Shown here one piece after another: positions 1 through 64,000 of a stretch of DNA of 64,000 nt (position 1 is the stretch's first letter; every line of letters starts with the position of its first letter). The DNA comes from Fidelibacterota bacterium. GTDB taxonomy: Bacteria > Fidelibacterota > Marinisomatia > SCGC-AAA003-L08 > TS1B11. The stretch is from the NCBI GenBank assembly GCA_020354025.1, contig CP070638.1, forward strand, positions 657,999 to 721,998, in the 5' to 3' direction. The notes below the pieces were generated by a model. The model was given only the letters and a program-made list of their open reading frames with translations, searched no databases and had not been told where the DNA came from. Both the position numbers and the translations under genes were made by a program.

Positions 1-32
1 GTGCTGCCGAGGTCAACTGTGAGGTCTGCCAT
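1..32 (-). CDS. pyrD: Dihydroorotate dehydrogenase, N-terminal fragment (partial)
   Basis: Only the first ten codons are present, beginning with ATG at 32 and reading MADLTVDLGS before the window edge. This resembles the start of class 1B dihydroorotate dehydrogenases, and the gene lies 5 bases after the pyrK stop, the usual partner arrangement. The class 1B catalytic subunit oxidises dihydroorotate to orotate in pyrimidine synthesis and passes electrons to PyrK. The call rests mainly on context; the flavin and active-site regions lie outside the window. Confidence 0.65.
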   Translation of the reverse strand, partial: MADLTVDLGS

Positions 33-37
33 GGGGA

Positions 38-853
38 TCATGCCAGTTCGTGGGCCCAGAAGACCGGTCCATCAACGCAGGCCAGTTTAAAATGATTCCG
101 GTAGCTTGGCAGCGAGTGACTTTCATCGGTTTTCAGCTCTACGCTGCATCCCTGGCAGATGCCAAAACCACAAGCCATCAGTGTCTCAGTGGCCAGCTGG
201 CACGGGAGTCCCCGCTCCAGGACAAAGTCCTTGAGGGCGCTAAGCATAGTAGGCGGCCCGCAGCCGAAAAGGGTGATCTGGCCGGTGCTGGACTGATCCA
301 GCACCTTCAGGAGACCGTCCATTACCGTGCCGTGCATTCCGACGGTGCCATCCTCGGTAGTCAGTGTGATATTATTCCCGGGATCGTGATTGAGATAATG
401 GTCATCCTTGCCGCGCGTTCCCATCAGCAGGTAGTGATCACGGCCGTGACTGATCAGTTCCTCGTGCAGGAAGCTGATGGGAGCAATCCCTGCGCCGCCG
501 CCAACCAGGACGGGAAAAGTATCATCAGCGACGCTCCAGCCATTCCCCAGTGGCCCCAGCAAATTCACAACCTGCCCCGGGGGCCATTCAGTCATTGCCC
601 GGGTGCCGCTGCCAACAACTTTATATATCAATCCGATGCGGTCAGCCTTTCGGGATGCCACACTCATGGGACGCCGCAGAAGAGGAGACCATCCCTCACT
701 GATCAGTATGTTGACGAACTGGCCTGGATTAACTGTTGCGGCAATCGCAGGGGCAGCCAGTTCCATCGCATAAGTCTCCCGCGCCAGTCGGCTGTTCGAA
801 ATCAGCTTGCACTCTTCGATTACCATGGTTCTGCTGAGGCTATCGGGCAGCAT
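38..853 (-). CDS. pyrK: Dihydroorotate dehydrogenase electron transfer subunit
   Basis: This 271-residue protein carries electrons from dihydroorotate dehydrogenase B to NAD+ in de novo pyrimidine synthesis. Visible motifs are the FAD-binding RRPMS (residues 60-64), a glycine-rich nucleotide loop GGGAGIAP (118-125), CGPPTM (198-203) and a C-terminal 2Fe-2S cysteine set at 228, 233, 236 and 259, spaced C-x4-C-x2-C-x22-C. The last spacer is somewhat longer than common in PyrK, but the order is right. The start is ATG at 853. It follows the TPR lipoprotein gene by 36 bases and precedes pyrD, so it is probably co-transcribed with both. The pyrD adjacency makes PyrK far more likely than another ferredoxin reductase-like protein. 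Confidence 0.93.
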   Translation of the reverse strand: MLPDSLSRTMVIEECKLISNSRLARETYAMELAAPAIAATVNPGQFVNILISEGWSPLLRRPMSVASRKADRIGLIYKVVGSGTRAMTEWPPGQVVNLLGPLGNGWSVADDTFPVLVGGGAGIAPISFLHEELISHGRDHYLLMGTRGKDDHYLNHDPGNNITLTTEDGTVGMHGTVMDGLLKVLDQSSTGQITLFGCGPPTMLSALKDFVLERGLPCQLATETLMACGFGICQGCSVELKTDESHSLPSYRNHFKLACVDGPVFWAHELA

Positions 854-889
854 TCAGGGTGTCAGGTAATTCACGCGCCGTTTGTCGGT

Positions 890-2608
890 TCATTGCGACA
901 GACTTGCCTTGATCTGTCGAAGGAACTCCAGCCGTTCACCGGCGTCTTGACTATAGGTTCCCGAGGGATAGAGGGCGAGGTACTCATCGTAGGCAGTGAT
1001 GGCACTGTCCAACTGACCAATGTACTCATCATAGATATAAGCGATGGCAAAGTAGGATTGCTCGGTGTCGAATTGGTTCCGGATTTCTCGGAAAAGGTTC
1101 AATGCCTGCCGGGGACTCCGTGTTACCTTTTCGTCAACCTGGGCCGTAAGAGAGTCAAGCCTTGGATCTCCCATCGTGGCGCTTTTATTACTAAGGAGGC
1201 GGCCATACGGTGAATCGGGATATTGCTCCAGCATCAGATCCCGCCAGAAAGCCGCCTGATCTGGATTGTCCTGCGTATGAACATACAGGACGTAGGCAGC
1301 CTGGGCAGCGACGTCCGTATCAGGAAAATTTGACACAATCTCGGCCATTACCTCTAGGGCGGTATCAGGGAGCTCTATCTCAAAAAGTTGGATTTCGCCG
1401 AGCCGGTACAAGGCGTGCGCCAGCTCTCTGCGAATCATGGTAGTATCCACCGACGCTTCAGTTGTGTCTATTTCCTTGTCTGTTTCCGGATTGAGTTGGG
1501 CGCGAAGCGAATGGATTTTCTTATTAATCTCGCTGAAGGTGGTAATCTGCTTCAGCTTGGTCTGGGCGGGTAGATAGTATGCTGAGTTGTTCTTAACACG
1601 TCTAAGATAGTCTCTGGCGGTCTCGATTTCATGAAGTTCGGTAAGATATATTTCACCAGCCCGAAAAGCCGCCTCACTGGCCTCAGGCAGGTTCCTGAAT
1701 TCCTCAAGAACCTCGATGAAACGCTCCAGAGCTGCAGCTCTATTTCCCCTTATAGACTCGATCTTGCCCAGCTCCAGTTGCAGTCCAGGAATAATACTGG
1801 CAAATTCGGTAAGCGCCACCATGTTCCTGATCTCTTTGTAGGCTCCCTCAAAATCGTTCATTTTCTGCAGGAGTTGTACTCGGATCAATCGTGCGTTTAC
1901 CCGCTCGCTCTCATTGGGTGTAGCGCGGGCGAACTTATCCAGGAAGTCCAGCGCGGCAACGTAGTCCTCATTGTCAACAGCCAGTACGTAGAGTTGATCG
2001 TAAATTGCGGCCCGTTGCGCAGCATCAACCGCCAGATTCACTCCTTCCTGAAAGGCATTCATCGCCGCGGTAACATCACCTTGCAACAAGGCAATATCTC
2101 CACGAAGTATGTAAATCTCAGTAAGCAATTCCTCCGATGGGCTGGGCTTGGCAAGGATCAAGGCAATATCTTCTTCAACGGCCTCATATAGACCCAGTTG
2201 CACATGAACTTTGGCCAGCCAGATCATCGCCTGATCATGGAAAGGACTCCAGGGGTATTCCTGGAGCAATTGCCGCAGGTATCTCTCAGCCATACCGAAC
2301 TCCCGGCGGTGGAAGTAGCTTCTCCCGATGATAAAAAAGGCATCATCAATGTACCTGCTTTCGGGGTACTCATCGATCACTATCAGCGATTTTTCGATCG
2401 CTTTTCCAAAAGCATCGCTGGCAGGCTTTGGAATGCTGTTACTGCTAGCAGTGACTCTGGTCTCCAGAGCTTTTACTCCGGTCTCATAATAGGTCTTGGC
2501 GTTATAGAAAGTGTTAAAATAGGCACAGCCGACGGATAGCGCCATTAATGCGACTAAAGTGACTCGCCAAATTTTAACAGGGAGAGTAGCCAGAGAAACG
2601 GGAATCAT
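890..2608 (-). CDS. TPR-repeat outer-membrane lipoprotein
   Basis: This is a 572-residue protein when started at ATG 2608, which has a strong ribosome site GGAGGT six bases upstream; the longer reading to 2677 lacks one and adds 23 residues before the hydrophobic segment. The N-terminus is a lipoprotein signal ending LSVGC, followed by CAYFNTFYNA. The rest is mostly helical tetratricopeptide-type repeats, for example around ESRYIDDAFFIIGRSYF and a final YLALYPSG repeat, in the style of BamD/YbgF-like periplasmic scaffolds. The C-terminal third contains an acidic, threonine-rich linker. A specific role cannot be read from sequence; an envelope assembly or scaffold function is inferred from the lipobox and repeats. 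It sits directly upstream of pyrK, which probably reflects operon sharing rather than pathway. Confidence 0.85.
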   Translation of the reverse strand: MIPVSLATLPVKIWRVTLVALMALSVGCAYFNTFYNAKTYYETGVKALETRVTASSNSIPKPASDAFGKAIEKSLIVIDEYPESRYIDDAFFIIGRSYFHRREFGMAERYLRQLLQEYPWSPFHDQAMIWLAKVHVQLGLYEAVEEDIALILAKPSPSEELLTEIYILRGDIALLQGDVTAAMNAFQEGVNLAVDAAQRAAIYDQLYVLAVDNEDYVAALDFLDKFARATPNESERVNARLIRVQLLQKMNDFEGAYKEIRNMVALTEFASIIPGLQLELGKIESIRGNRAAALERFIEVLEEFRNLPEASEAAFRAGEIYLTELHEIETARDYLRRVKNNSAYYLPAQTKLKQITTFSEINKKIHSLRAQLNPETDKEIDTTEASVDTTMIRRELAHALYRLGEIQLFEIELPDTALEVMAEIVSNFPDTDVAAQAAYVLYVHTQDNPDQAAFWRDLMLEQYPDSPYGRLLSNKSATMGDPRLDSLTAQVDEKVTRSPRQALNLFREIRNQFDTEQSYFAIAYIYDEYIGQLDSAITAYDEYLALYPSGTYSQDAGERLEFLRQIKASLSQ

Positions 2609-2856
2609 CGCACGACCTCCAACATCCGGGAGTATCTGATTCTTAAATCCCTTGTGCGCCGCCCCTGGTTCATTCATCGTCGAGCAAGTTTACCCTCTAT
2701 GGAGGCTGGGGAGCAAGAAAATGCCCCGGCTTAGAGATTGTATAAATTTTCGGCTGAGACCTGACCTTTAGCCTGAGGTATGGTGAATCAGTCTTAGAGC
2801 GTCCGGGGAGAACCGGGTAGGATAGAGGTAGCTTGCTGCTATTATAAGGGAAGCTG
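2609..2856. other. Intergenic gap between pgsA and the TPR lipoprotein gene
   Basis: About 250 bases contain no convincing gene; a 64-codon minus-strand frame here has no ribosome site or recognisable content. The minus strand carries AT-rich patches (TTATAAT near 2836-2850 and TTTATACAAT near 2745) that could serve as -10 elements for the lipoprotein-pyrK-pyrD unit, but no convincing -35 was paired with them. It is the largest gap in the 10-kb minus-strand run, so a second promoter here is plausible. Confidence 0.4.
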
Positions 2857-3408
2857 TCAGGACTCCGGCAGGGTTTTGAAATAATCCGCATACCGTCGGA
2901 GGTAAAAATACCAGCTGATAAGTAGGAGCAGTGTTGCTATCAACAATACCCAGAATCCAATTTCAGGAAATCTCAGCATATAAAAGACCATTGCCAGAGC
3001 TGTAACGCTTAAGAACCACTTGCCGGTTGGATTGGACTGATACACTTCGACCCTGATATTCATGAGATAGGTGACTATAATGGAATTTGTGATATCCCTA
3101 AGGGCCAGTAGAAGAAAGAAATAGATGGGAAAATGACGCTCGGGATCGAAAATCAAGAAGATCATCACGGCCATCATTATGAATTTGTCGGCGATGGGAT
3201 CCAGCATTTTCCCCACATTTGTTATCTCGTGGGCTTTGCGTGCCATATAGCCATCGAAAAAGTCAGACAAGACCGCCAGTACAATCATGATCACTACCGC
3301 CTGCATGTTATCCACTTCCAAGGCCCAAACCAGTGGCAGCGCGAGAATGATCCGGGACAGGCTCAGAGCATTACTTATGGTGAATATGCGATCCGTTGGT
3401 CGCTTCAT
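2857..3408 (-). CDS. pgsA: CDP-diacylglycerol--glycerol-3-phosphate 3-phosphatidyltransferase
   Basis: This membrane enzyme makes phosphatidylglycerol phosphate from CDP-diacylglycerol and glycerol 3-phosphate. The CDP-alcohol phosphotransferase signature is intact: DGYMAR, eight residues, then GKMLDPIAD, giving DGxxARx8GxxxDxxxD. Four or more hydrophobic helices follow. The start chosen is ATG at 3408 (reading MKRPTDRIF), giving 183 residues, the normal family length; an earlier start at 3444 would add 12 polar residues and a longer overlap. The coding region still overlaps the end of the ABC ATPase gene by 38 bases, so translation is probably coupled. It belongs to the envelope operon. Confidence 0.93.
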   Translation of the reverse strand: MKRPTDRIFTISNALSLSRIILALPLVWALEVDNMQAVVIMIVLAVLSDFFDGYMARKAHEITNVGKMLDPIADKFIMMAVMIFLIFDPERHFPIYFFLLLALRDITNSIIVTYLMNIRVEVYQSNPTGKWFLSVTALAMVFYMLRFPEIGFWVLLIATLLLLISWYFYLRRYADYFKTLPES

Positions 3409-4618
3409 GGATATTTCCGTTGTCCAGGTGGATGATTGTGTCACAGAAAAGGGTTAAAAAGTTACGGTCATGAGTTATAATTACCAATGGCTTTGCCTCC
3501 AGGTCACCGGTTAACTGCGTCAGGAATTCGGCCACACCCTGGATCGGCAGGCCATAAGTGGGTTCATCTAAGATCACCAGATCGTATTTCCCTGATAGTA
3601 GTGCAGCAATAGTGAGTAACCGATAGCCGATACTGGCGTCCAGTTCAGCCAGTGTTTGGTAGGAACGGAGTTCCGGGAGTATATTTTTCAGATACTCTGC
3701 CTGACCGTCGGTGAGACGCCCCTGATTGGCAAATCGTTGGATAATGTCGCCAGTGTTGAGTCCCTGGGTTGATGCTTCTGTCTGCTGTACCAAGTAGCCC
3801 AAGCAGGGGATATCAACGCCCGGCAGCTCCACTTTTAGAAGTCCATCATAGGGCGACAACTTAGCGAGGCAGTCGGCGAGGGTGGATTTCCCCGATCCAT
3901 TATCCCCAGTGATGCCTAGACAGCGAACCTGGTTCAGAATGAGCTGCGGTATCCGGAGGGTAAAATCGGTGTCGCAAAATTGTTTTACAACTTCCTGCGC
4001 CACCAGCCGCCAGGGTTTTATGGCTTCCGCCCAGTCTGGTGCCTCGACATCGAGCCGAACGGACGGAAGGGATATTAAGCGTTCCTCATTTAGCCTCCAT
4101 GTGTGCTGCCCCAATCCCGGCCCTCGATGTCGATAGCTAATCTCCAGCATCCGCTTGCCATGAGTTTTCAGAAGATCATGTATTCTTTGAATATTCCGGG
4201 AACTCAGGAAATCAAAGCAGTGCTGCCCGATAAGGAACTCAGATGGTTGCTGGAGGGCAGCAGTAATCGCCAACTGTTGTTGCTCGCCACCCGACAGGGT
4301 TGTCGGAACTTGATCCATACGCTCCGAAAAAGGGCCCTGCTGGATGATTTGGTCCACCTCCAGGTTCAATTGTCCATTGGTAAGACCTTGATTTTCCAAA
4401 TCAAATGCAATCTCACGACGAACCGTATCAGCCACCAAGTAGCAGGCCATGTTAAAGGGAAAGATAAAGCAACTCCGTTCATGGTGTTCCAGAGTTACCC
4501 GCAAACGTTGTGCTAAATCTATGTTGTCGGGATAGAGATGATAGAGTCCCGGGGGAAGATCCCAGAGAAAACAGCTAGCTACCAAGGATGGCCTGGAGGA
4601 TACGGGCTGAGGCACCAA
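3371..4618 (-). CDS. Fused two-domain ABC ATPase with complementary degenerate halves
   Basis: This protein of up to 415 residues contains two ABC ATPase modules like a fused energy-coupling-factor A1-A2 pair. The first half keeps a signature LSGGEQQQ, but where Walker A should be it reads YPDNIDLAQRL, and its Walker B region (FLIGQHCFDFLSS) lacks the Asp-Glu pair. The second half keeps Walker A (GDNGSGKST), Walker B (YDLVILDEPT) and the H-loop (IITHD), but its signature has decayed to ASIGYR. Joined as an ABC sandwich they would form one complete ATP site and one dead site. The start is uncertain: the earliest is TTG at 4618, overlapping the waaA end. No transmembrane partner is adjacent, so the substrate is unknown. 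Confidence 0.8.
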   Translation of the reverse strand: MVPQPVSSRPSLVASCFLWDLPPGLYHLYPDNIDLAQRLRVTLEHHERSCFIFPFNMACYLVADTVRREIAFDLENQGLTNGQLNLEVDQIIQQGPFSERMDQVPTTLSGGEQQQLAITAALQQPSEFLIGQHCFDFLSSRNIQRIHDLLKTHGKRMLEISYRHRGPGLGQHTWRLNEERLISLPSVRLDVEAPDWAEAIKPWRLVAQEVVKQFCDTDFTLRIPQLILNQVRCLGITGDNGSGKSTLADCLAKLSPYDGLLKVELPGVDIPCLGYLVQQTEASTQGLNTGDIIQRFANQGRLTDGQAEYLKNILPELRSYQTLAELDASIGYRLLTIAALLSGKYDLVILDEPTYGLPIQGVAEFLTQLTGDLEAKPLVIITHDRNFLTLFCDTIIHLDNGNIHEATNGSHIHHK

Positions 4619-5852
4619 GATTGTCTTCGATAACTTTCAAGGCTGCTTCTCCGGCGGCCTGGCGAGAGAGATCATCACCCAAGAGAGTTGTAAGCTGGTG
4701 CTGGAATTCCTCAGAGGATTTTACTGATATACCACCACCGCACGCGATCAGCTGCTCAGCTTCATGGCTGCGACTGTACCTAGGACCAAAGATAACCGGA
4801 ATACCGGCAATGGCGGCTTCCATTACATTATGAACGTTGCTACCGAATCCGCCCCCGATGTATGCGAGGATGCCTCTACTGTAGAGCTCCGCCAGGTACC
4901 CTACACCGTCAACGATCAACACCTGGCTGTCAAGGAATCGGCCCAGTCGCCGCCCAAAACGCTCCCAATTAATCCCTGCCTCTGAGAGCCGGACGCCAAG
5001 GGCATCAATCACCTCCGGTTCAGGCTCGTGGGGAACCCACAGCACTCGCACGCTTTCATCCTGGTGCAGTATATTTATCAAAGGCGCACCGATAACCTCC
5101 TCATCTTCTTTGTGAAGGCTTCCCAGGATCACTATACGGTGCTTCCCATTGCGGCGTATCAGCCCGTTGCGCTGGTTGCGTTCCTTAACCCGATCATACC
5201 GCGGATTACCCAAGTTCTTTACTTCAGTTTTGGACGCATTGCCCAAGATAGCCTTTACCCTGAAGTAATCGGCTTCTGATACCGTATAGATATGACTGAT
5301 AGTGCCATAGATTTGCCGATAGAAGTTGGAGAGAATTGGCCATTGCTTACTGCTATCGGGTGCAATACGGGCTGCAAAAAGGGTAGTGGAGACCTTGGCT
5401 TTCAGACAACTCCAGATGAGATTAGGCCAGATATCGTAGCTGGTGAACAACACTTTCTGGGGCTTCATAATCCTTAGCAGCCTTCGCATTGTCCAAGGGA
5501 AATCCAGCGGTAGGTAGAATTTAAAATCCACGGCTTGGTGATCGAAGTGCTCATAGCCGGAAGGGGAAAAGAAACTGACTACTATAATACTCTCAGGTGC
5601 CACTTCCCGTAGACCCTGGACCACCGGCCTAGTTTGTTCATATTCGCCGTGAGAAGCTACATGAAACCAGTATAGTGGACCAGAACGGTCACTGTCTGTA
5701 TTACGAAAATTGATCACTCGTCGGAGGGTGCGGCGCCGACCCCGCAAACCCCGGCGAACCTTGCGATTCATCGGCACAAGGATATACGCTACTATGACCA
5801 TAAGTGGTACAACAACTACGTTATAGAAAAGTCGCCAGCAGAGGGCCATCAT
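4575..5852 (-). CDS. waaA: 3-deoxy-D-manno-octulosonic acid (Kdo) transferase
   Basis: This 425-residue GT-B glycosyltransferase adds Kdo to lipid A precursor at the inner face of the cytoplasmic membrane. The N-terminus has one hydrophobic anchor (about residues 8-27), followed by FHVASHGEYEQTRPVV, matching the family's conserved acceptor-side motif, and a C-terminal nucleotide-sugar half containing YIGGGFGSNVHNVMEAA. The length is normal. The start is taken at ATG 5852, whose ATGA overlaps the stop of the preceding glycosyltransferase gene; the longer frame to 5915 would run far into that gene. Two ATGs are adjacent here. It shows that the cell makes Kdo-containing lipopolysaccharide. Confidence 0.94.
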   Translation of the reverse strand: MMALCWRLFYNVVVVPLMVIVAYILVPMNRKVRRGLRGRRRTLRRVINFRNTDSDRSGPLYWFHVASHGEYEQTRPVVQGLREVAPESIIVVSFFSPSGYEHFDHQAVDFKFYLPLDFPWTMRRLLRIMKPQKVLFTSYDIWPNLIWSCLKAKVSTTLFAARIAPDSSKQWPILSNFYRQIYGTISHIYTVSEADYFRVKAILGNASKTEVKNLGNPRYDRVKERNQRNGLIRRNGKHRIVILGSLHKEDEEVIGAPLINILHQDESVRVLWVPHEPEPEVIDALGVRLSEAGINWERFGRRLGRFLDSQVLIVDGVGYLAELYSRGILAYIGGGFGSNVHNVMEAAIAGIPVIFGPRYSRSHEAEQLIACGGGISVKSSEEFQHQLTTLLGDDLSRQAAGEAALKVIEDNLGASARILQAILGS

Positions 5853-6859
5853 GTCTGCCCTATAAGACTCGTTACGCTCTCTGCCACCTGCTCGGCCGAA
5901 ATGCCAATCAAGCAATACTGCTTACGGCGATAGCATAACCGTCGCCCGTTCTGGCTGCACGGTCGGCACCATAATTTTACCTCATGGACGCGGGAATCGG
6001 GATGATGAGTACGGGCACCGGTCTCACGTGATGTCGGTCCCAGGATCATCACCGCCGGTATATCCAGAGCTTCCCCGGCATGCACCAGACCAGTATCCGA
6101 ACCGATGACCAGCCGGCTGCGGGATAATACGGCTAGAGCCTCCTGAATGTCCGTCATCCCTTTTAGGTTGACCACTTTACTCGGCCCCAGTGCGTCTGCA
6201 ATGTAATCACAGATGGTGTCTTGTGGGCCACCCAGTAATACTATCTGCTCACTGGAGTCGGGCAGCTGTTGGTTAAAGAGCTCTATATAGCGTTCCTTCA
6301 GCCAAGATTTTTGTGGCCAGGCTGCACCGGGGACGCAGACCAGATAAGTCTGATCCAGACCGAACCGTCGGCATATTTGACCAGCTACGTCAATATCAAA
6401 GGATAGGCGGGGGCGGTTTTCGCCTTCCAGTGTGGAAAACCCCGCGTAGCACAGATATTCACTCACGACAGAGAATTCCGGATTAAAACGGTTGACCCAC
6501 AGGTAAAAGAGTAGCCAACGCTTATAATAAGACTTCTTGTAGATTCTAAATTCGGACCTCGGAAAGTATCGCCTGATTACTTTACTGCGTAGGGAATTAT
6601 GGAGATCTATTACCAGATCATAGTCCACTTCGGCCAGGTTACGGGCAAAGGCGGGTAGTTCGGAGGCTCTAACAGCAGGAGGGAGTGAGATAACATTGTC
6701 TGGTGGAGGATCGAAATGATCAACGATCGGACTGAAGCGTTCATGTACAAGATAATTGATGGTGAGGTCGGTGAAGGACTGACGAAGGGCTTGAATTACC
6801 GGTGTAGAAAGAATAATATCCCCCAGGGAACTGAATCGGATCACTAATACACGGATCAC
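5849..6859 (-). CDS. Glycosyltransferase family 9 (heptosyltransferase-like)
   Basis: This 336-residue GT-B enzyme resembles the ADP-heptose:lipopolysaccharide heptosyltransferases (WaaC/WaaF/WaaQ). Family signs are the start VLVIRFSSLGDIILSTPVI, the central LVCVPGAAWPQKSWL block, and GSDTGLVHAGEALDIP near the C-terminus, where the Asp lies in the donor site. The C-terminal tail has four closely spaced cysteines in CRPCSQNGRRLCYRRKQYC, as in many GT9 members. It starts with GTG at 6859, three bases after the polyprenyl synthase stop, and overlaps waaA by four bases. With waaA downstream it probably works in inner-core assembly; the exact sugar cannot be decided from sequence. Confidence 0.9.
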   Translation of the reverse strand: MIRVLVIRFSSLGDIILSTPVIQALRQSFTDLTINYLVHERFSPIVDHFDPPPDNVISLPPAVRASELPAFARNLAEVDYDLVIDLHNSLRSKVIRRYFPRSEFRIYKKSYYKRWLLFYLWVNRFNPEFSVVSEYLCYAGFSTLEGENRPRLSFDIDVAGQICRRFGLDQTYLVCVPGAAWPQKSWLKERYIELFNQQLPDSSEQIVLLGGPQDTICDYIADALGPSKVVNLKGMTDIQEALAVLSRSRLVIGSDTGLVHAGEALDIPAVMILGPTSRETGARTHHPDSRVHEVKLWCRPCSQNGRRLCYRRKQYCLIGISAEQVAESVTSLIGQT

Positions 6860-6862
6860 TGG

Positions 6863-7840
6863 TTATGATGAGCGCTGGGCGTTGAAACTGACCACATTTA
6901 TCAGGGCAGTTTTGTACTCGGAATCGGGGAACAACTCCAAGGTCGCGATAGCCACATCGCTGTAGTGCTGGATGCGCTCTTGGGCATAGTCAATGCCACC
7001 ACCCTCCTGAATAGCTCCACGTACCCGGGCAATTTTTCCACGGCTTGTATGGGATTTGAGAATCCTCAGATATTGCCGCCGTTCTTTGGGTTCAAGCTGT
7101 TTTAAAACATAGATCAGGGGGAGTGTACGAACATTTTTCTTTACGTCAAAGGTTACCGGCTTACCTACTGACTTCCGGTCTCCGACTAGGTCGAAAAGAT
7201 CATCCTTGATCTGGAAAGCGATACCCAGGTTCTCGCCGTATTTTCGAAGGGCTTCCCATTTGCTGGTATCCTCCGAGGTTGTTATGGCCCCCAGCTCACA
7301 GGCGGTTCCAAACAGGCTGGCAGTTTTATCCTTTACCATCTGGTAATATACTTCCTCGGTCATACCCCCAAGGAGTGCCTTCTCCAATTGGAGAATTTCC
7401 CCACTACTGAGCCGTTCCGCCGTGCTGGAAAGTACCTCCAAGGCCTGGAAGTTTCGTAAACCAATCATGTTGCTGAGGGCCTTGGCGAGGAAATAATCTC
7501 CGATCAGGACCGCTTTTTTATTATTAAATGCACGTCTCAGCGATGGCCAGCTACGCCGTAGATCGGACTCATCTACTACGTCATCGTGAACTAGTGTAGC
7601 AATGTGCAGGATCTCAATTAGAGCTGCAGCCCGAAGGCTGTCCAGGTTGGCCTGACCACACAGTCGAGCTGAAAGAATGGTAAGGATAGGCCGCAAATGT
7701 TTGCCCCGGCTGTGTAGTACATACCGGACCATAGTGTTTACTAGCCGGACTTCGGACCGCAGAGCGTTCTCAAATTCTTTCTGGAAGAGCTTAAGATCAT
7801 CGATTATGGGTGCAACGATATCGCTGAGGCGAACCTTCAT
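6863..7840 (-). CDS. Polyprenyl diphosphate synthase (octaprenyl/heptaprenyl type)
   Basis: This 325-residue trans-isoprenyl diphosphate synthase condenses isopentenyl diphosphate onto allylic diphosphates to make a long prenyl chain, usually for quinones. Both aspartate-rich motifs are present: DDVVD (residues 86-90) followed by the arginine pair in LRR, and DDLFD (213-217) preceded by the QIK motif. RGKHLRP near residue 45 is the conserved diphosphate-binding patch. Residues before the first motif are small (A82 T L), consistent with a long-chain product, though chain length cannot be fixed by eye. It lies 31 bases after tatC and 3 bases before the glycosyltransferase gene. Confidence 0.92.
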   Translation of the reverse strand: MKVRLSDIVAPIIDDLKLFQKEFENALRSEVRLVNTMVRYVLHSRGKHLRPILTILSARLCGQANLDSLRAAALIEILHIATLVHDDVVDESDLRRSWPSLRRAFNNKKAVLIGDYFLAKALSNMIGLRNFQALEVLSSTAERLSSGEILQLEKALLGGMTEEVYYQMVKDKTASLFGTACELGAITTSEDTSKWEALRKYGENLGIAFQIKDDLFDLVGDRKSVGKPVTFDVKKNVRTLPLIYVLKQLEPKERRQYLRILKSHTSRGKIARVRGAIQEGGGIDYAQERIQHYSDVAIATLELFPDSEYKTALINVVSFNAQRSS

Positions 7841-7871
7841 CGCAGAAACTTACTGGTACTGAAATAGTAAA

Positions 7872-8642
7872 TCAAGATTCCTCGGATCTATCACCATTAT
7901 TCTCATCAGATTCGTCCTGAGAGGATTCTTCTATACTGAAGATCTTTGAGATGAAAATTGATAGCTCATACAGCAATAGCAGAGGGACCGCCATGAACAT
8001 CTGGCTCATAGGATCAGGTGGGGTCAGGATGGCAGCAAAGACGAGGATGCCGATTAGGGCAAACTTACGGTACCGCCGTAGAAATACTGGTGTCAGGAGC
8101 CCGATGCGGGTGAGGATGAAAGAGATTACGGGCAGCTGAAAAACCATCCCGGCCGCCAGGAGCATCCAGACCACATAGCCCAGATAGGCGTGAATGCTAT
8201 AGTTGGCCTCAACCATATCTCGGCCAAGGGACGTGAAAAAGCGCAGGCTAAAAGGCAACAGGATCAGATAGCCGAAGCTGACGCCAGCCAGCAAGAAGAA
8301 AGAGCCGAAGATCACAACGGACAGAGTTGTGCGCCTTGAGGACCTGCCCATCGCCGGTTCCACAAAGCGCCAGATCTGGTAGATAACTACCGGACTGGCC
8401 AGGACTAGCCCCGTCATCAGGCTGGCGATCAGCTGCACCATGAACATGTCAGATACTTTCAGTGCCTGCAGGATTACGGGTTCGTTCAGTCGTAGAGCCG
8501 GCGCAGTTAAAAAGCTAATGAGCCAGTCAGCCTTAATAAAGGCCAGGATAGCGAAAATGACGATGGCGGCAAGACATTTCAGGATACGCCAGCGGAGTTC
8601 CTCCAGGTGCTGCAGGAAGGTCATCTCGTTGGGATCAGCCAT
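7872..8642 (-). CDS. tatC: Sec-independent protein translocase subunit TatC
   Basis: TatC is the receptor for twin-arginine signal peptides in the cytoplasmic membrane and exports folded proteins. This 256-residue protein opens with MTFLQHLEELRWRIL, the hallmark N-terminal motif, and has about six hydrophobic helices; the FQLPVISF segment and LTPPDP near the last helices are also typical. The C-terminus is a highly acidic cytosolic tail rich in Ser, Glu and Asp. No tatA or tatB is in the window. It lies six bases after the meaB stop. At least one protein in the window (29026-30078) has a candidate Tat signal. Confidence 0.95.
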   Translation of the reverse strand: MADPNEMTFLQHLEELRWRILKCLAAIVIFAILAFIKADWLISFLTAPALRLNEPVILQALKVSDMFMVQLIASLMTGLVLASPVVIYQIWRFVEPAMGRSSRRTTLSVVIFGSFFLLAGVSFGYLILLPFSLRFFTSLGRDMVEANYSIHAYLGYVVWMLLAAGMVFQLPVISFILTRIGLLTPVFLRRYRKFALIGILVFAAILTPPDPMSQMFMAVPLLLLYELSIFISKIFSIEESSQDESDENNGDRSEES

Positions 8643-8648
8643 AGCGAA

Positions 8649-9584
8649 TTAAGACATATCCAGTATAGACCGGGCCAATTTATATGGGGCCATGGTCTCT
8701 AATCCAGTATCCAGAGCATCCCGGCGATCCTGATTCCAAAAGTCAGCTAATACCTCCCTGTCTACTAGCATCTCCACCTTCTGCCGTACTCGCTGCCGAC
8801 GATTATGTTCCTGACGTCCGCTTTTTTCCAGGTAGGCCTGATGGCTTCCCAGTAATTCACCAAGCTCTGCGATACCATCTCCCTGAGTGGCACTGGTCAT
8901 ACATACCGGCGTTTTCCAAGGAGAGTCGTTTTCTTTCAAGGCGAGCATTTGCTCCAGGAGGCGTCGCAGCCGGCCAGCCCCCTCCCGGTCAGATTTATTG
9001 ATTACAAGTACGTCAGCAATTTCAAGTATTCCGGCTTTCATGAGCTGGATCTCGTCCCCCGATTCCGGAACCAAAACTACCATTGTGGTATCCACTGTCT
9101 CGACTACATCAAGTTCGACCTGACCGACGCCCACAGTTTCAAATATAAGGACATCGAATCCGGCGGCATCCAGAACATCCCCCACTTCCTGGGTGCGGGC
9201 AGCTAGACCACCGGTCTCACCTCGGGTGGCCATGCTGCGGATAAATACTCCCTCGTCAAGCTGGTGATTGCTCATACGCAGTCGATCCCCCAGGAGAGCA
9301 CCTCCAGTAAAGGGACTGGTAGGATCAACACTGAGAATACCCAATTTCAGGCTCGCCTCACGATAAAGCTTGATGAGCTTGTCCACTAGGGTACTTTTCC
9401 CCACACCTGGAGGCCCGGTAATCCCCAGTCGGTAGGCGGTACCCGAATGCGGATAAAGAGCATCAAGCAGGCTGGGAGCTTGAGGGGATTCGTTCTCCAC
9501 CCGACTGATTATTTGAGCCAAGGCATTAGATGAACCGGCAAGGAGCTGGTCAATCAGAGTCCACGCCACAGGTCTACTACCCAT
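8649..9584 (-). CDS. meaB: Methylmalonyl-CoA mutase-associated GTPase MeaB
   Basis: MeaB-type G3E GTPases protect and load cobalamin into methylmalonyl-CoA mutase. The 311-residue protein has Walker A GPPGVGKST (57-65), the ETVGVGQ block, the DTTMVVLVPESGDE block and an NKSD guanine-specificity motif, plus a C-terminal helical dimerisation arm. The start at ATG 9584 is immediately upstream of recognisable family sequence. No mutase gene accompanies it here, unlike many genomes where the two are adjacent. It lies 50 bases after the regulator gene and is likely co-transcribed with tatC. A related metallochaperone role (ArgK-like) cannot be excluded. Confidence 0.92.
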   Translation of the reverse strand: MGSRPVAWTLIDQLLAGSSNALAQIISRVENESPQAPSLLDALYPHSGTAYRLGITGPPGVGKSTLVDKLIKLYREASLKLGILSVDPTSPFTGGALLGDRLRMSNHQLDEGVFIRSMATRGETGGLAARTQEVGDVLDAAGFDVLIFETVGVGQVELDVVETVDTTMVVLVPESGDEIQLMKAGILEIADVLVINKSDREGAGRLRRLLEQMLALKENDSPWKTPVCMTSATQGDGIAELGELLGSHQAYLEKSGRQEHNRRQRVRQKVEMLVDREVLADFWNQDRRDALDTGLETMAPYKLARSILDMS

Positions 9585-9634
9585 TTTGTATCAGGCAGTA
9601 CATGTCAATAACCGATATTCAATCGAAGGAGCGA

Positions 9635-10318
9635 CTATCCAAAGAGCCGAGTAAAACCGGCGTAATCTTGGATAATCAGGCGCCGACCTTCGCGTACAAC
9701 CAAGCCCTTTTGCTCAAGATTTTTTAACATACGGGATACTGTCTCACGACTGGTGCCGGACATATTGGCAATGTCCTGCTGATAGGGAAGGCGGTTAATT
9801 ACCACCTGCCCCATCTTGAAGATACCCATATCCTCTGCGAACCTATGGATTGCTATCCCAATACGGTGCTCGGCATCAGACAGCGAAAGGGACTTGATCT
9901 GCTGGTCGGACTTCCGCAAGCGCGAAGTCATCTCCCGGAGCAGCTGTATGGAAATCGTGGGAAAGCGCCCCAGCACATCCAGGAAATCGCGGCGGTGGAG
10001 CGTGATGAGCACGGTATCTTCGATAGCCATGACATTGGCCGACCGTCCCTGGCCATCGAGCAGGGCCATCTCACCGAAGAATTCAGCCGAACCGAGAATC
10101 GCTAGGATGACTTCACGACCTTCATCATCGAGCCGGGTAATCTTTACACTGCCGGATTCGATGATGTACAGCATATCGCCCTGATCCTCTTCAATGACGA
10201 TCATAGTATTCTTCGGGTAGATACGCTGGACCGTCATATTCATGATAATATCAAGGTCCTCATCGTTTAATCCGGTGAAGATGGGTACCTCGCGGAGGAT
10301 GCTCGACTGGTTGGCCAT
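9635..10318 (-). CDS. Crp/Fnr-family transcriptional regulator, Crp-like
   Basis: This 227-residue protein has an N-terminal cyclic-nucleotide-binding barrel, a long dimer helix and a C-terminal winged helix-turn-helix. The ligand pocket keeps the cAMP-receptor features GE (82-83) and RS (92-93) in the FFGEMALLDGQGRSANV segment. The recognition helix reads SRETVSRML (residues 190-198), with Arg191, Glu192 and Arg196 in the register that reads TGTGA in E. coli Crp. It has no cysteine, so it is not an iron-sulfur Fnr. The gene heads the 10-kb minus-strand run and is divergent from rpsT. A matching palindrome is found at 56006-56023. Ligand and targets are inferred. Confidence 0.9.
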   Translation of the reverse strand: MANQSSILREVPIFTGLNDEDLDIIMNMTVQRIYPKNTMIVIEEDQGDMLYIIESGSVKITRLDDEGREVILAILGSAEFFGEMALLDGQGRSANVMAIEDTVLITLHRRDFLDVLGRFPTISIQLLREMTSRLRKSDQQIKSLSLSDAEHRIGIAIHRFAEDMGIFKMGQVVINRLPYQQDIANMSGTSRETVSRMLKNLEQKGLVVREGRRLIIQDYAGFTRLFG

Positions 10319-10442
10319 ACTAAAAACTTAGATTAACACAGCAGAATAGGCAATTTTATTTTTAATGCGTTGAAGGCTATTTGCCTGATTGTGCATCTAT
10401 GATTAATTTTATTATCTGGAAAGAGGAATAGAAAGAATTATT

Positions 10443-10703
10443 ATGGACCGACACAAATCCACTATCAAGCGTCATCGACAGTCGCTGAAGCGCAACGAGC
10501 GCAACCGCGTCGTAAAATCGAGAATGAAGACCTATATCAGGAAAGTCGAGGAAGCCACCAGCAAGGAAACCGCCGAGACCGCTCTGCTTGAGGCCATCAG
10601 TGCACTAGATAAGACTGCCGGGTCGCGAATTATCCACCGTAACAAGGCCGCCCGGATAAAGTCCCGGCTGACCCACCTGGTTGCCAGCCGCTTCGCTTCA
10701 TAG
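10443..10703 (+). CDS. rpsT: 30S ribosomal protein S20
   Basis: This 86-residue, very basic protein binds 16S rRNA in the body of the small subunit. The pattern matches S20: KRHRQSLKRNERNR at the start, KSRMKTYIRKVEEA in the middle and IIHRNKAARIKSRLT at the end. It is a single-gene unit divergent from the Crp-type regulator, with a hairpin about 30 bases downstream. The upstream 124 bases are AT-rich and probably contain promoters for both directions. The nearest purine-rich stretch (AGAAAGAA) lies about nine bases before the ATG, a weak ribosome site. Confidence 0.97.
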   Translation: MDRHKSTIKRHRQSLKRNERNRVVKSRMKTYIRKVEEATSKETAETALLEAISALDKTAGSRIIHRNKAARIKSRLTHLVASRFAS

Positions 10704-10735
10704 ACCATACACTCAGTCATCAGCATTTGTAGGGG

Positions 10736-10768
10736 CGACTCGGCGAGTCGTCTTTACCTTTTTCTGCT
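10736..10768 (+). terminator. Probable terminator after rpsT
   Basis: A perfect 6-bp stem CGACTC/GAGTCG with a GGC loop (10736-10750) is followed by TCTTTACCTTTTT. The T-run is interrupted, so termination may be partial. The GC-rich arm is also reminiscent of short dispersed palindromes, so it could be a repeat that serves as a terminator. Confidence 0.5.
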
Positions 10769-10872
10769 CCTTCGGCAAGCCTCTGGTATGAGCTCAGGTG
10801 AACGCTCAGGGTAAGACTCTATGGTGCCTTTCCTTTCCTGCTATCGTCACTACTACTGCCCACGCTCCCAGT

Positions 10873-12381
10873 TCACCTCCCCATCGCCGGGTAGTTAGGC
10901 GCTTCCTTGGTAACTGCTACTTCGTGGGGATGGCTCTCCCGCCCAGCCGCAGCAGTAAGGCGCACGAAAGTTCGCCTGGCCTGGAGCGCCTCGATATTTT
11001 CAGCGCCGCAGTAGCCCATCGCCGCCTGGAGCCCGCCGGCCAGTTGGTGGATAGTCTCGGCCACCGGTCCTCGGTAGGGCACTCTGCCCTCGATACCTTC
11101 CGGCACCAGTTTATCGGACGCCATTCCCTCCTGGAAGTAGCGGTCACCGGAGCCTTCCGCCATAGCACCAACGGATCCCATTCCCCGGAAGGTCTTGTAG
11201 CGTCGGCCGTCGTATAGGACGGTCTCGCCGGGGCTTTCCTCGGTACCGGCGAAAATGCTTCCCAGCATCACTGATGAGGCACCCGCCGCGAGCGACTTGG
11301 CGATATCACCGGAGAAGCGCATGCCGCCATCGGAAATAATGGGGACATCGGCTTTGGCGCCTACCTCAGCGGCATCAATAACGGCAGTCAGCTGGGGCAC
11401 GCCGATACCTGCCACAACTCGGGTTGTACAGCTGGCCCCTGCACCGATACCCACCTTGACAGCATTCACGCCAGCATCAATCAGGGCTTGGGTCCCTTCG
11501 GCCGTAGCCACATTGCCGGCAACGATATCAACGTATGAATGATGCTTCCGCAGTTCCTTCACGATGCGCAAGACGCCTTTGGAATGACCGTGGGCGGTAT
11601 CAACGAAGATGGCGTCCACCCCGACATCCACCAAGGCCGCTGTGCGATCAAACGTATCAGCACCAGTCCCCACGGCAGCCCCTACCCGCAGCCTACCGTG
11701 GCTGTCCAGGCAGGCATTGGGGTGCATCTCCTTCTTGAGGATGTCTTTCACCGTAATAAGGCCGCAGAGGGAGCCTTCTTCATCCACTACCAGTAGCTTC
11801 TCGATACGGTGTTCCTGTAAGACGGCTTTGGCATCTTCAAGGGTGGTGCCGCGAGGTACAGTAACCAGGTTCTCGCTGGTCATCCGGGCTGAGATTGGCT
11901 GGGAGAGATCATTCTCAAAGCGAATATCCCGGTTGGTGAGGATGCCCACTAGGCGACCGTGTTCTGGCGGATCTTCCACAATCGGCACACCGGAAATCTG
12001 ATACCTCTGCATAACCTGAAGGGCCTCTCCGATGGTCTTGTCAGGGGGCAGTGTTATCGGATCCAGGATCATAGCACTCTCCGAGCGCTTCACCCGGTCC
12101 ACCTCGGCAGCCTGGGTCTTGAGAGGGAGGTTGCGATGTAGAACTCCCAGCCCCCCATGCCGGGCCAGGGCGATGGCCATGTCACCTTCAGTAACTGTGT
12201 CCATGGCAGCACTGATGAAGGGGATGTTTAAACGGATATTCTTGGTGAATCGGGTCGATATATTCACCTCCCTGGGCAGCACTTTGGAGTAAGCCGGTAC
12301 CAGGAGCACGTCATCGAAGGTGAGACCTTCTCGCAATTCTTCAGCCACCTGGGTTTTCTCCTCTCGGTTTTGGATGTTCAT
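10873..12381 (-). CDS. guaB: Inosine-5'-monophosphate dehydrogenase
   Basis: GuaB oxidises IMP to XMP, the committed step to guanine nucleotides. The 502-residue protein starts with the family's [10 protein letters not shown], has two CBS domains (about residues 105-215) inserted in the TIM barrel, and a catalytic loop GAGASCTTR with Cys318. The usual loop is GPGSICTTR, so the Pro and Ser-Ile have become Ala and Ala-Ser, while the cysteine and following Thr-Thr-Arg are kept. The C-terminal flap [13 protein letters not shown] is present. The start is ATG 12381. It is convergent with rpsT and appears to be transcribed alone or with hutH upstream. Confidence 0.96.
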
Positions 12382-12521
12382 ATATTTAATTGTGTAACTG
12401 TTAAATTGTCATACTGTTTAATCATGCCCTGTTTTTTTCTTTGGTATTCTATCCCGACGAGCCTGTCGTAAATCAGCTACCGTGATTAAAAGGCATCTCC
12501 TGAGATTACAGCCTGACAAGC

Positions 12522-14051
12522 TCACTGCAGCTTTATTACCTCATCCACCGCTTCAACTATAGCTCCGGATGAAATTAAATCACGGGCGTAGGCAATATCT
12601 GCTGCCAGTGACCGGTCTTCATCAACGAACGGCACATGTCTCCGCAACAACCGGTAAGCTACCATAGCGCCTCGGCCGGCCTCGAGCCCGTCGTGGAAGT
12701 CCACAGCCTGGCAAGCCGCAATGTATTCCAATGTTAAAATGTACTCCAGGTTATCCACCAGCTTCAGCAGTTTGCGGCCGGCCCAGGCCGACATCGACAC
12801 ATGATCTTCCTGATCAGCACCGGTGGGAATGGAATCCACGCTGGCAGGATGGGCAAGAGTCTTGTTCTCAGAGGCCAGAGCCGCTGCCGTAACCTGGACC
12901 ATCATAAAGCCCGAATTTAGACCGGCATTAAAAACGAGGCCAGCAGGTAGACCGGCATTTCCATTAAGTAGCGCAAAAATCCTCCGCTCGCTGATATTGC
13001 CCATTTCCGCCGCTGCGATAGCCGCAAGGTCGCAGGCCAGGGCAACGGATTCGCCATGGAAATGACCCGTCGATATGACATCACCGGTATCGGGAAACAC
13101 CAAGGGATTGTCACTGACACTCACGGCCTCGTTTAGTAGCTGTATCGTAGCGAAATCCAGGGCATCCCGACAGGCGCCGTGAATTTGGGGCATGCATCGG
13201 AGGCTATACATATCCTGCACGCGTTCATCATCCCGGCGGTGGCTTTCCCGAATGGCGCTCCCCTCAATCAGCCGATACAGGTTAGCAGCGGCAACCTTCT
13301 GCCCAGTGTGTTTTTTCAGCTCGTGTACCTCAGGGTGGAAAGGCCGCGGCGTACCCGCCAGGCCGTCAACAGATAGGGCTCCCACAACGTCCGCTGTCCG
13401 GACAAGGTTGTGCAGCCTGATCACAGCTAGCACTCCCAGGGCGGTTGAAACCTGAACACCGTTGATTAGGGCCAGGCCTTCCTTGGCCTGGAGGACCAGG
13501 GGCTGCAATCCAAGATGCTCTAAGGCCTTCGCCGCCGGTACACGTTGACCAGCCAAAAGCACCTCTCCCTCGCCCATCAGGCCCAGGGTCATGTGAGCCA
13601 AGGGCGCCAGATCACCGCTGGCTCCTACCGAGCCCTTGGAAGGAATGATGGGCAAAACATCGCCGTTAAGGAACGCCAGCAGCTGCTCAATGACTTCCAG
13701 ACGTACTCCGCTGTATCCCCGGCACAGGGAGATAATTTTCAGCAACATGGTCAGGCGGACTACATCTGCATTCAGGGGCGTGCCGACCCCGACGGCATGG
13801 GATCGTATCAGATTACGCTGCAGTGCCTCGTGCTTGTCATCAGCGATTCGAACGCTGCTCAGCTTGCCGAAGCCGGTGTTTATACCGTAGATAGAATCGG
13901 CTTTCCGAGCAAGAATCTCCTCTAGCCTCTTACGAGAACGGATAATCCGTTCCCTCGTTTGATCTGCGAGCAAAACAGGAGATGATGATTTTAAGAAATA
14001 CTTAAAATCATCCAGAGAAAAGTCTTTAATGTTAATGATGAACTTTTTCAA
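12522..14051 (-). CDS. hutH: Histidine ammonia-lyase
   Basis: HutH removes ammonia from histidine to give urocanate. The 509-residue protein carries the MIO prosthetic-group triad Ala-Ser-Gly (residues 144-146) within GSVGASGDLAPLAH, and the catalytic Tyr55 in YGINTGFG. The start is TTG at 14051; the next methionine lies within conserved sequence, so the TTG is favoured and the N-terminus still matches the family. No hutU, hutI or hutG is present, so the rest of histidine breakdown is encoded elsewhere or the enzyme serves another role. A tyrosine or phenylalanine ammonia-lyase is less likely given the overall match, but substrate selectivity was not proven. Confidence 0.92.
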   Translation of the reverse strand: MKKFIINIKDFSLDDFKYFLKSSSPVLLADQTRERIIRSRKRLEEILARKADSIYGINTGFGKLSSVRIADDKHEALQRNLIRSHAVGVGTPLNADVVRLTMLLKIISLCRGYSGVRLEVIEQLLAFLNGDVLPIIPSKGSVGASGDLAPLAHMTLGLMGEGEVLLAGQRVPAAKALEHLGLQPLVLQAKEGLALINGVQVSTALGVLAVIRLHNLVRTADVVGALSVDGLAGTPRPFHPEVHELKKHTGQKVAAANLYRLIEGSAIRESHRRDDERVQDMYSLRCMPQIHGACRDALDFATIQLLNEAVSVSDNPLVFPDTGDVISTGHFHGESVALACDLAAIAAAEMGNISERRIFALLNGNAGLPAGLVFNAGLNSGFMMVQVTAAALASENKTLAHPASVDSIPTGADQEDHVSMSAWAGRKLLKLVDNLEYILTLEYIAACQAVDFHDGLEAGRGAMVAYRLLRRHVPFVDEDRSLAADIAYARDLISSGAIVEAVDEVIKLQ

Positions 14052-14089
14052 GACTAAACTACGGTATCAGCCGCATCCAATTTAACAAA

Positions 14090-16936
14090 TCAACTGTTTT
14101 TCCGCTGAAAAACAATCCGTTCCGACAGGCTGGCGATATGACCAGGATAACGGAAGGGTAGTGCTTCCACTGGCAGGGCATCAAGAAAGAGCTGGCCATA
14201 TTTACGTCGGTAGACTCGGGAGTCGGCAATAATGAAAATACCTTCGTCGCTAGATGTTCGAATCAAACGCCCGAAACCCTGACGGAAACGGGTAATGGCA
14301 TCGGGGATTTGATAGTTCCGGAAAGGATTGTAGCCCTGCTCTTGGAGATGCTCAATACGGGCTTCTACTACCGGCTCGGTGGGATTGGCAAAGGGCAGCC
14401 GGGCAATAATCAGCATTTCCAGCAGATCACCGGGTAGATCAATGCCTTCCCAGAAGCTGGCTGTGCCCAATAGAATCGCCCGGGGATTTTCACGGAAAGC
14501 CTCCAAGAGGTTCCGGCGACTGCTGCCTTCGAACTGGGTGACCAGCCGTCGCTGGGTGCGAAACAGCCGGGGGTGCAGGATATCGTGAACCGCTTTTACC
14601 TGAGCATAGGAAGTGAAAAGAACCAGCAACCGTCGCTCAATCTGATCGGTCAGATCGTCAATTAGTTCTGCCAGCTGTCGGGGGTAATGCGGATCGGTAA
14701 CATCCACCGGAATCTCCCATCCCAGAACTACACACTGCTCATTATAGTAAAAAGGCGACGGGAATTCCTGCTCAATCACCGGCCAGGTGTCAAAGGTATC
14801 ATCCAGACCTACCTCAAAGCGAAAGTAGTCGAAGTTGTCGCTTACCTGGAGGGTGGCCGAACATAACACTGCACCAGGTCTGCGCTCAAAGAGCTTGGAG
14901 CGGAGAAATGAGCTTACCATCAGTGGTGCACACTTGAATGCCACCCGCACTTGGTCTTTTGCACGCCGGACTTCCCGCCATAGGACTTCCGCCCCGGTGG
15001 GCTCCTTAACAGCAATGTGACCAAAAGCTGCATTCAGAGCAGAGGCTTCCGAAAGATCAACTTCCAGCTCGTTTACCAGGGATTCGCTTATTGTCATGTC
15101 AGTTTCAGTCAGCAGCTTGTGGATATCAGCGAGGATTTGGGCAAAAGTATCCAGGGCTTCGGCTGTGGCCATTACCTGGGTGTCCAAGTCGCGGAACTCC
15201 ACACCAGGATCTATATACCGCGTCTGCTGGATGGCATACTTCCGGTTAGGGGATACCTTGATCTGGTGTCCGTTAACGTAGGCCTCAATCAGGTCGGATG
15301 TTTCCTTTTGCAGTTTCCGAGCAGCAGCCCGGATGTCACTATACCAGTCCCGGTTCTCGTCGACAACCTGCAGGGAATCTACCAGCTGCTTGCGGAATAT
15401 CTGGCGGTAACGGCTGCCCAGGTAATTGTCACACAGCTGGCGGACAATCCCTTCCCCGAATTCCATGGTAAGCTGCTCAGTAGTAATCCGTGGCAGGTTA
15501 TGGGCTTCATCCAGGACCAGCATATATTCACCGGGCAGCAGCCCCACATCACCGGCGGTGTCGGCAATTAGCAGGGCGTGATTCACTACGATAAGGTTTG
15601 CCTGCCTAGCCGCTCTTCTGATAGGCCCCAGGAAACAGCCGTGATGACGACGGCAGGTATTGCCCAGACAGAATCCCCGTTCGCTGCGGAGCATGCGCCA
15701 CAGCCGGTTACCCTTGCGGGCCAGGAAACCGGGGCACTCGTCAATGTCTCCGGTCTGCGTATGGAGCTCCCAGATAATGATGGGCAGGATATTCTCGCAA
15801 TCCTCAGGTCCAAGGAGTCGCCGGGCATTGGCCAGTACGAACTCCAGGCGGGTGCGGCACAAGTAGTTACCCCGCCCTTTCAGCATGGCGGCCCTCACCG
15901 GTGCATCAAGCATAGTCGCCAAGCGGGGGATCTCTATGTAGAAGAGCTGATCCTGCAGGTGCTTGGTATAGCACGAGACAACCACCGACTGCTTCTGAAG
16001 ACAGGCGTGGTTCACTGCCGGCAGCAGATAGGCCATGGATTTGCCTAAGCCCGTGCCCGCCTCGGCTACCAGGATCTGGCCATCCTCGAAAGTAGTGGTC
16101 ACCGCCTCGGAAAAGGATACCTGAATAGGGCGAGACTCAAACCGGTCCCAACCGGCGGCCAGTACCCCATCGTCCCCGAAGAATGCCTCAGGTGTCCGGG
16201 GGCTGTAGTCCTCCCCGGAACCCTCGTGCTCATATATGGCCTGGAGAACCGGACGCTCGATGGTGGAGTTGGTCAAGCCTTTGGTCTGGCCCATAGAGGA
16301 CATAACCTGCATCAATCTCACGTAGAGGAGCTTATTGGGAATCGTCACGTGCTCCTGCACGCCCAGCAGGGACTGGATCACCGGCAGCGGATAGGCAGCC
16401 GCTTCATGTACCAGATTCACAAAGATATGGCCCGTATTCAGAGCATCGTTGTAAGCCCGGTGAGCCTCTTTGTGCGGCAGACTATAGAAGTCGCACAGCG
16501 AGGCCAGGTTGAAGCCGGTGTGGTGATAGAGGAAAGTGCGGCCCAGGGTCATGGTATCATAAAGGGGATTGGCTATATCGTCCGATTGGTCCAAGACAAT
16601 GCAAATGTTGCGCAGGAAGGCCAAGTCGAAGCGGATGTTGTGGGCCACAAGGGGACGTCCCCCGATGAAGTCCAGGAACTCCTGACCAACTTCCTCGATA
16701 GTGGGCTCGCCGGCCACCATGTCATCGGTGATGTTGGTGATCTCCACGATCTCGGTGGGGATAGGCTCCCGGGGATCAATGAGTTGCTGGAACTCCTCAA
16801 CCGGCTGACCATCCCGGAACCGTACCGCGGCCAGTTCGATTATCTTACAGTAGTCCGCGCTCAGCCCGGTGGTCTCAAAGTCGATGACGACGAAGTCATC
16901 CAGCTCCAGTAGAGTCAAAAGATCGGTGGAGGACAT
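14090..16936 (-). CDS. dinG: DnaQ exonuclease-DinG helicase fusion
   Basis: This 948-residue protein joins a 3'-5' DEDDh exonuclease (residues about 15-180) to an XPD/DinG-type superfamily 2 helicase. Exonuclease residues are DFETTG (19-24), HNIRFD (99-104) and HRAYNDA (159-165). The helicase has Walker A AGTGLGKS (293-300), a cysteine group at about 360, 401, 423 and 428/434 fitting the 4Fe-4S cluster, DEAH at 476-479, and a final GRLIRTSSDEG motif VI. The fused form is common in Firmicutes DinG and known in other phyla. It is expected to process recombination or damage intermediates and R-loops. It precedes hutH by only 38 bases, so co-transcription is possible. Confidence 0.93.
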   Translation of the reverse strand: MSSTDLLTLLELDDFVVIDFETTGLSADYCKIIELAAVRFRDGQPVEEFQQLIDPREPIPTEIVEITNITDDMVAGEPTIEEVGQEFLDFIGGRPLVAHNIRFDLAFLRNICIVLDQSDDIANPLYDTMTLGRTFLYHHTGFNLASLCDFYSLPHKEAHRAYNDALNTGHIFVNLVHEAAAYPLPVIQSLLGVQEHVTIPNKLLYVRLMQVMSSMGQTKGLTNSTIERPVLQAIYEHEGSGEDYSPRTPEAFFGDDGVLAAGWDRFESRPIQVSFSEAVTTTFEDGQILVAEAGTGLGKSMAYLLPAVNHACLQKQSVVVSCYTKHLQDQLFYIEIPRLATMLDAPVRAAMLKGRGNYLCRTRLEFVLANARRLLGPEDCENILPIIIWELHTQTGDIDECPGFLARKGNRLWRMLRSERGFCLGNTCRRHHGCFLGPIRRAARQANLIVVNHALLIADTAGDVGLLPGEYMLVLDEAHNLPRITTEQLTMEFGEGIVRQLCDNYLGSRYRQIFRKQLVDSLQVVDENRDWYSDIRAAARKLQKETSDLIEAYVNGHQIKVSPNRKYAIQQTRYIDPGVEFRDLDTQVMATAEALDTFAQILADIHKLLTETDMTISESLVNELEVDLSEASALNAAFGHIAVKEPTGAEVLWREVRRAKDQVRVAFKCAPLMVSSFLRSKLFERRPGAVLCSATLQVSDNFDYFRFEVGLDDTFDTWPVIEQEFPSPFYYNEQCVVLGWEIPVDVTDPHYPRQLAELIDDLTDQIERRLLVLFTSYAQVKAVHDILHPRLFRTQRRLVTQFEGSSRRNLLEAFRENPRAILLGTASFWEGIDLPGDLLEMLIIARLPFANPTEPVVEARIEHLQEQGYNPFRNYQIPDAITRFRQGFGRLIRTSSDEGIFIIADSRVYRRKYGQLFLDALPVEALPFRYPGHIASLSERIVFQRKNS

Positions 16937-17066
16937 AAGAGGGCTACCGCTGATTCAACTGTTGCATATAATCCACCACTATGACGATCCCAGATGGCCG
17001 TCCTCAGGTAGGAGAAGCTAGGGTGGAAACGGGCGGGATTGGTAGGGAATTTACATTAGTGCACAG

Positions 17067-17792
17067 CTACCATACCAGCGGCACAAGCCGGTAACGTACC
17101 TGCCTGGCATACTCCGGGTAGCCGTCAAGCTCCCCCTTCAGGGTCCGATCCTCCAGGGCGGTTCGGACGACAATCAGCACCACGACCAGCCCCCCAGCAG
17201 ACAAGGCCCATAATGAGCCCAGCATAACCGGCACGGCCAGTTCGAAAAGGATGATTCCCACATATCCCGGATGACGCACGAAGCGATAGGGCCCATCAGT
17301 AACGACGGCGTGACCGCGTTCTTCCTGGATGCGGACGATCTGTGAGAAAAAGGCATTCACAGCAAGAGCCCATACCCCGAAGGCATAGCCAAGAACCGCT
17401 ACTACCAGGGCGATCACCTGGATTGAGAACGTAATCTCCCCCGTCCAGCCATAGCGCATATCCAGCCCAGCTACCACCAGTCGTCCCAGAGTAGCGATGC
17501 CCACGACGCTCATGATGGCAGCATCCCAGGTCTTTGCTCCTTTTCTATGCCCGATGCGTTCGGCAATGAGCTGCGGGTTGCGGGGAATCAGGACCATCGC
17601 GTTGGCGCATATCCATACAAGGTAGACACCTACCAACGCCCACCCCATAGGCCAGTCGGTGGTGCCCGCTGCCAGGAACAATACCACACCTACCAAGATC
17701 ACGCCCAACGTCTCCCGCACCAGCCATCGGACGATGGTGCGAGTAGGGACGGGAGTGTGGTTCTCTTCGGGTGGAGGGGAGTTATCTGTCAT
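17067..17792 (-). CDS. Integral-membrane methyltransferase, ICMT/NnrU-like
   Basis: This 241-residue protein has about five to six transmembrane helices and the C-terminal signature RFVRHPGYVG followed by a hydrophobic helix and a distal TLKGELDGYPEYARQVRYRL segment, as in isoprenylcysteine carboxyl methyltransferase-like and phospholipid N-methyltransferase-like enzymes. These use S-adenosylmethionine at the membrane surface. In bacteria the substrate is usually unknown, so no gene name is given. It is separated from dinG by about 130 bases and lies divergently from the amidohydrolase gene. Confidence is high for the family and low for the substrate. Confidence 0.82.
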   Translation of the reverse strand: MTDNSPPPEENHTPVPTRTIVRWLVRETLGVILVGVVLFLAAGTTDWPMGWALVGVYLVWICANAMVLIPRNPQLIAERIGHRKGAKTWDAAIMSVVGIATLGRLVVAGLDMRYGWTGEITFSIQVIALVVAVLGYAFGVWALAVNAFFSQIVRIQEERGHAVVTDGPYRFVRHPGYVGIILFELAVPVMLGSLWALSAGGLVVVLIVVRTALEDRTLKGELDGYPEYARQVRYRLVPLVW

Positions 17793-18046
17793 TGCTTAAC
17801 CTCCTACTGATGCCAAGTAGTACTATTCTGATGGCTAAAGCTAGGGCGAAGATGGGAGCAACGGCAGGGAAATAATCAATATCCGGTTCCCGGCCATTTG
17901 TTGTAGCACGCAGACATGCAAACAGGGGCACTGGTTTCTCCATTGGTTGAATCCATCGGGAAAATACCGTAATATGCGGCCGCCAGAATTCCATGATCAC
18001 GCAGACGCGATTACATAACCGCCAAACGAAACCGAAAGGATCGAAG

Positions 18047-19105
18047 ATGCGCCGACATACCACTTTCAGATTCACCCTTACCTGTATAGCAGCCCTTGCT
18101 CTTATGGGTTGTGCCAAAGAGCAGATGGACTTTGCCGCCCTGCGAAAGATCGACGCCCATTTCCACGTCCGCCACGCCGGGCCCGAGGCTCTGGCCCAGG
18201 CCGCCGCCGATAACTTCAGGGTAGTTTCTCCCATGGTGGACCACGGCGACTCCGAGGACCTGCTCCGTCAGTGGAAATTCAGCACCCAGCAGCTGCAACA
18301 CCATCCCGAGCAGTTCGCTTATCTCACCGCCTTCCCCATCGAAGGCTGGGATGATCCCGACTGGCAGGAAAATACCCTTTCCTACCTGAAACAGGAGTTC
18401 GAGAACGGCGCCATCGGAGTGAAGGTGTGGAAGAACATCGGCATGGTGTTTCAGGACCAGCACGGAGCTTTCGTGATGATCGACGATCCGAAGTTCGATC
18501 CCATTATTGACTTCATCGAGGCAGAGGGGAAAACCCTAACCGGCCATATCGGCGAGCCCCGCGACTGCTGGCTGCCGCTGGAGGAGATGGTGGCCACCAG
18601 CAACCGCAACTACTTCAGCCGGAACCCAGAATACCACATGTACCTGCACCCCGAATATCCCGCCTACGAGGACCACATCCAGGCGGTCAGCCGCATGCTG
18701 GAGAAGCATCCCGAGCTGCGCTACGTTGGCTGCCACCTGGCGAGCATCGAATGGAGCGTGGCCGAGCTGGGGAAATTCCTGGACCGGTTTCCCAACGCAG
18801 CGGTTGACATGGCCGCCCGGATCGATGACCTGCAGAACCAGGACCGAGACGCGGTGCGGGCCTTCTTCATCGATTACCAAGACCGCCTGCTCTACGGCAC
18901 CGATGAAGGGATCGGCGAGGACGACGATGCGGCATCCACCCGACGGTGCCACGAGGTCTGGATGCAGGACTGGACCTGGCTCGCCACCGATTCTGTCATG
19001 ACCATCCCCCGCGTTGAGCATCCAGTGCCAGGGCTAGGCCTGCCGGCGAAGGTGCTGGAGAAGGTCTACCGGCTGAATGCGGAGAAGTGGTACCCGGAGA
19101 TCTAG
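18047..19105 (+). CDS. Amidohydrolase-family lipoprotein
   Basis: This 352-residue protein begins at ATG 18047 with AAAGGA upstream; a longer frame from 17993 would place 18 polar residues before the signal. The signal ends LALMGCAKE, so it is a lipoprotein. The mature part fits the amidohydrolase 2 (metal-dependent hydrolase) barrel: DAHFHV near the N-terminus supplies the HxH metal ligands, TGHIGEP and VGCHLAS supply further histidines, and YGTDEGIG supplies the late aspartate. It therefore probably acts in the periplasm or at the outer membrane on a small ester, lactone or decarboxylation substrate, which cannot be named. Confidence 0.83.
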   Translation: MRRHTTFRFTLTCIAALALMGCAKEQMDFAALRKIDAHFHVRHAGPEALAQAAADNFRVVSPMVDHGDSEDLLRQWKFSTQQLQHHPEQFAYLTAFPIEGWDDPDWQENTLSYLKQEFENGAIGVKVWKNIGMVFQDQHGAFVMIDDPKFDPIIDFIEAEGKTLTGHIGEPRDCWLPLEEMVATSNRNYFSRNPEYHMYLHPEYPAYEDHIQAVSRMLEKHPELRYVGCHLASIEWSVAELGKFLDRFPNAAVDMAARIDDLQNQDRDAVRAFFIDYQDRLLYGTDEGIGEDDDAASTRRCHEVWMQDWTWLATDSVMTIPRVEHPVPGLGLPAKVLEKVYRLNAEKWYPEI

Positions 19106-19202
19106 AGCACCGGTGCGGAAAGCCTTAAGCCTCGTTGGGGCAGGTTGGGGCACCTTTAAAAACGGGGGAGCCGGGGCCAGAGCAAAATTCCGCAAAATCC
19201 CA

Positions 19203-19350
19203 CCAAAATTCTGCATTCTGGAGTTTTTTCCCGACGGGGCCCGTCTACGTTCATGATAAAATTCCACACTCTGAAGGTTTTTCCCGACGGGGCCCGTCTA
19301 CGTTCATGATAAAATTCCACACTCTGGAGCATTTTCACGACGGGGGCCGG
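19203..19350. repeat. 53-bp tandem repeat, about 2.5 copies
   Basis: Units begin at 19230, 19283 and 19336 (CCCGACGG, CCCGACGG, then a degenerate CACGACGG), exactly 53 bases apart, with a partial copy upstream from about 19203. The first two units differ at only a few positions. Each full unit contains GACGGGGCCCGTC, an inverted repeat around a single central G, preceded by a T-run, and then TTCATGATAAAATTCCACAC. Confidence 0.85.
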
Positions 19351-19528
19351 GAAAAAATGAAAAATGCAAGGTGCAAGTTGCGAAGGGCAAAAGGCGGCAA
19401 AGGCCATGAGCGGTGCTCATGGAACGATATGGCGACAGCGTCTGCATAACGCCCGAATATACGCAGGGAAGGGCGGCTTGTCGTTCGCCTGGTGCGCGAG
19501 GTGCGCCTGATGCGCGAAAAAAATCCCG

Positions 19529-19597
19529 CCAAGAGCAGGACAAAAAGCGCCGCAGTATGCTAAAAGAATGAAGATGGTTCTGCTGAGGCAGGAATAG
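19529..19597 (+). pseudogene. Orphan 3' tail of a sorting-domain gene
   Basis: Read in the frame ending at TAG 19595-19597, the DNA encodes KAPQYAKRMKMVLLRQE then stop. This aligns with the last residues of the sorting domain of the next gene (APEYSKSIKMLLLK). No open frame, start codon or ribosome site precedes it, so it looks like the remnant of a deleted secreted-protein gene. Confidence 0.6.
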
Positions 19598-19665
19598 AAC
19601 TCTACTCACTTGCCTATCCATATACAATGAGCGGTAATATCAGCCGTATCAAACAAAGGGTAACT

Positions 19666-21987
19666 ATGCATATTCCTACCAGAAGATTCGCCAACCACCT
19701 AGGGCAGTATATTATTCCCCTGGCAATCCTGACAGCGTTAACTCCGAAACCGGCAGCTGCTCAGGACTCGCTCGCATTGGTGGCGTTTTATGACAGTACT
19801 AATGGGACCGAGTGGATGACCGATACCAACTGGCTCTCCGGGAACGCCCTCTCGACGTGGCAGGGCGTTACGGTGACCGAGGGCCGGGTCACCGAACTGG
19901 ACCTCGAGGGTAACCTTCTGTCCGGATCGCTGCCCTCGAACATCGGGAATCTGTCGCACTTGCGGGTGCTGCGGTTAGCCGATAACCAGATCAGCGGCTA
20001 CCTCCCCCCGGAATTGGGTTACCTCGACAGTATCAGAAATATCGACCTGGCATTCAACCGATTCTCCGGCCCGATCCCATCCGAACTGGGGGATCCGGGT
20101 AAAATCGACACTCTGCGACTGGACGCGAACCAGTTGACCGGGGATATCCCTCCCGAAGTAGGCAATCTAATTACGTTGAAAGAGTTGAGCTTAAGCAATA
20201 ACCTGTTGACCGGGGGTATCCCTCCCGACCTAGGAAATCTGGTAAACCTGGCCAGGCTGTATCTAGGAGCTAACCGGTTGACCGGTACAATTCCAACATC
20301 GCTGGGCGATCTCCCAGATTTGATATACCTAAATCTGAGCAATAGCCAATTGACCGGTGGCATCCCTCCTGAACTGAGCAATCTCATCACATTGAAAGAG
20401 TTGAGCCTTAGCGGCAACCAGTTGACGGGAGGCATCCCCTCATCACTGGGCAGCCTCCCGGAATTGACTCTCCTGATCCTAGGAAGTAACCAGTTGACCG
20501 GGGGTATCCCACCCGAGCTGGGAAACTGTGTAAAACTGACCGAGCTGTCTTTAGGAGCTAACCAGTTAACCGGAGCAATTCCCACGTCGTTGGGCAGTCT
20601 AGCGGAATTGACCTACCTAAACCTGGGCAGTAACCAATTAACCGGTAGTATCCCACCCGAGCTGGGTAATCTCGTAAAACTGACCAGGCTGCATCTAGGA
20701 AGTAATCAGTTGACGGGAGCCATTCCCATGTCGTTGGGTAGTCTGCCAGAATTGACTTCCCTGAATCTAGGAGTCAATCAGCTGACCGGAGCTATCCCCC
20801 CGGCACTGGGTGGTCTCCCAGAATTGACTCTACTGTTTCTGGCAAGCAACCAGTTGACCGGGAGTATCCCTCAAGAGCTGGGTAATCTCGCAAAGCTATC
20901 CGGGCTGTATCTAGGCGCCAACCAGTTGACGGACACAATACCTTCCGCGCTGGGTAATTTGCCGGCTCTCCTGACTCTGTCTTTACCCAACAACATGCTT
21001 TCCGGGAACATCCCCCCGGCCTTAGGCGATATGCCTGTACTCGCCCATCTGGACCTGAGCTCCAATCAACTGACCGGGACTATCCCAGCTACGCTGGGAA
21101 ACGTGACAACTTTGGAAACCATGCTACTAAATGACAATCAACTGGCCGATCCTCTGCCCGCCAGCCTAACTAACCTCGAACTACTATACAAGCTGGACCT
21201 AGCGTCTAATTTGTTGGCCGGGGCTGTACCGGAATTCCTGCGAGACATGCCGGCACTCAACTACCTTTACCTAGATCACAATGCCTTCACCGATCTCCCG
21301 GACCTCTCGCCCGCATATATTGACTTCGCCTTCAGCATAACGAACAACAAGCTCACATTCGAAGACATCGAGCCCAACCTGGATGTCTGTCCAAGCCATG
21401 CCTTCCACTACTCTCCCCAGGACTCCATCGGCGTCGAACAGGACACCACCGTAGCTGTAGGATCAGGTATTGCATTGTCGGTAAGTGTGGGGGGAACAGC
21501 GAATACCTATCAATGGACCCTGAATGACACCGACATTTATGGTGCGACCGATAGCAGCTATACGATTCCCTCTGTAGAACTCGCTGACAGCGGGGCTTAC
21601 ATCTGCAAGATCATGAACACACTCGCTACCGGGCTCACACTATACAGCCGACCAGTGAATGTGACTGTAGAGGGCGAACTGGCGGTTAACAATGCTAACG
21701 AAGGGCCTTCAACCTATGTTTTGCACCAGGCCTACCCCAATCCCTTCAATCCCATCTCAACGATCGGGTATGAGCTGCCGATGGGTAGTGAGGTATCGCT
21801 GATTGTCTATGACATCCTGGGGCGGGAGGTGGCCCGGCTGGTAGACAGCCACATGGAGCCGGGTTATCATCAGGTTCAATGGAATGGCCGAGATAAAAGT
21901 GGCAGAGCAATCCCCGCCGGCAGCTACATTGCCCGGTTGGTTGCGCCGGAGTACAGCAAATCCATCAAGATGCTATTATTGAAGTAA
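19666..21987 (+). CDS. Secreted leucine-rich-repeat protein with Ig-like and type IX-like sorting domains
   Basis: This 773-residue protein starts at ATG 19666, preceded by AAAGGG; an ATG at 19627 has no ribosome site. A signal peptide ends near KPAAAQ. Residues from DNA position 19888 onward form 20 leucine-rich repeats of exactly 24 residues with the LTGxIPxxLGNL style better known from plant receptor kinases. An Ig-like domain follows (SYTIPSVELADSGAYICK near 21555-21615), then a C-terminal sorting domain with AYPNPFNP, YDILGREVARL and a final SIKMLLLK. Such domains direct secretion through the outer membrane by the type IX system in FCB bacteria. A binding or adhesive role is inferred. 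No catalytic motif was seen. Confidence 0.9.
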   Translation: MHIPTRRFANHLGQYIIPLAILTALTPKPAAAQDSLALVAFYDSTNGTEWMTDTNWLSGNALSTWQGVTVTEGRVTELDLEGNLLSGSLPSNIGNLSHLRVLRLADNQISGYLPPELGYLDSIRNIDLAFNRFSGPIPSELGDPGKIDTLRLDANQLTGDIPPEVGNLITLKELSLSNNLLTGGIPPDLGNLVNLARLYLGANRLTGTIPTSLGDLPDLIYLNLSNSQLTGGIPPELSNLITLKELSLSGNQLTGGIPSSLGSLPELTLLILGSNQLTGGIPPELGNCVKLTELSLGANQLTGAIPTSLGSLAELTYLNLGSNQLTGSIPPELGNLVKLTRLHLGSNQLTGAIPMSLGSLPELTSLNLGVNQLTGAIPPALGGLPELTLLFLASNQLTGSIPQELGNLAKLSGLYLGANQLTDTIPSALGNLPALLTLSLPNNMLSGNIPPALGDMPVLAHLDLSSNQLTGTIPATLGNVTTLETMLLNDNQLADPLPASLTNLELLYKLDLASNLLAGAVPEFLRDMPALNYLYLDHNAFTDLPDLSPAYIDFAFSITNNKLTFEDIEPNLDVCPSHAFHYSPQDSIGVEQDTTVAVGSGIALSVSVGGTANTYQWTLNDTDIYGATDSSYTIPSVELADSGAYICKIMNTLATGLTLYSRPVNVTVEGELAVNNANEGPSTYVLHQAYPNPFNPISTIGYELPMGSEVSLIVYDILGREVARLVDSHMEPGYHQVQWNGRDKSGRAIPAGSYIARLVAPEYSKSIKMLLLK
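19888..21315 (+). repeat. Twenty in-frame 72-bp leucine-rich repeats
   Basis: Repeat 1 begins at GTC 19888 and repeat 20 at CTC 21256, a distance of 1368 bases, which is exactly 19 units of 72 bases. No insertion or deletion interrupts the array. Several central units (about repeats 8-14) are very similar at DNA level, suggesting growth by unequal recombination. Confidence 0.9.
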
Positions 21988-22038
21988 GCGTCAGAATAGT
22001 CCCGCCGCTGGCGGGGGTGCTGCTGCAGTAGGGAAGCG
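21949..22038 (+). repeat. 90-bp repeat, copy 1 (gene end plus downstream hairpin)
   Basis: This copy covers the last 39 coding bases of the leucine-rich-repeat gene with its stop and 51 bases of downstream DNA, including the palindrome CCCGCCGCTGGCGGG (22001-22015). It matches 26701-26790 with one visible difference (GCTGCAG against GCTGAAG). Inside the unit a second decayed tail, GTGCTGCTGCAGTAG, follows the hairpin. Confidence 0.92.
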
Positions 22039-22263
22039 TGGCCCGATTCGATTTGTTATTCTTCCATAGATTACTTACTTTGCACCGGCAGTCTTCCTTC
22101 GAAGACTCCAGAGTAAATTGATAGACAACGATGCCACGAAGGAACTGATCAAAGTCCCGCCTATATAATCAAGCTTCGCATTTGTGATTATGTCGATTTT
22201 GGGGAGTGCCTAGGGGTATTAACTAAGATCTAAAAGACCTGCTGCAGGCAGGGGGATCAAACC

Positions 22264-25263
22264 ATGAGCGGTAGAACCTGGCTGGCCGTCAGCATTATTC
22301 TACTTGTCACAATCTCAAGAGCCACCATTATCAACGTGCCGTCCGACCAATCCACTATTCAGGCAGGGATCGATGCCACCAGCAACGGCGATACCGTCCT
22401 GGTACAACCGGGCACTTATGTTGAAAACATCAACTACAATGGAAAAAACATTGTGGTAGGGTCACTGTTTCTCATTACGGGAGATACATCCTACATCTCG
22501 CAGACGGTGATCGATGGGAATCGGGACACCAGTGTCGTGATGTTTCTGAATGGTGAAGATTCTACAGCGGTGTTAACCGGGTTTATGATTACCAACGGCT
22601 CATCTTCTTATGGTGGAGGACTTTTCTCAGATAGCACTTCTAGCCCGAGTCTAATTAATATAACTGTCAGTGGGAATATGGCGACGTATGATGGTGGCGG
22701 GATTTACTGCCGATATTCCAATCTTAGTTTAGAGAACATAACGGTGTATGGAAATACAGCTATTAGCAGGGGCGGAGGGACTTTTATCGGGAATGGTTCA
22801 AATCCAAGTTTAAAGAACGTTACAATAAGCGGCAATACCGCTGGCAGCTATGGTGGTGGGATTGTCATCAGGAGTGGTTCAAACCCGATTCTGGAGAACG
22901 TGACCATTTGCGGGAATACTGCTGATAGCTATGGTGGTGGGATTGTAATTAGAACTGATGCTAACCCGATTCTGAAGAATGTGACCATTAGCGGGAATAC
23001 TACTGATAGCTATGGTGGTGGGATTGTTATCAGGAGTGGTTCAAGCCCGATTCTGGAGAACGTGACCATTAGTAGTAATAAAGCAACAACGGGCGGCGGT
23101 GTTCGTGTTAGGAGTTATTCTAATCCAACTTTTAAGAACGTACTCATCACCGGGAATACGGCTACTCTGGATACTGTATGGTATTATGGTGGTGAGGGCG
23201 GCGGGATTTATGTCGACGGAGACTCCAGCCCAATCTTTATTAATTCAACCATATGCGGGAATTCTGCTGATAGCAGCGGCGGTGGGATTTTCATTCGTAA
23301 TAATTCCCACCCGATTCTGGTGAATACGATTCTCTGGGATGACTTGCCCCAAGAGATTTACATCCCTCAAGAAGATGTATATCCTGATACTATAACAATC
23401 ACCTATTCAAATGTACAGGGCGGGGAAGCAGGAATAGTAGCTGCGGGCGACTCTGACCTCGTTGCGTGGTTGGAGGGCAACATTAATTCTGACCCTCTTT
23501 TTGCCGATACTGCCAAAGGGGACTATCACCTCTCTAAAAATTCTCCCTGCATTGGGACTGGAGTTGAATTGATTCAAATCGATGGTAGTTGGTACTACTC
23601 ACCAGATACCGACATCGATGGCAACGCCCGCTCCATGCCCGTCGGTACCAAACCCGATATGGGGGCCTATGAGAACCAGACCATAACCCCCATCGCCGGC
23701 CTCGTCGCCTACTACCCCTTCAACGGTAACGCCAACGATGAGAGTGGGAAAGGGAATGACGGCACGGTTAACGGGGCTATACTTACAGCGGACCGGTTTG
23801 GGAAGGCCAACAGTGCCTACAGTTTTGATGGGGTGGATGATTATATAGAAACTTCTGAATTTCAAATGACAACGAATAGCTTCAGCGTATCATACTGGGT
23901 TTACGATGATGAATATGATGCTGGCTTTCATGGAGGCCATTTATACTGTTATGTAACCTCCAGTTCCTATGATAGATTCTGGTTCATTGATTATTCAGAC
24001 GGTAGTGGGATCGGATACAAAGTCGGGGATTCTGATGCAGATGAGATAGTACTTTACCAGCCCACAGTACCATCTCCAGGCTGGCATCATGTGCTGGGAA
24101 CGTTCGACAATGATCAGCATGAATCAAGGTTGTTTATCGATGGCGAGTTAAGTATATCAGGGATAAATGCCAGTCTAGTGATAACTAGCATGACACGAAA
24201 GCTAGTTGTCGGTACTGCAGACACAGGTTATGGCTACTGGTTCCGTGGGAAAATCGACGACATCCGCATCTTCAACCTCGCCCTGAGCGAGGCCGAGATC
24301 CAGGCGCTGTACCACGAGGGCAGCGGGGATGCCGGCAACACCATCAGTCACTGGACCTTCGATGAAATGGCAGGAGATACTCTATATGATGTCAGCAGCA
24401 ATGGACACCACGGTGTAATTACGAAAGCATCATGGGCGGAGGGCTACTCGGGCGGTGCCCTGCAGTTCGGGGATTCTGCTTATGTGACGGTCCCTTATGC
24501 GGTCGATACCAGACCGGTCGAGGCCATCACGCTGGAGGCGATAGTGCTTTTTGAAACCTTCGATCCTATGCAAGCCATCGTGTCCACAAGCGAGTACGGT
24601 GGCTATGGATTATGGATTTATAATTCCATACCCGATATTTATATTCAGATAGACTCCGTATACTACAGCGCTGCATATTCAGGAGGGCTGGTTACCGACA
24701 GATGGTACCACATCGCTGGTGTTTTTGACGGATCGGCCGTGAAGTATTACATCAACAGGGCGCTGAAGGATTCGGTCCCTGCGTCAGGGAACATCACGTA
24801 CCAATATGAGAACGCCCTGCAGATTGGGGCTGAAGCCGGTAAGGAAGACCTTCCTGAACTGAGAACTTCCTTCCATGGTCGCATAGACGCAATTCGTATT
24901 TCGGGCAGAGCTCTCAGTCCGGGTGAATTCCTGGCCTTTGATGCGATTTCCGTAGCCGTCAGCCCAGTTCAATCCGACGTTCCCGAAGGCTTCAGCCTGC
25001 ACCCCGCTTACCCCAATCCCTTCAACCCGGTGTCCACAATCAGGTATGACTTGCCACAAAAAAGTGAGGTCGCGCTGACGGTCTATGACATCCTGGGCAG
25101 GGAGGTCGTGAGGCTGGTGGAAGGCTACATAGAGCCGGGGTATCACCAAGTGAAGTGGGATGGCCGAGATAAGGGTGGCCGAGAAGTCCCCTCCGGCATA
25201 TACATCGCCCGGTTGGCCGCGCAGGAGTATAGTACGTCGATTAAGATGCTGCTAATGAGGTAG
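22264..25263 (+). CDS. Secreted beta-helix/double-LamG protein with type IX-like sorting domain
   Basis: This 999-residue protein has a signal peptide (cleavage near ISRA), then a right-handed parallel beta-helix of the polymorphic-membrane-protein type, seen as repeating NVTISGNTA and YGGGI motifs (residues about 30-400). Two concanavalin-like LamG modules follow, beginning at LVAYYPFNGNANDESGKGND (about residue 480) and ISHWTFDEMAGDTLYDVSS (about 695). The end is a sorting domain with AYPNPFNP, YDILGREVVRL and SIKMLLMR. GGGGGAT precedes the ATG. Beta-helix plus LamG layouts suggest carbohydrate or surface binding; no lyase or hydrolase residues could be assigned. It is a neighbour and probable secretion co-substrate of the LRR protein. 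Confidence 0.9.
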   Translation: MSGRTWLAVSIILLVTISRATIINVPSDQSTIQAGIDATSNGDTVLVQPGTYVENINYNGKNIVVGSLFLITGDTSYISQTVIDGNRDTSVVMFLNGEDSTAVLTGFMITNGSSSYGGGLFSDSTSSPSLINITVSGNMATYDGGGIYCRYSNLSLENITVYGNTAISRGGGTFIGNGSNPSLKNVTISGNTAGSYGGGIVIRSGSNPILENVTICGNTADSYGGGIVIRTDANPILKNVTISGNTTDSYGGGIVIRSGSSPILENVTISSNKATTGGGVRVRSYSNPTFKNVLITGNTATLDTVWYYGGEGGGIYVDGDSSPIFINSTICGNSADSSGGGIFIRNNSHPILVNTILWDDLPQEIYIPQEDVYPDTITITYSNVQGGEAGIVAAGDSDLVAWLEGNINSDPLFADTAKGDYHLSKNSPCIGTGVELIQIDGSWYYSPDTDIDGNARSMPVGTKPDMGAYENQTITPIAGLVAYYPFNGNANDESGKGNDGTVNGAILTADRFGKANSAYSFDGVDDYIETSEFQMTTNSFSVSYWVYDDEYDAGFHGGHLYCYVTSSSYDRFWFIDYSDGSGIGYKVGDSDADEIVLYQPTVPSPGWHHVLGTFDNDQHESRLFIDGELSISGINASLVITSMTRKLVVGTADTGYGYWFRGKIDDIRIFNLALSEAEIQALYHEGSGDAGNTISHWTFDEMAGDTLYDVSSNGHHGVITKASWAEGYSGGALQFGDSAYVTVPYAVDTRPVEAITLEAIVLFETFDPMQAIVSTSEYGGYGLWIYNSIPDIYIQIDSVYYSAAYSGGLVTDRWYHIAGVFDGSAVKYYINRALKDSVPASGNITYQYENALQIGAEAGKEDLPELRTSFHGRIDAIRISGRALSPGEFLAFDAISVAVSPVQSDVPEGFSLHPAYPNPFNPVSTIRYDLPQKSEVALTVYDILGREVVRLVEGYIEPGYHQVKWDGRDKGGREVPSGIYIARLAAQEYSTSIKMLLMR
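22810..23095 (+). repeat. 81-bp (27-residue) tandem repeats in the beta-helix
   Basis: AGCTATGGTGGTGGGATT recurs at 22846, 22927 and 23008, exactly 81 bases apart. The three units are nearly identical at DNA level, including AACCCGATTCTG and AACGTGACCATT segments, pointing to recent in-frame amplification within the beta-helix. Confidence 0.88.
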
Positions 25264-25426
25264 GGGTTGCCAACCAGGCAAAGGACACTTCATATGAGGC
25301 GTGAACTATACTTTTAAGAGGTATAATGTGTCTATTAGTTTTGCTGTAAGTAGCTAACATTACCATGATGACAAACAGGGGATTCATGATCATGCACGCT
25401 CTCTCACGTCAGAGAAAAGGAACGTC

Positions 25427-26608
25427 ATGAAGCATCGCATTCCCGCAATGTCACTATCGCTTGTCATCCTATCAGGTGGTTGCTCGAACCACCAGGATAT
25501 GGCCCGGCAAGAGGCCGAGGCTCTATTCCTACAGGGCCTCGAAGCTCGCTTCTACACACAACCAATGGCTGAGGGAAGCCAAAATAAATTCCTGGTGCCC
25601 ACTGCTATTTTAGAGCAAGCCATCGCAGCCGATTCGACCTTCGCCCCGGCTTATGCCTATTTGGTCATACCGCTTTATTTTGCGGTTGGGTATAAGGGAT
25701 TATCAAATGAAGGGAGGCGAAATCTCGCAATATCAATGATGGAGAAAGCGTTGGAGCTGGATCCGGACCTTGCCGCGGCTCATGTTGCTAAGGCTACGAT
25801 GCAGTACTTGTATGAAGAGGACTGGGAAGGGGCGGAGGAAACATTTCAGCACGCACTTTCCCTGGATTCCAACGACACCGAAGCGCATCGGGAGTATGCT
25901 TTCTTGCTGCTTAGATCAGGACGGTTTGACGAAGGGCTGGTAGAAGCGGAGAAGGCCTATGAGCTGGACCCCCTTTCGCTTGAGGTTTACACAACACTAG
26001 GGGAAGCCTATCTCTATGCCGGCCGGTTTGATGAAGCTGCCGATATGTACCTCAGAATCATTGAGGTAACGCCATTAAGGGTCAATGGCAGTTATACCAG
26101 GCTAGCGTTTATCCACCTGATGAACAGGGACGATGAAACTGCCCTGGAAGTGGCCCAGGAAGGAGTGAAAATTGCACCTGATGATGCGGTAATCAACATG
26201 TATCTCGGTTGGGCTGCTACTAGGAACGGACTACTTGAGGAAGCTCTGACCGCGTATGAGAAAGCTTATGAACTACGCGGCAACAAGGCCGACATAGCAA
26301 ACCTTGGAATCATCAACGCCCTGCTGGGACTGCGAGTATCAGCGTTGGAAGCAATTACCAAGCTTGAACAGGTGCTTGATGAAGGAGATTATAAAACCGT
26401 CTGGAATATTGCACGCATCTATCTTGCCCTGGGTGAAAACGACATGGCGCTGGACTGGCTCGAACACTCCTGCAATATACGCATCGATCAGAACCAGCCG
26501 GGCATTAAAGTATGGGCTTGGCAGCTGACCGTAGACGCAGATTACGACCCGCTACGCTCGAAGCCACGTTTCCAGGAAATCATCGGGAGAACGGGGTACG
26601 AGATATAG
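25427..26608 (+). CDS. TPR-repeat lipoprotein
   Basis: This 393-residue protein starts at ATG 25427 with AAAAGGAA upstream. The signal ends LSGGCSN, a lipobox. At least six tetratricopeptide repeats follow, such as MEKALELDPDLAAAHVAKA, FQHALSLDSNDTEAHREYAF and AEKAYELDPLSLEVYTTLGE. The C-terminal block ending DPLRSKPRFQEIIGRTGY is a frequent ending of TPR regions in adenylate cyclase and serine/threonine kinase-associated proteins. The role is unknown; it probably scaffolds protein contacts in the envelope. It is separated from the beta-helix gene by about 160 bases and followed by a 90-bp repeat copy. Confidence 0.85.
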   Translation: MKHRIPAMSLSLVILSGGCSNHQDMARQEAEALFLQGLEARFYTQPMAEGSQNKFLVPTAILEQAIAADSTFAPAYAYLVIPLYFAVGYKGLSNEGRRNLAISMMEKALELDPDLAAAHVAKATMQYLYEEDWEGAEETFQHALSLDSNDTEAHREYAFLLLRSGRFDEGLVEAEKAYELDPLSLEVYTTLGEAYLYAGRFDEAADMYLRIIEVTPLRVNGSYTRLAFIHLMNRDDETALEVAQEGVKIAPDDAVINMYLGWAATRNGLLEEALTAYEKAYELRGNKADIANLGIINALLGLRVSALEAITKLEQVLDEGDYKTVWNIARIYLALGENDMALDWLEHSCNIRIDQNQPGIKVWAWQLTVDADYDPLRSKPRFQEIIGRTGYEI

Positions 26609-26679
26609 AGGATTAAGGCGGAATGGGGCATATGACCTACCCTTATTCTTTAGATCAGTGGCTAAGTTTAGATTTTAAT

Positions 26680-26739
26680 TTGAACCAATTAGCAGCACCA
26701 GAGTACAGCAAATCCATCAAGATGCTATTATTGAAGTAA
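26680..26739 (+). pseudogene. Orphan 3' tail of a sorting-domain gene
   Basis: The frame ending at TAA 26737-26739 encodes LNQLAAPEYSKSIKMLLLK, the same end as the leucine-rich-repeat protein. It lies between two lipoprotein genes with no open frame before it. Bases from 26701 onward are part of the 90-bp repeat, whereas 26680-26700 are similar only at protein level, so the homologous stretch extends past the near-identical core. Confidence 0.75.
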
Positions 26740-26790
26740 GCGTCAGAATAGTCCCGCCGCTGGCGGGGGTGCTGCTGAAGTAGGGAAGCG
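26701..26790 (+). repeat. 90-bp repeat, copy 2 (intergenic)
   Basis: This stretch repeats 21949-22038 with one visible mismatch, including the coding tail, stop codon, spacer, palindrome (26753-26767) and a second tail GTGCTGCTGAAGTAG. It lies in the intergenic region upstream of the DUF6599-like gene, outside any reading frame. Confidence 0.92.
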
Positions 26791-26864
26791 AAGGACCTCG
26801 TGCAGTTATAAACCAACTGGTCCGTAATCCTTTGGGGACGTACATTATCAATAAGGAAACCCGT

Positions 26865-27815
26865 ATGAGATTTGTTAAATCGATAAGAATTGTGATTGGC
26901 CTGGCATTACTAATGGTGGTGGTTGTGGCATGCCAGAGAGCTATCCGACAGGCAACACCGCAGGATGACCCGGCTACTTCACCAGCAAGGCTAGCCATGA
27001 TGGTCGCCAGTCTCACGCCAGAAGGTTGGGAGATCTATGATAGAGTAATGCAGTTCACGGCGGGAAATCTCTACGAACAAATCGATGGCCGGGCTGAGTA
27101 TTACATTGCCTACGATGTGATCGGGCTGACTTTCGCAAGTTTCGACAAGAGTGCCGACAATAATATATCCCTTAACGTATCCATTTATGATATGGGTACA
27201 CCAACCAACGCCTTTGGGGTATTTTCCGGAGAACGATCAACAGGGGTAGCGCGGCTCGAACTCGGCCGGGATGCTTATAGCTCAGGAGCGAACTATTATA
27301 TCTGGAAGGGTCGATATTATGTTCAGATTGTTGCTTTAGATACTTTAGAGATATTTAAACAAGTCGGCCTGGACATGGCTGAAAAACTAACCAGCCTACT
27401 TCAGGACTCCGGCGAGCCTGTCTGGGGCTTAACCGTGCTACCTGAGGCAAATCGGGTGCCGCAGTCTGTTCAATACTTTCTAGTTGACGCCATGGGTCTC
27501 GATTTCATGCGAAATACTTACATGGCCCAGTATACCAAAGGCGATGTTGTGGTGACGGCCTTCCTGTCCCAAAGAGACTCCCAGGAAACCGCACAGGCTA
27601 CTATGGCAGAGTACATCGAGTATGCAAACAGATACGGCGAAGGTGTGAACAGCCTGACCACAAACGGCGTGGAATTGGTATCCTGCGACATGAACGAGAG
27701 CTATGATGTCGTATTTCAGAAGGGAAAGCTTGTGGGCGGTGTGTCAATGGTTGAAGACCAAAGCCTGGCCATCCAGGGGGCAATCGACCTGTGGAGGCAA
27801 CTCCCCCAGGAATGA
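26865..27815 (+). CDS. DUF6599-like lipoprotein
   Basis: This protein of 316 residues starts at ATG 26865 with AAGGAA upstream; an earlier start at 26832 adds 11 residues before the signal. The signal ends VVVVACQ, a lipobox. The mature part contains NLYEQIDGRAEYYIAYDVIGL and a later YYVQIVAL segment, in the style of the uncharacterised DUF6599 family of exported proteins. No catalytic motif is visible. It is followed after about 100 bases by the aldo-keto reductase pair, so it may share their unit. Function unknown; the family assignment is from memory of the motif and needs a profile search. Confidence 0.7.
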   Translation: MRFVKSIRIVIGLALLMVVVVACQRAIRQATPQDDPATSPARLAMMVASLTPEGWEIYDRVMQFTAGNLYEQIDGRAEYYIAYDVIGLTFASFDKSADNNISLNVSIYDMGTPTNAFGVFSGERSTGVARLELGRDAYSSGANYYIWKGRYYVQIVALDTLEIFKQVGLDMAEKLTSLLQDSGEPVWGLTVLPEANRVPQSVQYFLVDAMGLDFMRNTYMAQYTKGDVVVTAFLSQRDSQETAQATMAEYIEYANRYGEGVNSLTTNGVELVSCDMNESYDVVFQKGKLVGGVSMVEDQSLAIQGAIDLWRQLPQE

Positions 27816-27912
27816 GCTGAAGGCAAAGCGATTTGGACTATTAGTTATCGCCTGACGACGGGAAACATGCGATATTCTCTTTCAATTGAAGCTATAATAT
27901 GGAGGTAGCGTG

Positions 27913-28968
27913 ATGGATAAAAAAGATAATCGCGGCTACATGGAACGAGGAAAGTTTATCAAGCTCTTGGCAGCGGCGGCGGGGGTCAGTAAGACAGCTT
28001 TATTGGCAGCGGCCGGTTTCAAGACAAGAGCACAGACCAAGCCTGCAGAACTGATCCACCGCAATGAACGGCCGGCCATGACCTACCGTAAGCTTGGCCG
28101 GACAAATTTCATGTCCAGCAGATTGATCTTCGGTTGTGCCGGTGTATTATACGGAGCTAAAAACATCCGGATATTAGAGCGCGCATTCGAAGCAGGAATC
28201 AACCATTACGATTCCGGTTCGGAGATCAATTATAAGGGGAGTGAACGCAGCCTGGCCCCCTTTCTAAAGGCACACCGGGAAAAAATCTGGATCGCTTCGA
28301 AAGCGAACCTGTCAACCGTGAGGATTGCACCGGAAGAGCCGATTAGCACCGGGGACGCCAAAACAGCCGCCAGATTCTGGACCAAACAGTTAAATGCCAG
28401 CCTAAAAAACCTTCAGACCGAGTACGTAGATGCATATTATATAGCGAATGTTGAGAATACGGCGTTAGTAAGCAGGGACGAGATCTACAAGGCGTTCCTC
28501 GACGCGAGAGCAGCGGGCAAAGTCGGCCATTGGGGACTAACCACGCACAATAACGCCACAAGGGTAATCGAGGCCGCGATCAAAACTGGATGGTACGACT
28601 CGGCGATGGTAGGTATCACACCGGCGGGATGGTACAGCATGTGGTCGAAAAAGCCTCCTAAGGGCACGCCAACACTTTTCGACCTACGATCGGTGTTAAA
28701 CCAAGCGCGTGACGCCGGGATCGGACTGATAGGGATGAAAACGGTCGTGTACCTGACGCCCATAATGGTACCACCCAAGGGTAACCCGTCCGCATTCGAC
28801 AGGATCTACGACGAGGATTTTAAGAAATCGCCGCTTAACCCGTTTCAGCGCTCCATCGCCTACGTTCTCGAGCACGGACTGGACGTTGTTATCGGCGATA
28901 TGCGCAACTTCAGACAACTTGAAGAAAATATCATCGCGGCGGCGACTGCTCATACTTACTTCGGTTGA
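27913..28968 (+). CDS. Exported aldo-keto reductase-like protein, copy 1 (catalytic His absent)
   Basis: This 352-residue protein starts at ATG 27913, seven bases after GGAGG; an in-frame GTG lies just before. The N-terminal segment ERGKFIKLLAAAAG and an alanine-rich stretch resemble a Tat signal in which the second arginine has become glycine. The barrel begins MTYRKLGRTNFMSSRLIFG. Of the usual tetrad Asp-Tyr-Lys-His, Asp100, Tyr107 and Lys130 are visible, but the His position in DAYYIAN is Ala178. NADPH-dependent oxidoreductase activity is therefore doubtful. It is a tandem paralogue of the next gene; the end sequences (EENIIAAATAHTYF) are nearly identical. Confidence 0.85.
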   Translation: MDKKDNRGYMERGKFIKLLAAAAGVSKTALLAAAGFKTRAQTKPAELIHRNERPAMTYRKLGRTNFMSSRLIFGCAGVLYGAKNIRILERAFEAGINHYDSGSEINYKGSERSLAPFLKAHREKIWIASKANLSTVRIAPEEPISTGDAKTAARFWTKQLNASLKNLQTEYVDAYYIANVENTALVSRDEIYKAFLDARAAGKVGHWGLTTHNNATRVIEAAIKTGWYDSAMVGITPAGWYSMWSKKPPKGTPTLFDLRSVLNQARDAGIGLIGMKTVVYLTPIMVPPKGNPSAFDRIYDEDFKKSPLNPFQRSIAYVLEHGLDVVIGDMRNFRQLEENIIAAATAHTYFG

Positions 28969-29025
28969 TGTTTCATAAGGACATGGTAAGTCAACACAAA
29001 ACAAATAGAATGACTCTGAGGTACC

Positions 29026-30078
29026 GTGACGAATAAAAGAGATGATCGCTATTCCATGGAACGTAGAAAGTTTATGAAGCTTTTAGCAGCGGCGGCGGTC
29101 AGTGGAATGGCCCTGCCGGCAGGCGCCAGATTTAAGACAAAGGCACAAACTAAGCCCGACAAGCTGATTCACCGCAATGAACAGCCGACCATGACCTACC
29201 GTAAGCTTGGCCGGACGAATTTTATGTCCAGCCGATTGGTATTCGGTTGCGGGGCCGCTTTAGCAGGTGGGAGAGCCGTTAGGCTGCTGGACCGCACTTT
29301 CGAAGCGGGAATAAACCATTACGATGTAGGTTATGATGATTATTATAAGGGGAGCGAACGCAGCCTGGCCCCTTTTATGAAAGCACACCGGGAGAAAATC
29401 TGGGTGGCATCAAAAGCGCCCCTTTCCGTCAGGATCAAGCCAGAAGAGTCGATTACACTGAGACAAGCCAAGACTGCCGCAAAGATTTGGACGAGACAAC
29501 TGAACTCAAGCTTAATAAATCTTCAGACCGAATATGTCGACGCATACTATCTGATGGGTGTGGACAATCCGTCTTTAATAAACAGTGAGGAGATCTATAA
29601 GGCGTTCCTCGATGCTAAAGCAGCCGGCAAAGTCGGCTATTGGGGGCTGAGTACTCATAAGAACGCCGAAAAGATACTGGAGGCTGCGATCGAAACGGGC
29701 TGGTATGATCTGGCGATGATAGGCATTGCACCGGCTGGATGGTACGACTGGACCACGAAGGATCTCGCGGAAGGTACGCCCCCGCTGGCAAGCCTCCAAC
29801 CGCTGCTGAAACGGGCCAGAGACGCCGGGATCGGACTGATAGGGATGAAAACGGTCAGGTATCTGGCGCCTATGACGTCGCTGGGCAAGGGTGACCAGTC
29901 GGCATTCGATAATGTCTATGGCGAGAAGCTCAAGGCAGCGCCTCTTAATCCATTTCAGCGGGCATACGCCTATATCCTTGAGCATGGACTGGACGTTGTG
30001 AATGCCGATATGCAGAACTTCAAGCACCTTGAAGAAAATATCATCGCGGCGGCGACTTCTCACACCTATTTCAATTGA
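29026..30078 (+). CDS. Exported aldo-keto reductase-like protein, copy 2 (catalytic His absent)
   Basis: This 350-residue paralogue starts with GTG 29026, preceded by GAGGT. Its N-terminus MERRKFMKLLAAAAV contains an intact twin-arginine motif followed by a hydrophobic stretch and TKAQT, a plausible cleavage region. The barrel has Asp100, Tyr107 and Lys130, while the tetrad histidine is Met177 in DAYYLMG. The two copies share long stretches (for example KSGE-like YYKGSERSLAPF and RDAGIGLIGMKTV) and are 57 bases apart, so they arose by tandem duplication. Export to the periplasm is predicted; tatC is in the window. Enzymatic substrate unknown; a binding or altered redox role is possible. Confidence 0.86.
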   Translation: MTNKRDDRYSMERRKFMKLLAAAAVSGMALPAGARFKTKAQTKPDKLIHRNEQPTMTYRKLGRTNFMSSRLVFGCGAALAGGRAVRLLDRTFEAGINHYDVGYDDYYKGSERSLAPFMKAHREKIWVASKAPLSVRIKPEESITLRQAKTAAKIWTRQLNSSLINLQTEYVDAYYLMGVDNPSLINSEEIYKAFLDAKAAGKVGYWGLSTHKNAEKILEAAIETGWYDLAMIGIAPAGWYDWTTKDLAEGTPPLASLQPLLKRARDAGIGLIGMKTVRYLAPMTSLGKGDQSAFDNVYGEKLKAAPLNPFQRAYAYILEHGLDVVNADMQNFKHLEENIIAAATSHTYFN

Positions 30079-30156
30079 GGTTTCATATGAACATACCGGT
30101 GACACCGGAGTGCACGAAGACTACCAAGATCAGTAAAAAAAAGAGGGGGGCAAATC

Positions 30157-31032
30157 ATGACTGAGTCCGCGGACACAGGTGGCAGAGGAGGATACCGGCT
30201 GGCGGACCATCCCTGGGCGGCACTGCCGATATTCATGGTGGCATTCGTGGTGTTGCTGGGCCTGGTGGGCACCGTATTCACCGCGGTCGGTCTACAGCCG
30301 GGCGGTCCGCTGCAACAAGCTACAACCCAGGTGCTGCTGCTGTTCGTATTGACGCCGTTCGTGCTGGGGCTGCCGAAGGGTCGGAAGGGTATGGCGACAT
30401 ACCTGGACGATATCCGGCTCAGCCAGGTCAAGCCGCTGGTGCCGCTGGTGGTCCTGGGGATATCGTGCTGGGTGATCCTGGCGCTGTGCCAGGGGCTGGG
30501 TACGATCATCTACCGGTTGACCGAGGGGAAGGAACTCTCGGCGGCATTCCTGTTGAGCGTATGGGACCTGCGCGTGAGCCTGCCGCCGCGCTCCGCCGAA
30601 CTGCTGGTATCGCTGCCGTCGGCCCTGGAGGAGGTGGCGTTCAGGGGAGTTGTGGTCACGCTGTTCCTGAGCAGGTACCGCCGGAACGCGTCGATCGCGA
30701 TCCCGGCAGCAGCGTTCGGTGCATTGCACCTGCTGAACCTGGCCGGCGGCGGACAGGCCCCGGTATGGGTGCTGGGCCAGGTAGGATGGGCCTTCCTGAT
30801 GGGCCTGATGTATGGCTACCTGTTCATCAAAGCGGACAGCCTGCTGCCGGGGATGATCCTGCACTGGCTGGGCAACGCATTCGTGGCAGCGATCATGGCG
30901 TACCTGAACACCAACGCCACGACAGAGGTGCAGGTACTCTACGGGGTGGTGACCACGTTCGGGCTGGTGCCGGTGGTGTTGATCATAGCGTGGGTCCGAT
31001 ATTTCAGCCGCCGGTGGCTGCGGCCCCTCTGA
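30157..31032 (+). CDS. CPBP-family intramembrane metalloprotease (CAAX protease-like)
   Basis: This 291-residue membrane protein has about eight hydrophobic helices and the three family motifs: EEVAFRG, FGALHLL and HWLGNAF, giving the EExxxR, FxxxH and HxxxN/B residues of Rce1-like proteases. GAGGGGGG lies just before the ATG. Bacterial members process or protect membrane proteins and peptides, often unknown. The coding sequence is much more GC-rich, with CTG/GTG-dominated codons, than the adjacent reductases and the neighbouring convergent CPBP gene, and this also creates long false frames on other strands. Transfer from another source is possible. Confidence 0.88.
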   Translation: MTESADTGGRGGYRLADHPWAALPIFMVAFVVLLGLVGTVFTAVGLQPGGPLQQATTQVLLLFVLTPFVLGLPKGRKGMATYLDDIRLSQVKPLVPLVVLGISCWVILALCQGLGTIIYRLTEGKELSAAFLLSVWDLRVSLPPRSAELLVSLPSALEEVAFRGVVVTLFLSRYRRNASIAIPAAAFGALHLLNLAGGGQAPVWVLGQVGWAFLMGLMYGYLFIKADSLLPGMILHWLGNAFVAAIMAYLNTNATTEVQVLYGVVTTFGLVPVVLIIAWVRYFSRRWLRPL

Positions 31033-31109
31033 TGACTGCATAAACTCTCAGCTCGTACACCAGTTCGTCAGTTGACTGATCAGGCCTAAGCCCTCAGGGA
31101 TGGTTTTTC

Positions 31110-31126
31110 CCCCGCCGCTGGCGGGG
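31110..31126. repeat. GC-rich palindrome, TTTTTCCCC type
   Basis: CCCCGCC-GCT-GGCGGGG is a perfect 7-bp inverted repeat with a 3-base loop, preceded by TTTTTC. It lies between two convergent genes. It is not a standard terminator, because the T-run is on the 5' side in + and would be an A-run after the hairpin on the minus strand. It belongs with 22001-22015, 26753-26767 and 33373-33389. Confidence 0.8.
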
Positions 31127-31174
31127 TCCAATTTGACCACAAGTGACAAGTGTTGATCCATAATGGGGATTCAG

Positions 31175-31921
31175 CTACCGGGCATCGGCAAAGTACATCT
31201 GCACCATCAAGATTGTATCCATGTAGGCGTGGGCAAGGATTAACACCCACAAGTTTCTCTTCATGCGGAGGTAGGCAAAACCGAGTATCAGGCCCATGAA
31301 GGTGGTCTGCACGAAACCCGAAATCCCCCAGTCGTAATGGGCGAGGCCGAATATAATCGCGCTAAGGATGACAGCTATCTTTGGCGACGCTATTCCACCG
31401 AGACCGATTTCTGATATCCGATTGATGAGGAAGGCACGATAAATCACCTCTTCGCCAAAGGATGATGCGATATACACAGCGAGGAGCGCGATGATAAGCA
31501 TGGGCAGATTGCCACTTAGATAGTTATACGTGTCCAGATCGGGACCTTCAGGAATGCCGACAATGTTCGCCATCACGATCGCGCCAATGAGGAACGCCGC
31601 AGTTGCGAGCATAAAGACAACCACTGACCGCAACAATGTGCGCCGGACAGCGGGAAAGGAAGGACGTTGGAAGCTCAGCCCGAAGTGATCTATTCCCTGG
31701 CCTCGCAACCTGAGTCCAAACCAGACTATCAGCAGCATGAGGATATTGGCGACCCAAGTTACTCCCTGCATGGCGATTACATTGTCAGCGACTATCGGCT
31801 TACAGGCGGTAATCACGACGAATGCCACAAGGAAGACGCTGACGATTTCACCAAGTTGGGCCCATCTGCTGTTCGCCAGGGCCGCTTCAATTCTGTTTCT
31901 GATTCCCGGCTTATTTTCCAT
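31175..31921 (-). CDS. CPBP-family intramembrane metalloprotease (CAAX protease-like), second
   Basis: This 248-residue membrane protein has the motifs FGEEVIYRAF, IFGLAHYDWG and LILAHAYMDT, matching the CPBP EExxxR, FxxxH and HxxxB pattern. It is convergent with the other CPBP gene and less GC-rich. The two are similar only at the family level, so this is not a tandem duplication. A TTT-rich, AT-containing region follows its start toward 32248. Substrate unknown. Confidence 0.87.
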   Translation of the reverse strand: MENKPGIRNRIEAALANSRWAQLGEIVSVFLVAFVVITACKPIVADNVIAMQGVTWVANILMLLIVWFGLRLRGQGIDHFGLSFQRPSFPAVRRTLLRSVVVFMLATAAFLIGAIVMANIVGIPEGPDLDTYNYLSGNLPMLIIALLAVYIASSFGEEVIYRAFLINRISEIGLGGIASPKIAVILSAIIFGLAHYDWGISGFVQTTFMGLILGFAYLRMKRNLWVLILAHAYMDTILMVQMYFADAR

Positions 31922-32248
31922 TTAATCCTCCAAAGAATATCATCGAGTGAACGTCGCTATGGCAAGGTGCGCAGTCTCAGGCTGAAACTGAGAGAGACCT
32001 ACTGGGGATCAAAGGTTTCGATCCCGCCCAATTCGAAGCAGCTTCTGAGTGAGCAAATCACGCTGGTACATATTTGCTGTGTTCTGTCACTATTTTATAG
32101 ACTGCAAAGTAAGCATTGCGATGGATTATTGCACCAGAGAGTTCCAATGCCAAAACGATGGTGCTGGTGAAGCAGGGGCATCTGAGCCGGAAATCAGGTC
32201 ATCGGTAGGCGGGGAGTAGGAGCCGGAACCAGACAGGGACTGGTACAG
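31922..32248. other. Gene-free stretch with a decayed sorting-domain tail
   Basis: About 327 bases between divergently placed genes hold no convincing coding sequence; a 167-codon frame starting inside the protease gene is antisense. At 32140-32175 the + strand reads SSNAKTMVLVKQ, resembling the end of a sorting domain with the stop changed to CAG. No other structure was seen. Confidence 0.5.
32140..32175 (+). pseudogene. Decayed sorting-domain tail
   Basis: The codons read SSNAKTMVLVKQ, similar to the KSIKMVLLK end of sorting-domain genes; AAGCAGGGG replaces AAGTAGGGG, a single T-to-C change in the stop. No gene precedes it. The match is short, so confidence is modest. Confidence 0.4.
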
Positions 32249-32689
32249 TTATTCAGCGATATTCGTGGGTTGTTGGGAAAGAGGTGCCTGCAGGCTAGGG
32301 CGTCCTGCCTTCGCTCTCACCCAATTGATTGCTCTTACTACTATAGGCTGCTGCACTATCCAGCGCTTGAACTTGACCTTCCCGGGAAAGTCAATAAGCA
32401 GCAAACCGATTATAATGGTTAAAATACCCTCACCTGGCAAGACAAGCAAGACTATCCCGATTAATACAAGTATAATTCCAAGAAAATTCCTGAAAATGCT
32501 AGTGCATATGCGCGAGAATGAGCGCTTTTTCTGCCCTCGACCTGGCTGCTGCTCCAAACTAAGGATGTAGTCAACGGGAAGTCGCAGAACAACCACTGGA
32601 ATAGATATTATGAATGCGACGACTATAGCAGCCGACAGCATGGTTATCCACCAGAACTCCTTCATGTAGTGCTGTATCAGGTCAATCAT
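32249..32689 (-). CDS. PGPGW-family membrane protein
   Basis: This 146-residue protein has an N-terminal membrane helix and a central hydrophobic hairpin containing GIVLLVLPGEGILTIIIGLL, the pattern of the PGPGW family (here PGEG). A basic segment KVKFKRWIVQQPIVVRAINW follows, as in that family. The role of PGPGW proteins is not known. The gene is isolated, with gaps on both sides, and its stop lies about 80 bases beyond the decayed tail at 32140-32175. Confidence 0.78.
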   Translation of the reverse strand: MIDLIQHYMKEFWWITMLSAAIVVAFIISIPVVVLRLPVDYILSLEQQPGRGQKKRSFSRICTSIFRNFLGIILVLIGIVLLVLPGEGILTIIIGLLLIDFPGKVKFKRWIVQQPIVVRAINWVRAKAGRPSLQAPLSQQPTNIAE

Positions 32690-33046
32690 CAGTCCTGCCG
32701 ACTCATCAAGCGTTTTGCCGGTGAGCTTATTCCTAGCTTTTTGAGTGCTTGGGACAAAACCTAGGAAAGATATTCGACTATTCCAAGATTTTGTTCAAAT
32801 TAGTTCGAATAGCACGCTATAGCTTCCGTCATACTAACCGAGCGACACCAGCTTACGACAAGTCCATCAAGATGGTGCTGTTGAAGTAGGGGCAAGACCC
32901 ATTCTTCTGACGGGGTGACGCTATACCGAGAAGGCCTTGAGTTGCACTTGTTAATCTAACAACGGCTGCATAATATCCAGATCGCGGTCAGCCATGCAAC
33001 GAGCAGATCGTACGGTTCACAAACTCACATCTAATTGGAGGATGAT
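32690..33046. other. Gene-free stretch with an orphan sorting-domain tail
   Basis: These 357 bases lie between the divergent PGPGW gene and the 39-residue gene. The main feature is the orphan tail at 32839-32889. The remainder is AT-rich around 32760-32830 (CTATTCCAAGATTTTGTTC) and may hold promoters. No frame longer than a few dozen codons with a ribosome site was seen, apart from the small gene beginning at 33047. Confidence 0.5.
32839..32889 (+). pseudogene. Orphan 3' tail of a sorting-domain gene
   Basis: The frame ending at TAG 32887-32889 encodes RATPAYDKSIKMVLLK then stop, nearly the same as the ends of the secreted proteins at 21987 and 25263. There is no upstream open frame. It is the clearest orphan tail that is not part of the 90-bp repeat. 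Confidence 0.7.
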
Positions 33047-33166
33047 ATGGCCTTTTTACAGCATATCGGAGTACTGTTAGGCGGCTTAGGGATATTCTTT
33101 ATGGGAATTGGAGCGCTTTACTGGATGTCAATCCAGGAGGAAGAAAAAAAGAAAAAGAAGGAGTAG
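33047..33166 (+). CDS. Small membrane protein, 39 residues
   Basis: ATG 33047 is preceded by GGAGG (33038-33042), a good ribosome site. The product has a hydrophobic segment FLQHIGVLLGGLGIFFMGIG, a short aromatic end ALYWM, and a very charged cytosolic tail QEEEKKKKKE. This is the layout of a single-pass membrane miniprotein. No family is recognised. It stands alone between orphan tails, with a strong terminator about 110 bases downstream. Confidence 0.65.
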   Translation: MAFLQHIGVLLGGLGIFFMGIGALYWMSIQEEEKKKKKE

Positions 33167-33224
33167 CATCGCAAGTTGACCTTCCCCAAAAAGCTATATC
33201 GGTCCTTAAGTCAGTATCCGGCCT

Positions 33225-33248
33225 ATTGAGGCGGTGCTGCTGAAGCAG
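33225..33248 (+). pseudogene. Possible decayed sorting-domain tail
   Basis: The DNA GCGGTGCTGCTGAAGCAGGGG resembles GTGCTGTTGAAGTAGGGG at 32875-32892 and reads IEAVLLKQ. The stop is again CAG rather than TAG. It is very short and would be weak alone; the shared GGGG after the stop position is suggestive. Confidence 0.3.
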
Positions 33249-33274
33249 GGGAGAACGCAAGAGCATATATGCAT

Positions 33275-33303
33275 AAAAGCCCCGGTTCGCCGGGGCTTTT
33301 TTC
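33275..33303 (+). terminator. Intrinsic terminator
   Basis: AGCCCCGG and CCGGGGCT form a perfect 8-bp stem around a TTCG loop, preceded by AAA and followed by TTTTTTC. It lies about 110 bases after the 39-residue gene and is the best terminator in the window. The tetraloop and T-run favour the + strand, though the A-run permits both. Confidence 0.9.
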
Positions 33304-33372
33304 TTTGGCTTCTCGACTTTCGTTGCGCTCAGTCGGGATAAACTCCATCGGACTACCGACACAGGGATTTTT

Positions 33373-33389
33373 CCCCGCCATCGGCGGGG
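33373..33389. repeat. GC-rich palindrome, TTTTTCCCC type
   Basis: CCCCGCC-ATC-GGCGGGG is a perfect 7-bp inverted repeat preceded by TTTTT and followed by TTCAG. It matches the 31103-31130 element in layout (TTTTTCCCC GCC, loop, GGCGGGGT, CA) with changes in the loop and flank. Confidence 0.8.
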
Positions 33390-33475
33390 TTCAGTCCAGC
33401 GTTCTTCAATGGGCTCGCTTTTGCACTTCTCCGTCGTTGAACAGCCGGGAAGGAAACGGCGGCGGGCAGTCAACG

Positions 33476-33507
33476 GCGCATGAATCCCGCTAGCGGGATC
33501 TATGCGC
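33476..33507. repeat. 32-bp long palindrome
   Basis: ATCCCGCTAGCGGGAT (33484-33499) is a perfect palindrome, flanked after 2-base mismatches by GCGCAT and ATGCGC arms. The whole can fold as a cruciform or RNA hairpin. It lies about 60 bases beyond the Omp85-like gene stop and could mark the end of that transcript. Confidence 0.7.
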
Positions 33508-33567
33508 TTAGTACTACCCTGTTGGATGCAGTATCACACCGATCAGTGTTATTGGAATAAGGGGGAC

Positions 33568-34704
33568 TCAGAATACCTCTGATATTCCGACATTGACACC
33601 GGAAGTGTCCTTGCCGTATCCGAAATCAACCCGAAGATTAGATTTGGAATCCGGAAGGAGCAGGTACCTGATCCCAAGACCGTAGGAATACTTGAAATCT
33701 CTGATCATCATGTTCTTTAAAGTGCTGTTCACATCACCAACGCAGGCGAACAGCACCAGTCCCAACTTCCCTGGCAGGCTGAGCCGGTATTCACCCTGGA
33801 TGATAAACTTGTCGTTATGCCGGTAGCGGCCGGTGTAGTATCCGCGCATCGACTGATAGCCGCCAAGGGTCGAAAGATATTGGAAAGGAGCACTCCCGCT
33901 GATATCCCTGAGCTGCATCTGAAACGCTAGAACTTGCGACGCAGACAAGGTGAGATAATAACGGGTATCCAGTTCGAGGGCAGCGAACTGAAAATCGCTG
34001 CCGAGAGGCTTTGCGAACTGTTTCAGCCCGAGATCGAGGTAAAATCCGTCCATCGGGTAATTGGTATGATCCCTTGAATCCCAGGTGGTCAGGAGACTGA
34101 GACCGGTGATCCGCCCACCATCCGCGCCAGGAATACTCCCGGTATCGAGAAGTCCGCCCGGCTCAACCTTTACCATTTCCACCTTTTCAAAGTTGAAGCC
34201 TCCCCCGATATTGATATTCCTGGTGATCCCGTGCTGATAGTTCACATTCACAAGTGTGCTCCTTGGCGTGAACAGCTCGTATTCGTCAGGCAGGTCATTC
34301 CCGATGCCGTAGAACCTGTCGGGGAATTTTACTAACACAACCGAACCGAAAATACGCCTCGTCGCCCTATTCCAGTAATGATCAAACTCCAGTTGGAGTG
34401 TGAGCTGTTTGTTCTGAGTATACATTACCGAGGGCATGAACAGTGACGGTCTTTGCCTTTCGGTGGTGTCAGGCTTGATAATGTTGGTATATAGCATGGT
34501 GCCCAAAACCCAGCGAGTCTCAAGACTGTATGAGATGATTGGAAAGACAGCAACGCCCACCGATCCAGCGCCCGAGTCTGCGCTGGCGACGCCGCTGGTA
34601 TCAGCAGAGTTCGCGAATCCCCGGCCGGGAATAACCATGAAGACGATGATAAGTGCCAGAGCATATTTCCTTACGCTAATAGCGACATAATGATATCTTG
34701 ACAT
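33568..34704 (-). CDS. Omp85-type outer-membrane beta-barrel, no POTRA
   Basis: The start is uncertain: ATG at 34704 or 34707 follows GAGGA, and the 34839 frame adds 45 residues before the signal. A signal peptide follows (ends near GFANS). The body is a string of alternating beta-strands, and GGYQSMRGYYTGRYR contains the xRGY motif of the Omp85 L6 loop. No POTRA domains precede the barrel, unlike BamA or TamA. It ends with a phenylalanine (GISEVF), typical of outer-membrane barrels. It resembles the single-barrel surface antigen D15-like group found in FCB bacteria. Function unknown; it may be a pore or an anchoring barrel for lipoproteins. Confidence 0.83.
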   Translation of the reverse strand: MSRYHYVAISVRKYALALIIVFMVIPGRGFANSADTSGVASADSGAGSVGVAVFPIISYSLETRWVLGTMLYTNIIKPDTTERQRPSLFMPSVMYTQNKQLTLQLEFDHYWNRATRRIFGSVVLVKFPDRFYGIGNDLPDEYELFTPRSTLVNVNYQHGITRNINIGGGFNFEKVEMVKVEPGGLLDTGSIPGADGGRITGLSLLTTWDSRDHTNYPMDGFYLDLGLKQFAKPLGSDFQFAALELDTRYYLTLSASQVLAFQMQLRDISGSAPFQYLSTLGGYQSMRGYYTGRYRHNDKFIIQGEYRLSLPGKLGLVLFACVGDVNSTLKNMMIRDFKYSYGLGIRYLLLPDSKSNLRVDFGYGKDTSGVNVGISEVF

Positions 34705-34851
34705 CATATATTCCTCGATCCTTTCGGAAAATTTAAGCTCATTCAGTGTCCAAACCGTGAACGGCTTGGCTAGTGTGGCACGAACAGCCGGGCGAGTATA
34801 CCACGGACAGCCAGGCCGACCGGCGAAGGCCGGAGTCATGTATTCCGGTTG

Positions 34852-35733
34852 TCAGCTGGTCTCCTTCAGGAAACGCATGCAGCGCTCGTTCAGGTATGGG
34901 TGATGGCGCGCTGACAGGTAGTGGGTAGCCCCCGAGATCATTTCCGCAGCAACCAGATTGGGAAACACTTCGCGCGAGCGCCTGACCACTGCCCCGGCAG
35001 GAAACAGACCATCTCTTTCAGCCGCAATGACCAAAGCAGGTGCTTTGAAATTCTGCAACTCTTCACGCCTCACATTGCGGGGCATCTCCGGCTCGATGCG
35101 CACCAGTCGGAAAACGGCCTCGGTAATCTCAAGCACTTCGTCATCGATCAGCTCATCCCTGAACATCGGTGACAAGAGGTGTTTCAGGCGCGCTGGCGAT
35201 GGGCGAAGCCGATAGAGCCCCAACCACCAGAGCATCTGCAGCATAGTACCAACAGGAATAGACACAAGACCAGACGGTATAAACAACACCGCCTTGCTGA
35301 TACGTTCCGGTGCCACAACCGCAGCACGCAACAGAATCCCCGCGCCATAGGAGCCCCCCAATAGTGGTGGCTGTTCCAGACCGAGCGCATCCAGTACATC
35401 CGTTAACCACTGGCCATAGCTGTTATCCCGGGGCGAGAGGCGCACAGTCGCGCTCTTGCCGGGATGGCCGATGGTGTCCGGGGCATAGACCCGGAACTGC
35501 CCTATCAGCGGCTTCAGCCAGCCGAGCGTCAGCGGGCTGGTTGTATTACCGCCTTGTAAGATCACCACTGGCGGTGCAGCTTGCGGCCCCAGCACCAGTA
35601 CATGTGTCGCACCAAAGCGGGTATTCACCATGCGACTCTCATACGGCAGGTTCAGACGTGCCAGTTGCCGGTCGTATATGGCATGAATTTCAGCTTCGCC
35701 TTCAGGAGTACGGTATATGGAAGCCGATGACAT
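34852..35733 (-). CDS. Alpha/beta hydrolase
   Basis: This 293-residue cytosolic protein has the alpha/beta hydrolase fold. A nucleophile elbow GGSYGAG places Ser128, ERDGLF supplies the acid and GATHYLS the histidine. ILQGGN before the elbow forms an oxyanion region. There is no signal peptide. It is divergent in direction from nothing nearby and lies about 70 bases from garR's stop, in the same orientation, so it may be part of the catabolic block, for example acting on an ester or lactone. Substrate unknown. Confidence 0.85.
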   Translation of the reverse strand: MSSASIYRTPEGEAEIHAIYDRQLARLNLPYESRMVNTRFGATHVLVLGPQAAPPVVILQGGNTTSPLTLGWLKPLIGQFRVYAPDTIGHPGKSATVRLSPRDNSYGQWLTDVLDALGLEQPPLLGGSYGAGILLRAAVVAPERISKAVLFIPSGLVSIPVGTMLQMLWWLGLYRLRPSPARLKHLLSPMFRDELIDDEVLEITEAVFRLVRIEPEMPRNVRREELQNFKAPALVIAAERDGLFPAGAVVRRSREVFPNLVAAEMISGATHYLSARHHPYLNERCMRFLKETS

Positions 35734-35806
35734 GTTCCTTCCTGATCCTTTTACCTTGCTGGCTGGTCAATCCGCCTGACGGCCGGAGCTGAGCCGCCTG
35801 CGCTCG

Positions 35807-36694
35807 TTACGCATCGACCTCCACCCCACCCAGTTCCTCCACCAGCAGTGCCAGGGCCGAGTGATCCAGGTCGCCTTTGCCCTGATCAAGGAGGGCATCC
35901 ATCATATCGGCAGCCTGGGCGGTAGCGGGCAGCGGTAGGGACTGTTCGTGGCCGGTCTGGAGGGCGATGGCCAGGTCCTTGCGGTGTAGCCGTACCCGGA
36001 AACCGGGTTCGAAGTTGCGGTCGAGGATACGCTGGCCGTGCAGGTCGAGGATGCGGCTCTGGGCGAAACCACCCAGCAGGGCATCGCGTACTTTGGCAGG
36101 ATCCACGCCGGTCTTACGGGCCAGGGTCATGGCCTCGGCCACAGCCTGGATTGTAATGGCCACCACGACCTGGTTGCAGGCCTTGGTTACCTGCCCCGCC
36201 CCCGCTTCCCCGATGAGGACGATGTTCTTGCCCATGACCTCGAACAGGGATTTGGCCCGCTTGAAAGCCTTGTCGGTGCCACCCACCATGATCGAGAGGG
36301 TGCCGGCCTTGGCCCCCACATCACCCCCGGAGACCGGGGCGTCCAGGGCGTCCACCCCTTTCCCCTGAAGGGCCTGATAGACCTTCAGGGCGGTGGCCGG
36401 GGCGATGGTGGACATGTCAATGAAGAGCTGGCCGGAGCGCACGCCCTCGATTACACCCTCCGGTCCCAGGACCACGGCCTCGACATCCGGGGAATCGGGC
36501 AGCATGGTGATGATGACGTCGCTCTTTTCGGCCACTTCCCTGGCTGATGATACAGGCGCGGCCCCTTCGTCGGCCAGCTCATCCACCGCCTCCCGGTTGA
36601 TGTCGTGCACCACCATGGAATAGCCAGCCTTGATAAGGTTGCGGGCCATAGGCCGACCCATAACGCCAAGGCCGATAAATCCTATTTTATCCAT
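35807..36694 (-). CDS. garR: Tartronate semialdehyde reductase (2-hydroxy-3-oxopropionate reductase)
   Basis: This 295-residue beta-hydroxyacid dehydrogenase reduces tartronate semialdehyde to glycerate with NAD(P)H. The N-terminus MDKIGFIGLGVMGRPM is the dinucleotide-binding loop, APVSGGDVGAKAGTL the substrate-binding segment, and GAGQVTKACNQ carries the catalytic lysine. A perfect AAGGAGG ribosome site precedes ATG 36694. The gene lies 14 bases after hyi and fits the aldolase-isomerase-reductase sequence. Related enzymes act on 3-hydroxyisobutyrate; the neighbours favour the GarR role. Confidence 0.9.
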   Translation of the reverse strand: MDKIGFIGLGVMGRPMARNLIKAGYSMVVHDINREAVDELADEGAAPVSSAREVAEKSDVIITMLPDSPDVEAVVLGPEGVIEGVRSGQLFIDMSTIAPATALKVYQALQGKGVDALDAPVSGGDVGAKAGTLSIMVGGTDKAFKRAKSLFEVMGKNIVLIGEAGAGQVTKACNQVVVAITIQAVAEAMTLARKTGVDPAKVRDALLGGFAQSRILDLHGQRILDRNFEPGFRVRLHRKDLAIALQTGHEQSLPLPATAQAADMMDALLDQGKGDLDHSALALLVEELGGVEVDA

Positions 36695-36708
36695 GAGTTA
36701 CCTCCTTG

Positions 36709-37494
36709 TTAAAGTGCGAAACCCAGCTCCTGCAGCCATCCCAGCGACGAGACGGTATCAGGCTCGGGAATATATTCCAGCCCCACAAATCCGTCGTACC
36801 CCATACGGTCAAGCTCCTTCAGCAGGAAGCGATAGTTGAGCTCCCCGGTGCCGGGCTGGTGGCGACCGGGGACGTCGGCGATCTGGATATGGCCTATCCG
36901 CTCCAGGTTATCCCTGATGGTGTCCGTGAGGTTTCCCTCCATCTTCTGCATGTGGTAGACATCGTACTGGAGCTTGAGGTTATCCGCCGCCACTTCATCC
37001 AGAAGATCAAGGGCATCCCGGGACGTATTGAGGAAAAAGCCGGGTATGTCATAGGTGTTAATCGGTTCCACCAGCAGTATTCGATCCGCCTCGGCCAGCC
37101 TGCCAGCGGCAAAGGCGAGGTTCCGTACCAGCACTTGCCACTGTTCATCGTGAGAGACGCCCTCAGCGCCCTTGCCGACCAGGCAGTTAATGCGCTTAAC
37201 GTCTAACACAGCGGCGTACTCGAGGGCGCTGTCAACTCCCTGGCGGAACTCGTCGAGGCGGGCAGGATCAGCGGCGATGCCCCTATCCCCCGCCCCCCAA
37301 TCACCGGCTGGCAGGTTGAGAAGGACCTGCTTGAGGCCGTTCTGCTCAAGGAAATCCCTGAGGATCTGCGCCGGGTGCTCATAGGGGAACATGTATTCCA
37401 CGCAGGTGAATCCGGCTTCCCTGGCAGCGGCAAACCGCTCCAGAAAAGGATGCTCCCCGAAGAGCATGGACAAGTTGATCGAAAATCTGGGCAT
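36709..37494 (-). CDS. hyi: Hydroxypyruvate isomerase
   Basis: This 261-residue TIM-barrel enzyme interconverts hydroxypyruvate and tartronate semialdehyde. The start MPRFSINLSMLFGEHPFLER and a later LVEPINTYDIPGFFLNT, with its metal-binding glutamate, resemble the Hyi/OtnI group. The start ATG 37494 directly follows the aldolase stop (TAAATG), and GGAGGAG is correctly placed upstream, so translation is coupled. A general sugar isomerase of the same superfamily cannot be ruled out, but the context with garR is strong. Confidence 0.88.
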   Translation of the reverse strand: MPRFSINLSMLFGEHPFLERFAAAREAGFTCVEYMFPYEHPAQILRDFLEQNGLKQVLLNLPAGDWGAGDRGIAADPARLDEFRQGVDSALEYAAVLDVKRINCLVGKGAEGVSHDEQWQVLVRNLAFAAGRLAEADRILLVEPINTYDIPGFFLNTSRDALDLLDEVAADNLKLQYDVYHMQKMEGNLTDTIRDNLERIGHIQIADVPGRHQPGTGELNYRFLLKELDRMGYDGFVGLEYIPEPDTVSSLGWLQELGFAL

Positions 37495-38274
37495 TTACGC
37501 TCCTCCTTTTACTAGACTTCGAAGATCCTCAATTCCCTGGGCCGCAGCATCAGCCAGCAGGGATATATCACTGCCGTAGGCCACGAACCGCATACCTTTC
37601 TCAATCCAGGGCTTGAGGAGAGCGGCATCAAACATGAGTATCCCCGTGATAATATCATGCTTCTGGCACACTTCCAGTACACGGTCAATCGCTTCTACCT
37701 CCCGGGGGTGGGTTACCTGTCCCGGGATGCCCAGGCTGACCGATAAGTCGGAGGGACCGACGAAGACACAGTCAATACCAGGCACGGCCGCGATCTCCTC
37801 CATGTTTTCAATGGACGTAGAGTTCTCCGCCTGGACGGCGATAAAAGTATCCTCATTAGCCTGCTTCAGGTATTCAGTGGCATCCACCCTGCCGTACCTG
37901 CTGTGGGCCCGGCGCAGCCCGACTCCCCTGTCACCCATCGGTGGGTACTTGGCATGATGGATGATCTCCCGGGCTTGATCGGCAGTGTTAACCTGCGGTA
38001 CCAACAGACCGGTAGCGCCGGAATCCAACGGCTTAAGGATCGTCTCCCGCCGGATCTCAGGTATGCGCACAAGCGCCGCAATGCCGGCACCTCTAGCGGC
38101 AGCGATCATATTTGAAACGGTTTCCGGGGAGAAAGTACCATGTTCGTTATCAATGACGAAGTATTCGTAACCACATTGGGCCAGCATGTAGGCCACGTTC
38201 GGGTTACGCACTTCGGAAAGCAGGGTGCCTATCACCAGCCCCCCTTCGTTAAGTGTCTTCTTCAAGTTGGTCAT
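37495..38274 (-). CDS. HpaI/GarL-type keto-deoxy sugar acid aldolase
   Basis: This 259-residue HpcH/HpaI-family class II aldolase cleaves 2-keto-3-deoxy acids into pyruvate and an aldehyde. Signs are IDNEHGTFS (metal/base region), the LVPQVNTADQAREII block and FVGPSDLSVSLG. Acting on 2-dehydro-3-deoxyglucarate it would give pyruvate plus tartronate semialdehyde, exactly the substrate of the two downstream enzymes; a 2-keto-3-deoxypentonate would give glycolaldehyde instead. Transport and sequence alone do not decide. It lies about 95 bases after tctA. Confidence 0.85.
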   Translation of the reverse strand: MTNLKKTLNEGGLVIGTLLSEVRNPNVAYMLAQCGYEYFVIDNEHGTFSPETVSNMIAAARGAGIAALVRIPEIRRETILKPLDSGATGLLVPQVNTADQAREIIHHAKYPPMGDRGVGLRRAHSRYGRVDATEYLKQANEDTFIAVQAENSTSIENMEEIAAVPGIDCVFVGPSDLSVSLGIPGQVTHPREVEAIDRVLEVCQKHDIITGILMFDAALLKPWIEKGMRFVAYGSDISLLADAAAQGIEDLRSLVKGGA

Positions 38275-38370
38275 TTTGGATCCTTGTTTTGTTGTTTAGG
38301 TGTTTAGTTGCGAATTTTTACAAAAGCATTGAGCCGGTCCGATATTTCGTAGAGCTGGTCCTTTAATCTA

Positions 38371-39861
38371 TTATTTCCTAGTGTATGCCCTTATCTGTGA
38401 GATCACAGTGAGCAGCACTGCAGCCATAAGCACCATCCCGATGGGACGGATCAGCATTTCCCCGATATCGGAGGAATAAGTAAGCAGCGCCCTTCTCAGG
38501 GAAGTATCGGCCAGACGCCCTACCAGTATTCCCAGAACCATTGGCGCGAGGGGAAAATCACGCTGCCGCAGGATGAAGCCCACAACGCCGAAGGCAAACA
38601 TGGCATATACATCGAAGAGCGTAAAACCGGCCGCCCAGGCTCCCAGAACACCAAGGGCTCCGGCAATAGGTAGCAGAACCTCCCGGGGGCTGGAAAGTAT
38701 ACGGATGAAGTATGGTGAGATGAGAACAGCCCCGGCACGAGTGGCTATGGCCGCCAGCCAGAACAAAATGACAATTTCTGCCACAAAGCCGGGATTCTCG
38801 ATCATCAGTAGCGGCCCCGGCCGGATACCATACATAAACATACCAGCGATAAGGATGGCGGTCGGACCGCTTCCGGGTATCCCGAAGACCAGCGAGGGAA
38901 TCAATGCTCCTCCCGAGGTAGCACTATTAGCACTTTCGGCCGCAATCACCCCTTCAACCTCTCCTTGGCCAAAGTGGTCTTTTCTCTTGGACCGCCGGCG
39001 AGCCATATCGTAGCTGACCCAGCAGGCCGCCGATTCGCCTACACCCGGTACAATGCCAATACCCACCGCAACCAGCACCGAACGGACTATAGTAACAATA
39101 TTTTGCTTTATCAGGCGAAAATTGACCAGGACCCGTCCTCCCTCGCCGACGATCTGATAAGGGCGGCTCTGTCTCAGTACGGTAAAGACCTCAGACAATC
39201 CAAACAGCCCTATGAGGGCCGGCACGAACGTAAAACCTCTCACCAGTTCCGGTGTATAGCCGAAGCGCGGATAAGCCCAGATATCCTCCATGCCCACCAT
39301 CGCCACGATGAGGCCCAAAAGGGCCGATATCCAGCCTTTTAATGGATTCTTACCAGCGAGGGCACCCGCCAGGGTGATGCCCAGCAGCGCCACCAGGAAT
39401 ATTTCCCAGTCGCCGAGTTTCAGGGCTATGACCGCAATAAACGGCAGGAGCAGGAGCGTGGTGAATTCCCCCAGGATCTCCCCCATAAAAGAACCACTGA
39501 AGGAGGCCTCGACCGCTTCTTTAGCGCGACCCTGCTTTGCGAGCGGAAATCCATCCATCACGGTAGCAGCGGCCGCCGGGGTGCCGGGGATGTTCACCAT
39601 AATAGCCGTTACGCCGCCGGATGCCATAGCCCCAACATAAATAGCTATCAGCAGCCCCAGGCCGATCTCGGTCGGCACCCGGAAAACAAAGCCGATAAGG
39701 AGCGACATGGCCATCACGGCAGAAATCCCCGGCAGCATTCCAACCGTCATGCCTAAAACACCACCAAGAGCTATCGTAACGAGCAGTACCGGAGAGGACA
39801 CGATCTCAAGTGCCACTGCAGGAAGCAACTTCCATTCCTGGATGATTATAGACCAGTTCAT
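38371..39861 (-). CDS. tctA: Tripartite carboxylate transporter, large membrane subunit TctA
   Basis: This 496-residue protein with about 11-12 helices is the large transmembrane subunit of the tripartite tricarboxylate transporter. Conserved family elements include GVLGMTVGMLPGISAVMA and the NIPGTPAAAATVMDGFPLAK loop, with a second similar loop GIPGSGPTAILIAGM. The start is ATG 39861 (a TTG two codons earlier is the longest frame). It follows tctB by 34 bases. The family takes up citrate, tartrate, terephthalate and other carboxylates with a periplasmic binding protein. Confidence 0.93.
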   Translation of the reverse strand: MNWSIIIQEWKLLPAVALEIVSSPVLLVTIALGGVLGMTVGMLPGISAVMAMSLLIGFVFRVPTEIGLGLLIAIYVGAMASGGVTAIMVNIPGTPAAAATVMDGFPLAKQGRAKEAVEASFSGSFMGEILGEFTTLLLLPFIAVIALKLGDWEIFLVALLGITLAGALAGKNPLKGWISALLGLIVAMVGMEDIWAYPRFGYTPELVRGFTFVPALIGLFGLSEVFTVLRQSRPYQIVGEGGRVLVNFRLIKQNIVTIVRSVLVAVGIGIVPGVGESAACWVSYDMARRRSKRKDHFGQGEVEGVIAAESANSATSGGALIPSLVFGIPGSGPTAILIAGMFMYGIRPGPLLMIENPGFVAEIVILFWLAAIATRAGAVLISPYFIRILSSPREVLLPIAGALGVLGAWAAGFTLFDVYAMFAFGVVGFILRQRDFPLAPMVLGILVGRLADTSLRRALLTYSSDIGEMLIRPIGMVLMAAVLLTVISQIRAYTRK

Positions 39862-39895
39862 CCGCAATAAACTCGATCTATCGGGCTATCACCCA

Positions 39896-40384
39896 TTATG
39901 GGAGGGGCATCTCAAACAGCCGGGGAAGGAAGAAGGCAAATAAGAAGGTCGCGAGCAGGGTATAAAGGGTGATTTTTGCCAGGCTGCCTGCTTTAATATA
40001 TACAAATATCAATACATAATAGATAACGGTTGCTGCAATAAACGGAATCCGTCCCAGCAATCCCAGAACATATATTGCCATAATGGCGAGTATTATCAAA
40101 AAGCGTTTGTTTTCGACATCAGCGACACCATCCCGCAGGCATTGTCCCAGTTGGCGGTACCCACCTTTCAGTATCGCGCTGAGGGTAAGCCAGCTGCATA
40201 ACAGCAGCAGCACAACTCCGGCAAGCAGCGGTACGAAGCCCGGACCCATCAGCAGTCCCCCGGGACCACGTTGCGGCATCCCCACGGCTTCAACTATCAC
40301 AAACATGGAGAAGGCCGTCATGGTAAGCCCCAGTAGGAGCTCACCAGCGTATTTTGCATCAGGTTTTACTTTTTCAGATGACAT
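39896..40384 (-). CDS. tctB: Tripartite carboxylate transporter, small membrane subunit TctB
   Basis: This 162-residue protein with four hydrophobic helices has the TctB style: a helix pair around MPQRGPGGLLMGPGFVPLLAG, the conserved proline/glycine-rich loop between helices. It lies between tctC and tctA, in the usual tctC-tctB-tctA order. Together they form the membrane part of the importer. Confidence 0.88.
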   Translation of the reverse strand: MSSEKVKPDAKYAGELLLGLTMTAFSMFVIVEAVGMPQRGPGGLLMGPGFVPLLAGVVLLLLCSWLTLSAILKGGYRQLGQCLRDGVADVENKRFLIILAIMAIYVLGLLGRIPFIAATVIYYVLIFVYIKAGSLAKITLYTLLATFLFAFFLPRLFEMPLP

Positions 40385-40426
40385 TCTATTTCAGTAATGC
40401 TGGATCAGGCCCATAACATACAAAGA

Positions 40427-41539
40427 TCAGGGCAGTCTATCATAGATAGTTTCTACAGCCTCAGGCCAGGGTCGCAAGGCGGCAGCCCGCTGGTGCGGAG
40501 GCCAACTCCACTCATGCAGTTCAGGCACATCGAATTCCGATGGATCATTGGGAGCCACTCCGAGCCTGAAAAGGGCCCAGCCGCGAGCAGACTCGATCCT
40601 GGCCATTTGTTCATCGGAGGCACGACCTAGCCTGGGCATTAAAATCCCCGCCCGCTCCCTTATAACAATATCCAGAAAAGCTTCCTGCTGGATAGCGTAG
40701 ACGAAGGCTTCGGCAATCTTCGTGACGATCTCCGCGGGAGTGTCCCGGCGGACATATACGCCATAGCAAGGATTAATGGCCTGATAGGGCGCAAGCTCAG
40801 GATATACATCCGTTATAGGGGGGTACCTGACTCCTTCGAAAACAGTTTCCCTGAGGAAAAGGTTTACCAGCGGACGAATCCGCCCGGCCGCAGCCCAATC
40901 GGCGAGGTCACCCATAGTTACCGACGCAAAGTCAATCTCTTTTGAGAGCAGATAGCGTCCAGCTTCACGCCCGCCATTGTAGGGAATGGAACGCGCCTTA
41001 CCTGCCGCACCGGCCGTCTCCAGCAGAAGGCCACCGAATATTTCACCATTGCTGCCCGCACCAGGATGGCCGTACCTGAAACGGCCTTTGGGGCTGGCTT
41101 TGATATCTGCAATAAGCTCCTGGAGAGTATTCCAAGGGGCGTTTTTCAACACATAAATGGTGGTAGGCATGACCAAATCCAAAAAGGCATAGAAGTCGGT
41201 CCAGGAAACATCACTATACCCCAACACGGGCCAGGTACCGTGGACAGCGGCGCCGCCGAACCAGAAGTACCCGTCGGGTGGTGCCTTGGCGACCTGAGTA
41301 GCCCCGATGGAACCGTTTGCTCCCGGGATGTTGGTAACAAGGACCTTGCTCCCCAGTTTTTTCTCCATCTCCAGAACAAGGGCTCTGGTGGTTACATCCG
41401 ATGATCCCCCGGCGGTCCAGCCTACATAAACGGTAATGGGCTTTTGAGGCCATTCCGGCGCTGAAACAGCGGCGAAGCCAGCCAACAATAGCGACGCAGT
41501 ACACACTATCGACGGAAAATATAAATAATTATGTTTCAC
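40427..41539 (-). CDS. tctC: Tripartite carboxylate transporter, periplasmic binding protein TctC/Bug
   Basis: This 370-residue protein has a signal peptide (ending near AAVSA, before PEWPQKPITV) and the Bug/TctC fold: the start WPQKPITVYVGWTAGGSSD and later NIPGANGSIGATQVAKAPPDGY, the paired loops that hold a carboxylate. The start is GTG 41539. It supplies the substrate for tctAB. The ligand may be a dicarboxylate or sugar acid; the downstream aldolase genes favour a sugar-acid type ligand. Confidence 0.92.
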   Translation of the reverse strand: MKHNYLYFPSIVCTASLLLAGFAAVSAPEWPQKPITVYVGWTAGGSSDVTTRALVLEMEKKLGSKVLVTNIPGANGSIGATQVAKAPPDGYFWFGGAAVHGTWPVLGYSDVSWTDFYAFLDLVMPTTIYVLKNAPWNTLQELIADIKASPKGRFRYGHPGAGSNGEIFGGLLLETAGAAGKARSIPYNGGREAGRYLLSKEIDFASVTMGDLADWAAAGRIRPLVNLFLRETVFEGVRYPPITDVYPELAPYQAINPCYGVYVRRDTPAEIVTKIAEAFVYAIQQEAFLDIVIRERAGILMPRLGRASDEQMARIESARGWALFRLGVAPNDPSEFDVPELHEWSWPPHQRAAALRPWPEAVETIYDRLP

Positions 41540-41644
41540 TGACTTTTGGTATCTCGATACACTGGATATTTTCTACGCCTGGTGTACTCAGCCTGAGCAG
41601 CCAAAATGACAAACTGAAATTGTGTCAGGTCTTTGCCAAAGGGC

Positions 41645-44326
41645 TTATTTTGGAAGATGTAATATATCACCAATAACTTCAAATCGTCCAGCAATCACCC
41701 CAGTCGTTTGAGCGTCGGCGTTTCCGGTGAAACCAGGCTGCTTGCCACCGACGCTTACTTCGAACATCCCCGGTTCCACAACGCGCTCGTATTCCTGATC
41801 AATCAGAGAAAGCTGCCTGGGTACCAGCGTAAAGCGAACCTTTTTTTTCTGGTCTGGCTTAAGAAATACTCTCATAAATCCCTGCAATGACCGGATGGGA
41901 ACCGGCGCAGAAGCATCCAAATCCTCTAAATATAACTGTACAACTTCCTCACCCGCCATTTCTCCCACATTCCTGACATCCACAGCAACGGTTACATTCT
42001 GATCTGATCTGACCGTTTCAGGAATCTGAAGATTGTCGTATTCGAACCTTGTGTAACTCAGGCCATGCCCGAAAGGATACAGTGGCCTGTCACCAAAATA
42101 CCGGTAGGTCCTGCCTTTCATGTCATAATCATCAAACGGTGGCAATTGGTCAACGGACTGGTAAAACGTGACCGGAAGCCTTCCGGCTGGATTATAATCT
42201 CCGAAGAGCACATCGGCGATAGCTGTGCCAGCGGCCTGGCCTGGATACCACGCCTCAATGATGGCGGGGACCTGCCGGTCCGCCCAATTTACCGCAACCG
42301 CACTCCCGTTCAGGAGGACCAGGACAACCGGTACGCCAAGTTCGTATATAGTTTCAATCAGTTCTTCCTGTACCCTGGGCAGTTTCAAATTAAGCCGGTC
42401 ACCACCTTCGAAACCTTCCACCTCCACTTTCATCTCTTCACCTTCCAGGCGCGGCGAAAGCCCCATCACCATGATCACAGCATTCGCTTTATCAGCAATT
42501 TGCACCGCCTCTTTCACGAGATCACGCCCGGGAGGAGCCCAGAGCAGTCGAATATGAGCGTCACCCTGCACTTCGTAGAACTCGACCTCGATTTTGTATG
42601 ATCGACCCGCTTCCAGATTTACGTTCTCGTAGGTAGTTCGCGGATGATGTCTGCTCTGAAAACTGATCAAGAGGGAGTCTTCCAGAGCGATACGAAAACC
42701 GGAAAAACCGTTAGCGCCCAGAGCGTAGGTGCCCGAAACCGGGGGCACCAGCTCTCCAGTCCACCGAACGCCGAAATTGTCGTCATCCAGATCTTTTTTA
42801 GGAGCCCCGTCCCACCAGTTGAAATCGATCTGCTTGTCGATCCTGGTAAATACCGGATCCCCCTTAAAATTCCGGTTGTCAAAGTACTCGGCTTTCAGAC
42901 CATTCCGTTTCTTGCTGCCTTTTGTGGTATAAAGAGCCGAAGAAGGGACTACTTCAAAAGATGGGAGGTTCGCAGCGTGCCTACAACCCTGCGCATAGAG
43001 TACTTCCGTTTTTGAAGACACCTTTTCCCGAATCCCCTGGAGAGGGGTAACGGGACTGGTGGGATTGCCATTATAATTACCCAGAAGGACTTCCACATCA
43101 TCGGCATTAGGTCCGATCACCGCAATGGTGCTGATATCTTTCTCAAGGGGCAGGAGGCTATATTCATTTTTAAGCAGGACAATCGATTTACGGGTTGTCT
43201 CCAGGGCCAGTTTCCGGTGTTTTCGGCTATCGTTCACCTTATTTGGTATACTGGCATAGGGTACCTTTTCAGGAGGATCGAACATGCCAAGTTTAAACCT
43301 GGCCCTAAACAGGCGTTTCAAGGAAACATCAATTTCTTCTTCGGTGATCAGTCCTTCTTCAACCGCTTGCAGCAGGTTCTCGTACTGCTGGCCGCAATTG
43401 AGGTCGCATCCCGATTTGACGCCCAGCGCAGCCGCTTCCGATGATGTTTCAACAACCTGGTGATAACGGTATATATCTCTAATAGCCCCGCAGTCGGAAA
43501 CGACGTAGCCTTCAAAGCCCCACTCATCCCGCAGGATGGTGTTAAGGAGCTGACTGCTCCCGCAGCAAGCCTCACCCAGGTACCGGTTGTACGCACACAT
43601 CACCGAAAAAGCATTGGCTTCTTTGATACAAGCCCGAAAATGCGGCAGGTAGGTTTCCCGCAAGTCGCGCTCATCGGTAACAGCATCGAAGGTGTGCCGG
43701 TCCGGCTCAGGACCACTGTGCACAACGTAATGCTTCGGCGTCGCAACAGTCTTCAGATAACGTGAATCATCGCCCTGCAGTCCTTTAACGAACTGGACAC
43801 CCATCCGTCCTGTGAGATACGGGTCCTCACCGTAGGTCTCCATACCACGTCCCCACCTGGGATCACGGAAAATGTTAATATTAGGTGACCAGAACGTCAG
43901 CCCCTGGTAAATCCCTCTCTTTCCCTTACGAACAAATTCATGATGCTTGGCACGGGCTTCATCGGAGATAGCCGTGGCTACGCGAAACATAAGGTCGGTA
44001 TCCCAGGTAGCCGCCAAGCCGATCGCCTGGGGGAACACGGTTGCTCTTCCAGCCCGTGCCACTCCGTGCAGGGCCTCGTTCCACCAGTTGTACTCCGGCA
44101 CATCCAGACGCTCAATCGCGGCAGCGTCGTTAACCAGCTGTGAAACCTTCTCATCCAGAGTCATCCGCGAAACCAGATCATCCACACGCTCTTCGACGGC
44201 AAGCGTTGGATTTTTATAGGCGGGGGCATCCTGATATTGATCTTTCATACCACAGGAAGTTAATCCGAAAATCAGAAAAACAGCTAGAAGCAGGAAACTA
44301 ATATCTTTAATGATATTACCATTCAT
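41645..44326 (-). CDS. Glycoside hydrolase family 3 lipoprotein with PA14 insert
   Basis: This 893-residue enzyme is a family 3 beta-glycosidase. The lipobox LTSCG (Cys25) anchors it in a membrane. KHY (198-200) and the nucleophile Asp278 in VVSDCGA are in the barrel domain. A PA14 module (about residues 465-600, with GLKAEYFDN and GAPKKDLDDDNFGVRW) is inserted in the second domain, and a fibronectin-III-like C-terminal domain follows. SDCGAI is common in xylosidase/glucosidase GH3s, so beta-xylosidase or beta-glucosidase is favoured; the xylB neighbour favours xylosides. AGGAGGT precedes the ATG. Confidence 0.93.
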   Translation of the reverse strand: MNGNIIKDISFLLLAVFLIFGLTSCGMKDQYQDAPAYKNPTLAVEERVDDLVSRMTLDEKVSQLVNDAAAIERLDVPEYNWWNEALHGVARAGRATVFPQAIGLAATWDTDLMFRVATAISDEARAKHHEFVRKGKRGIYQGLTFWSPNINIFRDPRWGRGMETYGEDPYLTGRMGVQFVKGLQGDDSRYLKTVATPKHYVVHSGPEPDRHTFDAVTDERDLRETYLPHFRACIKEANAFSVMCAYNRYLGEACCGSSQLLNTILRDEWGFEGYVVSDCGAIRDIYRYHQVVETSSEAAALGVKSGCDLNCGQQYENLLQAVEEGLITEEEIDVSLKRLFRARFKLGMFDPPEKVPYASIPNKVNDSRKHRKLALETTRKSIVLLKNEYSLLPLEKDISTIAVIGPNADDVEVLLGNYNGNPTSPVTPLQGIREKVSSKTEVLYAQGCRHAANLPSFEVVPSSALYTTKGSKKRNGLKAEYFDNRNFKGDPVFTRIDKQIDFNWWDGAPKKDLDDDNFGVRWTGELVPPVSGTYALGANGFSGFRIALEDSLLISFQSRHHPRTTYENVNLEAGRSYKIEVEFYEVQGDAHIRLLWAPPGRDLVKEAVQIADKANAVIMVMGLSPRLEGEEMKVEVEGFEGGDRLNLKLPRVQEELIETIYELGVPVVLVLLNGSAVAVNWADRQVPAIIEAWYPGQAAGTAIADVLFGDYNPAGRLPVTFYQSVDQLPPFDDYDMKGRTYRYFGDRPLYPFGHGLSYTRFEYDNLQIPETVRSDQNVTVAVDVRNVGEMAGEEVVQLYLEDLDASAPVPIRSLQGFMRVFLKPDQKKKVRFTLVPRQLSLIDQEYERVVEPGMFEVSVGGKQPGFTGNADAQTTGVIAGRFEVIGDILHLPK

Positions 44327-44417
44327 TCTAATTACCTCCTCAGTGTTCTACAGCGCTAGCCCAGGCTATCACCCGAATAGTAGTGATTCAAAATGCAGCT
44401 TCTTTCTTGCTGGTTCA

Positions 44418-46001
44418 TCAGTGCAGTTGTATCAATTTGTCTCGCAACAGGAATGGATCTTCGCTTTCAATCCCCCTGGTTCGATTGCTCAGGGCCCGGA
44501 AAAGCTGTTTCTGAATCCGACCTGCATCGACATTTTTCCGGTCAGGTTCTTTTCGTCTTTTCCCATCCAGAATGACAAAGGGCTCGACGACTTCTCCGAG
44601 AGTAATCATACGACCGGACTCATTATTCCAGACCCAGGCGGCATGCAGGGCCGCCCCCAAGGCTGCTCCCTCCCCCTCAACCGGTACCGTTTGCGCCTCG
44701 AAAATGTCGGCGATGGTCTGGCACCAGCTTTCCGATTTTGACAGCCCCCCGGTAAGCCGGATCTCTTTAGTCTCCACGGGCATACGGCGAAATCCTTCGA
44801 ACAGGTTTAGAACATGTCCTTCCAGAACAGCCCGGCACAGGCTTTCCTTCTTGAAATCGTTCAGCCCGAAACCGAAATAAAGCGGTGAAGCCAGAGGGAG
44901 GTCCGGCGTTCTTTCCCCGGTAAACCAGGGGACCAATACTCTGCCAGCATTTCCCGCTTCCGTCATATCTACAACTTCGCTGAACTCCTCGTGCGATAGC
45001 CCAAACATAGTCAACACGGTATCATACCCATTGGCCAGATTGGAAACGCACAGCAGGGGCAGATGATGTCCGGTACTGTCGCAGAAAGCGGCAATCTCGC
45101 CGGATGGATCCAGGTAGGGCTTCTCCATGAAGGTGTAGGCGGTCCCACTGGTGCCAAGACTGATGGTCACGATACCAGGCTGTACATTTCCGGTACCCAC
45201 AGCACCATACATGTTATCACCGCTTCCAGCGTCCACTTTGCATTCGGGTGAGAATCCATATTTCTCCACCAGTTCACTGGAAATGTGGCCGATACTCCTG
45301 TTCGAAGGCTGCACGGGGGGGAGTTTTTCCATCAGGCCGGGATCTATTGCCTTGCTCACCTTTTCTGACCAGATGCCAGTTCCGGGGTGCCACAACGCCA
45401 TACCCGATGTGTCTCCCGGCTCCATCACCCGAATGCCACCCTGTTTCCCCCCGGTCAGATACCAGTTGATATAGTTGTGCACCAGAAAGAAAGTCGTCGT
45501 TTTCCGGTAGGCATCCTGCTCGTGTCGAAACATGTGAAATATCTTAGCGGCCGTATATCCCGTGCGCTGACTGTTCCCCACCTCACGAATCATGTCCTCC
45601 TTGCCTCCGATCCGCTCAGTAAGCAGCTCACACTCTTCATGCGTAGAGAAGTCGTTCCACAACTTGCTCGTGGGCCGGGTAAGATTTCCTTCAGCATCCA
45701 GCGCCACAAGACCATGCTGCTGGCCGGAAACTGAAATGCATAGGACCTGATCCTGCCGGACTTCCGATAACCGCAATCTTTCAAATACCACACATACAGC
45801 TTCAATCCACATAATGGGATCAGACTCAGATGCTCCCTCCTCCAATCCCTGGATCACACCGTTCCGCGTACGATATTGCGGCAGATCCTCATCATAATTG
45901 ACAGAGTCCACAAAGACAATGTCTTTGGTTGTCGTATCGACAACTATCAGCTTACAACCCTGAGTAGATACATCCAGTCCGGCAAACAGACCTTCCGACA
46001 T
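44418..46001 (-). CDS. xylB: FGGY-family carbohydrate kinase, probable xylulokinase
   Basis: This 527-residue kinase has the FGGY signatures: AGLDVSTQGCK at the phosphate-binding start, SVSGQQHGLVALD in the substrate region, SLGTSGTAYTFME at the second phosphate region and TGGLSKSESWCQTIADI near the end. The QQHG motif and total length fit xylulokinase. It converts xylulose to xylulose 5-phosphate. AGGAGG precedes ATG 46001. It is the first gene of the minus-strand catabolic block and is about 90 bases ahead of the GH3 gene. Confidence 0.88.
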   Translation of the reverse strand: MSEGLFAGLDVSTQGCKLIVVDTTTKDIVFVDSVNYDEDLPQYRTRNGVIQGLEEGASESDPIMWIEAVCVVFERLRLSEVRQDQVLCISVSGQQHGLVALDAEGNLTRPTSKLWNDFSTHEECELLTERIGGKEDMIREVGNSQRTGYTAAKIFHMFRHEQDAYRKTTTFFLVHNYINWYLTGGKQGGIRVMEPGDTSGMALWHPGTGIWSEKVSKAIDPGLMEKLPPVQPSNRSIGHISSELVEKYGFSPECKVDAGSGDNMYGAVGTGNVQPGIVTISLGTSGTAYTFMEKPYLDPSGEIAAFCDSTGHHLPLLCVSNLANGYDTVLTMFGLSHEEFSEVVDMTEAGNAGRVLVPWFTGERTPDLPLASPLYFGFGLNDFKKESLCRAVLEGHVLNLFEGFRRMPVETKEIRLTGGLSKSESWCQTIADIFEAQTVPVEGEGAALGAALHAAWVWNNESGRMITLGEVVEPFVILDGKRRKEPDRKNVDAGRIQKQLFRALSNRTRGIESEDPFLLRDKLIQLH

Positions 46002-46507
46002 TGCTGCCTCCTACCAGCACCTAAATATGCTGAAAAATGATACGCTCATACAGCCCCTGCCTTACCTTCAGACATTAGTGCTTTCCAGGATATCACCGGC
46101 AATGCTAAAGAATCTGGCCAGCGTGCCCTTAGAGCTGATGTGCGCAATGAACATAATCTCCCGGAAGTGAATATGTAGATGTAGAATATATACACTATAG
46201 CCCATGTTGACGCCACTATGATTCAACCACAAGGGATACATATTCTTTAATATTGATGACTGTGCCTAATGCGTGAAATTACTTTGAAGTATCGCCCTGG
46301 GCACTTTAAAAGGCGTCTGTCCGTCAGGCGACATTCAGGCCGGCAATTGATATTGATTAATGGTCTTTTTTATACAACAGCGAGCGTGTAGCTTTCATTA
46401 ACGAAGAGATGAGGTTTCGACCTTTTTATATCCAGTATGCCCTGAATTGGCTAAGGCAGGTTCTTTTTAAGAAACAAGGTAATCCCACGCAGATTCGGGA
46501 GGGTAAC
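46002..46507. other. Divergent gene-free stretch
   Basis: These 506 bases lie between the divergent xylB and nitroreductase genes and probably hold both promoters. The centre is AT-rich (AATATGTAGATGTAGAATATATACACTATAG, discussed only as two short halves around 46162-46200). No clear palindromic operator, hairpin or RNA gene was seen. A longer frame for the nitroreductase begins at 46409 but lacks a good ribosome site. Confidence 0.5.
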
Positions 46508-47017
46508 ATGGTTGACGATCCCTTAGAATGGATATTCGCCAGGAGAAGCATCCGTAAGTTCCATTCCAACCCGGTTGAAGATGAGAAAATCGACCTGATG
46601 CTGCAAGCTGCCATGGCCGCCCCATCGGCCAACAATGCCAAGCCCTGGCATTTTATTGTAGTGAAGGAACGGCAGACCCTGAATCGCCTGGCTGAGATTC
46701 ATCCCTATGCCAAGATGTGTTACGAAGCGACTCTGGCTATCGTCGTATGCGCCGATCCAGCCATTTCAAAGCACTACTGGCAGCAGGACTGTTCCGCCGC
46801 CACCCAGAACATCCTGCTGGCCGGCACATCACTGGGACTGGGCACTGTCTGGCTGGGCGTTCATCCCAGAATGGAGCGAAAGGAACCGATTAAGAAATTC
46901 TTAAGGGTACCTGACGAACTGGAGATTCTATCCATAGTAGCAGCAGGTTATCCCGCTAAAAAGAAACAGTCACGGACCCAGTTTGATCCAGGGCGGGTGC
47001 ATAATGAGGGGTGGTGA
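46508..47017 (+). CDS. Nitroreductase-family flavoprotein
   Basis: This 169-residue protein starts at ATG 46508, after GAGGG; the 46409 start adds 33 residues of unlike sequence. It has the family pattern ARRSIRKF, AAPSANNAKPWHF and a C-terminal GYPAKKKQSR. These are FMN-dependent NAD(P)H oxidoreductases. The substrate is unknown. It ends 69 bases before the next gene. Confidence 0.88.
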   Translation: MVDDPLEWIFARRSIRKFHSNPVEDEKIDLMLQAAMAAPSANNAKPWHFIVVKERQTLNRLAEIHPYAKMCYEATLAIVVCADPAISKHYWQQDCSAATQNILLAGTSLGLGTVWLGVHPRMERKEPIKKFLRVPDELEILSIVAAGYPAKKKQSRTQFDPGRVHNEGW

Positions 47018-47086
47018 TTTTTGTTGAATACAGAAAAATGTATGGCTGGCAAAACCCTAGAAGGCGGGATAATTCAGGGAGGAATC

Positions 47087-48559
47087 GTGAAAAAACTGAC
47101 CGTCAATCCAATGAGAAAAGCAAGAGTGGCGATTATTCCTGCCGTGCTGGCGGGAATGGTTTTAGCCTGTACAAGCCAATCGAGTGAGGACCACCTAGCC
47201 CTGATCGAGCAGGGCGAGTTCCGTCGGGCGCGAGCCGCCATCGAAGCCCGGTTACAGAAGGACACCGGCCTTACTCCTGTGCAGAGGCTGGAGCTGCAGT
47301 TCGAAATCGAGCGTCTGGAACGCATAAAAAAGGACTTCAATCAGACCGAAGAGGAGGTCATTGAGTACATAAAGGCCGTCATCCCTGATGCTGATGCAGC
47401 CGATCTGCGGCGATGGGAGAAGAACAAAGCATTGGAGTATAAAATCATTGACGGGGAGAAACGCTATTTCGAGCTCGCCGGCCGAAACCTTTTCCGGATC
47501 GATCGTGCCGCCAGAGCGGAGTGGAACCTGAAAGCCAAGAGTGAACAGCCGACCTATACCCCGGGCACCAAATTAGACCTAAACAGGCACGACCAGCGGA
47601 TAATAGATGCCGCCTTACGCACGGGAAAAATTTATGTAGAACCCGTACGCCTACGCATACGTCAATCAGTGGAGGTCCATGAAAACATGGTGCCAGAGGG
47701 CGAGATCATCCGCTGCTGGATTCCTTTTCCCCGAGAGATTCCCGCGCGACAGGGTGATATCCGCCTTCTCGCCACCGAACCGGCAGAGCATATCATCGCC
47801 GATAAAGATATTTATCTCCAGCGGACGATCTATTTTGAAAAACCATCGCGGGCATATACCAAGATACGCTTTGAGGTGGAATACGAGTATACCAGCCGCG
47901 GCGCTTACGCCCCGGTGGACGCTGACCGGGTACAGACGGTGGAATTGACCCCGGAACTGGCGCCCTACGTTCAGGAAGAGCCGCCACATATTGTATTCAC
48001 CCCAGCTCTAAGGGAGCTTTCACGGGAAATCGTTGGAGCTGAATCCAATCCCTATCTGATCGCCCGCCGGTTATATGAATGGGTGGATACCAACATCCCC
48101 TGGGCTTCAGCCCGCGAATATTCCACCATTCGCAATCTCAGCTCTTATGCCTACGAGAATATGCACGGCGATTGCGGGATTCGGGCTCTGCTGTTTATTA
48201 CCCTGTGCCGGATGAACGGTATCCCAGCCCGCTGGCAATCGGGCTGGGAATTTCAGCCGCCGGACGATAGTATGCATGATTGGGGTATGATCTATTTTGA
48301 GCTTTTCGGCTGGATACCAATGGATGTCGATTACGGTTTGCGAAATTCCGTGCATGAACGGCTGAAGTGGTTTTATCTAAGTGGCATGGACAGCTACCGG
48401 CTGGTTTTCAACGACGCCTATTCACAGCCTCTCTACCCAGCGAAAATATATCCGCGCTCGGAAACGGTGGATTCGCAGCGCGGCGAGGTTGAATGGCGCG
48501 GCGGTAATCTATACTATGATCAGTGGGACTGGGAGCTTGAGTGGGAAGTGATCGAATAA
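47087..48559 (+). CDS. Transglutaminase-like domain lipoprotein
   Basis: This 490-residue protein starts with GTG 47087, five bases after GGAGG; a TTG frame from 47021 is longer but less supported. The lipobox is MVLACTS. An N-terminal helical segment rich in arginine and glutamate is followed by beta structure and a transglutaminase core: Cys363 (HGDCGIRA), His397 (MHDWG) and Asp413 or 415 (MDVDYG), the classic triad. Bacterial members are often proteases or amidases. It is probably outer-membrane-anchored, with a role in the periplasm that cannot be specified. Confidence 0.87.
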   Translation: MKKLTVNPMRKARVAIIPAVLAGMVLACTSQSSEDHLALIEQGEFRRARAAIEARLQKDTGLTPVQRLELQFEIERLERIKKDFNQTEEEVIEYIKAVIPDADAADLRRWEKNKALEYKIIDGEKRYFELAGRNLFRIDRAARAEWNLKAKSEQPTYTPGTKLDLNRHDQRIIDAALRTGKIYVEPVRLRIRQSVEVHENMVPEGEIIRCWIPFPREIPARQGDIRLLATEPAEHIIADKDIYLQRTIYFEKPSRAYTKIRFEVEYEYTSRGAYAPVDADRVQTVELTPELAPYVQEEPPHIVFTPALRELSREIVGAESNPYLIARRLYEWVDTNIPWASAREYSTIRNLSSYAYENMHGDCGIRALLFITLCRMNGIPARWQSGWEFQPPDDSMHDWGMIYFELFGWIPMDVDYGLRNSVHERLKWFYLSGMDSYRLVFNDAYSQPLYPAKIYPRSETVDSQRGEVEWRGGNLYYDQWDWELEWEVIE

Positions 48560-48746
48560 GACCTTATTAAAATAAAACTGCTACTGTACAAGCGTGTCCA
48601 TTTCAGCATCAAGGTCATAGAATAGTATCAGAGTCCTATTGACCTTGTCTTACGGGAGACCGTGATCAACACTACTACCGGAGGTTGAAAAACAGTTCTC
48701 CGACCAATCCAATTTCCTGCCAGATAATACCTTTTAAACGTACGGG

Positions 48747-48780
48747 AAGCCCCAGGCAGGTAAAGGACCCGGGGCTTTGA
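48747..48780. terminator. Possible bidirectional terminator
   Basis: AAGCCCC (48747-48753) and GGGGCTT (48771-48777) form a 7-bp stem with a 17-base loop between convergent genes. The T-run after the stem is short on both strands, so efficiency is uncertain. Confidence 0.4.
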
Positions 48781-48801
48781 ACTTCGTATGACGAGGGAAT
48801 C

Positions 48802-51800
48802 CTACTTCAGCAGCACCAGCTTGACATGTTTGGTATATCCGCTAGCCGGCTGACCGGTTACCATGCGCAGGATATACACGCCAGTAGGGACCTCCTTGCC
48901 TAAGGCGGTCCGCCCGTTCCAAACAACCTGGTGATAGCCTGGTTCAACATATCCATCACGCAGACGAATCACCTCCCGCCCGAGGATGTCATAAATAACC
49001 AGGGACAGATTGGTGGCAGCCGGCACATCAAACCTCACGGTGGTTGTAGGATTGAAGGGATTGGGGTAGTTCTGGTGCAGAGCGAACGCCTCCGGCAAGT
49101 CAGATATCCCCGCCGCCATTGCCAAGGCCGCGTTGTTCACTGAGTAGCCACTGTCAACCTCCGAGAAGGCGTAAACCTCGGGGTATACCGTATAGGCGGC
49201 AATCTTGACGTATACCCAATTCATACCCGTCTCGTTTGAGTCTTCAGGGACCGGAACCTGAAGGGAATACAAGGAATCTCTCGTCGCTTCGATGATATCT
49301 ATTACCGTCCACCCCTCAAGAGTATCTGCATCTACCACCGGTTCAGACGAAGCAGCCACCTCATACAGCATGCCAGTGATTATATCCTGCAGGCCTGCTG
49401 GGTTGTCAGTCGTTAACGGATCAAACGTTACTTGTGCAGGCGATTCATGCGGCTGTTTCACCATGAGTTCATCTATCATCGCTTTGCTGCCAGAACGCTG
49501 GTCGTGCACCAGCGGAGTGGCGCTAGTTGCTGCCTCCGGAGCCACGGATGATATACCGTCCTCGGGCTCCGGGGACATCGCCTTCGCCAGAACGCTCGGG
49601 CTAGACGCCACCGCAGCCGTTGTGTCCTTCAACCATACGCGGTATGATGTTACGGGAGTTGCACTGGAATCATTATCATCAGCGGAAGCCAGCCAGGTAA
49701 CATCCACCCAGCCTCCCCCATCTTCAGGCACATCCTCAATAGCGGTGATTTGCGGCGGGCTGATCTCCGGGAATAAGACCTTCAAGTATGCCTTTCTGGT
49801 TGCGATGGGATTATCTGGATCGGTACCGGTTATCACAATTTCAGCGGCGTAATCACCAACAGCCATACTCCTGGCATCGAACTTGACTTCAATATCTGAT
49901 GACGAACCGGCCGGGATAACACCACTTTCCGGGCTTAGCTTCAACCAAGAGGGAACCGCGTCAACAGGTTGCCCCACATCAGCAACTGATCGGGTCCTGA
50001 CCGAATTTTTCAAATTAGCCAGAGATCCATTGATCTTGGCAGTCGCAACAGCGATCTGGTCAACTGAAATCCTGAAAGCCAGCTCACTGCCTCCGGCGGT
50101 GTTGTCGATGGTCAGGATCTGAACGGAGGTATCCAAGAACGACAGCTCCACTCCCAAAGAATCTGGCGTGATCACCATTATCGGTGGCTCCAGGCATTGG
50201 CCCACAAGTGGTATCGTCAGGACGGATTCGTCAGGATCGTCGCTGACAATAGTCAACGAGGCATTAAAGGCACCGAGATCGGGAGGAGTGAAGGTTACGA
50301 GTACGCCTTGACTCGCACTGGGGCTAAGGACAAAGGAGGTCGTGTCCACGGTATAAGCGTTATTGTTGGTTGAGATGCTACTCACCGTAAGGACTTGGCT
50401 GCCGGGATTAGAGATATCCAGGGATATGGTTTTAGTCCCTTCGGGGAAGACAACGCCATAATCAAGAGTGTCACTGGAGATAGCAATGTCGGCTTCATCC
50501 CACACCTGGAGAGTTGTGGGAACCCGGATAACCGGATTGACCGGATCGTTGCTGCTGATCACAATATCGGTAGAATAGTCACCGGTCGAGAGGTTCTCTG
50601 CCCGAAAGACAACGCCAATTTGTGCACTGCTTCCGGCAGGTACCAGACCGCTGACATCGCTCAGGCTCAACCAGGATTCGTCAAATTGATACGAGATGTT
50701 TCCCATGCCGATATCAGGTACAGAATCCCACCAATCCCAGCCATCGGCATCAAAAACCAGGATGGCGAAGTTGATCGCGGAGCTAGCTCCGAGGTGATGC
50801 CTAGACATACCCAGGACCAACTCGAATCCATCCGAACCAGCAAAGGCAGTTGATAGAGAATCAAGTAGAATCCAATCATACTCATCCCCTCCCAGGTAAA
50901 CAAGCTGGCCTACAACGTTTAAGCCCAAGTATGGAGAGTATTCGATCCAATAATTCGTTCCCAGCAGCCAGTCAATATCGGGATAGCCAGTGGAAGTATT
51001 CTGATCTGCATCAATAATAATAATTACATCCTCGGTTCCAGTAATTGGTGTATAACTATCCATCTTAAAGAGCAGCTCATCACTACTATGGGCCGCATAT
51101 ACATGTTGAATATCATATGGCCAACTCCCTTCATTCGGGTCCGTATACAGCCACTGCCAATTGACGTTGGGCAGGTCTCCTTGGGGGGTGGACGCGGTGA
51201 TAGTACCCTGCATACCACTTGATAGGAGCTCCTCATTTAGCGTACGAACCAGCTCAGCGGAGAGACCTTGATACTGCGTCCCATCAATGTGTACCACCGG
51301 TTCTCCTTCGGCTAGGGAAGCGGAGGAAACTCCGGCAGGGGCTGCTATTTCCATATCAAAGATCAGGTCACTCCCGCCAGCACTGTTGTCGATAGTCAGA
51401 TACTGGACGGATGAATCCCCCGCAAACAAATCCTCACTCAGCGAATCTGGCGATACCACAATCACCGGGGGAGATGCACCCTGTCCCAACAAGACCACCG
51501 CGACGGCAGGTTCATCGGGATCGTCGCTGGTGATAGTCAAGATACCAGGGAAATTGCCGACACTGGCGGGTTCGAAGATAACGGTCACTGCCTGACTTTC
51601 ACTCAGACTTACGCTGAAGGTCGTGAGATCTATAGTATAGGCAGAATTGGTTGATACGATACTGCTGACAGTCAGTAAATCGGTACCCGAATTGGACACC
51701 GTCAGGGTCAGGGAATCGGAGCCCCCAATAAAGACCGCACCATAATCCAGAGTATCGTTGGAAACGGTGATGTCCGGCGTGCCGGTTACGCTCAGGTGCG

Positions 51801-54800
51801 CCGGCACCCGGATTTCGGGGGTGACCGGGTCATTGCCGGCAACTACGATATCTGCATCATAATCACCACCATTCAAACCTGTAGCATTGAAGGCAACTTC
51901 GATATCCATTGATGAACCTGCCGGAATCGTACCTGATGAAGGAGAGTACGAGAGCCAGAGTGAATCAACTCCCGGCACTTTTAATTGATAAATCAGGTTA
52001 GTAGACCAATCAACACACCATAAAAATGGCCACCCCTGCGAAACATTATCCCATGCCAATCCAGTTGGATACGTCCCTGGAGCATCAAATGTTTGAACGA
52101 TATTGCCATCGTCAGGCGATAATATGTAAATGAAATCGTTGTCCCCAGAAAAGTCTGAATTGGAATGCCACAGGTTTGGTCCTCCTTGAGAATTGGAATC
52201 CCATGCTAAACCTGCTGGCCAATCAATCGGAGTATCAAAGGAGAACAGAACGTTCCCATTTACAGGATCTAATTGATATATTTTGTTATTATTTGATCCA
52301 ACACACCACAAATTTGAGCCATCCCATGCGAGGTCCCTTGGCCAAATGTCGGGTGCTGTAAATGAATCTATTACTTGAAAATCTGATACCCTTATTTTAT
52401 AAATGATATCAGTTTCTTCATCAGAATTCCATAGATAAGGACCACCAGGTGAATCATCGTCCCAAGCCAAGCCAATAGGGAAAGTACCAGGAGCAGAAAA
52501 GGAAGAGATGACAGTACCGCCAGCAGGATCAATTTGATAGATATAGTCACTCGTTGAGGCACAAGACACCCACAAATATCCATTACCCCATGTCAAACCG
52601 CGGCAACCTCCCGATGGAGCAGAAAAAGAGTCCACAATGATTAACGTAGAGTCTACAAGAAGAGACAGGCTTCCATTTATTATGGGCAAAGATTTATTAG
52701 AAGGATCCTGCTCTACTTGTGTATTGCTGGTTTCTACTGGATAACAAAGTATGGCCCTCTCACTTTCCGTCATATCCTCAACTTCAATAGAGTTCTGGTC
52801 GGTGGAGGAAATATTCTCAAATTGAATAGGATTAACATAAAGTGGAAGCTTATCAGAGCTAGCAGAATATATAGAATTACCTTCTGTATGAGTGATTGAA
52901 AAATTCAAATCACCATTACCATCGTTGGAAATCGTAAGGTGTTGAATAGATGTCTCGCCTATAAACAAATCTTCACTCAACGAATCCTGAGATACTGAAA
53001 TCACCGGGGGAGATGCACCCTGTCCCAACAAGACTACCGTAACGGTAGGTTCATCGGGATCATCGCTGGTGATACTCAAGGTACCAGGGAAATCGCCAAC
53101 ACTGGCGGGTTCGAAGATGACAGTCACTGCCTGACTTTCACCCGGACTTAAGCCAAAGGCCGTGAGATCCTTGGTATAGGCGGGATTAGTCGATACAATA
53201 CTGCTAATCGTCAGCAAATCGGCACCCGAATTGGACACCACAAGGGTCAGGGTATCGGAGAGCCCAATAAAAACCGTACCGTAATCCAGGGTATCGCTGG
53301 AAACGGTGATGTCGGGCACGTCCGCAGTTACATGCAGGGTGGCAGGGATCCGCACTTCCGGATTGACCGGATCGTTGCTGGACACCATAATATCAGCGGC
53401 GTAATCACCACCGTATAAATCAGTGGCATCGAAGGTCACCAGGATATCAAGTGAATTGCCTGGAGCCAGTATGCCGGATTCCGGCTGTAAAGCTAGCCAC
53501 CGAATGCCCGGTTTCTCGATCGTATCACCGCAAAATCCATCGAAACATCTGATAGCGATACCAGCTGGTTGGAAGCCCGACAAAGTGGCTGAAATTGTAT
53601 TCAGCAATGTGGTACCATCTGAGGCATACAAGCGGCCGGTAACCTGCTCACCACCATCAAAGGTGACTTCCATTCTATACCACACATCAGCCGTCCAAAC
53701 CTGCGAAACCGATGCAACATCGTAGTAGCTATATCCGGAATTCTGCTGGATGATCAGTTCACCCGTATTCGGCGCCATGATAAGTGACCAGCACCCCGAG
53801 GCGTCGGCACCAAATCCCAGGTAAAAGCGGCCCTCGTTCGAGTTATCCGGCTTCACCCATATCGACAGCTGGTCACCGGCATCGCCCAGTAATACATCAG
53901 TCTGATAATACCAATCCAGCTTATAACTATATCCACCATCAGTGATCCCATAAGATCCATCGTGAGCACAAGCGGAGATTGTCGATCCACCACCAATGTC
54001 GGCTGATATCCACGGAGACCAGGGCCAAGTACCGGTTTCAAAATCTTCTATGATCCAATAGGATGCAGCTGTGGTAGTATGTGAACGGCTATTCTGCACT
54101 TTATCGGACGATGCAAATCCTTCATTTTCCCATCCGAAGTTTCCCCGTGAAGTAGAAGACAATCTATTATAGGTCGCCTCATTGATACCATTCGCCTCCC
54201 ATACTGAGATCTGGCTGCCGGCTGAGCTTCCTTGAGCAAGCACATCGCTGAACCCGCTGGGTGGCTTAGTATAATCGTTTGTTAAGGGCTGCGTCGGAGA
54301 AACAGCGCTGGCAGATACCTGTTCAGCGAGAATACTGAAAGCGAGACTACCGCCACCCACATTACTTAGAGTAATCGTTTTAACGGTCGTATCTCCCGCG
54401 AACAGGTCGGCGTGAAGCGAATCAGGTGTCACGCCGATGACAGGGGAGTTGACCTCGAAATCGGCCGTCATGGTGCTGGCAGAGCCAGAGATATTGCGGA
54501 CGGCGACGTAGGTCTGGTTATCACTGTAGTCCTGACTGCCGGGTGTGCTAAAACTATCGAAGGTAAGATTGGCAGTTGTGCCGGGATAGGGATCACCGCC
54601 GTCGCCCTGGCTGCTGATATTCTGTTCAAGGTCCCACAAGCCGTCGGCTTGCTCCAGGGCCACACGGTAGTGGCCGTAGTCAGTATAGCCGGGATACCAC
54701 TCATTGTCGTTCTGGGAGGTGACCGATTGATCCACGTGATAGATGAGCAGCCCGCTGCCGGGCAGGGCGGCGTCGTAGCCAAGCTGTTGCCGGTTTTCCA

Positions 54801-55893
54801 CCAGGAAGTACTGATCACCGATGACCCCGTTGGTCCAGAGGCGGTAGACTTCGGGATAGGTTTCTACATTGGCAACAGCCTGTCCTGTAACCTCGACTGA
54901 GATATTCGTTGGGGTCACATAGCCCATCTGATAGTGGCACCAAGCATCGGGCAAGGCGGGACTGTCCCCCAGGTTGCCGTTCCAGCTACCGCTGGCCATC
55001 ACGCTCCAGCTGCCCAAACCGTTGGAGGTGTAGTCCCTATCATACAGGTCCGGCAGGCCGAAGGCGGCGTGCCCCATTTCGTGGGCATAGACACCGACGG
55101 TCATGTCTTCGCCAGGATCAAATACATCATCCTCATCAATGTCCCAGTATTCCGGCTCCATGGAATAGTGGAAGATCGTAACACCGTCTAAAACAGGGGG
55201 ATTATATGTCTCCCACGCATGCGACCATATATCATAATCACTACCGGTGAATTCGGCACCCGGTCCCGCGTGAACCACAAATAGGGCATCCACGAAGTTG
55301 TCCAGGTCATTGTCATATTGAGAGAAATCCACAACTCCGTCCACTGCCACCACCACATCCTCGACCAGTTTTTGGGCGTTCTGCGGATAAGTGCCCATGC
55401 CATTCAGCGCGTTTACATAATACGCATAGGTCTGAGGGGCGCGGTTCCATCCGGTAACGCTGGGCAGGTGTACGGTCACCACGTCCAGGTTACCGTAGCT
55501 AACCTGCTGGAAATAGTCTCGCATGGTACCGGGACTATTATTAAAAACCAAGCTATCGAAGAAAGCGGCCTCCACCTGCTGGATGTTGTCTGAGAAGTCC
55601 ACCATCAGCACAAGGGCGTTGTAGCTGCCCATAGGAACGGCTGCGGGCCCCAACGATCGAGTGGCTTCCGACAGATCCGTTACCCGCCGGGCCAGAACTT
55701 CCGACGCGGCCCAGGGAGCATTTATGCCCCGTGCCCGTAGCTCATCAAGATGTTGGAGATAGTATGGCTCGGCGATCTGCCCAGCAGCTATCATCTGACG
55801 GACGCGGGAATGAGGCGGTATTGAGCCATCAGCAATATCCCCCATCGCAACGAATACGGCCAATAGTAGTGTGATTCGGTAAATACTTCTCAT
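48802..55893 (-). CDS. Giant secreted M6-like metalloprotease with repeated framework and type IX-like sorting domain
   Basis: This 2363-residue protein has a signal peptide, an immune-inhibitor-A-like metalloprotease (about residues 60-470) with HEMGH at 271-275 and a downstream FGLPDLYD supplying the third ligand, then several copies of a beta-sandwich/choice-of-anchor D framework, and a sorting domain with NYPNPFNP, YDILGREVIRL and KLVLLK. Between framework halves lie different inserts: a LamG-like domain (about 600-800), a five-blade propeller-like region (about 1075-1305) and a DOMON-like domain (about 1600-1740). HEMGHAAFGLPD has one residue more than the usual HExxHxxGxxD spacing. GGAAGG precedes ATG 55893. 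An extracellular protein-degrading role is predicted. Confidence 0.92.
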   Translation of the reverse strand: MRSIYRITLLLAVFVAMGDIADGSIPPHSRVRQMIAAGQIAEPYYLQHLDELRARGINAPWAASEVLARRVTDLSEATRSLGPAAVPMGSYNALVLMVDFSDNIQQVEAAFFDSLVFNNSPGTMRDYFQQVSYGNLDVVTVHLPSVTGWNRAPQTYAYYVNALNGMGTYPQNAQKLVEDVVVAVDGVVDFSQYDNDLDNFVDALFVVHAGPGAEFTGSDYDIWSHAWETYNPPVLDGVTIFHYSMEPEYWDIDEDDVFDPGEDMTVGVYAHEMGHAAFGLPDLYDRDYTSNGLGSWSVMASGSWNGNLGDSPALPDAWCHYQMGYVTPTNISVEVTGQAVANVETYPEVYRLWTNGVIGDQYFLVENRQQLGYDAALPGSGLLIYHVDQSVTSQNDNEWYPGYTDYGHYRVALEQADGLWDLEQNISSQGDGGDPYPGTTANLTFDSFSTPGSQDYSDNQTYVAVRNISGSASTMTADFEVNSPVIGVTPDSLHADLFAGDTTVKTITLSNVGGGSLAFSILAEQVSASAVSPTQPLTNDYTKPPSGFSDVLAQGSSAGSQISVWEANGINEATYNRLSSTSRGNFGWENEGFASSDKVQNSRSHTTTAASYWIIEDFETGTWPWSPWISADIGGGSTISACAHDGSYGITDGGYSYKLDWYYQTDVLLGDAGDQLSIWVKPDNSNEGRFYLGFGADASGCWSLIMAPNTGELIIQQNSGYSYYDVASVSQVWTADVWYRMEVTFDGGEQVTGRLYASDGTTLLNTISATLSGFQPAGIAIRCFDGFCGDTIEKPGIRWLALQPESGILAPGNSLDILVTFDATDLYGGDYAADIMVSSNDPVNPEVRIPATLHVTADVPDITVSSDTLDYGTVFIGLSDTLTLVVSNSGADLLTISSIVSTNPAYTKDLTAFGLSPGESQAVTVIFEPASVGDFPGTLSITSDDPDEPTVTVVLLGQGASPPVISVSQDSLSEDLFIGETSIQHLTISNDGNGDLNFSITHTEGNSIYSASSDKLPLYVNPIQFENISSTDQNSIEVEDMTESERAILCYPVETSNTQVEQDPSNKSLPIINGSLSLLVDSTLIIVDSFSAPSGGCRGLTWGNGYLWVSCASTSDYIYQIDPAGGTVISSFSAPGTFPIGLAWDDDSPGGPYLWNSDEETDIIYKIRVSDFQVIDSFTAPDIWPRDLAWDGSNLWCVGSNNNKIYQLDPVNGNVLFSFDTPIDWPAGLAWDSNSQGGPNLWHSNSDFSGDNDFIYILSPDDGNIVQTFDAPGTYPTGLAWDNVSQGWPFLWCVDWSTNLIYQLKVPGVDSLWLSYSPSSGTIPAGSSMDIEVAFNATGLNGGDYDADIVVAGNDPVTPEIRVPAHLSVTGTPDITVSNDTLDYGAVFIGGSDSLTLTVSNSGTDLLTVSSIVSTNSAYTIDLTTFSVSLSESQAVTVIFEPASVGNFPGILTITSDDPDEPAVAVVLLGQGASPPVIVVSPDSLSEDLFAGDSSVQYLTIDNSAGGSDLIFDMEIAAPAGVSSASLAEGEPVVHIDGTQYQGLSAELVRTLNEELLSSGMQGTITASTPQGDLPNVNWQWLYTDPNEGSWPYDIQHVYAAHSSDELLFKMDSYTPITGTEDVIIIIDADQNTSTGYPDIDWLLGTNYWIEYSPYLGLNVVGQLVYLGGDEYDWILLDSLSTAFAGSDGFELVLGMSRHHLGASSAINFAILVFDADGWDWWDSVPDIGMGNISYQFDESWLSLSDVSGLVPAGSSAQIGVVFRAENLSTGDYSTDIVISSNDPVNPVIRVPTTLQVWDEADIAISSDTLDYGVVFPEGTKTISLDISNPGSQVLTVSSISTNNNAYTVDTTSFVLSPSASQGVLVTFTPPDLGAFNASLTIVSDDPDESVLTIPLVGQCLEPPIMVITPDSLGVELSFLDTSVQILTIDNTAGGSELAFRISVDQIAVATAKINGSLANLKNSVRTRSVADVGQPVDAVPSWLKLSPESGVIPAGSSSDIEVKFDARSMAVGDYAAEIVITGTDPDNPIATRKAYLKVLFPEISPPQITAIEDVPEDGGGWVDVTWLASADDNDSSATPVTSYRVWLKDTTAAVASSPSVLAKAMSPEPEDGISSVAPEAATSATPLVHDQRSGSKAMIDELMVKQPHESPAQVTFDPLTTDNPAGLQDIITGMLYEVAASSEPVVDADTLEGWTVIDIIEATRDSLYSLQVPVPEDSNETGMNWVYVKIAAYTVYPEVYAFSEVDSGYSVNNAALAMAAGISDLPEAFALHQNYPNPFNPTTTVRFDVPAATNLSLVIYDILGREVIRLRDGYVEPGYHQVVWNGRTALGKEVPTGVYILRMVTGQPASGYTKHVKLVLLK
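51430..51850 (-). repeat. Direct repeat in protease gene, copy B
   Basis: This stretch encodes the choice-of-anchor D module that follows the propeller insert. It is very similar in DNA to 52969-53389, offset by exactly 1539 bases (513 codons): the matching ATCACCGGGGGAGATGCACC starts at 51461 and 53000. The copies share long identical runs with scattered changes. Confidence 0.88.
51980..52900 (-). other. AT-rich beta-propeller-like insert in the protease gene
   Basis: Residues about 1000-1305 include five repeats of the form GLAWD...LW...IYQLD, each about 45-50 residues, with SFSAPG starting the blades. The DNA is clearly richer in A and T than the framework modules on both sides, and the 52700-52900 linker is especially so. 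This suggests that the insert came from another source or is under different codon pressure. Confidence 0.7.
52969..53389 (-). repeat. Direct repeat in protease gene, copy A
   Basis: This encodes the first choice-of-anchor D module after the LamG-like insert and matches 51430-51850 at a constant offset of 1539 bases. The periodicity equals one framework unit plus its insert, consistent with segmental duplication followed by replacement of inserts. Confidence 0.88.
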
Positions 55894-55951
55894 GACACCT
55901 TCCGGTTCCTCAGCCTGTCCAGGAATTGAAAATAGTATTTATATATGCTTC

Positions 55952-55980
55952 AATGTAATAGGTAGTATTATATACGTCAA
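55952..55980 (-). promoter_or_regulatory. Candidate promoter of the protease gene
   Basis: On the minus strand TTGACG (55980-55975) is followed after 17 bases by TACATT (55957-55952), a sigma70-like pair with 5 of 6 and 4 of 6 matches. It is about 60 bases before the protease ATG. FCB-phylum promoters may differ from this consensus, so this is only a candidate. Confidence 0.4.
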
Positions 55981-56005
55981 GGTTATGTTTCTCGATGCTC
56001 TGGTC

Positions 56006-56023
56006 ATGTGATCCTGATCACAT
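56006..56023. promoter_or_regulatory. Crp-type operator palindrome
   Basis: ATGTGATCCTGATCACAT is a perfect 8-bp inverted repeat with a 2-base centre and contains TGTGA-N6-TCACA exactly. Its centre is about 70 bases upstream of the start site predicted from the candidate protease promoter, near a class I activator position. The window encodes a Crp-like regulator with the matching recognition helix. Confidence 0.65.
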
Positions 56024-56325
56024 TTAGTCTACTTGGCTTCAAAGCAGAATCGCTCACGTCGCTATAGTATCCCCTTATTCTCGTCAAGGGCATTTTATCA
56101 TAACTTCCGCCTAGCCTGCAAACTTGAAGTATCTGCTTCGCGAGTCGTATATTTTCAGGCAACTCTCCAAAGAGAATGCGCCGGATGCGAAAATTATATG
56201 GCAGTTCTGCGCTGGTTTTGATATAAGGGGATCACTTTATGCCGTCTGTGCAGTATAAATACTCAAATATTGTATCCGATTATCAAATAGAAATCATCAC
56301 AGTATCCATCACATGATTCAACACT

Positions 56326-57426
56326 ATGTCTACCAATATGCACCAGCGTCTTATTGACCTTTTTCTCCAGCTAGCCGCTATTAACGCCACATCCGGAGCG
56401 GAAAAGCCGGTCGCCGAATTTATCAGGACCTTCCTGGCAGAGCGTGGGCTGGACAGCCGCGAGGACGATGCGCATCTCAAGAGTGGCGGCAACGCGGGAA
56501 ACGTAATCTGCCGGGTTGGCGATGGCGGGGACTCTGTCTTCCTGGCCCATATGGACACTGCCCGGCCTACGGAGCAGCTCCAGCCCCAAGTCCATTCCGA
56601 CCGCATCACCTCAGATGGAACGACGATCTTGGGCGCGGACAACCGGGCAGGCGTAGCCATCCTGCTATATGCCCTGGAACAAGCCTCCAGAAGCCGCGAT
56701 GCCTTCCAAGACTTTACCGCAGCCTTTACTGTCTGTGAAGAGAGCAACCTATCCGGTTCGAAGCACCTAATCCTTGATGATGTTATCAAGATGGGATATG
56801 CCTTCGATTCCTCCCTTCGACCGGGTCATTTTATCCACGCCACCTATGGCGCCGTCCGTTTCACAACCAAGGTGCTAGGCAAGGCAGCACACGCGGGCCT
56901 TGAACCAGAGAAAGGCGTGAACGCCATCCAGGCGGCCGGACGGGCGATAGGCACGTTGCCCCTAGGCCGGTTGGATGATGAACTCACCGTGAACATCGGA
57001 ACCATCTCGGGGGGAACCGCTGTCAACGTGGTCCCAGCAGAAACGCTTGTCAAAGGCGAAATAAGGGGCCGGGAAAATAAGCGGGTGGAAGACACTGTTA
57101 GGCAGATCTCGGAGATCTTCGCCACGGCGGCGGATGAGCTGGGGGCAGCGGTGGACTTCACCTCAACATGGGATTTCGAACCGTACTGCGTGGAGCCCGG
57201 CCATGAGGCCTACCGGAAACTGGTGGCGGCCCTCGAAACGGCCGGTCTGGAACCCGTACCACACATGTCCCCCGGCGGAAGTGATGCTAATTCACTCAAT
57301 GCCAAGGGGATACCAGCTCTAAACGTAGGGATCGGCGCCCAGAAGCCCCACAGCGATGATGAGTTCATCCTAATCGACGACCTGGTTAAAAGCGCGGAGA
57401 TCGCCTTGGAGCTGATCAGAACGTAG
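56326..57426 (+). CDS. M20-family peptidase, PepT-like
   Basis: This 366-residue metallopeptidase has the di-zinc motifs HMDT (His75, Asp77), GADNRAG (Asp105), a catalytic pair CEES (Glu138, Glu139) and a C-terminal KPHSDDE histidine. These fit the M20 tripeptidase/PepT-like group acting on short peptides in the cytosol; no signal peptide is present. The start is ATG 56326; another ATG four codons later (56338) is also possible. It is followed after 130 bases by a transporter, so peptide or amino-acid use is likely. Confidence 0.9.
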   Translation: MSTNMHQRLIDLFLQLAAINATSGAEKPVAEFIRTFLAERGLDSREDDAHLKSGGNAGNVICRVGDGGDSVFLAHMDTARPTEQLQPQVHSDRITSDGTTILGADNRAGVAILLYALEQASRSRDAFQDFTAAFTVCEESNLSGSKHLILDDVIKMGYAFDSSLRPGHFIHATYGAVRFTTKVLGKAAHAGLEPEKGVNAIQAAGRAIGTLPLGRLDDELTVNIGTISGGTAVNVVPAETLVKGEIRGRENKRVEDTVRQISEIFATAADELGAAVDFTSTWDFEPYCVEPGHEAYRKLVAALETAGLEPVPHMSPGGSDANSLNAKGIPALNVGIGAQKPHSDDEFILIDDLVKSAEIALELIRT

Positions 57427-57556
57427 ACTTTGCCAGGAAAATCCAGGAATCCCTGAAGACCTATTACTCCGCACTTCGCAACCGATGACGTGGCATAGAA
57501 ATCCCTGCAAATCGATCCTGTGCCCTTGACATACAACATTCGAGGACTAAGAAAAG

Positions 57557-58957
57557 ATGGCCAAACGTAGATTCAAAGCACCTAACACTTACTTCATTCT
57601 ACTGGGAATCCTGGCCCTTGTAGCCGCTATGACCTGGCTGATCCCCGGAGCGGAGTATAGCACCACCACGGTTGAGGGCCGGGAGGTAGTTGATCCCAAC
57701 ACCTTCAGCTATATTGACAGCCAACCCCAGGGCTTGGCGGCCATTTTCATGGCACCCATCAAGGGCTTCGTAGATGCCGCCCTTATCGTCGGCTTCGTGC
57801 TTATCGTGGGAGGTGCTTTCGGTATTTTCCAAAGGACCAAGGCCATCGATTCGGGTGTAATGGCCCTGGCCGGAGCCCACCGGGTATCCCGGCTGGTCCG
57901 GCTGCTGACCATTCCCATTTTCATGCTCCTGTTCTCGCTGGGCGGGGCAGTCTTCGGCATGAGCGAGGAGGTGATACCACTTATCCTCATTTTTGTCCCC
58001 CTGGCGCTAACCCTCGGGTATGACTCCATTACGGGAGTGGCCATTCCATTCGTCGGGGCCGGGGCCGGATTCGCCGGGGCTTTCCTTAATCCCTTCACCA
58101 TCGGCGTAGCCCAAGGCATCGCCGACCTGCCCCTTTTTTCGGGATTACCTTACCGCTTCCTCTGCTGGGTGGTGATAACGGCTGTGGCCATCGCGTATGT
58201 GATGGTCTACGCGGCCAGGGTGAAAACCACCCCCGAAAGAAGCCGGACCTGGGAGGAGGACACCGAGAAACGCCTCAACCTGGACACCGACCAGGCGGAA
58301 AATTTCGGCGGGATGGCCGGTAAAGATAAGCTGGTCCTGCTTACCTTCGCCGCCGGTATGGCTATACTAATCTTCGGCGTGCTGCGCTACCAGTGGTACA
58401 TTGAGGAGATCGCCGCTGTTTTCCTGGTCACCGGCATCGCCGTAGGTATCGTTGGCCGACTGACGGCCGCTGATATTTCCGATGCGTTCATCAAGGGAGC
58501 CAAAGACCTGGTTGGGACCGCTTTGCTTATCGCCCTAGCAAGGGGTATCCTGGTGATCGCCCGGGACGGGCAGATTATCGCCACCATCCTGCATAGTCTC
58601 TCCACAGTGGTCGAGAGTTTCCACCCGATCGTCTCGTCCCAAATGATGTTTGTTGTCCAGACCGTACTGAATTTCTTTGTTCCATCAGGTAGCGGGCAGG
58701 CGGCCTTGACCATGCCCATCATGGCACCCCTCGCCGATCTAGTCGGCGTTACCCGACAGACGGCGGTGCTGGCCTTCCAGTTCGGTGACGGATTCAGCAA
58801 CCTGATCATCCCTACCTCCGGCGTGTTACTTGGTGTACTGACTCTGGGGGGCGTTCCCTGGGAGAAGTGGGCCCGGTGGATCCTACCGCTCGAGGGCATT
58901 TACCTGCTGGTAGGGTGTTTGCTGCTGATACCGCCATACCTTATGGGCTGGATGTGA
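57557..58957 (+). CDS. YfcC-family transporter
   Basis: This 466-residue protein with about 12 hydrophobic helices is related to the YfcC/ArcD-like C4-dicarboxylate or amino-acid carrier family: the start FKAPNTYFILLGILALVAAMTW, the GMSEEVIPLILIFVPLA motif and FVPSGSGQAALTMPIMAPLAD are typical. It probably exchanges or imports a small carboxylate or amino acid. GAGGA lies 13 bases before the ATG. With the peptidase it forms a small peptide-use pair. Confidence 0.88.
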   Translation: MAKRRFKAPNTYFILLGILALVAAMTWLIPGAEYSTTTVEGREVVDPNTFSYIDSQPQGLAAIFMAPIKGFVDAALIVGFVLIVGGAFGIFQRTKAIDSGVMALAGAHRVSRLVRLLTIPIFMLLFSLGGAVFGMSEEVIPLILIFVPLALTLGYDSITGVAIPFVGAGAGFAGAFLNPFTIGVAQGIADLPLFSGLPYRFLCWVVITAVAIAYVMVYAARVKTTPERSRTWEEDTEKRLNLDTDQAENFGGMAGKDKLVLLTFAAGMAILIFGVLRYQWYIEEIAAVFLVTGIAVGIVGRLTAADISDAFIKGAKDLVGTALLIALARGILVIARDGQIIATILHSLSTVVESFHPIVSSQMMFVVQTVLNFFVPSGSGQAALTMPIMAPLADLVGVTRQTAVLAFQFGDGFSNLIIPTSGVLLGVLTLGGVPWEKWARWILPLEGIYLLVGCLLLIPPYLMGWM

Positions 58958-59008
58958 GGGGGGCGGTGAGAGTGGCTTGAAGCCTGGGACTGGGGGCTAA
59001 CCCTACCG

Positions 59009-60007
59009 TCAGAAAATCACCATTGGTTGAAGAATAAGCTCCCAGGACTTGACTTTATCCTCGCCGAAGGCTCCGGTTTCGGCCTCATAGGGCCTGCGAT
59101 GCTCGTAGAGGAATCCGACCTTCAATCCGGCCAGGATTTTCCTGAAGGGCATGAACCGGGCGTATTCGAGCAGAACCCTGGAAAAGCCGCCTCCTATTTC
59201 TGACGCAGGCATTTGAAGCTCCATTGCCGCCATGCTGTTATCTGACAGCCCTGTACCTCTACTTTGTTTATCTGTTCGCTGGCGTTTCAATGAGAGACTT
59301 ATGGTATTAGAAATCTCCGGTATCCCATACCACCGGTAACCGGCCTTAAGGTCCCAGAAACGCTTCCTACCACCTTCGATCCCCTCGCCCTTGACTTTCC
59401 ACTCGATCCTGAACCACTCCGCCTTGACAACGCAATTGTCGAATAGTTGCTGGATGCCGGCCGTAGCTACGAAACCCGCTGCTCCTGTAGCGGCAAGGAC
59501 CAGCTCGTCAGCTTCGTCCAGGTCCCAGAAGGTAGCCAGCTGCCCAAGAAAAATACTCGTTGACCACGGCTCCTGGTAGCCCGCGCCGAGGCTTCTGATC
59601 AGGTTAAACTCCTGGCTGACATCGAAATATTGATAGCTGCTATTCTGCTCCGCTTCCAAGTACGCGGAGAATGCGGCCAGGGGATACCCAGTCAGTTCGA
59701 TGAGGAAGTAGCCCGGCCTAACAGACCGACGAACAAGTTCCCGGTAGAGCTTGACCTCATCCTCTTCCCAAAGGGTAAAATCCCCATCCTTATCCAGGTC
59801 GATAAAGAGGCTGCTGTAGCTGCGATAGGGCCGCAAAACGAGGGCAGTGCCCCAGTCTCGCTCAAGCCATCTCCAGTGTTTGGCTGGTGATGGATTCACA
59901 TAGCGGGAGGATCGGACAGGAGGCCTTCCATTCGATCCGGCACCCGCCTGAACCGGCAAGAAAAGGCAAAAGGCTATAATGATATTTCGCCGAAGGATGG
60001 AACGCAT
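59009..60007 (-). CDS. Exported protein of unknown function with an EF-hand loop
   Basis: This 332-residue protein has a signal peptide (ending near QAGAG) and no family I recognise. Residues 70-81 read DLDKDGDFTLWE, a canonical 12-residue calcium-binding EF-hand loop with Asp at 1, 3 and 5, Gly at 6, a hydrophobic at 8 and Glu at 12. The remainder shows alternating beta-strand patterns and ends PMVIF, an aromatic end consistent with an outer-membrane barrel or associated protein. It lies convergent with the transporter gene and 230 bases from lysK. A short calcium-binding surface role is possible but not proven. Confidence 0.7.
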   Translation of the reverse strand: MRSILRRNIIIAFCLFLPVQAGAGSNGRPPVRSSRYVNPSPAKHWRWLERDWGTALVLRPYRSYSSLFIDLDKDGDFTLWEEDEVKLYRELVRRSVRPGYFLIELTGYPLAAFSAYLEAEQNSSYQYFDVSQEFNLIRSLGAGYQEPWSTSIFLGQLATFWDLDEADELVLAATGAAGFVATAGIQQLFDNCVVKAEWFRIEWKVKGEGIEGGRKRFWDLKAGYRWYGIPEISNTISLSLKRQRTDKQSRGTGLSDNSMAAMELQMPASEIGGGFSRVLLEYARFMPFRKILAGLKVGFLYEHRRPYEAETGAFGEDKVKSWELILQPMVIF

Positions 60008-60238
60008 GCCTTATCAACTTAGTGAGCCACCAGGTAAAGGGCAAGTTGAGTGGATCTCAATCCACGGCCAACCAAGGACAGGGTTGGAAGGGCAGTTGCG
60101 GGGCAGCCGGACCTGTGTAATGAGGATTACATTTATAGCTGATCTCATCCCCCTGCCCCCACGCCTCAAGTTCTTTCAGTCCATCTACCTTCCCGCAGGG
60201 TGCTGTCCGGTATCTGAATAATCGTCGTTGTAGCTGTT

Positions 60239-61396
60239 TTAATGAGATTCTTGAGTCATTAGCAAGCCTAACGCCGACCTGAGCACTTCGATGGACTTCC
60301 AGTACTCATCCAGATGGATCCGTTCATCCGGGGTATGATCCAGGGTTGAATCACCGGGTCCGTAGGCTACAATGGGGCAACCCCACACCGGTCCGACAAC
60401 ATTCATATCCGTGGTACCAGTTTTAAGCACGAACCGGGGCCGGGCCTGCTGTTTCCTGATAGCCGCCAGGAAAGCCCGCACCAGGGGTGAGTTCTTCTCC
60501 CCGATAAACGCCTCTTCCCGGTTCACGATTTCCAGCTCGTATTGACCATTAATGACCGAAGCCATAATTTGCGTCAGGACTGGCTCCAGGTCCTTAGTGG
60601 TGATATCGAGGGGGAGGCGAAATCCGGCCTCCAGTTCAATATTACCGTAAGCGCCTTCGTCAGTAGCCATGATACGCCGCAGGAACGGGGATAGTCGTTG
60701 GAATTCCTTTTCTCGTCCAGCATTCACGCTCTGGCAGTATTCCACCAGGGCATTCCAGCATTCGACAGCAATCTCCGCCGGCAGCCGGTCCCGACCTGCG
60801 GAGTGCGACAGGGGCGGCCGCAGGCTGACTTTAGCCTGCAGGACCCCTTTATAGCCCAGGGTTATCCGATCCCAGCCGCTCGGCTCACCGATCACGCAGT
60901 ACTCAGGCCGGCCTTTCAAGCTGGTCCTGTAGCGAGCACCCCTACTGGTGGGTAGTTCCTCTTCCACCGCACCGACAACCGTTACCCGCCAGCCTTGAGG
61001 TACGTCGACGAGTGCAGCCGCAGAAGCAAAAGCGCACAGCGAGCTTTTGGCATCTACGGCGCCCCTTCCATAGAGTAAGTCATCATCACGGTACACAGGA
61101 AGCTCGCCTGGAAAGGTATCAACATGTCCCAGCAGGAGGACCTCTCGATGCCCGCCTCCCCGCTGGCCAACCGCATTGCCCACTTTATCAAGGTGGGCGT
61201 CGAAATCATGACGGCTAAGCCAACCCGCCAAGAAGACAGAGGCCTCATGCTCCTGTTGTGAGGGACTGGGGATAGCCACCAGACCTTCCAGGAGGGATAT
61301 AGCTTCCTCCCGATAAGAGACCACTTCCTTGGTCGCTATCCTATCGGGCATAGGGCTGAGACCAGGGGATCCTACCTGCTCTCCTCTTTTTCCCAT
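60239..61396 (-). CDS. lysK: [LysW]-lysine/ornithine hydrolase
   Basis: This 385-residue M20-family enzyme releases lysine or ornithine from the LysW carrier. It has GHVDTFPGELP (His91, Asp93), GAVDAK (Asp115) and an EEE catalytic region near 148-150. The short length and sequence resemble LysK rather than ArgE. The start ATG 61396 lies 12 bases after lysJ's stop. It is last in the operon order lysY-lysZ-lysJ-lysK. No lysW is visible, so lysine against arginine cannot be decided from the window. Confidence 0.88.
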   Translation of the reverse strand: MGKRGEQVGSPGLSPMPDRIATKEVVSYREEAISLLEGLVAIPSPSQQEHEASVFLAGWLSRHDFDAHLDKVGNAVGQRGGGHREVLLLGHVDTFPGELPVYRDDDLLYGRGAVDAKSSLCAFASAAALVDVPQGWRVTVVGAVEEELPTSRGARYRTSLKGRPEYCVIGEPSGWDRITLGYKGVLQAKVSLRPPLSHSAGRDRLPAEIAVECWNALVEYCQSVNAGREKEFQRLSPFLRRIMATDEGAYGNIELEAGFRLPLDITTKDLEPVLTQIMASVINGQYELEIVNREEAFIGEKNSPLVRAFLAAIRKQQARPRFVLKTGTTDMNVVGPVWGCPIVAYGPGDSTLDHTPDERIHLDEYWKSIEVLRSALGLLMTQESH

Positions 61397-61408
61397 AATG
61401 GTTGGGCG

Positions 61409-62623
61409 CTAACCTCCGCTCGGGTCTTCGTTCAATTCCCGCAGGACATCGGCAATACCCTGCACTATGCCGGCCAGATCTTCCTCAGCTATAACGAGTG
61501 GGGGCAGTAACCGCAAAACCGTTGGACCTCCCGGGATCACCAGGACACCCTTGCCCATGAGGGCTTTTATCACAGGCCCCACCCGGGAACGCAGATCAAC
61601 TCCGATCATAAGCCCACGCCCGCGTATTTCACGTATCCGGGTGGACTTTATCCCCCTCAGCTCCCGGACAAATTGTTCACCGAGTGTGGCGGCCCGGCCG
61701 GGGAGGTCTTCATCCGTCAGGATACGCAACACGGCCCTGCCGGCGGCACAGGCCAACGGATTCCCACCGAAAGTGGAGCCATGTGACTTAGTGGGCAGCT
61801 GGCCTAGAGATTCACGCCAGACAACCGCACCCATAGGTATTCCACCACCAAGGGCTTTCCCCAGGCAAAGGACATCGGGGAGGAGATCAAAGTGTTCACA
61901 CGCGAACCATTTTCCGGTGCGCCCCATACCGGTCTGTATTTCATCCACTACCAGGAGCACCCCTTTCTCATCACATAAATGACGAACAGCGTTCAGATAC
62001 TCAGGATCTGCAGGCCAGACGCCTCCCTCACCCTGGATAATCTCCAATACCACCGCCGCAGTGCGCTCGGTCACCTCAGCTTCCAGTGCCTCGACGTCAT
62101 TGAGTGGTACGTGGCTGACTCCCGGGAGCAGGGGTTGAAAAGCATCCCTGTATTTATGATTCCAGGTCAGACTCAAGGCACCCATAGTCCGACCGTGAAA
62201 TGCCCTCTTATGTGCCACTATATCAGTGCGTCCGGTGAAGTAGCGGGCAACCTTTATGGCTCCCTCAATCGCCTCAGTGCCGGAGTTGCACAGAAACACC
62301 CTGTCCAGATCACCGGGAGTACGCTGCGTCAGTTCATGTAGAAATCGCGCCCGCTGATCGCTATAGAAGGCTTCGTGGCAGATCGTGAGTCTGTCCAGCT
62401 GCTCCAACACCGCTGCAGTTAATACCGGATGGTTGTGCCCGACGTTCGCCACACCGATACCTGCTACGCCATCAATGTAGCGGTTGCCGTCGGCATCCCA
62501 CAATATGGCTCCCTCACCGCGCACCATAGCCACCGGACGCTTGGCATAAGCGCCCGAGGTGTGGGTATCCTCCAAGGCCAAGATCTCGGTCATCCTTGGA
62601 ACAGCTGTAGTTGACCGGGTCAT
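61409..62623 (-). CDS. lysJ: [LysW]-aminoadipate/glutamate semialdehyde aminotransferase
   Basis: This 404-residue class III, PLP-dependent aminotransferase converts the LysW-bound semialdehyde to lysine or ornithine. LCNSGTEAIEGAIKVAR is the phosphate region, VVDEIQTGMGRTG (Asp227) the cofactor aspartate, and LCLGKALGG supplies Lys256. Acetylornithine aminotransferase (ArgD) is a close alternative, but the neighbours lysZ and lysK favour LysJ. It is 15 bases after lysZ. Confidence 0.9.
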   Translation of the reverse strand: MTRSTTAVPRMTEILALEDTHTSGAYAKRPVAMVRGEGAILWDADGNRYIDGVAGIGVANVGHNHPVLTAAVLEQLDRLTICHEAFYSDQRARFLHELTQRTPGDLDRVFLCNSGTEAIEGAIKVARYFTGRTDIVAHKRAFHGRTMGALSLTWNHKYRDAFQPLLPGVSHVPLNDVEALEAEVTERTAAVVLEIIQGEGGVWPADPEYLNAVRHLCDEKGVLLVVDEIQTGMGRTGKWFACEHFDLLPDVLCLGKALGGGIPMGAVVWRESLGQLPTKSHGSTFGGNPLACAAGRAVLRILTDEDLPGRAATLGEQFVRELRGIKSTRIREIRGRGLMIGVDLRSRVGPVIKALMGKGVLVIPGGPTVLRLLPPLVIAEEDLAGIVQGIADVLRELNEDPSGG

Positions 62624-62638
62624 CTGTAATACGCTTTC

Positions 62639-63460
62639 TTATGCAATTATAGTCCCCTTCCCTTTGAGTGCCTGCTGCACCGGTTGACGCACCCGCCCAT
62701 CGGCAAAGATAATCCGCTTCACTCCTCCTGCCAGCGCTTCAGACGCCCCCATGAGTTTCTTCTTCATTCGCTCGAGCGCAACATCCATAAAGTCGTCGAG
62801 GTTGGCTGCGGTTATCCGCCGGATAAGGGTAGCCTCATCCGGATATTTCTCAAGCAGACCTGGTACGTTAGACAAAATCACCAGGGTATCGACCCCCAGA
62901 GCCACAGCAGTAGCCGCCGCAGCCCTGTCGCCATCAACATTGATACCCTCGCCGTCATAGGAGATAGCGGGTGGAGTCAGCACAGGCAGGTAGCCTGTGT
63001 CTAGTAGTGAATTTAGCAGGGGTGTGTTCACCTGCTCAACCCGCCCGGTGTAATCATCACGCAGAACCCGCCGGCGGCCATCCGGGTCAACGATCCTGAT
63101 GGTCTGCTTCCGCCGGCCTTCCCACAGCCGCCCATCCATGCCACTGAGTCCCACAGCATTTACTCCACGAGCCTGGAGCCGTTCTACTATTCCCTTATTC
63201 ATCTGCCCGCAATAAACCATCTCGAAGATTTCCAAGGTACGGCGGTCGGTGCGGCGACTGATATAGCCACTGGTTGAAGTCACGAACTCCGGGGGATGGC
63301 CCAGAGCGTTGGCGACCTCATTTGTCAGGGCTGAGCCCCCATGCACCAAGACTAGCCGCTGACCCTGCGCCACCAAGTCCGCGACATCATCGGTGATCGC
63401 GTCGTAGTCCATATCTATCGCGCCGCCAACCTTTAGTACCAGCACAGGTTTTCCCTTCAT
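62639..63460 (-). CDS. lysZ: [LysW]-aminoadipate/glutamate kinase
   Basis: This 273-residue amino-acid kinase phosphorylates the LysW-bound acid. It has KVGGAI at the N-terminus, LVHGGSALTNEVANALGHPP, YCGQMNKG, and GRRKQTIRIVD, a pattern of LysZ rather than ArgB, with the basic GRR-K patch that binds the acidic LysW tail. The start is ATG 63460, one base after the lysY stop (TAA C ATG); a frame to 63505 overlaps lysY and is unlikely. Confidence 0.92.
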   Translation of the reverse strand: MKGKPVLVLKVGGAIDMDYDAITDDVADLVAQGQRLVLVHGGSALTNEVANALGHPPEFVTSTSGYISRRTDRRTLEIFEMVYCGQMNKGIVERLQARGVNAVGLSGMDGRLWEGRRKQTIRIVDPDGRRRVLRDDYTGRVEQVNTPLLNSLLDTGYLPVLTPPAISYDGEGINVDGDRAAAATAVALGVDTLVILSNVPGLLEKYPDEATLIRRITAANLDDFMDVALERMKKKLMGASEALAGGVKRIIFADGRVRQPVQQALKGKGTIIA

Positions 63461-63461
63461 G

Positions 63462-64000
63462 TTAAATGGGATGCAGGCCGGGGAAAAGCAGCCCCGTGGT
63501 CTCATCCCAGCCCATCATGACATTCAGTGACTGGATCGCGCTCCCCGCCGCGCCTTTCATCAAGTTGTCAAGGGCTGCGATTACCACCACATGACGCGGG
63601 GAGCCCTCGACATCCACCTCAAATCCCACGTCACAGAAGTTGCTGCCAGCCAGGACCTTGGGCTCGGGATAGCGATGGATACCGGTCCTCTGCTTCACCA
63701 GCCTGATGAAGGCCTCTTCACTATAAGCGTTGCGATACAGCTGCCATATCGACTTTTCATCGACGGATTCATTTAAAAAACAGTGGGCCGTAGCCAGCGC
63801 ACCCCGGACCAGTTCCACAGACGTAACGGAGAAGTGGAGCTCGAAGTAATCCCCCAGGGCTTGCATGACCTCGGCCTGATGTCGGTGCCCGGTGGGTTTG
63901 AAAGACCGCACGGCTCCGCTGCGCTCAGGATGGTGAGAACCGACGTTGGGCTTCGCACCCCCTTCCGAGGAACCGACTTTGATATCAGCCACTACCCGCT
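63462..64000 (-). CDS. lysY: [LysW]-aminoadipyl/glutamyl phosphate reductase, C-terminal part (partial)
   Basis: Only the C-terminal 179 codons are inside the window; the frame remains open at 64000. It is the ArgC-like dehydrogenase C-terminal region: KVGSSEGGAKPNVGSHHPER, then TGHRHQAEV, GSNFCDVGFEVD, and ALDNLMKGAAGSAIQSLN near the end. The GSSEGGA-GSHHPER form is LysY-like. It reduces the LysW-bound acyl phosphate to the semialdehyde. It overlaps nothing and is followed after one base by lysZ. Confidence 0.9.
   Translation of the reverse strand, partial: RVVADIKVGSSEGGAKPNVGSHHPERSGAVRSFKPTGHRHQAEVMQALGDYFELHFSVTSVELVRGALATAHCFLNESVDEKSIWQLYRNAYSEEAFIRLVKQRTGIHRYPEPKVLAGSNFCDVGFEVDVEGSPRHVVVIAALDNLMKGAAGSAIQSLNVMMGWDETTGLLFPGLHPI

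Follow-up and report, generated by a model that had tools for sequence, protein, structure and literature searches.

The window, a 64-kb stretch of DNA comprising bases 657999-721998 of the 3.40-Mb single-contig genome of an uncultured bacterium, carries three genes that end in a type IX sorting domain: an LRR gene, a LamG gene and a gene encoding a 2363-aa protein (Table 1). It also includes a PorW-like gene (890-2677) whose profile match falls below the curated cut-off, and the genome encodes the type IX translocon protein SprA (SprA_N match). The sorting-domain profile Por_Secre_tail (PF18962) gave 52 matches in the genome at E<=0.001, about 30 of them above the cut-off and nearly all in long open frames. 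The intact tail genes encode a C-terminal domain of ~75 residues that matches this profile.

Copies of a gene end in the window

The preliminary description listed five places on the + strand of the window where the last residues of such a domain can be read with no gene in front; we refer to these copies as orphans. To score them, we scanned both strands with a position-specific matrix of 60 nt whose training set consisted solely of intact gene ends from outside the window. Exactly seven places in the 64 kb exceeded 5 bits, and these were the three gene ends and four orphans. No place exceeded 5 bits in 60 dinucleotide-preserving shuffles of the window (maximum, 1.4) or in the reversed window sequence. 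The observation is thus confirmed for four of the five sites (19541, 26689, 32839 and 32125); the fifth, at 33225-33248, is a suggestive stub that is not significant by itself and whose resemblance is limited to its last ~22 nt (GGTGCTGCTGAAGCAGGGGAG; nhmmer E 0.14).

Table 1. Tail units and associated repeats in the window
Feature	Position	Strand	Evidence
Gene-borne unit at the end of LRR gene 19627-21987, carrying the long palindromic insert and reaching ~50 nt past the stop	21918..22038	+	Matrix site 21937, 68.7 bits
Gene-borne tail without insert; end of LamG gene 22264-25263	25189..25269	+	Por_Secre_tail match; model R1 E 8.2e-12; matrix site 25213, 51.3 bits
Gene-borne tail of the 2363-aa protein (48802-55893)	48793..48852	-	24.8 bits; Por_Secre_tail
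Best orphan, a tail unit carrying the long palindromic insert (T + P + tail stub)	26695..26790	+	Matrix site 26689, 65.6 bits; model R1 E 3.9e-26
Palindrome P (CCCGCC GCT GGCGGG) inside orphan 26695-26790	26753..26767	.	Stem covariation across copies
Upstream repeat U, adjoining orphan 26695-26790	26630..26681	+	nhmmer E 8.5e-6; leave-one-out E 0.018 (weak copy)
Orphan tail unit without insert, ..TPAYDKSIKMVLLK-stop	32839..32889	+	52.1 bits
Degenerate orphan tail reading YAKRMKMVLLRQE-stop; the ordinary stop codon is lost by mutation	19541..19600	+	27.5 bits (shuffles <=1.4)
Degenerate orphan tail	32125..32184	+	17.2 bits (shuffles <=1.4)
Possible stub of the unit's 3' end (GGTGCTGCTGAAGCAGGGG)	33217..33253	+	78% over 37 nt (family D15); -8.2 bits
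Repeat D, recurring downstream of genic and orphan tails	25282..25363	+	nhmmer E 1.3e-12; served as seed

The best orphan, which sits 87 bp behind a gene for a TPR protein, is 97% identical over 96 nt to 21943-22038, a segment that includes ~50 nt after the stop codon of the LRR gene. Because the match runs past the stop, the homology is at the DNA level and not merely one of similar peptides, as the preliminary description required of true gene-end copies. The two 96-bp segments form direct repeats 4.75 kb apart, flanking two genes of the window. The orphan at 32839 is 100% identical to a gene end 2.3 Mb distant over positions -4 to +28 around the conserved anchor TCCATCAAGATG. Reading frame and stop codon are preserved at 26689 (..APEYSKSIKMLLLK-stop) and 32839, the best cases, as had been described; at 19541 and 32125 the stop codon has mutated to CAG.

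A dispersed family with a clustered 5' boundary

BLAST with the best orphan found 50 places in its own genome. An alignment of 20 copies from six genomes yielded the composite GGCATCTACATCGCCCGG..TCCATCAAGATG-CTNTTATTGAAGTAAGCGTCAGAGTAGT-CCCGCC NNN GGCGGG-GGTGCTGCTGAAGTAGGG, and a covariance model of this tail-plus-hairpin composite matched 99 places in the own genome; among 94 inspected matches, 56 were not preceded by an open frame of 100 aa. Genome-wide counts rest on these model searches and on ~420 kb of stretches chosen around the matches. Accepting as a reliable anchor at least 8 of the 12 bases of TCCATCAAGATG, we retained 48 orphans versus 30 sorting-domain gene ends, counts that are lower bounds because orphans were defined by open-frame length and anchor, so that very decayed copies escape. 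The orphans were intergenic in 47 of 48 cases, had open frames of a median of a few dozen codons in front, and were decayed to all degrees, many of them badly. The claim that all tails lie on one strand holds for the orphans locally but not genome-wide, where 26 lie on the + strand and 22 on the - strand. At the places around matches, for which alone the neighborhood statistics are valid, 29 of 47 orphans were co-directional with the preceding gene, and every orientation to neighbors occurred.

The repeated unit, T, spans ~80 bp and corresponds to the last 25 to 27 codons of a sorting-domain gene and a few post-stop bases (TCCCCTCCGGCATCTAC...TCCATCAAGATG followed by GTGCTGCTGAAGTAGGGG). By eye, many orphans begin at (T)CCCCTCCGGCATC, the codons for PSGI. 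Local tandem duplication was rejected as the origin of the copies, whose closest relatives are mostly hundreds of kilobases away. A conserved fold inside the tail (CTCCGGC/GCCGGAG stem) was likewise rejected, as it showed no covariation (0.648 paired versus 0.649 in shuffled sequence).

How far upstream does the homology to gene ends reach? A gap-free matrix revealed that it ends early in orphans: 14 of 36 informative boundaries fell 40 to 50 nt before the anchor (p 6e-10 versus a uniform distribution), and only two lay more than 66 nt before it. The exceptions that extend further back, orphan 114083 (to -97) and orphan 1395741 (to -80), could be true gene remnants, the latter less clearly so. 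Several other orphans had boundaries 20 to 34 nt before the anchor, so unit T is not rigid. Since loops in the sorting domain differ in length, we also used a gap-aware DNA profile built from the domain region that lies 55 to 250 nt before the anchor. It matched 15 of 15 held-out genes and 3 of 48 orphans, all three belonging to a tandem array that immediately follows an intact gene. None of the 45 dispersed orphans kept the preceding domain part; the orphans thus do not carry the whole PF18962 domain, its upstream DNA being missing from every dispersed copy. In relatives, 9 of 19 orphans had a 5' boundary 41 to 49 nt before the anchor.

Unlinked orphans share upstream sequence that does not come from the gene. 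Repeat U (TGACCGGCCCCTATTCTTTGG..AAAGTTAGGATT), a non-gene sequence that is also found away from tails, ends 25 to 32 nt before the anchor in seven orphans and lies farther from it in three additional ones. Each of the two profiles, for U and for D, was built from the hits it returned; a leave-one-out test of U, the one exception, gave E values from 0.018 to 6e-11, so that some members, including the window copy, are weak. Across positions -83 to +24, orphan 1226089 shares 81% identity with orphan 2104813, which lies ~880 kb away, and the common stretch includes ~25 nt outside the gene-tail sequence. Such shared chimeric junctions at unlinked orphans call for the copying of an orphan, not repeated gene loss. 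Runs in the order tail-D-gene-U-tail were found at 683205-684741 and 971917-973468.

The family extends beyond this genome. BLAST with the best orphan gave 28 to 40 matches in three genomes of the same genus and 15, 44, 23 and 6 matches in four genomes that represent other genera within the family; besides its own genome, six further genomes from the family contained the T-plus-hairpin composite, with 6 to 44 BLAST matches each. Searching a genome collection with the repeat yielded a single record, CP070787.1 (Candidatus Neomarinimicrobiota bacterium isolate bin1478); viral contigs gave no match, nor did a genome-contig scan with a protein of the window. Congeners share ~70% DNA identity and little gene order, and synteny traced through the window, its TPR gene and the 2.08-2.10 Mb cluster was too diverged or rearranged for a comparison with empty sites. 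Judging by one conserved gene pair, congener G002 may lack orphan 2089794 at the corresponding position, but the neighbor on the far side is a different one.

Palindromic inserts sorted by coding effect

Tails differ in whether they contain an insert. An empty tail reads AAGATG followed by GTGCTGCTGAAGTAGGGG, and tails are a hot spot for the palindrome P (CCCGCN5GCGGG), which lies at TG^GTG. The long insert adds ~44 nt after the ATG, consisting of LLLK-stop, a spacer and CCCGCN5GCGGG, after which the old end follows. It re-encodes LLLK-stop, so that the cargo C terminus stays intact, and it is present in both genes and orphans. The short insert (~23 nt; CYTTTGTCCCGCnnnnnGCGGGG) changes the reading to KMLLSRRMRGCC-stop, destroys the tail signal and occurs in orphans only. 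Template-based assignment of the 30 genes gave 16 empty, 12 long, 1 short and 1 unclear, and since the sole short call (655451) had no palindrome on inspection, no gene is truly short. Of the 48 orphans, 12 were empty, 16 had the long insert, 18 had the short one (some few of these calls being weak) and 2 were unclear (insert class versus genic or orphan status, Fisher p 0.007). A short-insert orphan was present in relative G005 as well (L119). A third insert, 21 bp long and mostly at TG^GTG, lies in frame at ARL^VTPE in four genes of genomes G000, G001 and G006, from two genera, and adds an LVPPTAG-like peptide.

The stem of P was 97.5% paired and covaried, with C-G replaced by A-U in 6 of 20 copies. 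The pattern CCCGCN5GCGGG occurred 111 times in the genome, versus 8 times for a reversed-pattern control; about one-third of the 111 palindromes lie near tails, and further palindromes often interrupt them. A tandem array of the 44-nt long form lies at ~1508125-1508347.

Probable origin and spread of the repeat

On the evidence of these sequences, the orphans probably belong to a family-wide, non-autonomous dispersed repeat that derives from the ends of type IX cargo genes, is copied into intergenic positions and undergoes gene conversion with the genic copies. T would have arisen from gene ends, with which sequence exchange would continue, and would be copied independently of them to sites between genes, in both orientations. 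That genes carry the whole conserved domain points to genes as the source and the repeat as the derived form. P is probably a second small palindromic element that inserts at TG^GTG inside T. The copying, which we infer to be transposition-like, is most likely that of a hairpin-bearing element, REP- or MITE-like, perhaps via single-stranded DNA, and gene conversion would homogenize existing orphan and genic copies. The preliminary description had raised a mobile short repeat spreading with the gene end as one possibility, and the extent of the unit, its 5' boundary, the shared junction, the palindromic insert and the presence in several genera support it. Its suggestion of recombination exchange at the conserved 3' end survives as homogenization of existing copies: a 77-nt tract is identical between the LRR gene end (21949) and the orphan (26701), with diverged, partly alignable flanks, and looks like a conversion tract.

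Which enzyme might mobilize the repeat? Insertion at a fixed short target without visible target duplication, as for P, is the behavior of single-strand (HUH/Y1) elements. By eye, we recognized no target-site duplication or clean terminal repeats at the copies, and spotted TCCCCT..AGGGGA at repeat ends. The single Y1 transposase of the genome is a weak candidate: the palindromes that flank its gene differ (CCCAGCCATTCATGGCTGGG), and no Y1 gene was found in G004, G005, G006 or G009, or in the incomplete genomes G001 and G002. G005, at 95% completeness, lacks the gene yet has 44 repeat matches.

The debris reading, also offered in the preliminary description, holds that orphans are what remains at the 3' end after sorting-domain genes have decayed or been deleted, the region of the PSGIY codons being a hot spot for deletion. 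We consider it improbable overall. Decay to all degrees, the two orphans that extend further back and the co-directional majority (29 of 47) are in its favor; however, random breakpoints would leave the preceding domain DNA in most copies, and 0 of 45 kept it. The 5' boundaries cluster, unlinked loci have non-gene upstream sequence in common, and the short-insert class is found in no gene. Boundary clustering and the gap-aware upstream test lead us to reject random gene-loss debris for most copies, leaving one or two orphans that may be remnants, and we favor the mobile repeat over debris.

A functional intergenic element under selection, for example, a transcript-end or RNA-binding signal that genes also carry at their 3' ends, seems quite improbable: orphans occur in every orientation to their neighbors, many are badly decayed, the stem inside T lacks covariation, and no Rfam family was found in the region (17000-36000 of the window). 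These points stand against a DNA match that extends beyond the stop codon, a covarying hairpin and the recurrence of the adjoining repeats U and D, all of which are in favor of such an element. Highly improbable, in our assessment, is that tails act like cassette attachment sites and that orphans are sites left behind exchanged non-tail genes. The tail-D-gene-U-tail runs and the 96-bp direct repeats around two window genes would fit this, but just 29 of 47 orphans follow a co-directional gene, the orphans are dispersed over the genome instead of forming one array, and they have no att-type core recognized by eye (for integron attC, RYYYAAC/GTTRRRY). Chance or convergent low-complexity resemblance is refuted for the four main window orphans by the shuffled and reversed controls, and the best pair of tail copies has a BLAST E of 3e-40; its probability is negligible, and it could apply to the stub at 33225 only.

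As a rule, the small repeats of bacteria are noncoding palindromes that lie between genes. The tail repeat is a variant of the known small dispersed repeats, unusual in that its unit is part of an export signal and that its inserts are sorted by coding effect. With REP/BIME/REPIN sequences and their TnpA-REP (RAYT) enzymes (PMC3733652, PMC2817692, PMC3116915) it shares a short G+C-rich palindrome with a covarying stem, tens to a hundred copies that are mostly extragenic, nested and in tandem, and a fixed short insertion target without visible duplication. It differs in that its unit contains protein-coding gene-end sequence, that the Y1 gene has different palindromes on its flanks and is missing from relatives that have the repeat, and that the GTAG tag beside the stem is not conserved: the GTAG position varies in alignment A1, short inserts read TTTGTCCCGC, and a strict GTAG-REP was rejected because the genome contains just 3 perfect matches to GTAGTCCCGC-loop-GCGGG. 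Rickettsia palindromic elements (PMC10969869) are likewise in-frame genic inserts that add a peptide, as LVPPTAG and similar do at ARL^VTPE; those are about 150 bp and enter many unrelated genes, whereas the insert here is 21 bp and was seen within sorting-domain ends, to which the survey was confined, and most copies lie outside genes. MITEs and other small mobile sequences (PMC10969869, PMC2229807) are also non-autonomous, short, dispersed, family-wide and on both strands, but inspection by eye recognized neither long terminal inverted repeats nor target duplications here, and no autonomous parent is known. Relative to PF18962 itself, orphan DNA and peptide correspond to the ~25 C-terminal residues of the subfamily found here and lack the first two-thirds of the domain and the cargo gene. 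Our search of the open-access literature found no published report of such a repeat.

Inserts that spare the signal occur in genes and those that break it occur only outside them, which would be a natural experiment on repeats versus coding constraint. The dispersed repeat would also go some way to account for the strong DNA-level uniformity seen here where secreted-protein genes end, even beyond the stop. For annotation, short intergenic matches to sorting-domain ends should not be taken as evidence of lost genes.

It is also possible, if rather unlikely, that a selfish intergenic repeat has taken over the protein-export signal, with genic copies as a reservoir that refreshes orphans by gene conversion. 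An insert that re-encodes the last residues and the stop would allow harmless entry into the 3' ends of type IX cargo genes. If this were so, orphans landing in frame behind other open reading frames could distribute parts of the export signal.

Repeats beside the tail units

Immediately 5' of the orphan at 19541, a stand-alone copy of the tail unit, lies repeat R, which is also present in the related genomes G001, G002 and G003; a search of Rfam returned no match for this repeat. Repeat D recurs 3' of tails and ahead of genes, precedes some orphans as an inverted copy, and is likewise contained in G001, G003, G004 and G005. At two orphan sites lying 703 kb apart in the genome (1395741 and 2098816), the tail is preceded by a further shared repeat, ∼120 bp in length (82%).

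Palindromes and the Y1 transposase

The CTTCGNCNAGCTCAGGA-type palindrome, inserted within tail units in the context AAG|GCTTGTCCTGAGCTCGGCGAAG|GATG, is an additional element at the same insertion hot spot. The genome's single clear Y1 transposase is flanked by palindromes of its own kind (CCCAGCCATTCATGGCTGGG), with which it constitutes a separate REP/RAYT-like system.

Tandem array and tandem duplication

A tandem array built from a 44-nt unit is located 3' of an intact tail gene. Within the window, two adjacent aldo/keto reductase genes, with a DNA identity of about 75%, are a tandem duplication.

Positions of repeats and associated genes
Feature	Position	Stretch	Sequence
Repeat R	window 19171-19522		AAAATTCCGCATTCTGGAG..CCCGACGGGG and ..GCGTCTGCATAACGCCC..CTGGTGCGCGAGGTGCGC
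Repeat D	window 25282-25363	also L015, L026, L032, L123	GACGCTTCAGATGAGGCGTGAACTAAACCTTGGAAACGCGAAATGTGTCTCTTAGTTTT
CTTCGNCNAGCTCAGGA-type palindrome	genome 967435-967544 and 969182-969298	L149	
Y1 transposase	genome 2660143-2663487	L039	
Tandem array (44-nt unit)	genome 1508125-1508347	L023, L044	GCTGCTGTTAAAATAATCGTTAGAATAGTCCCGCAGGATGCGGG (unit)
Aldo/keto reductase genes	window 27910-30078

Follow-up and report, generated by a model that had tools for sequence, protein, structure and literature searches.

A repeatedly split immunoglobulin-like domain holding unrelated inserts in an M6 protease of Fidelibacterota and its relatives

The described proteins closest in idea to the one considered here are the RTX adhesins AhLap of Aeromonas hydrophila (PMC12077191) and FrhA of Vibrio cholerae (PMC10865825), in which a discontinuous Ig-like domain surrounds a module. 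These adhesins are reported there to be type I-secreted and to have few split domains, which present modules with adjacent termini sideways; in FrhA the opening follows the first strand alone, a stretch of about 12 residues (PMC10865825). Domain insertion is usually described as selective, with small inserts, close termini and often a fixed partner. In a domain-insertion survey (Schaeffer et al. 2026, PMC13114784), inserts are smaller than their hosts in 77 % of events (median 115 against 199 residues) and have close termini, and distant termini would need long, potentially destabilizing linkers; the terms immunoglobulin, PapD, BACON and HYDIN are absent from its main text. The split domains reported here, which we call sockets, share with such events the interruption of one domain by another (A1-B-A2), but differ from the RTX cases in having an ASH/PapD-like frame that is opened after the fourth predicted strand and repeated up to seven times, in proteins with peptidase domains and a likely type IX secretion route, and in having a one-sided tether and some 30 classes of insert, enzymes among them. 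The resemblance to RTX split domains is described here as one of design. Titles and abstract openings in the literature yielded no description of this system.

The window, by which we mean the whole stretch of 64 000 nt that was analysed, comes from a Fidelibacterota bacterium, and the M6 protease gene within it lies on a single 3.4-Mb contig. The gene (48802–55893, minus strand, as are all features below) is one open frame with an ATG start and encodes 2363 aa. Residues 1–480 (54454..55893) comprise a putative signal region and an M6-type metallopeptidase domain, which matches TIGR03296 above the cut-off (E 3.3e-58) and was matched by PF05547 in a search of its own genome; an HEMGH motif (HExxH) is readable in the translation, and catalysis is predicted. 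At the other end, a Fn3/Ig-like and low-complexity region with only weak, sub-threshold Pfam matches (residues 2040–2263, 49105..49776) precedes a type IX secretion type A sorting tail (residues 2264–2363, 48805..49104), which scores 29.2 bits against TIGR04183 (cut-off 23) and 18.1 bits against the Pfam tail model, under the cut-off of 27. Many related sorting tails are present in this genome, which also encodes SprA (707.8 bits, cut-off 200), and from these sequence features the M6 protease is likely to be a type IX cargo; no RTX family is found among the Pfam matches listed for it, and the type IX sorting tail is there instead.

Between these ends is a stalk in which a domain of about 104 residues, present in four copies, is split into an A half of about 44 aa and a B half of about 60 aa, the order A–insert–B–D occurring three times before a final A–33 aa–B. 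Unit 1 consists of an A half (residues 483–524, 54322..54447), a 272-aa insert (residues 525–796, 53506..54321) with a tether of about 85 aa followed by a LamG-like domain, and a B half (residues 797–855, 53329..53505). The intact spacer D1 that follows (residues 856–960, 53014..53328) is a choice-of-anchor D/HYDIN-like Ig domain, as recognized by NF012200 (56.0 bits, cut-off 45) and PF22544 (50.4 bits, cut-off 25.5). Unit 2 has an A half (residues 961–1005, 52879..53013), a 304-aa insert (residues 1006–1309, 51967..52878), in which an N-side tether of about 80 aa (pLDDT <50) precedes a propeller, and a B half (residues 1310–1369, 51787..51966) that by itself exceeds the PF22544 cut-off (30.9 bits); it is followed by spacer D2 (residues 1370–1473, 51475..51786), 79 % identical to D1. 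Unit 3 contains an A half (residues 1474–1519, 51337..51474), a 218-aa insert with a tether and a domain without known family (residues 1520–1737, 50683..51336) and a B half (residues 1738–1797, 50503..50682), and is followed by spacer D3 (residues 1798–1901, 50191..50502). In unit 4 the A half (residues 1902–1946, 50056..50190) and the B half (residues 1980–2039, 49777..49956) enclose a tether-like stretch of 33 aa (residues 1947–1979, 49957..50055), and the unit scores 21.3 bits against PF22544 (cut-off 25.5). The halves and spacers D2 and D3 were delimited by sequence comparison, with AlphaFold2 models as additional evidence for the halves of units 2 and 3.

Identity among the four copies is 39–58 % for the A halves and 47–57 % for the B halves, and none of the 12 half-against-half scores was matched by any of 300 shuffles. 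Five of the six insert-against-insert comparisons fall within the shuffle range (scores reached by 70–273 of 300 shuffles), and the score of insert 2 against the 33-aa insert 4 was reached in 9 of 300. The first-pass annotation had proposed units of two recurring halves with different inserts placed at the same split point, and this account holds, with the same A/B opening in the four window units and in relatives. Joined A and B halves align end to end along the intact D. We also note, beyond that annotation, that the intact and related D alternates with the split units, and that the repeat visible at the DNA level is B-D-A: copy 1 (52963..53454, CDS nt 2440–2931) covers most of B1, D1 and the start of A2, copy 2 (51424..51912, CDS nt 3982–4470) covers most of B2, D2 and the start of A3, and the two are 80.7 % identical.

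Structure prediction, which had been suggested as a test of the split frame, places the two halves in one domain. In the AlphaFold2 model of unit 3, made from an alignment of the window with fragments of the named loci, pLDDT, which we use as the measure of confidence, is 97–98 for nearly all of A and B and mostly below 50 for insert 3; in the model of unit 2 it is 96–98 for the frame and mostly 65–91 for the propeller, with a low-confidence stretch at model residues 47–129. The closure of A on B in these models is not independent evidence, because the alignments included uninterrupted relatives. Fold alignments of long window stretches, in which the aligner misplaced D-containing fragments, were left out. 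When the unit 3 model was realigned, 100–105 residues drawn from both of its ends superposed on single ASH/PapD-like domains, the matched range (1..324) covering both halves; the whole-model alignment given by Foldseek itself was poor, with a TM of about 0.15 in most top rows. The best VIA match of the frame is 9ijj_P, a chain from the mouse central apparatus (Z 13.6, 105 aligned, rmsd 2.1), with further matches to HYDIN (7sqc_F0, Z 13.4), CEP192 (6fvi, Z 12.8) and a Porphyromonas protein of unknown function (2qsv, Z 12.5). The solved RTX split construct 9CSE is neither among the 14 chains that the B-half profile matched nor among the 50 structural matches listed.

The frame is thus modelled as a single-domain Ig fold of the ASH/PapD-like (HYDIN/BACON_2) type. 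Uninterrupted members of the frame family scored above the cut-off for BACON_2 (PF19190) or the HYDIN_VesB_CFA65-like Ig domain (PF22544) in four of the five relatives scanned, the fifth falling just short (24.7 against 25), and these models cover the uninterrupted A-B domains nearly end to end; the present units differ from those families in that most are found opened by an insert longer than the domain itself. The contrary reading, that A and B are separate domains and the 'insert' is merely the next domain in the chain, draws on the distance in sequence between the halves, the sole point that we found in its favour. It is highly improbable and is contradicted by the occurrence of 19 uninterrupted A-B domains among 189 units, by their nearly end-to-end Pfam matches, by the superposition of both halves on one solved domain and by the alignment of the joined halves along D. 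The spacer itself behaves differently from the frame: D scores above the choice-of-anchor D cut-off (NF012200) and A-B frames score below it, 139 of 144 D hits cover 80 or more model positions without a break, and an internal insertion of more than 20 residues was found in none of the 144.

The inserts of the window had been described as LamG-like, propeller-like, DOMON-like and short. Insert 1 does match the LamG model PF13385, but at 24.7 bits it is under the cut-off of 27.6 and a firm LamG assignment was rejected; no relative of it was found beyond its own genome among the 41 genomes of the order (1e-5). The propeller assignment is supported, since insert 2 scores 35 bits against PF21959 (DUF6923, cut-off 27) and its predicted fold is glutaminyl cyclase/NHL-like, the best VIA match being 3mbr (Z 23.1, 214 aligned, over a range that takes in part of the low-confidence stretch) and other matches being lower. 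This propeller also occurs in ORFs without detected frame halves (G002:C1:285081 and G003:C306). Insert 3 belongs to a family of 14 members, all in sockets; 7 of the 41 genomes of the order have matches, every one of them in an ORF carrying frame domains. No convincing Pfam family was found for insert 3, alone or across the 14 members, and none of the 14 matches DOMON at E 5 or less, so that profile searches do not support a DOMON domain; with pLDDT mostly below 50 in the unit 3 model, insert 3 may still have a distantly DOMON-like fold. Insert 4 is indeed short, at 33 aa and without a domain. Whole inserts compared with the sequences of the PDB produced no informative match.

The free linker in these inserts is largely on one side. 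Among 144 units whose insert has a relative in another protein, the median unaligned length is 22 residues at the N-side and 2 at the C-side, and the N-side length is the greater in 122 units and the smaller in 13, with 9 ties. The first 40 residues of the insert are less hydrophobic than the last 40 in 128 of 153 cases, and when hydrophobic onset is compared by cluster, 29 of 33 clusters have the later onset at the N side and 2 the earlier. There are exceptions, as cluster 14 has its longer free end on the C-side and some clusters have none, and the window's insert 2 shows little asymmetry in hydrophobic onset (2 against 0), though its AlphaFold2 model is asymmetric. Four units, including unit 4 of the window, hold a stretch of about 34–75 residues without a recognized domain.

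With one genome taken per species, the B-half profile finds matches in 8 of 11 genomes of the family (1e-6), 19 of 41 of the order (1e-8) and 48 of 245 of the phylum (1e-14), and a scan of the named genomes with it gave 48 loci. In these loci, together with the other stretches retrieved, 193 units were called at a domain E-value below 1e-3, of which 189 in 86 proteins were kept after four duplicates had been dropped (L038 being the same as L050, and L051 the same as L148). The gap between A and B is at most 20 residues in 19 units, 21–99 in 4 and 118–420 aa in 166, although the share of split units (166/189) is biased upward because the B-half profiles used to collect the loci had themselves been built on split units. 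Insert units come from 10 phyla, many of the records being MAGs: Fidelibacterota, Calditrichota, Ignavibacteriota, Krumholzibacteriota, Latescibacterota and Bacteroidota, and, in single or few records, Acidobacteriota, Actinomycetota, Chloroflexota and Pseudomonadota. The longest arrays have seven (L052) and six (L061) insert units.

The 166 inserts form 37 sequence clusters and, after profile–profile merging, 30 classes, counts that depend on the thresholds used (phmmer 1e-5; hhalign probability of at least 80 over 60 columns). The median insert, tether included, is 237.5 residues against about 104 for its host, which together with the one-sided linker sets these inserts apart from the events of the survey cited above (PMC13114784). 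Pfam labels were obtained from one representative per cluster, and many representatives have no match over the cut-off. Above it are two kinds of enzyme, Peptidase_S8 with a fervidolysin-like prodomain and Peptidase_M43, together with Fib_succ_major, Laminin_G_3, Cleaved_Adhesin, LVIVD repeats, a Reelin subrepeat, P_proprotein and, in a propeller-like cluster, DUF4394. At least two classes are held by 40 of the 45 proteins with two or more inserts. That the inserts differ at the socket agrees with the first-pass idea of swapped binding domains, but since some of them are peptidases the term 'binding domains' is too narrow. The further idea of a frame on a secreted protease fits the M6 domain and type IX tail of the window protein, but among 10 N-terminal regions scanned the 7 with a peptidase represent four families (three S8, two M6, one C25 and one M36), and the remaining three have FG-GAP/ASPIC, fn3 and nothing, respectively. 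The inserts might instead have been added neutrally, or serve only as filling for a structural stalk, with no displayed function, as no ligand or activity is known for them and the window has one insert without a family and one without a relative in the order. This is improbable, given that the inserts belong to conserved families of folded domains in which residues are invariant and that some are peptidases of recognized families.

Comparison of the window protein with two close relatives shows strong frame scores in all 32 comparisons (128–318, against about 29 for shuffled sequences) and clear relationship in only 2 of 32 inserts, the propeller and the insert 3 family, both at other ordinal positions. 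Inserts thus vary from one paralogue or relative to the next in a frame that is retained, as had been predicted. A few further insert pairs are marginal, with scores reached by 1, 5, 8 and 10 of 200 shuffles, and a relationship of insert 1 to the insert that comes first in L036 was rejected because its score was at shuffle level (reached by 54 of 200). Synteny did not serve as proof of orthology for the M6 genes, the flanking genes being unmatched within the short loci compared; for this reason, and because the genome of L036 contains another M6 relative, L040, we refer to the M6 relatives as closest homologues.

Insert class partly follows the ancestry of the frame, and frame and insert often travel together. 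With the 37 clusters as classes, frames at least 70 % identical share their class in 34 of 35 pairs between proteins, and frames at least 60 % identical do so in 9 of 23 pairs within proteins. On a tree of 165 of the 166 insert units, which is weakly resolved over about 104 columns, the class changes at least 66 times, against 115±3 when labels are shuffled and 90±3 when they are shuffled within proteins, so that frame and insert have in part been passed on as a pair and in part come apart. Two classes are held by only six disjoint clades with SH-aLRT of at least 95.

Homology ends at or near the insert borders in three cases of replacement. Units 2 and 3 of L036 have A-half DNA that is 90.6 % identical and a 584-nt B-D-A block that is 87.8 % identical, but different insert classes, and on either side the similarity ends where the frame does. 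L110 is 87–88 % identical to L109 and L111 in its N- and C-terminal parts and 88–100 % identical in unit 1; its unit 2, however, has a different insert, with a B half that is 39 % and an A half that is 73–78 % identical to theirs. That insert is 76 % identical to one in L156, a protein that is 53–65 % identical to L110 in the N-terminal part, unit 1, unit 3 and the C-terminal part. Since L110 is otherwise much closer to L109 and L111 but shares its insert class with the more distant L156, one lineage has been re-plugged. In the third case L066 and L070, from an actinobacterial MAG, have identical B-half DNA and unrelated inserts, with divergence beginning next to the insert border and with diverged A halves; this case is weaker because both contigs end there. 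Misjoining of repeats in metagenome-assembled genomes could be suspected from those two contigs, which end inside the identical B half, and from one relative whose gene is seemingly split over two contigs. Such an artefact is nevertheless very unlikely to account for the pattern, as the window gene is in one open frame on its single long contig, the two genomes that differ from L110 do so in the same way and a third matches it, and many ORFs of more than 2000 aa in different phyla show the same architecture.

Two other histories bear on the same data. One is concerted evolution, in which inserts stay in place and the surrounding frame and spacer DNA is homogenized within a protein by gene conversion. 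It would suit the finding that frames 60–80 % identical within a protein mostly hold different inserts and that alike frames in different proteins share them, as well as the centring of the DNA repeats on D, with extension into B and A, and the partial co-inheritance of frame and insert. We regard it as rather unlikely as the main explanation, as the insert change in L110 relative to L109 and L111 is at an orthologous site and its class is shared with a more distant relative, and as the sets of inserts differ among the closest M6 homologues, where an insert family held in common stands at different ordinal positions. The other is that whole units (A–insert–B, or insert plus B) are normally shuffled and that exchange of the insert alone is rare or apparent. 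This is possible though doubtful: the replaced tract in L110 includes the B half, the two actinobacterial contigs share a B half around different inserts with diverged A halves, and insert class and frame agree more often than chance would give, but units 2 and 3 of L036 enclose unrelated inserts between halves that are both about 88–91 % identical at the DNA level, and the junctions fall at the borders. The frame, which had been described as constant, is therefore kept across relatives but is not always left untouched, in view of the B half replaced in L110 and the partial tracking of frame ancestry by insert class.

The architecture is real and widespread, and is a variant of the split-domain design with unusual breadth: one fold opened at one place, with unrelated fillings, an asymmetric tether and replacement at orthologous sites. 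The reading that we favour, and consider probable, is that of a type IX-secreted M6 protease with a stalk of D spacers and of sockets that accept exchangeable modules at one loop. Each socket would be one ASH/PapD-like (BACON_2/HYDIN-type) beta-sandwich of about 104 residues, opened in the loop after the fourth predicted strand. Because the halves close around the insertion, the module would project sideways from the axis of the stalk, in a sideways display on a rod of spacers and sockets that may extend from the cell surface. The flexible N-side tether could accommodate domains of varied size and geometry, and would relax the requirement for close termini reported for inserted domains. Over evolution the module of a socket is replaced, in part probably by recombination in or beside conserved frame segments, for which the repeated B-D-A blocks of DNA are plausible sites, and the modules may keep the protease close to its substrate or to a surface, or supply an additional activity.

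Tentatively, and with somewhat less than even confidence, this may be extended to the BACON/ASH-type domain as a general socket for almost any domain, whole enzymes too, in bacterial surface proteins, the long one-sided tether removing the need for neighbouring termini and the B-D-A repeats acting as recombination sites that re-plug modules onto the stalks of several unrelated secreted peptidases. New relative to the RTX adhesins are the family to which the fold belongs, the likely use of type IX secretion, the breadth of the fillings, the tether and the occurrence of sockets in tandem on several families of peptidase. The split-domain design of the RTX adhesins thus has a counterpart in proteins with a likely different secretion route and several peptidase families. 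The site would contrast with the selective picture of domain insertion, as about 30 unrelated classes occupy it in 10 phyla, most of them larger than the frame and linked on one side. If this holds in experiment, it would be a natural insertion site tolerant of many cargoes and useful for protein display; if the reading is true, a segment found between A and B halves is probably an independent surface-exposed domain, which predicts modules of unknown function. We note finally that a near relative of the window's genome is the MAG chromosome of Candidatus Neomarinimicrobiota bin1478 (CP070787.1, 3.11 Mb), the phylum being also named Fidelibacterota.

The inserts carried between the A and B halves of the split ASH/PapD-like domain (the socket) include complete enzymes. 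The sockets of unit 2 of locus L107, whose insert is 420 aa long, and of units 1 and 3 of locus L099 hold whole peptidases, namely an S8 subtilase, present together with its prodomain, and M43 metallopeptidases. The family of the third insert of the window protease (alignment A7; loci L144, L048, L037 and others) has invariant W, D and G residues and an IDADQNxxTG-like motif; it is an undescribed domain family, found here solely as a socket insert. The cluster 11 insert is a long glycine-rich module common to five related proteins (L109, L110, L111, L113 and L156).

Two contigs of one Micromonosporaceae MAG (L066 and L070) both end within an identical B half and the inserts ahead of it differ, a pattern that reflects either an exchange of recent date or a repeat at which the assembly broke. 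The likely homologue of the window protease gene in a relative's genome is apparently split across two contigs within the frame domains (G003:C112 and C224; L047 and L048), as expected if the repeated B-D-A blocks (B half, intact spacer domain, A half) disrupt short-read assembly.

Type IX secretion seems to be in wide use in the window's Fidelibacterota genome, since close relatives of the protease's sorting tail lie at the ends of many of its ORFs (e.g. G000:C1:1757824, 2985719 and 487938), and a long SprA-like ORF is also present.

No recombinase families were found among ten scanned neighbours of the protease gene (window 41645-63505), which include a transglutaminase-like protein, M20 peptidases, a DcuC-type carrier, an aminotransferase and an amino-acid kinase. 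Near the protease gene, the domain scan of a GH3 glycosidase (41645-44326, reverse strand) places a PA14 domain (residues 474-601) inside the C-terminal domain match (residues 382-758), and this arrangement is a further case of nested insertion.
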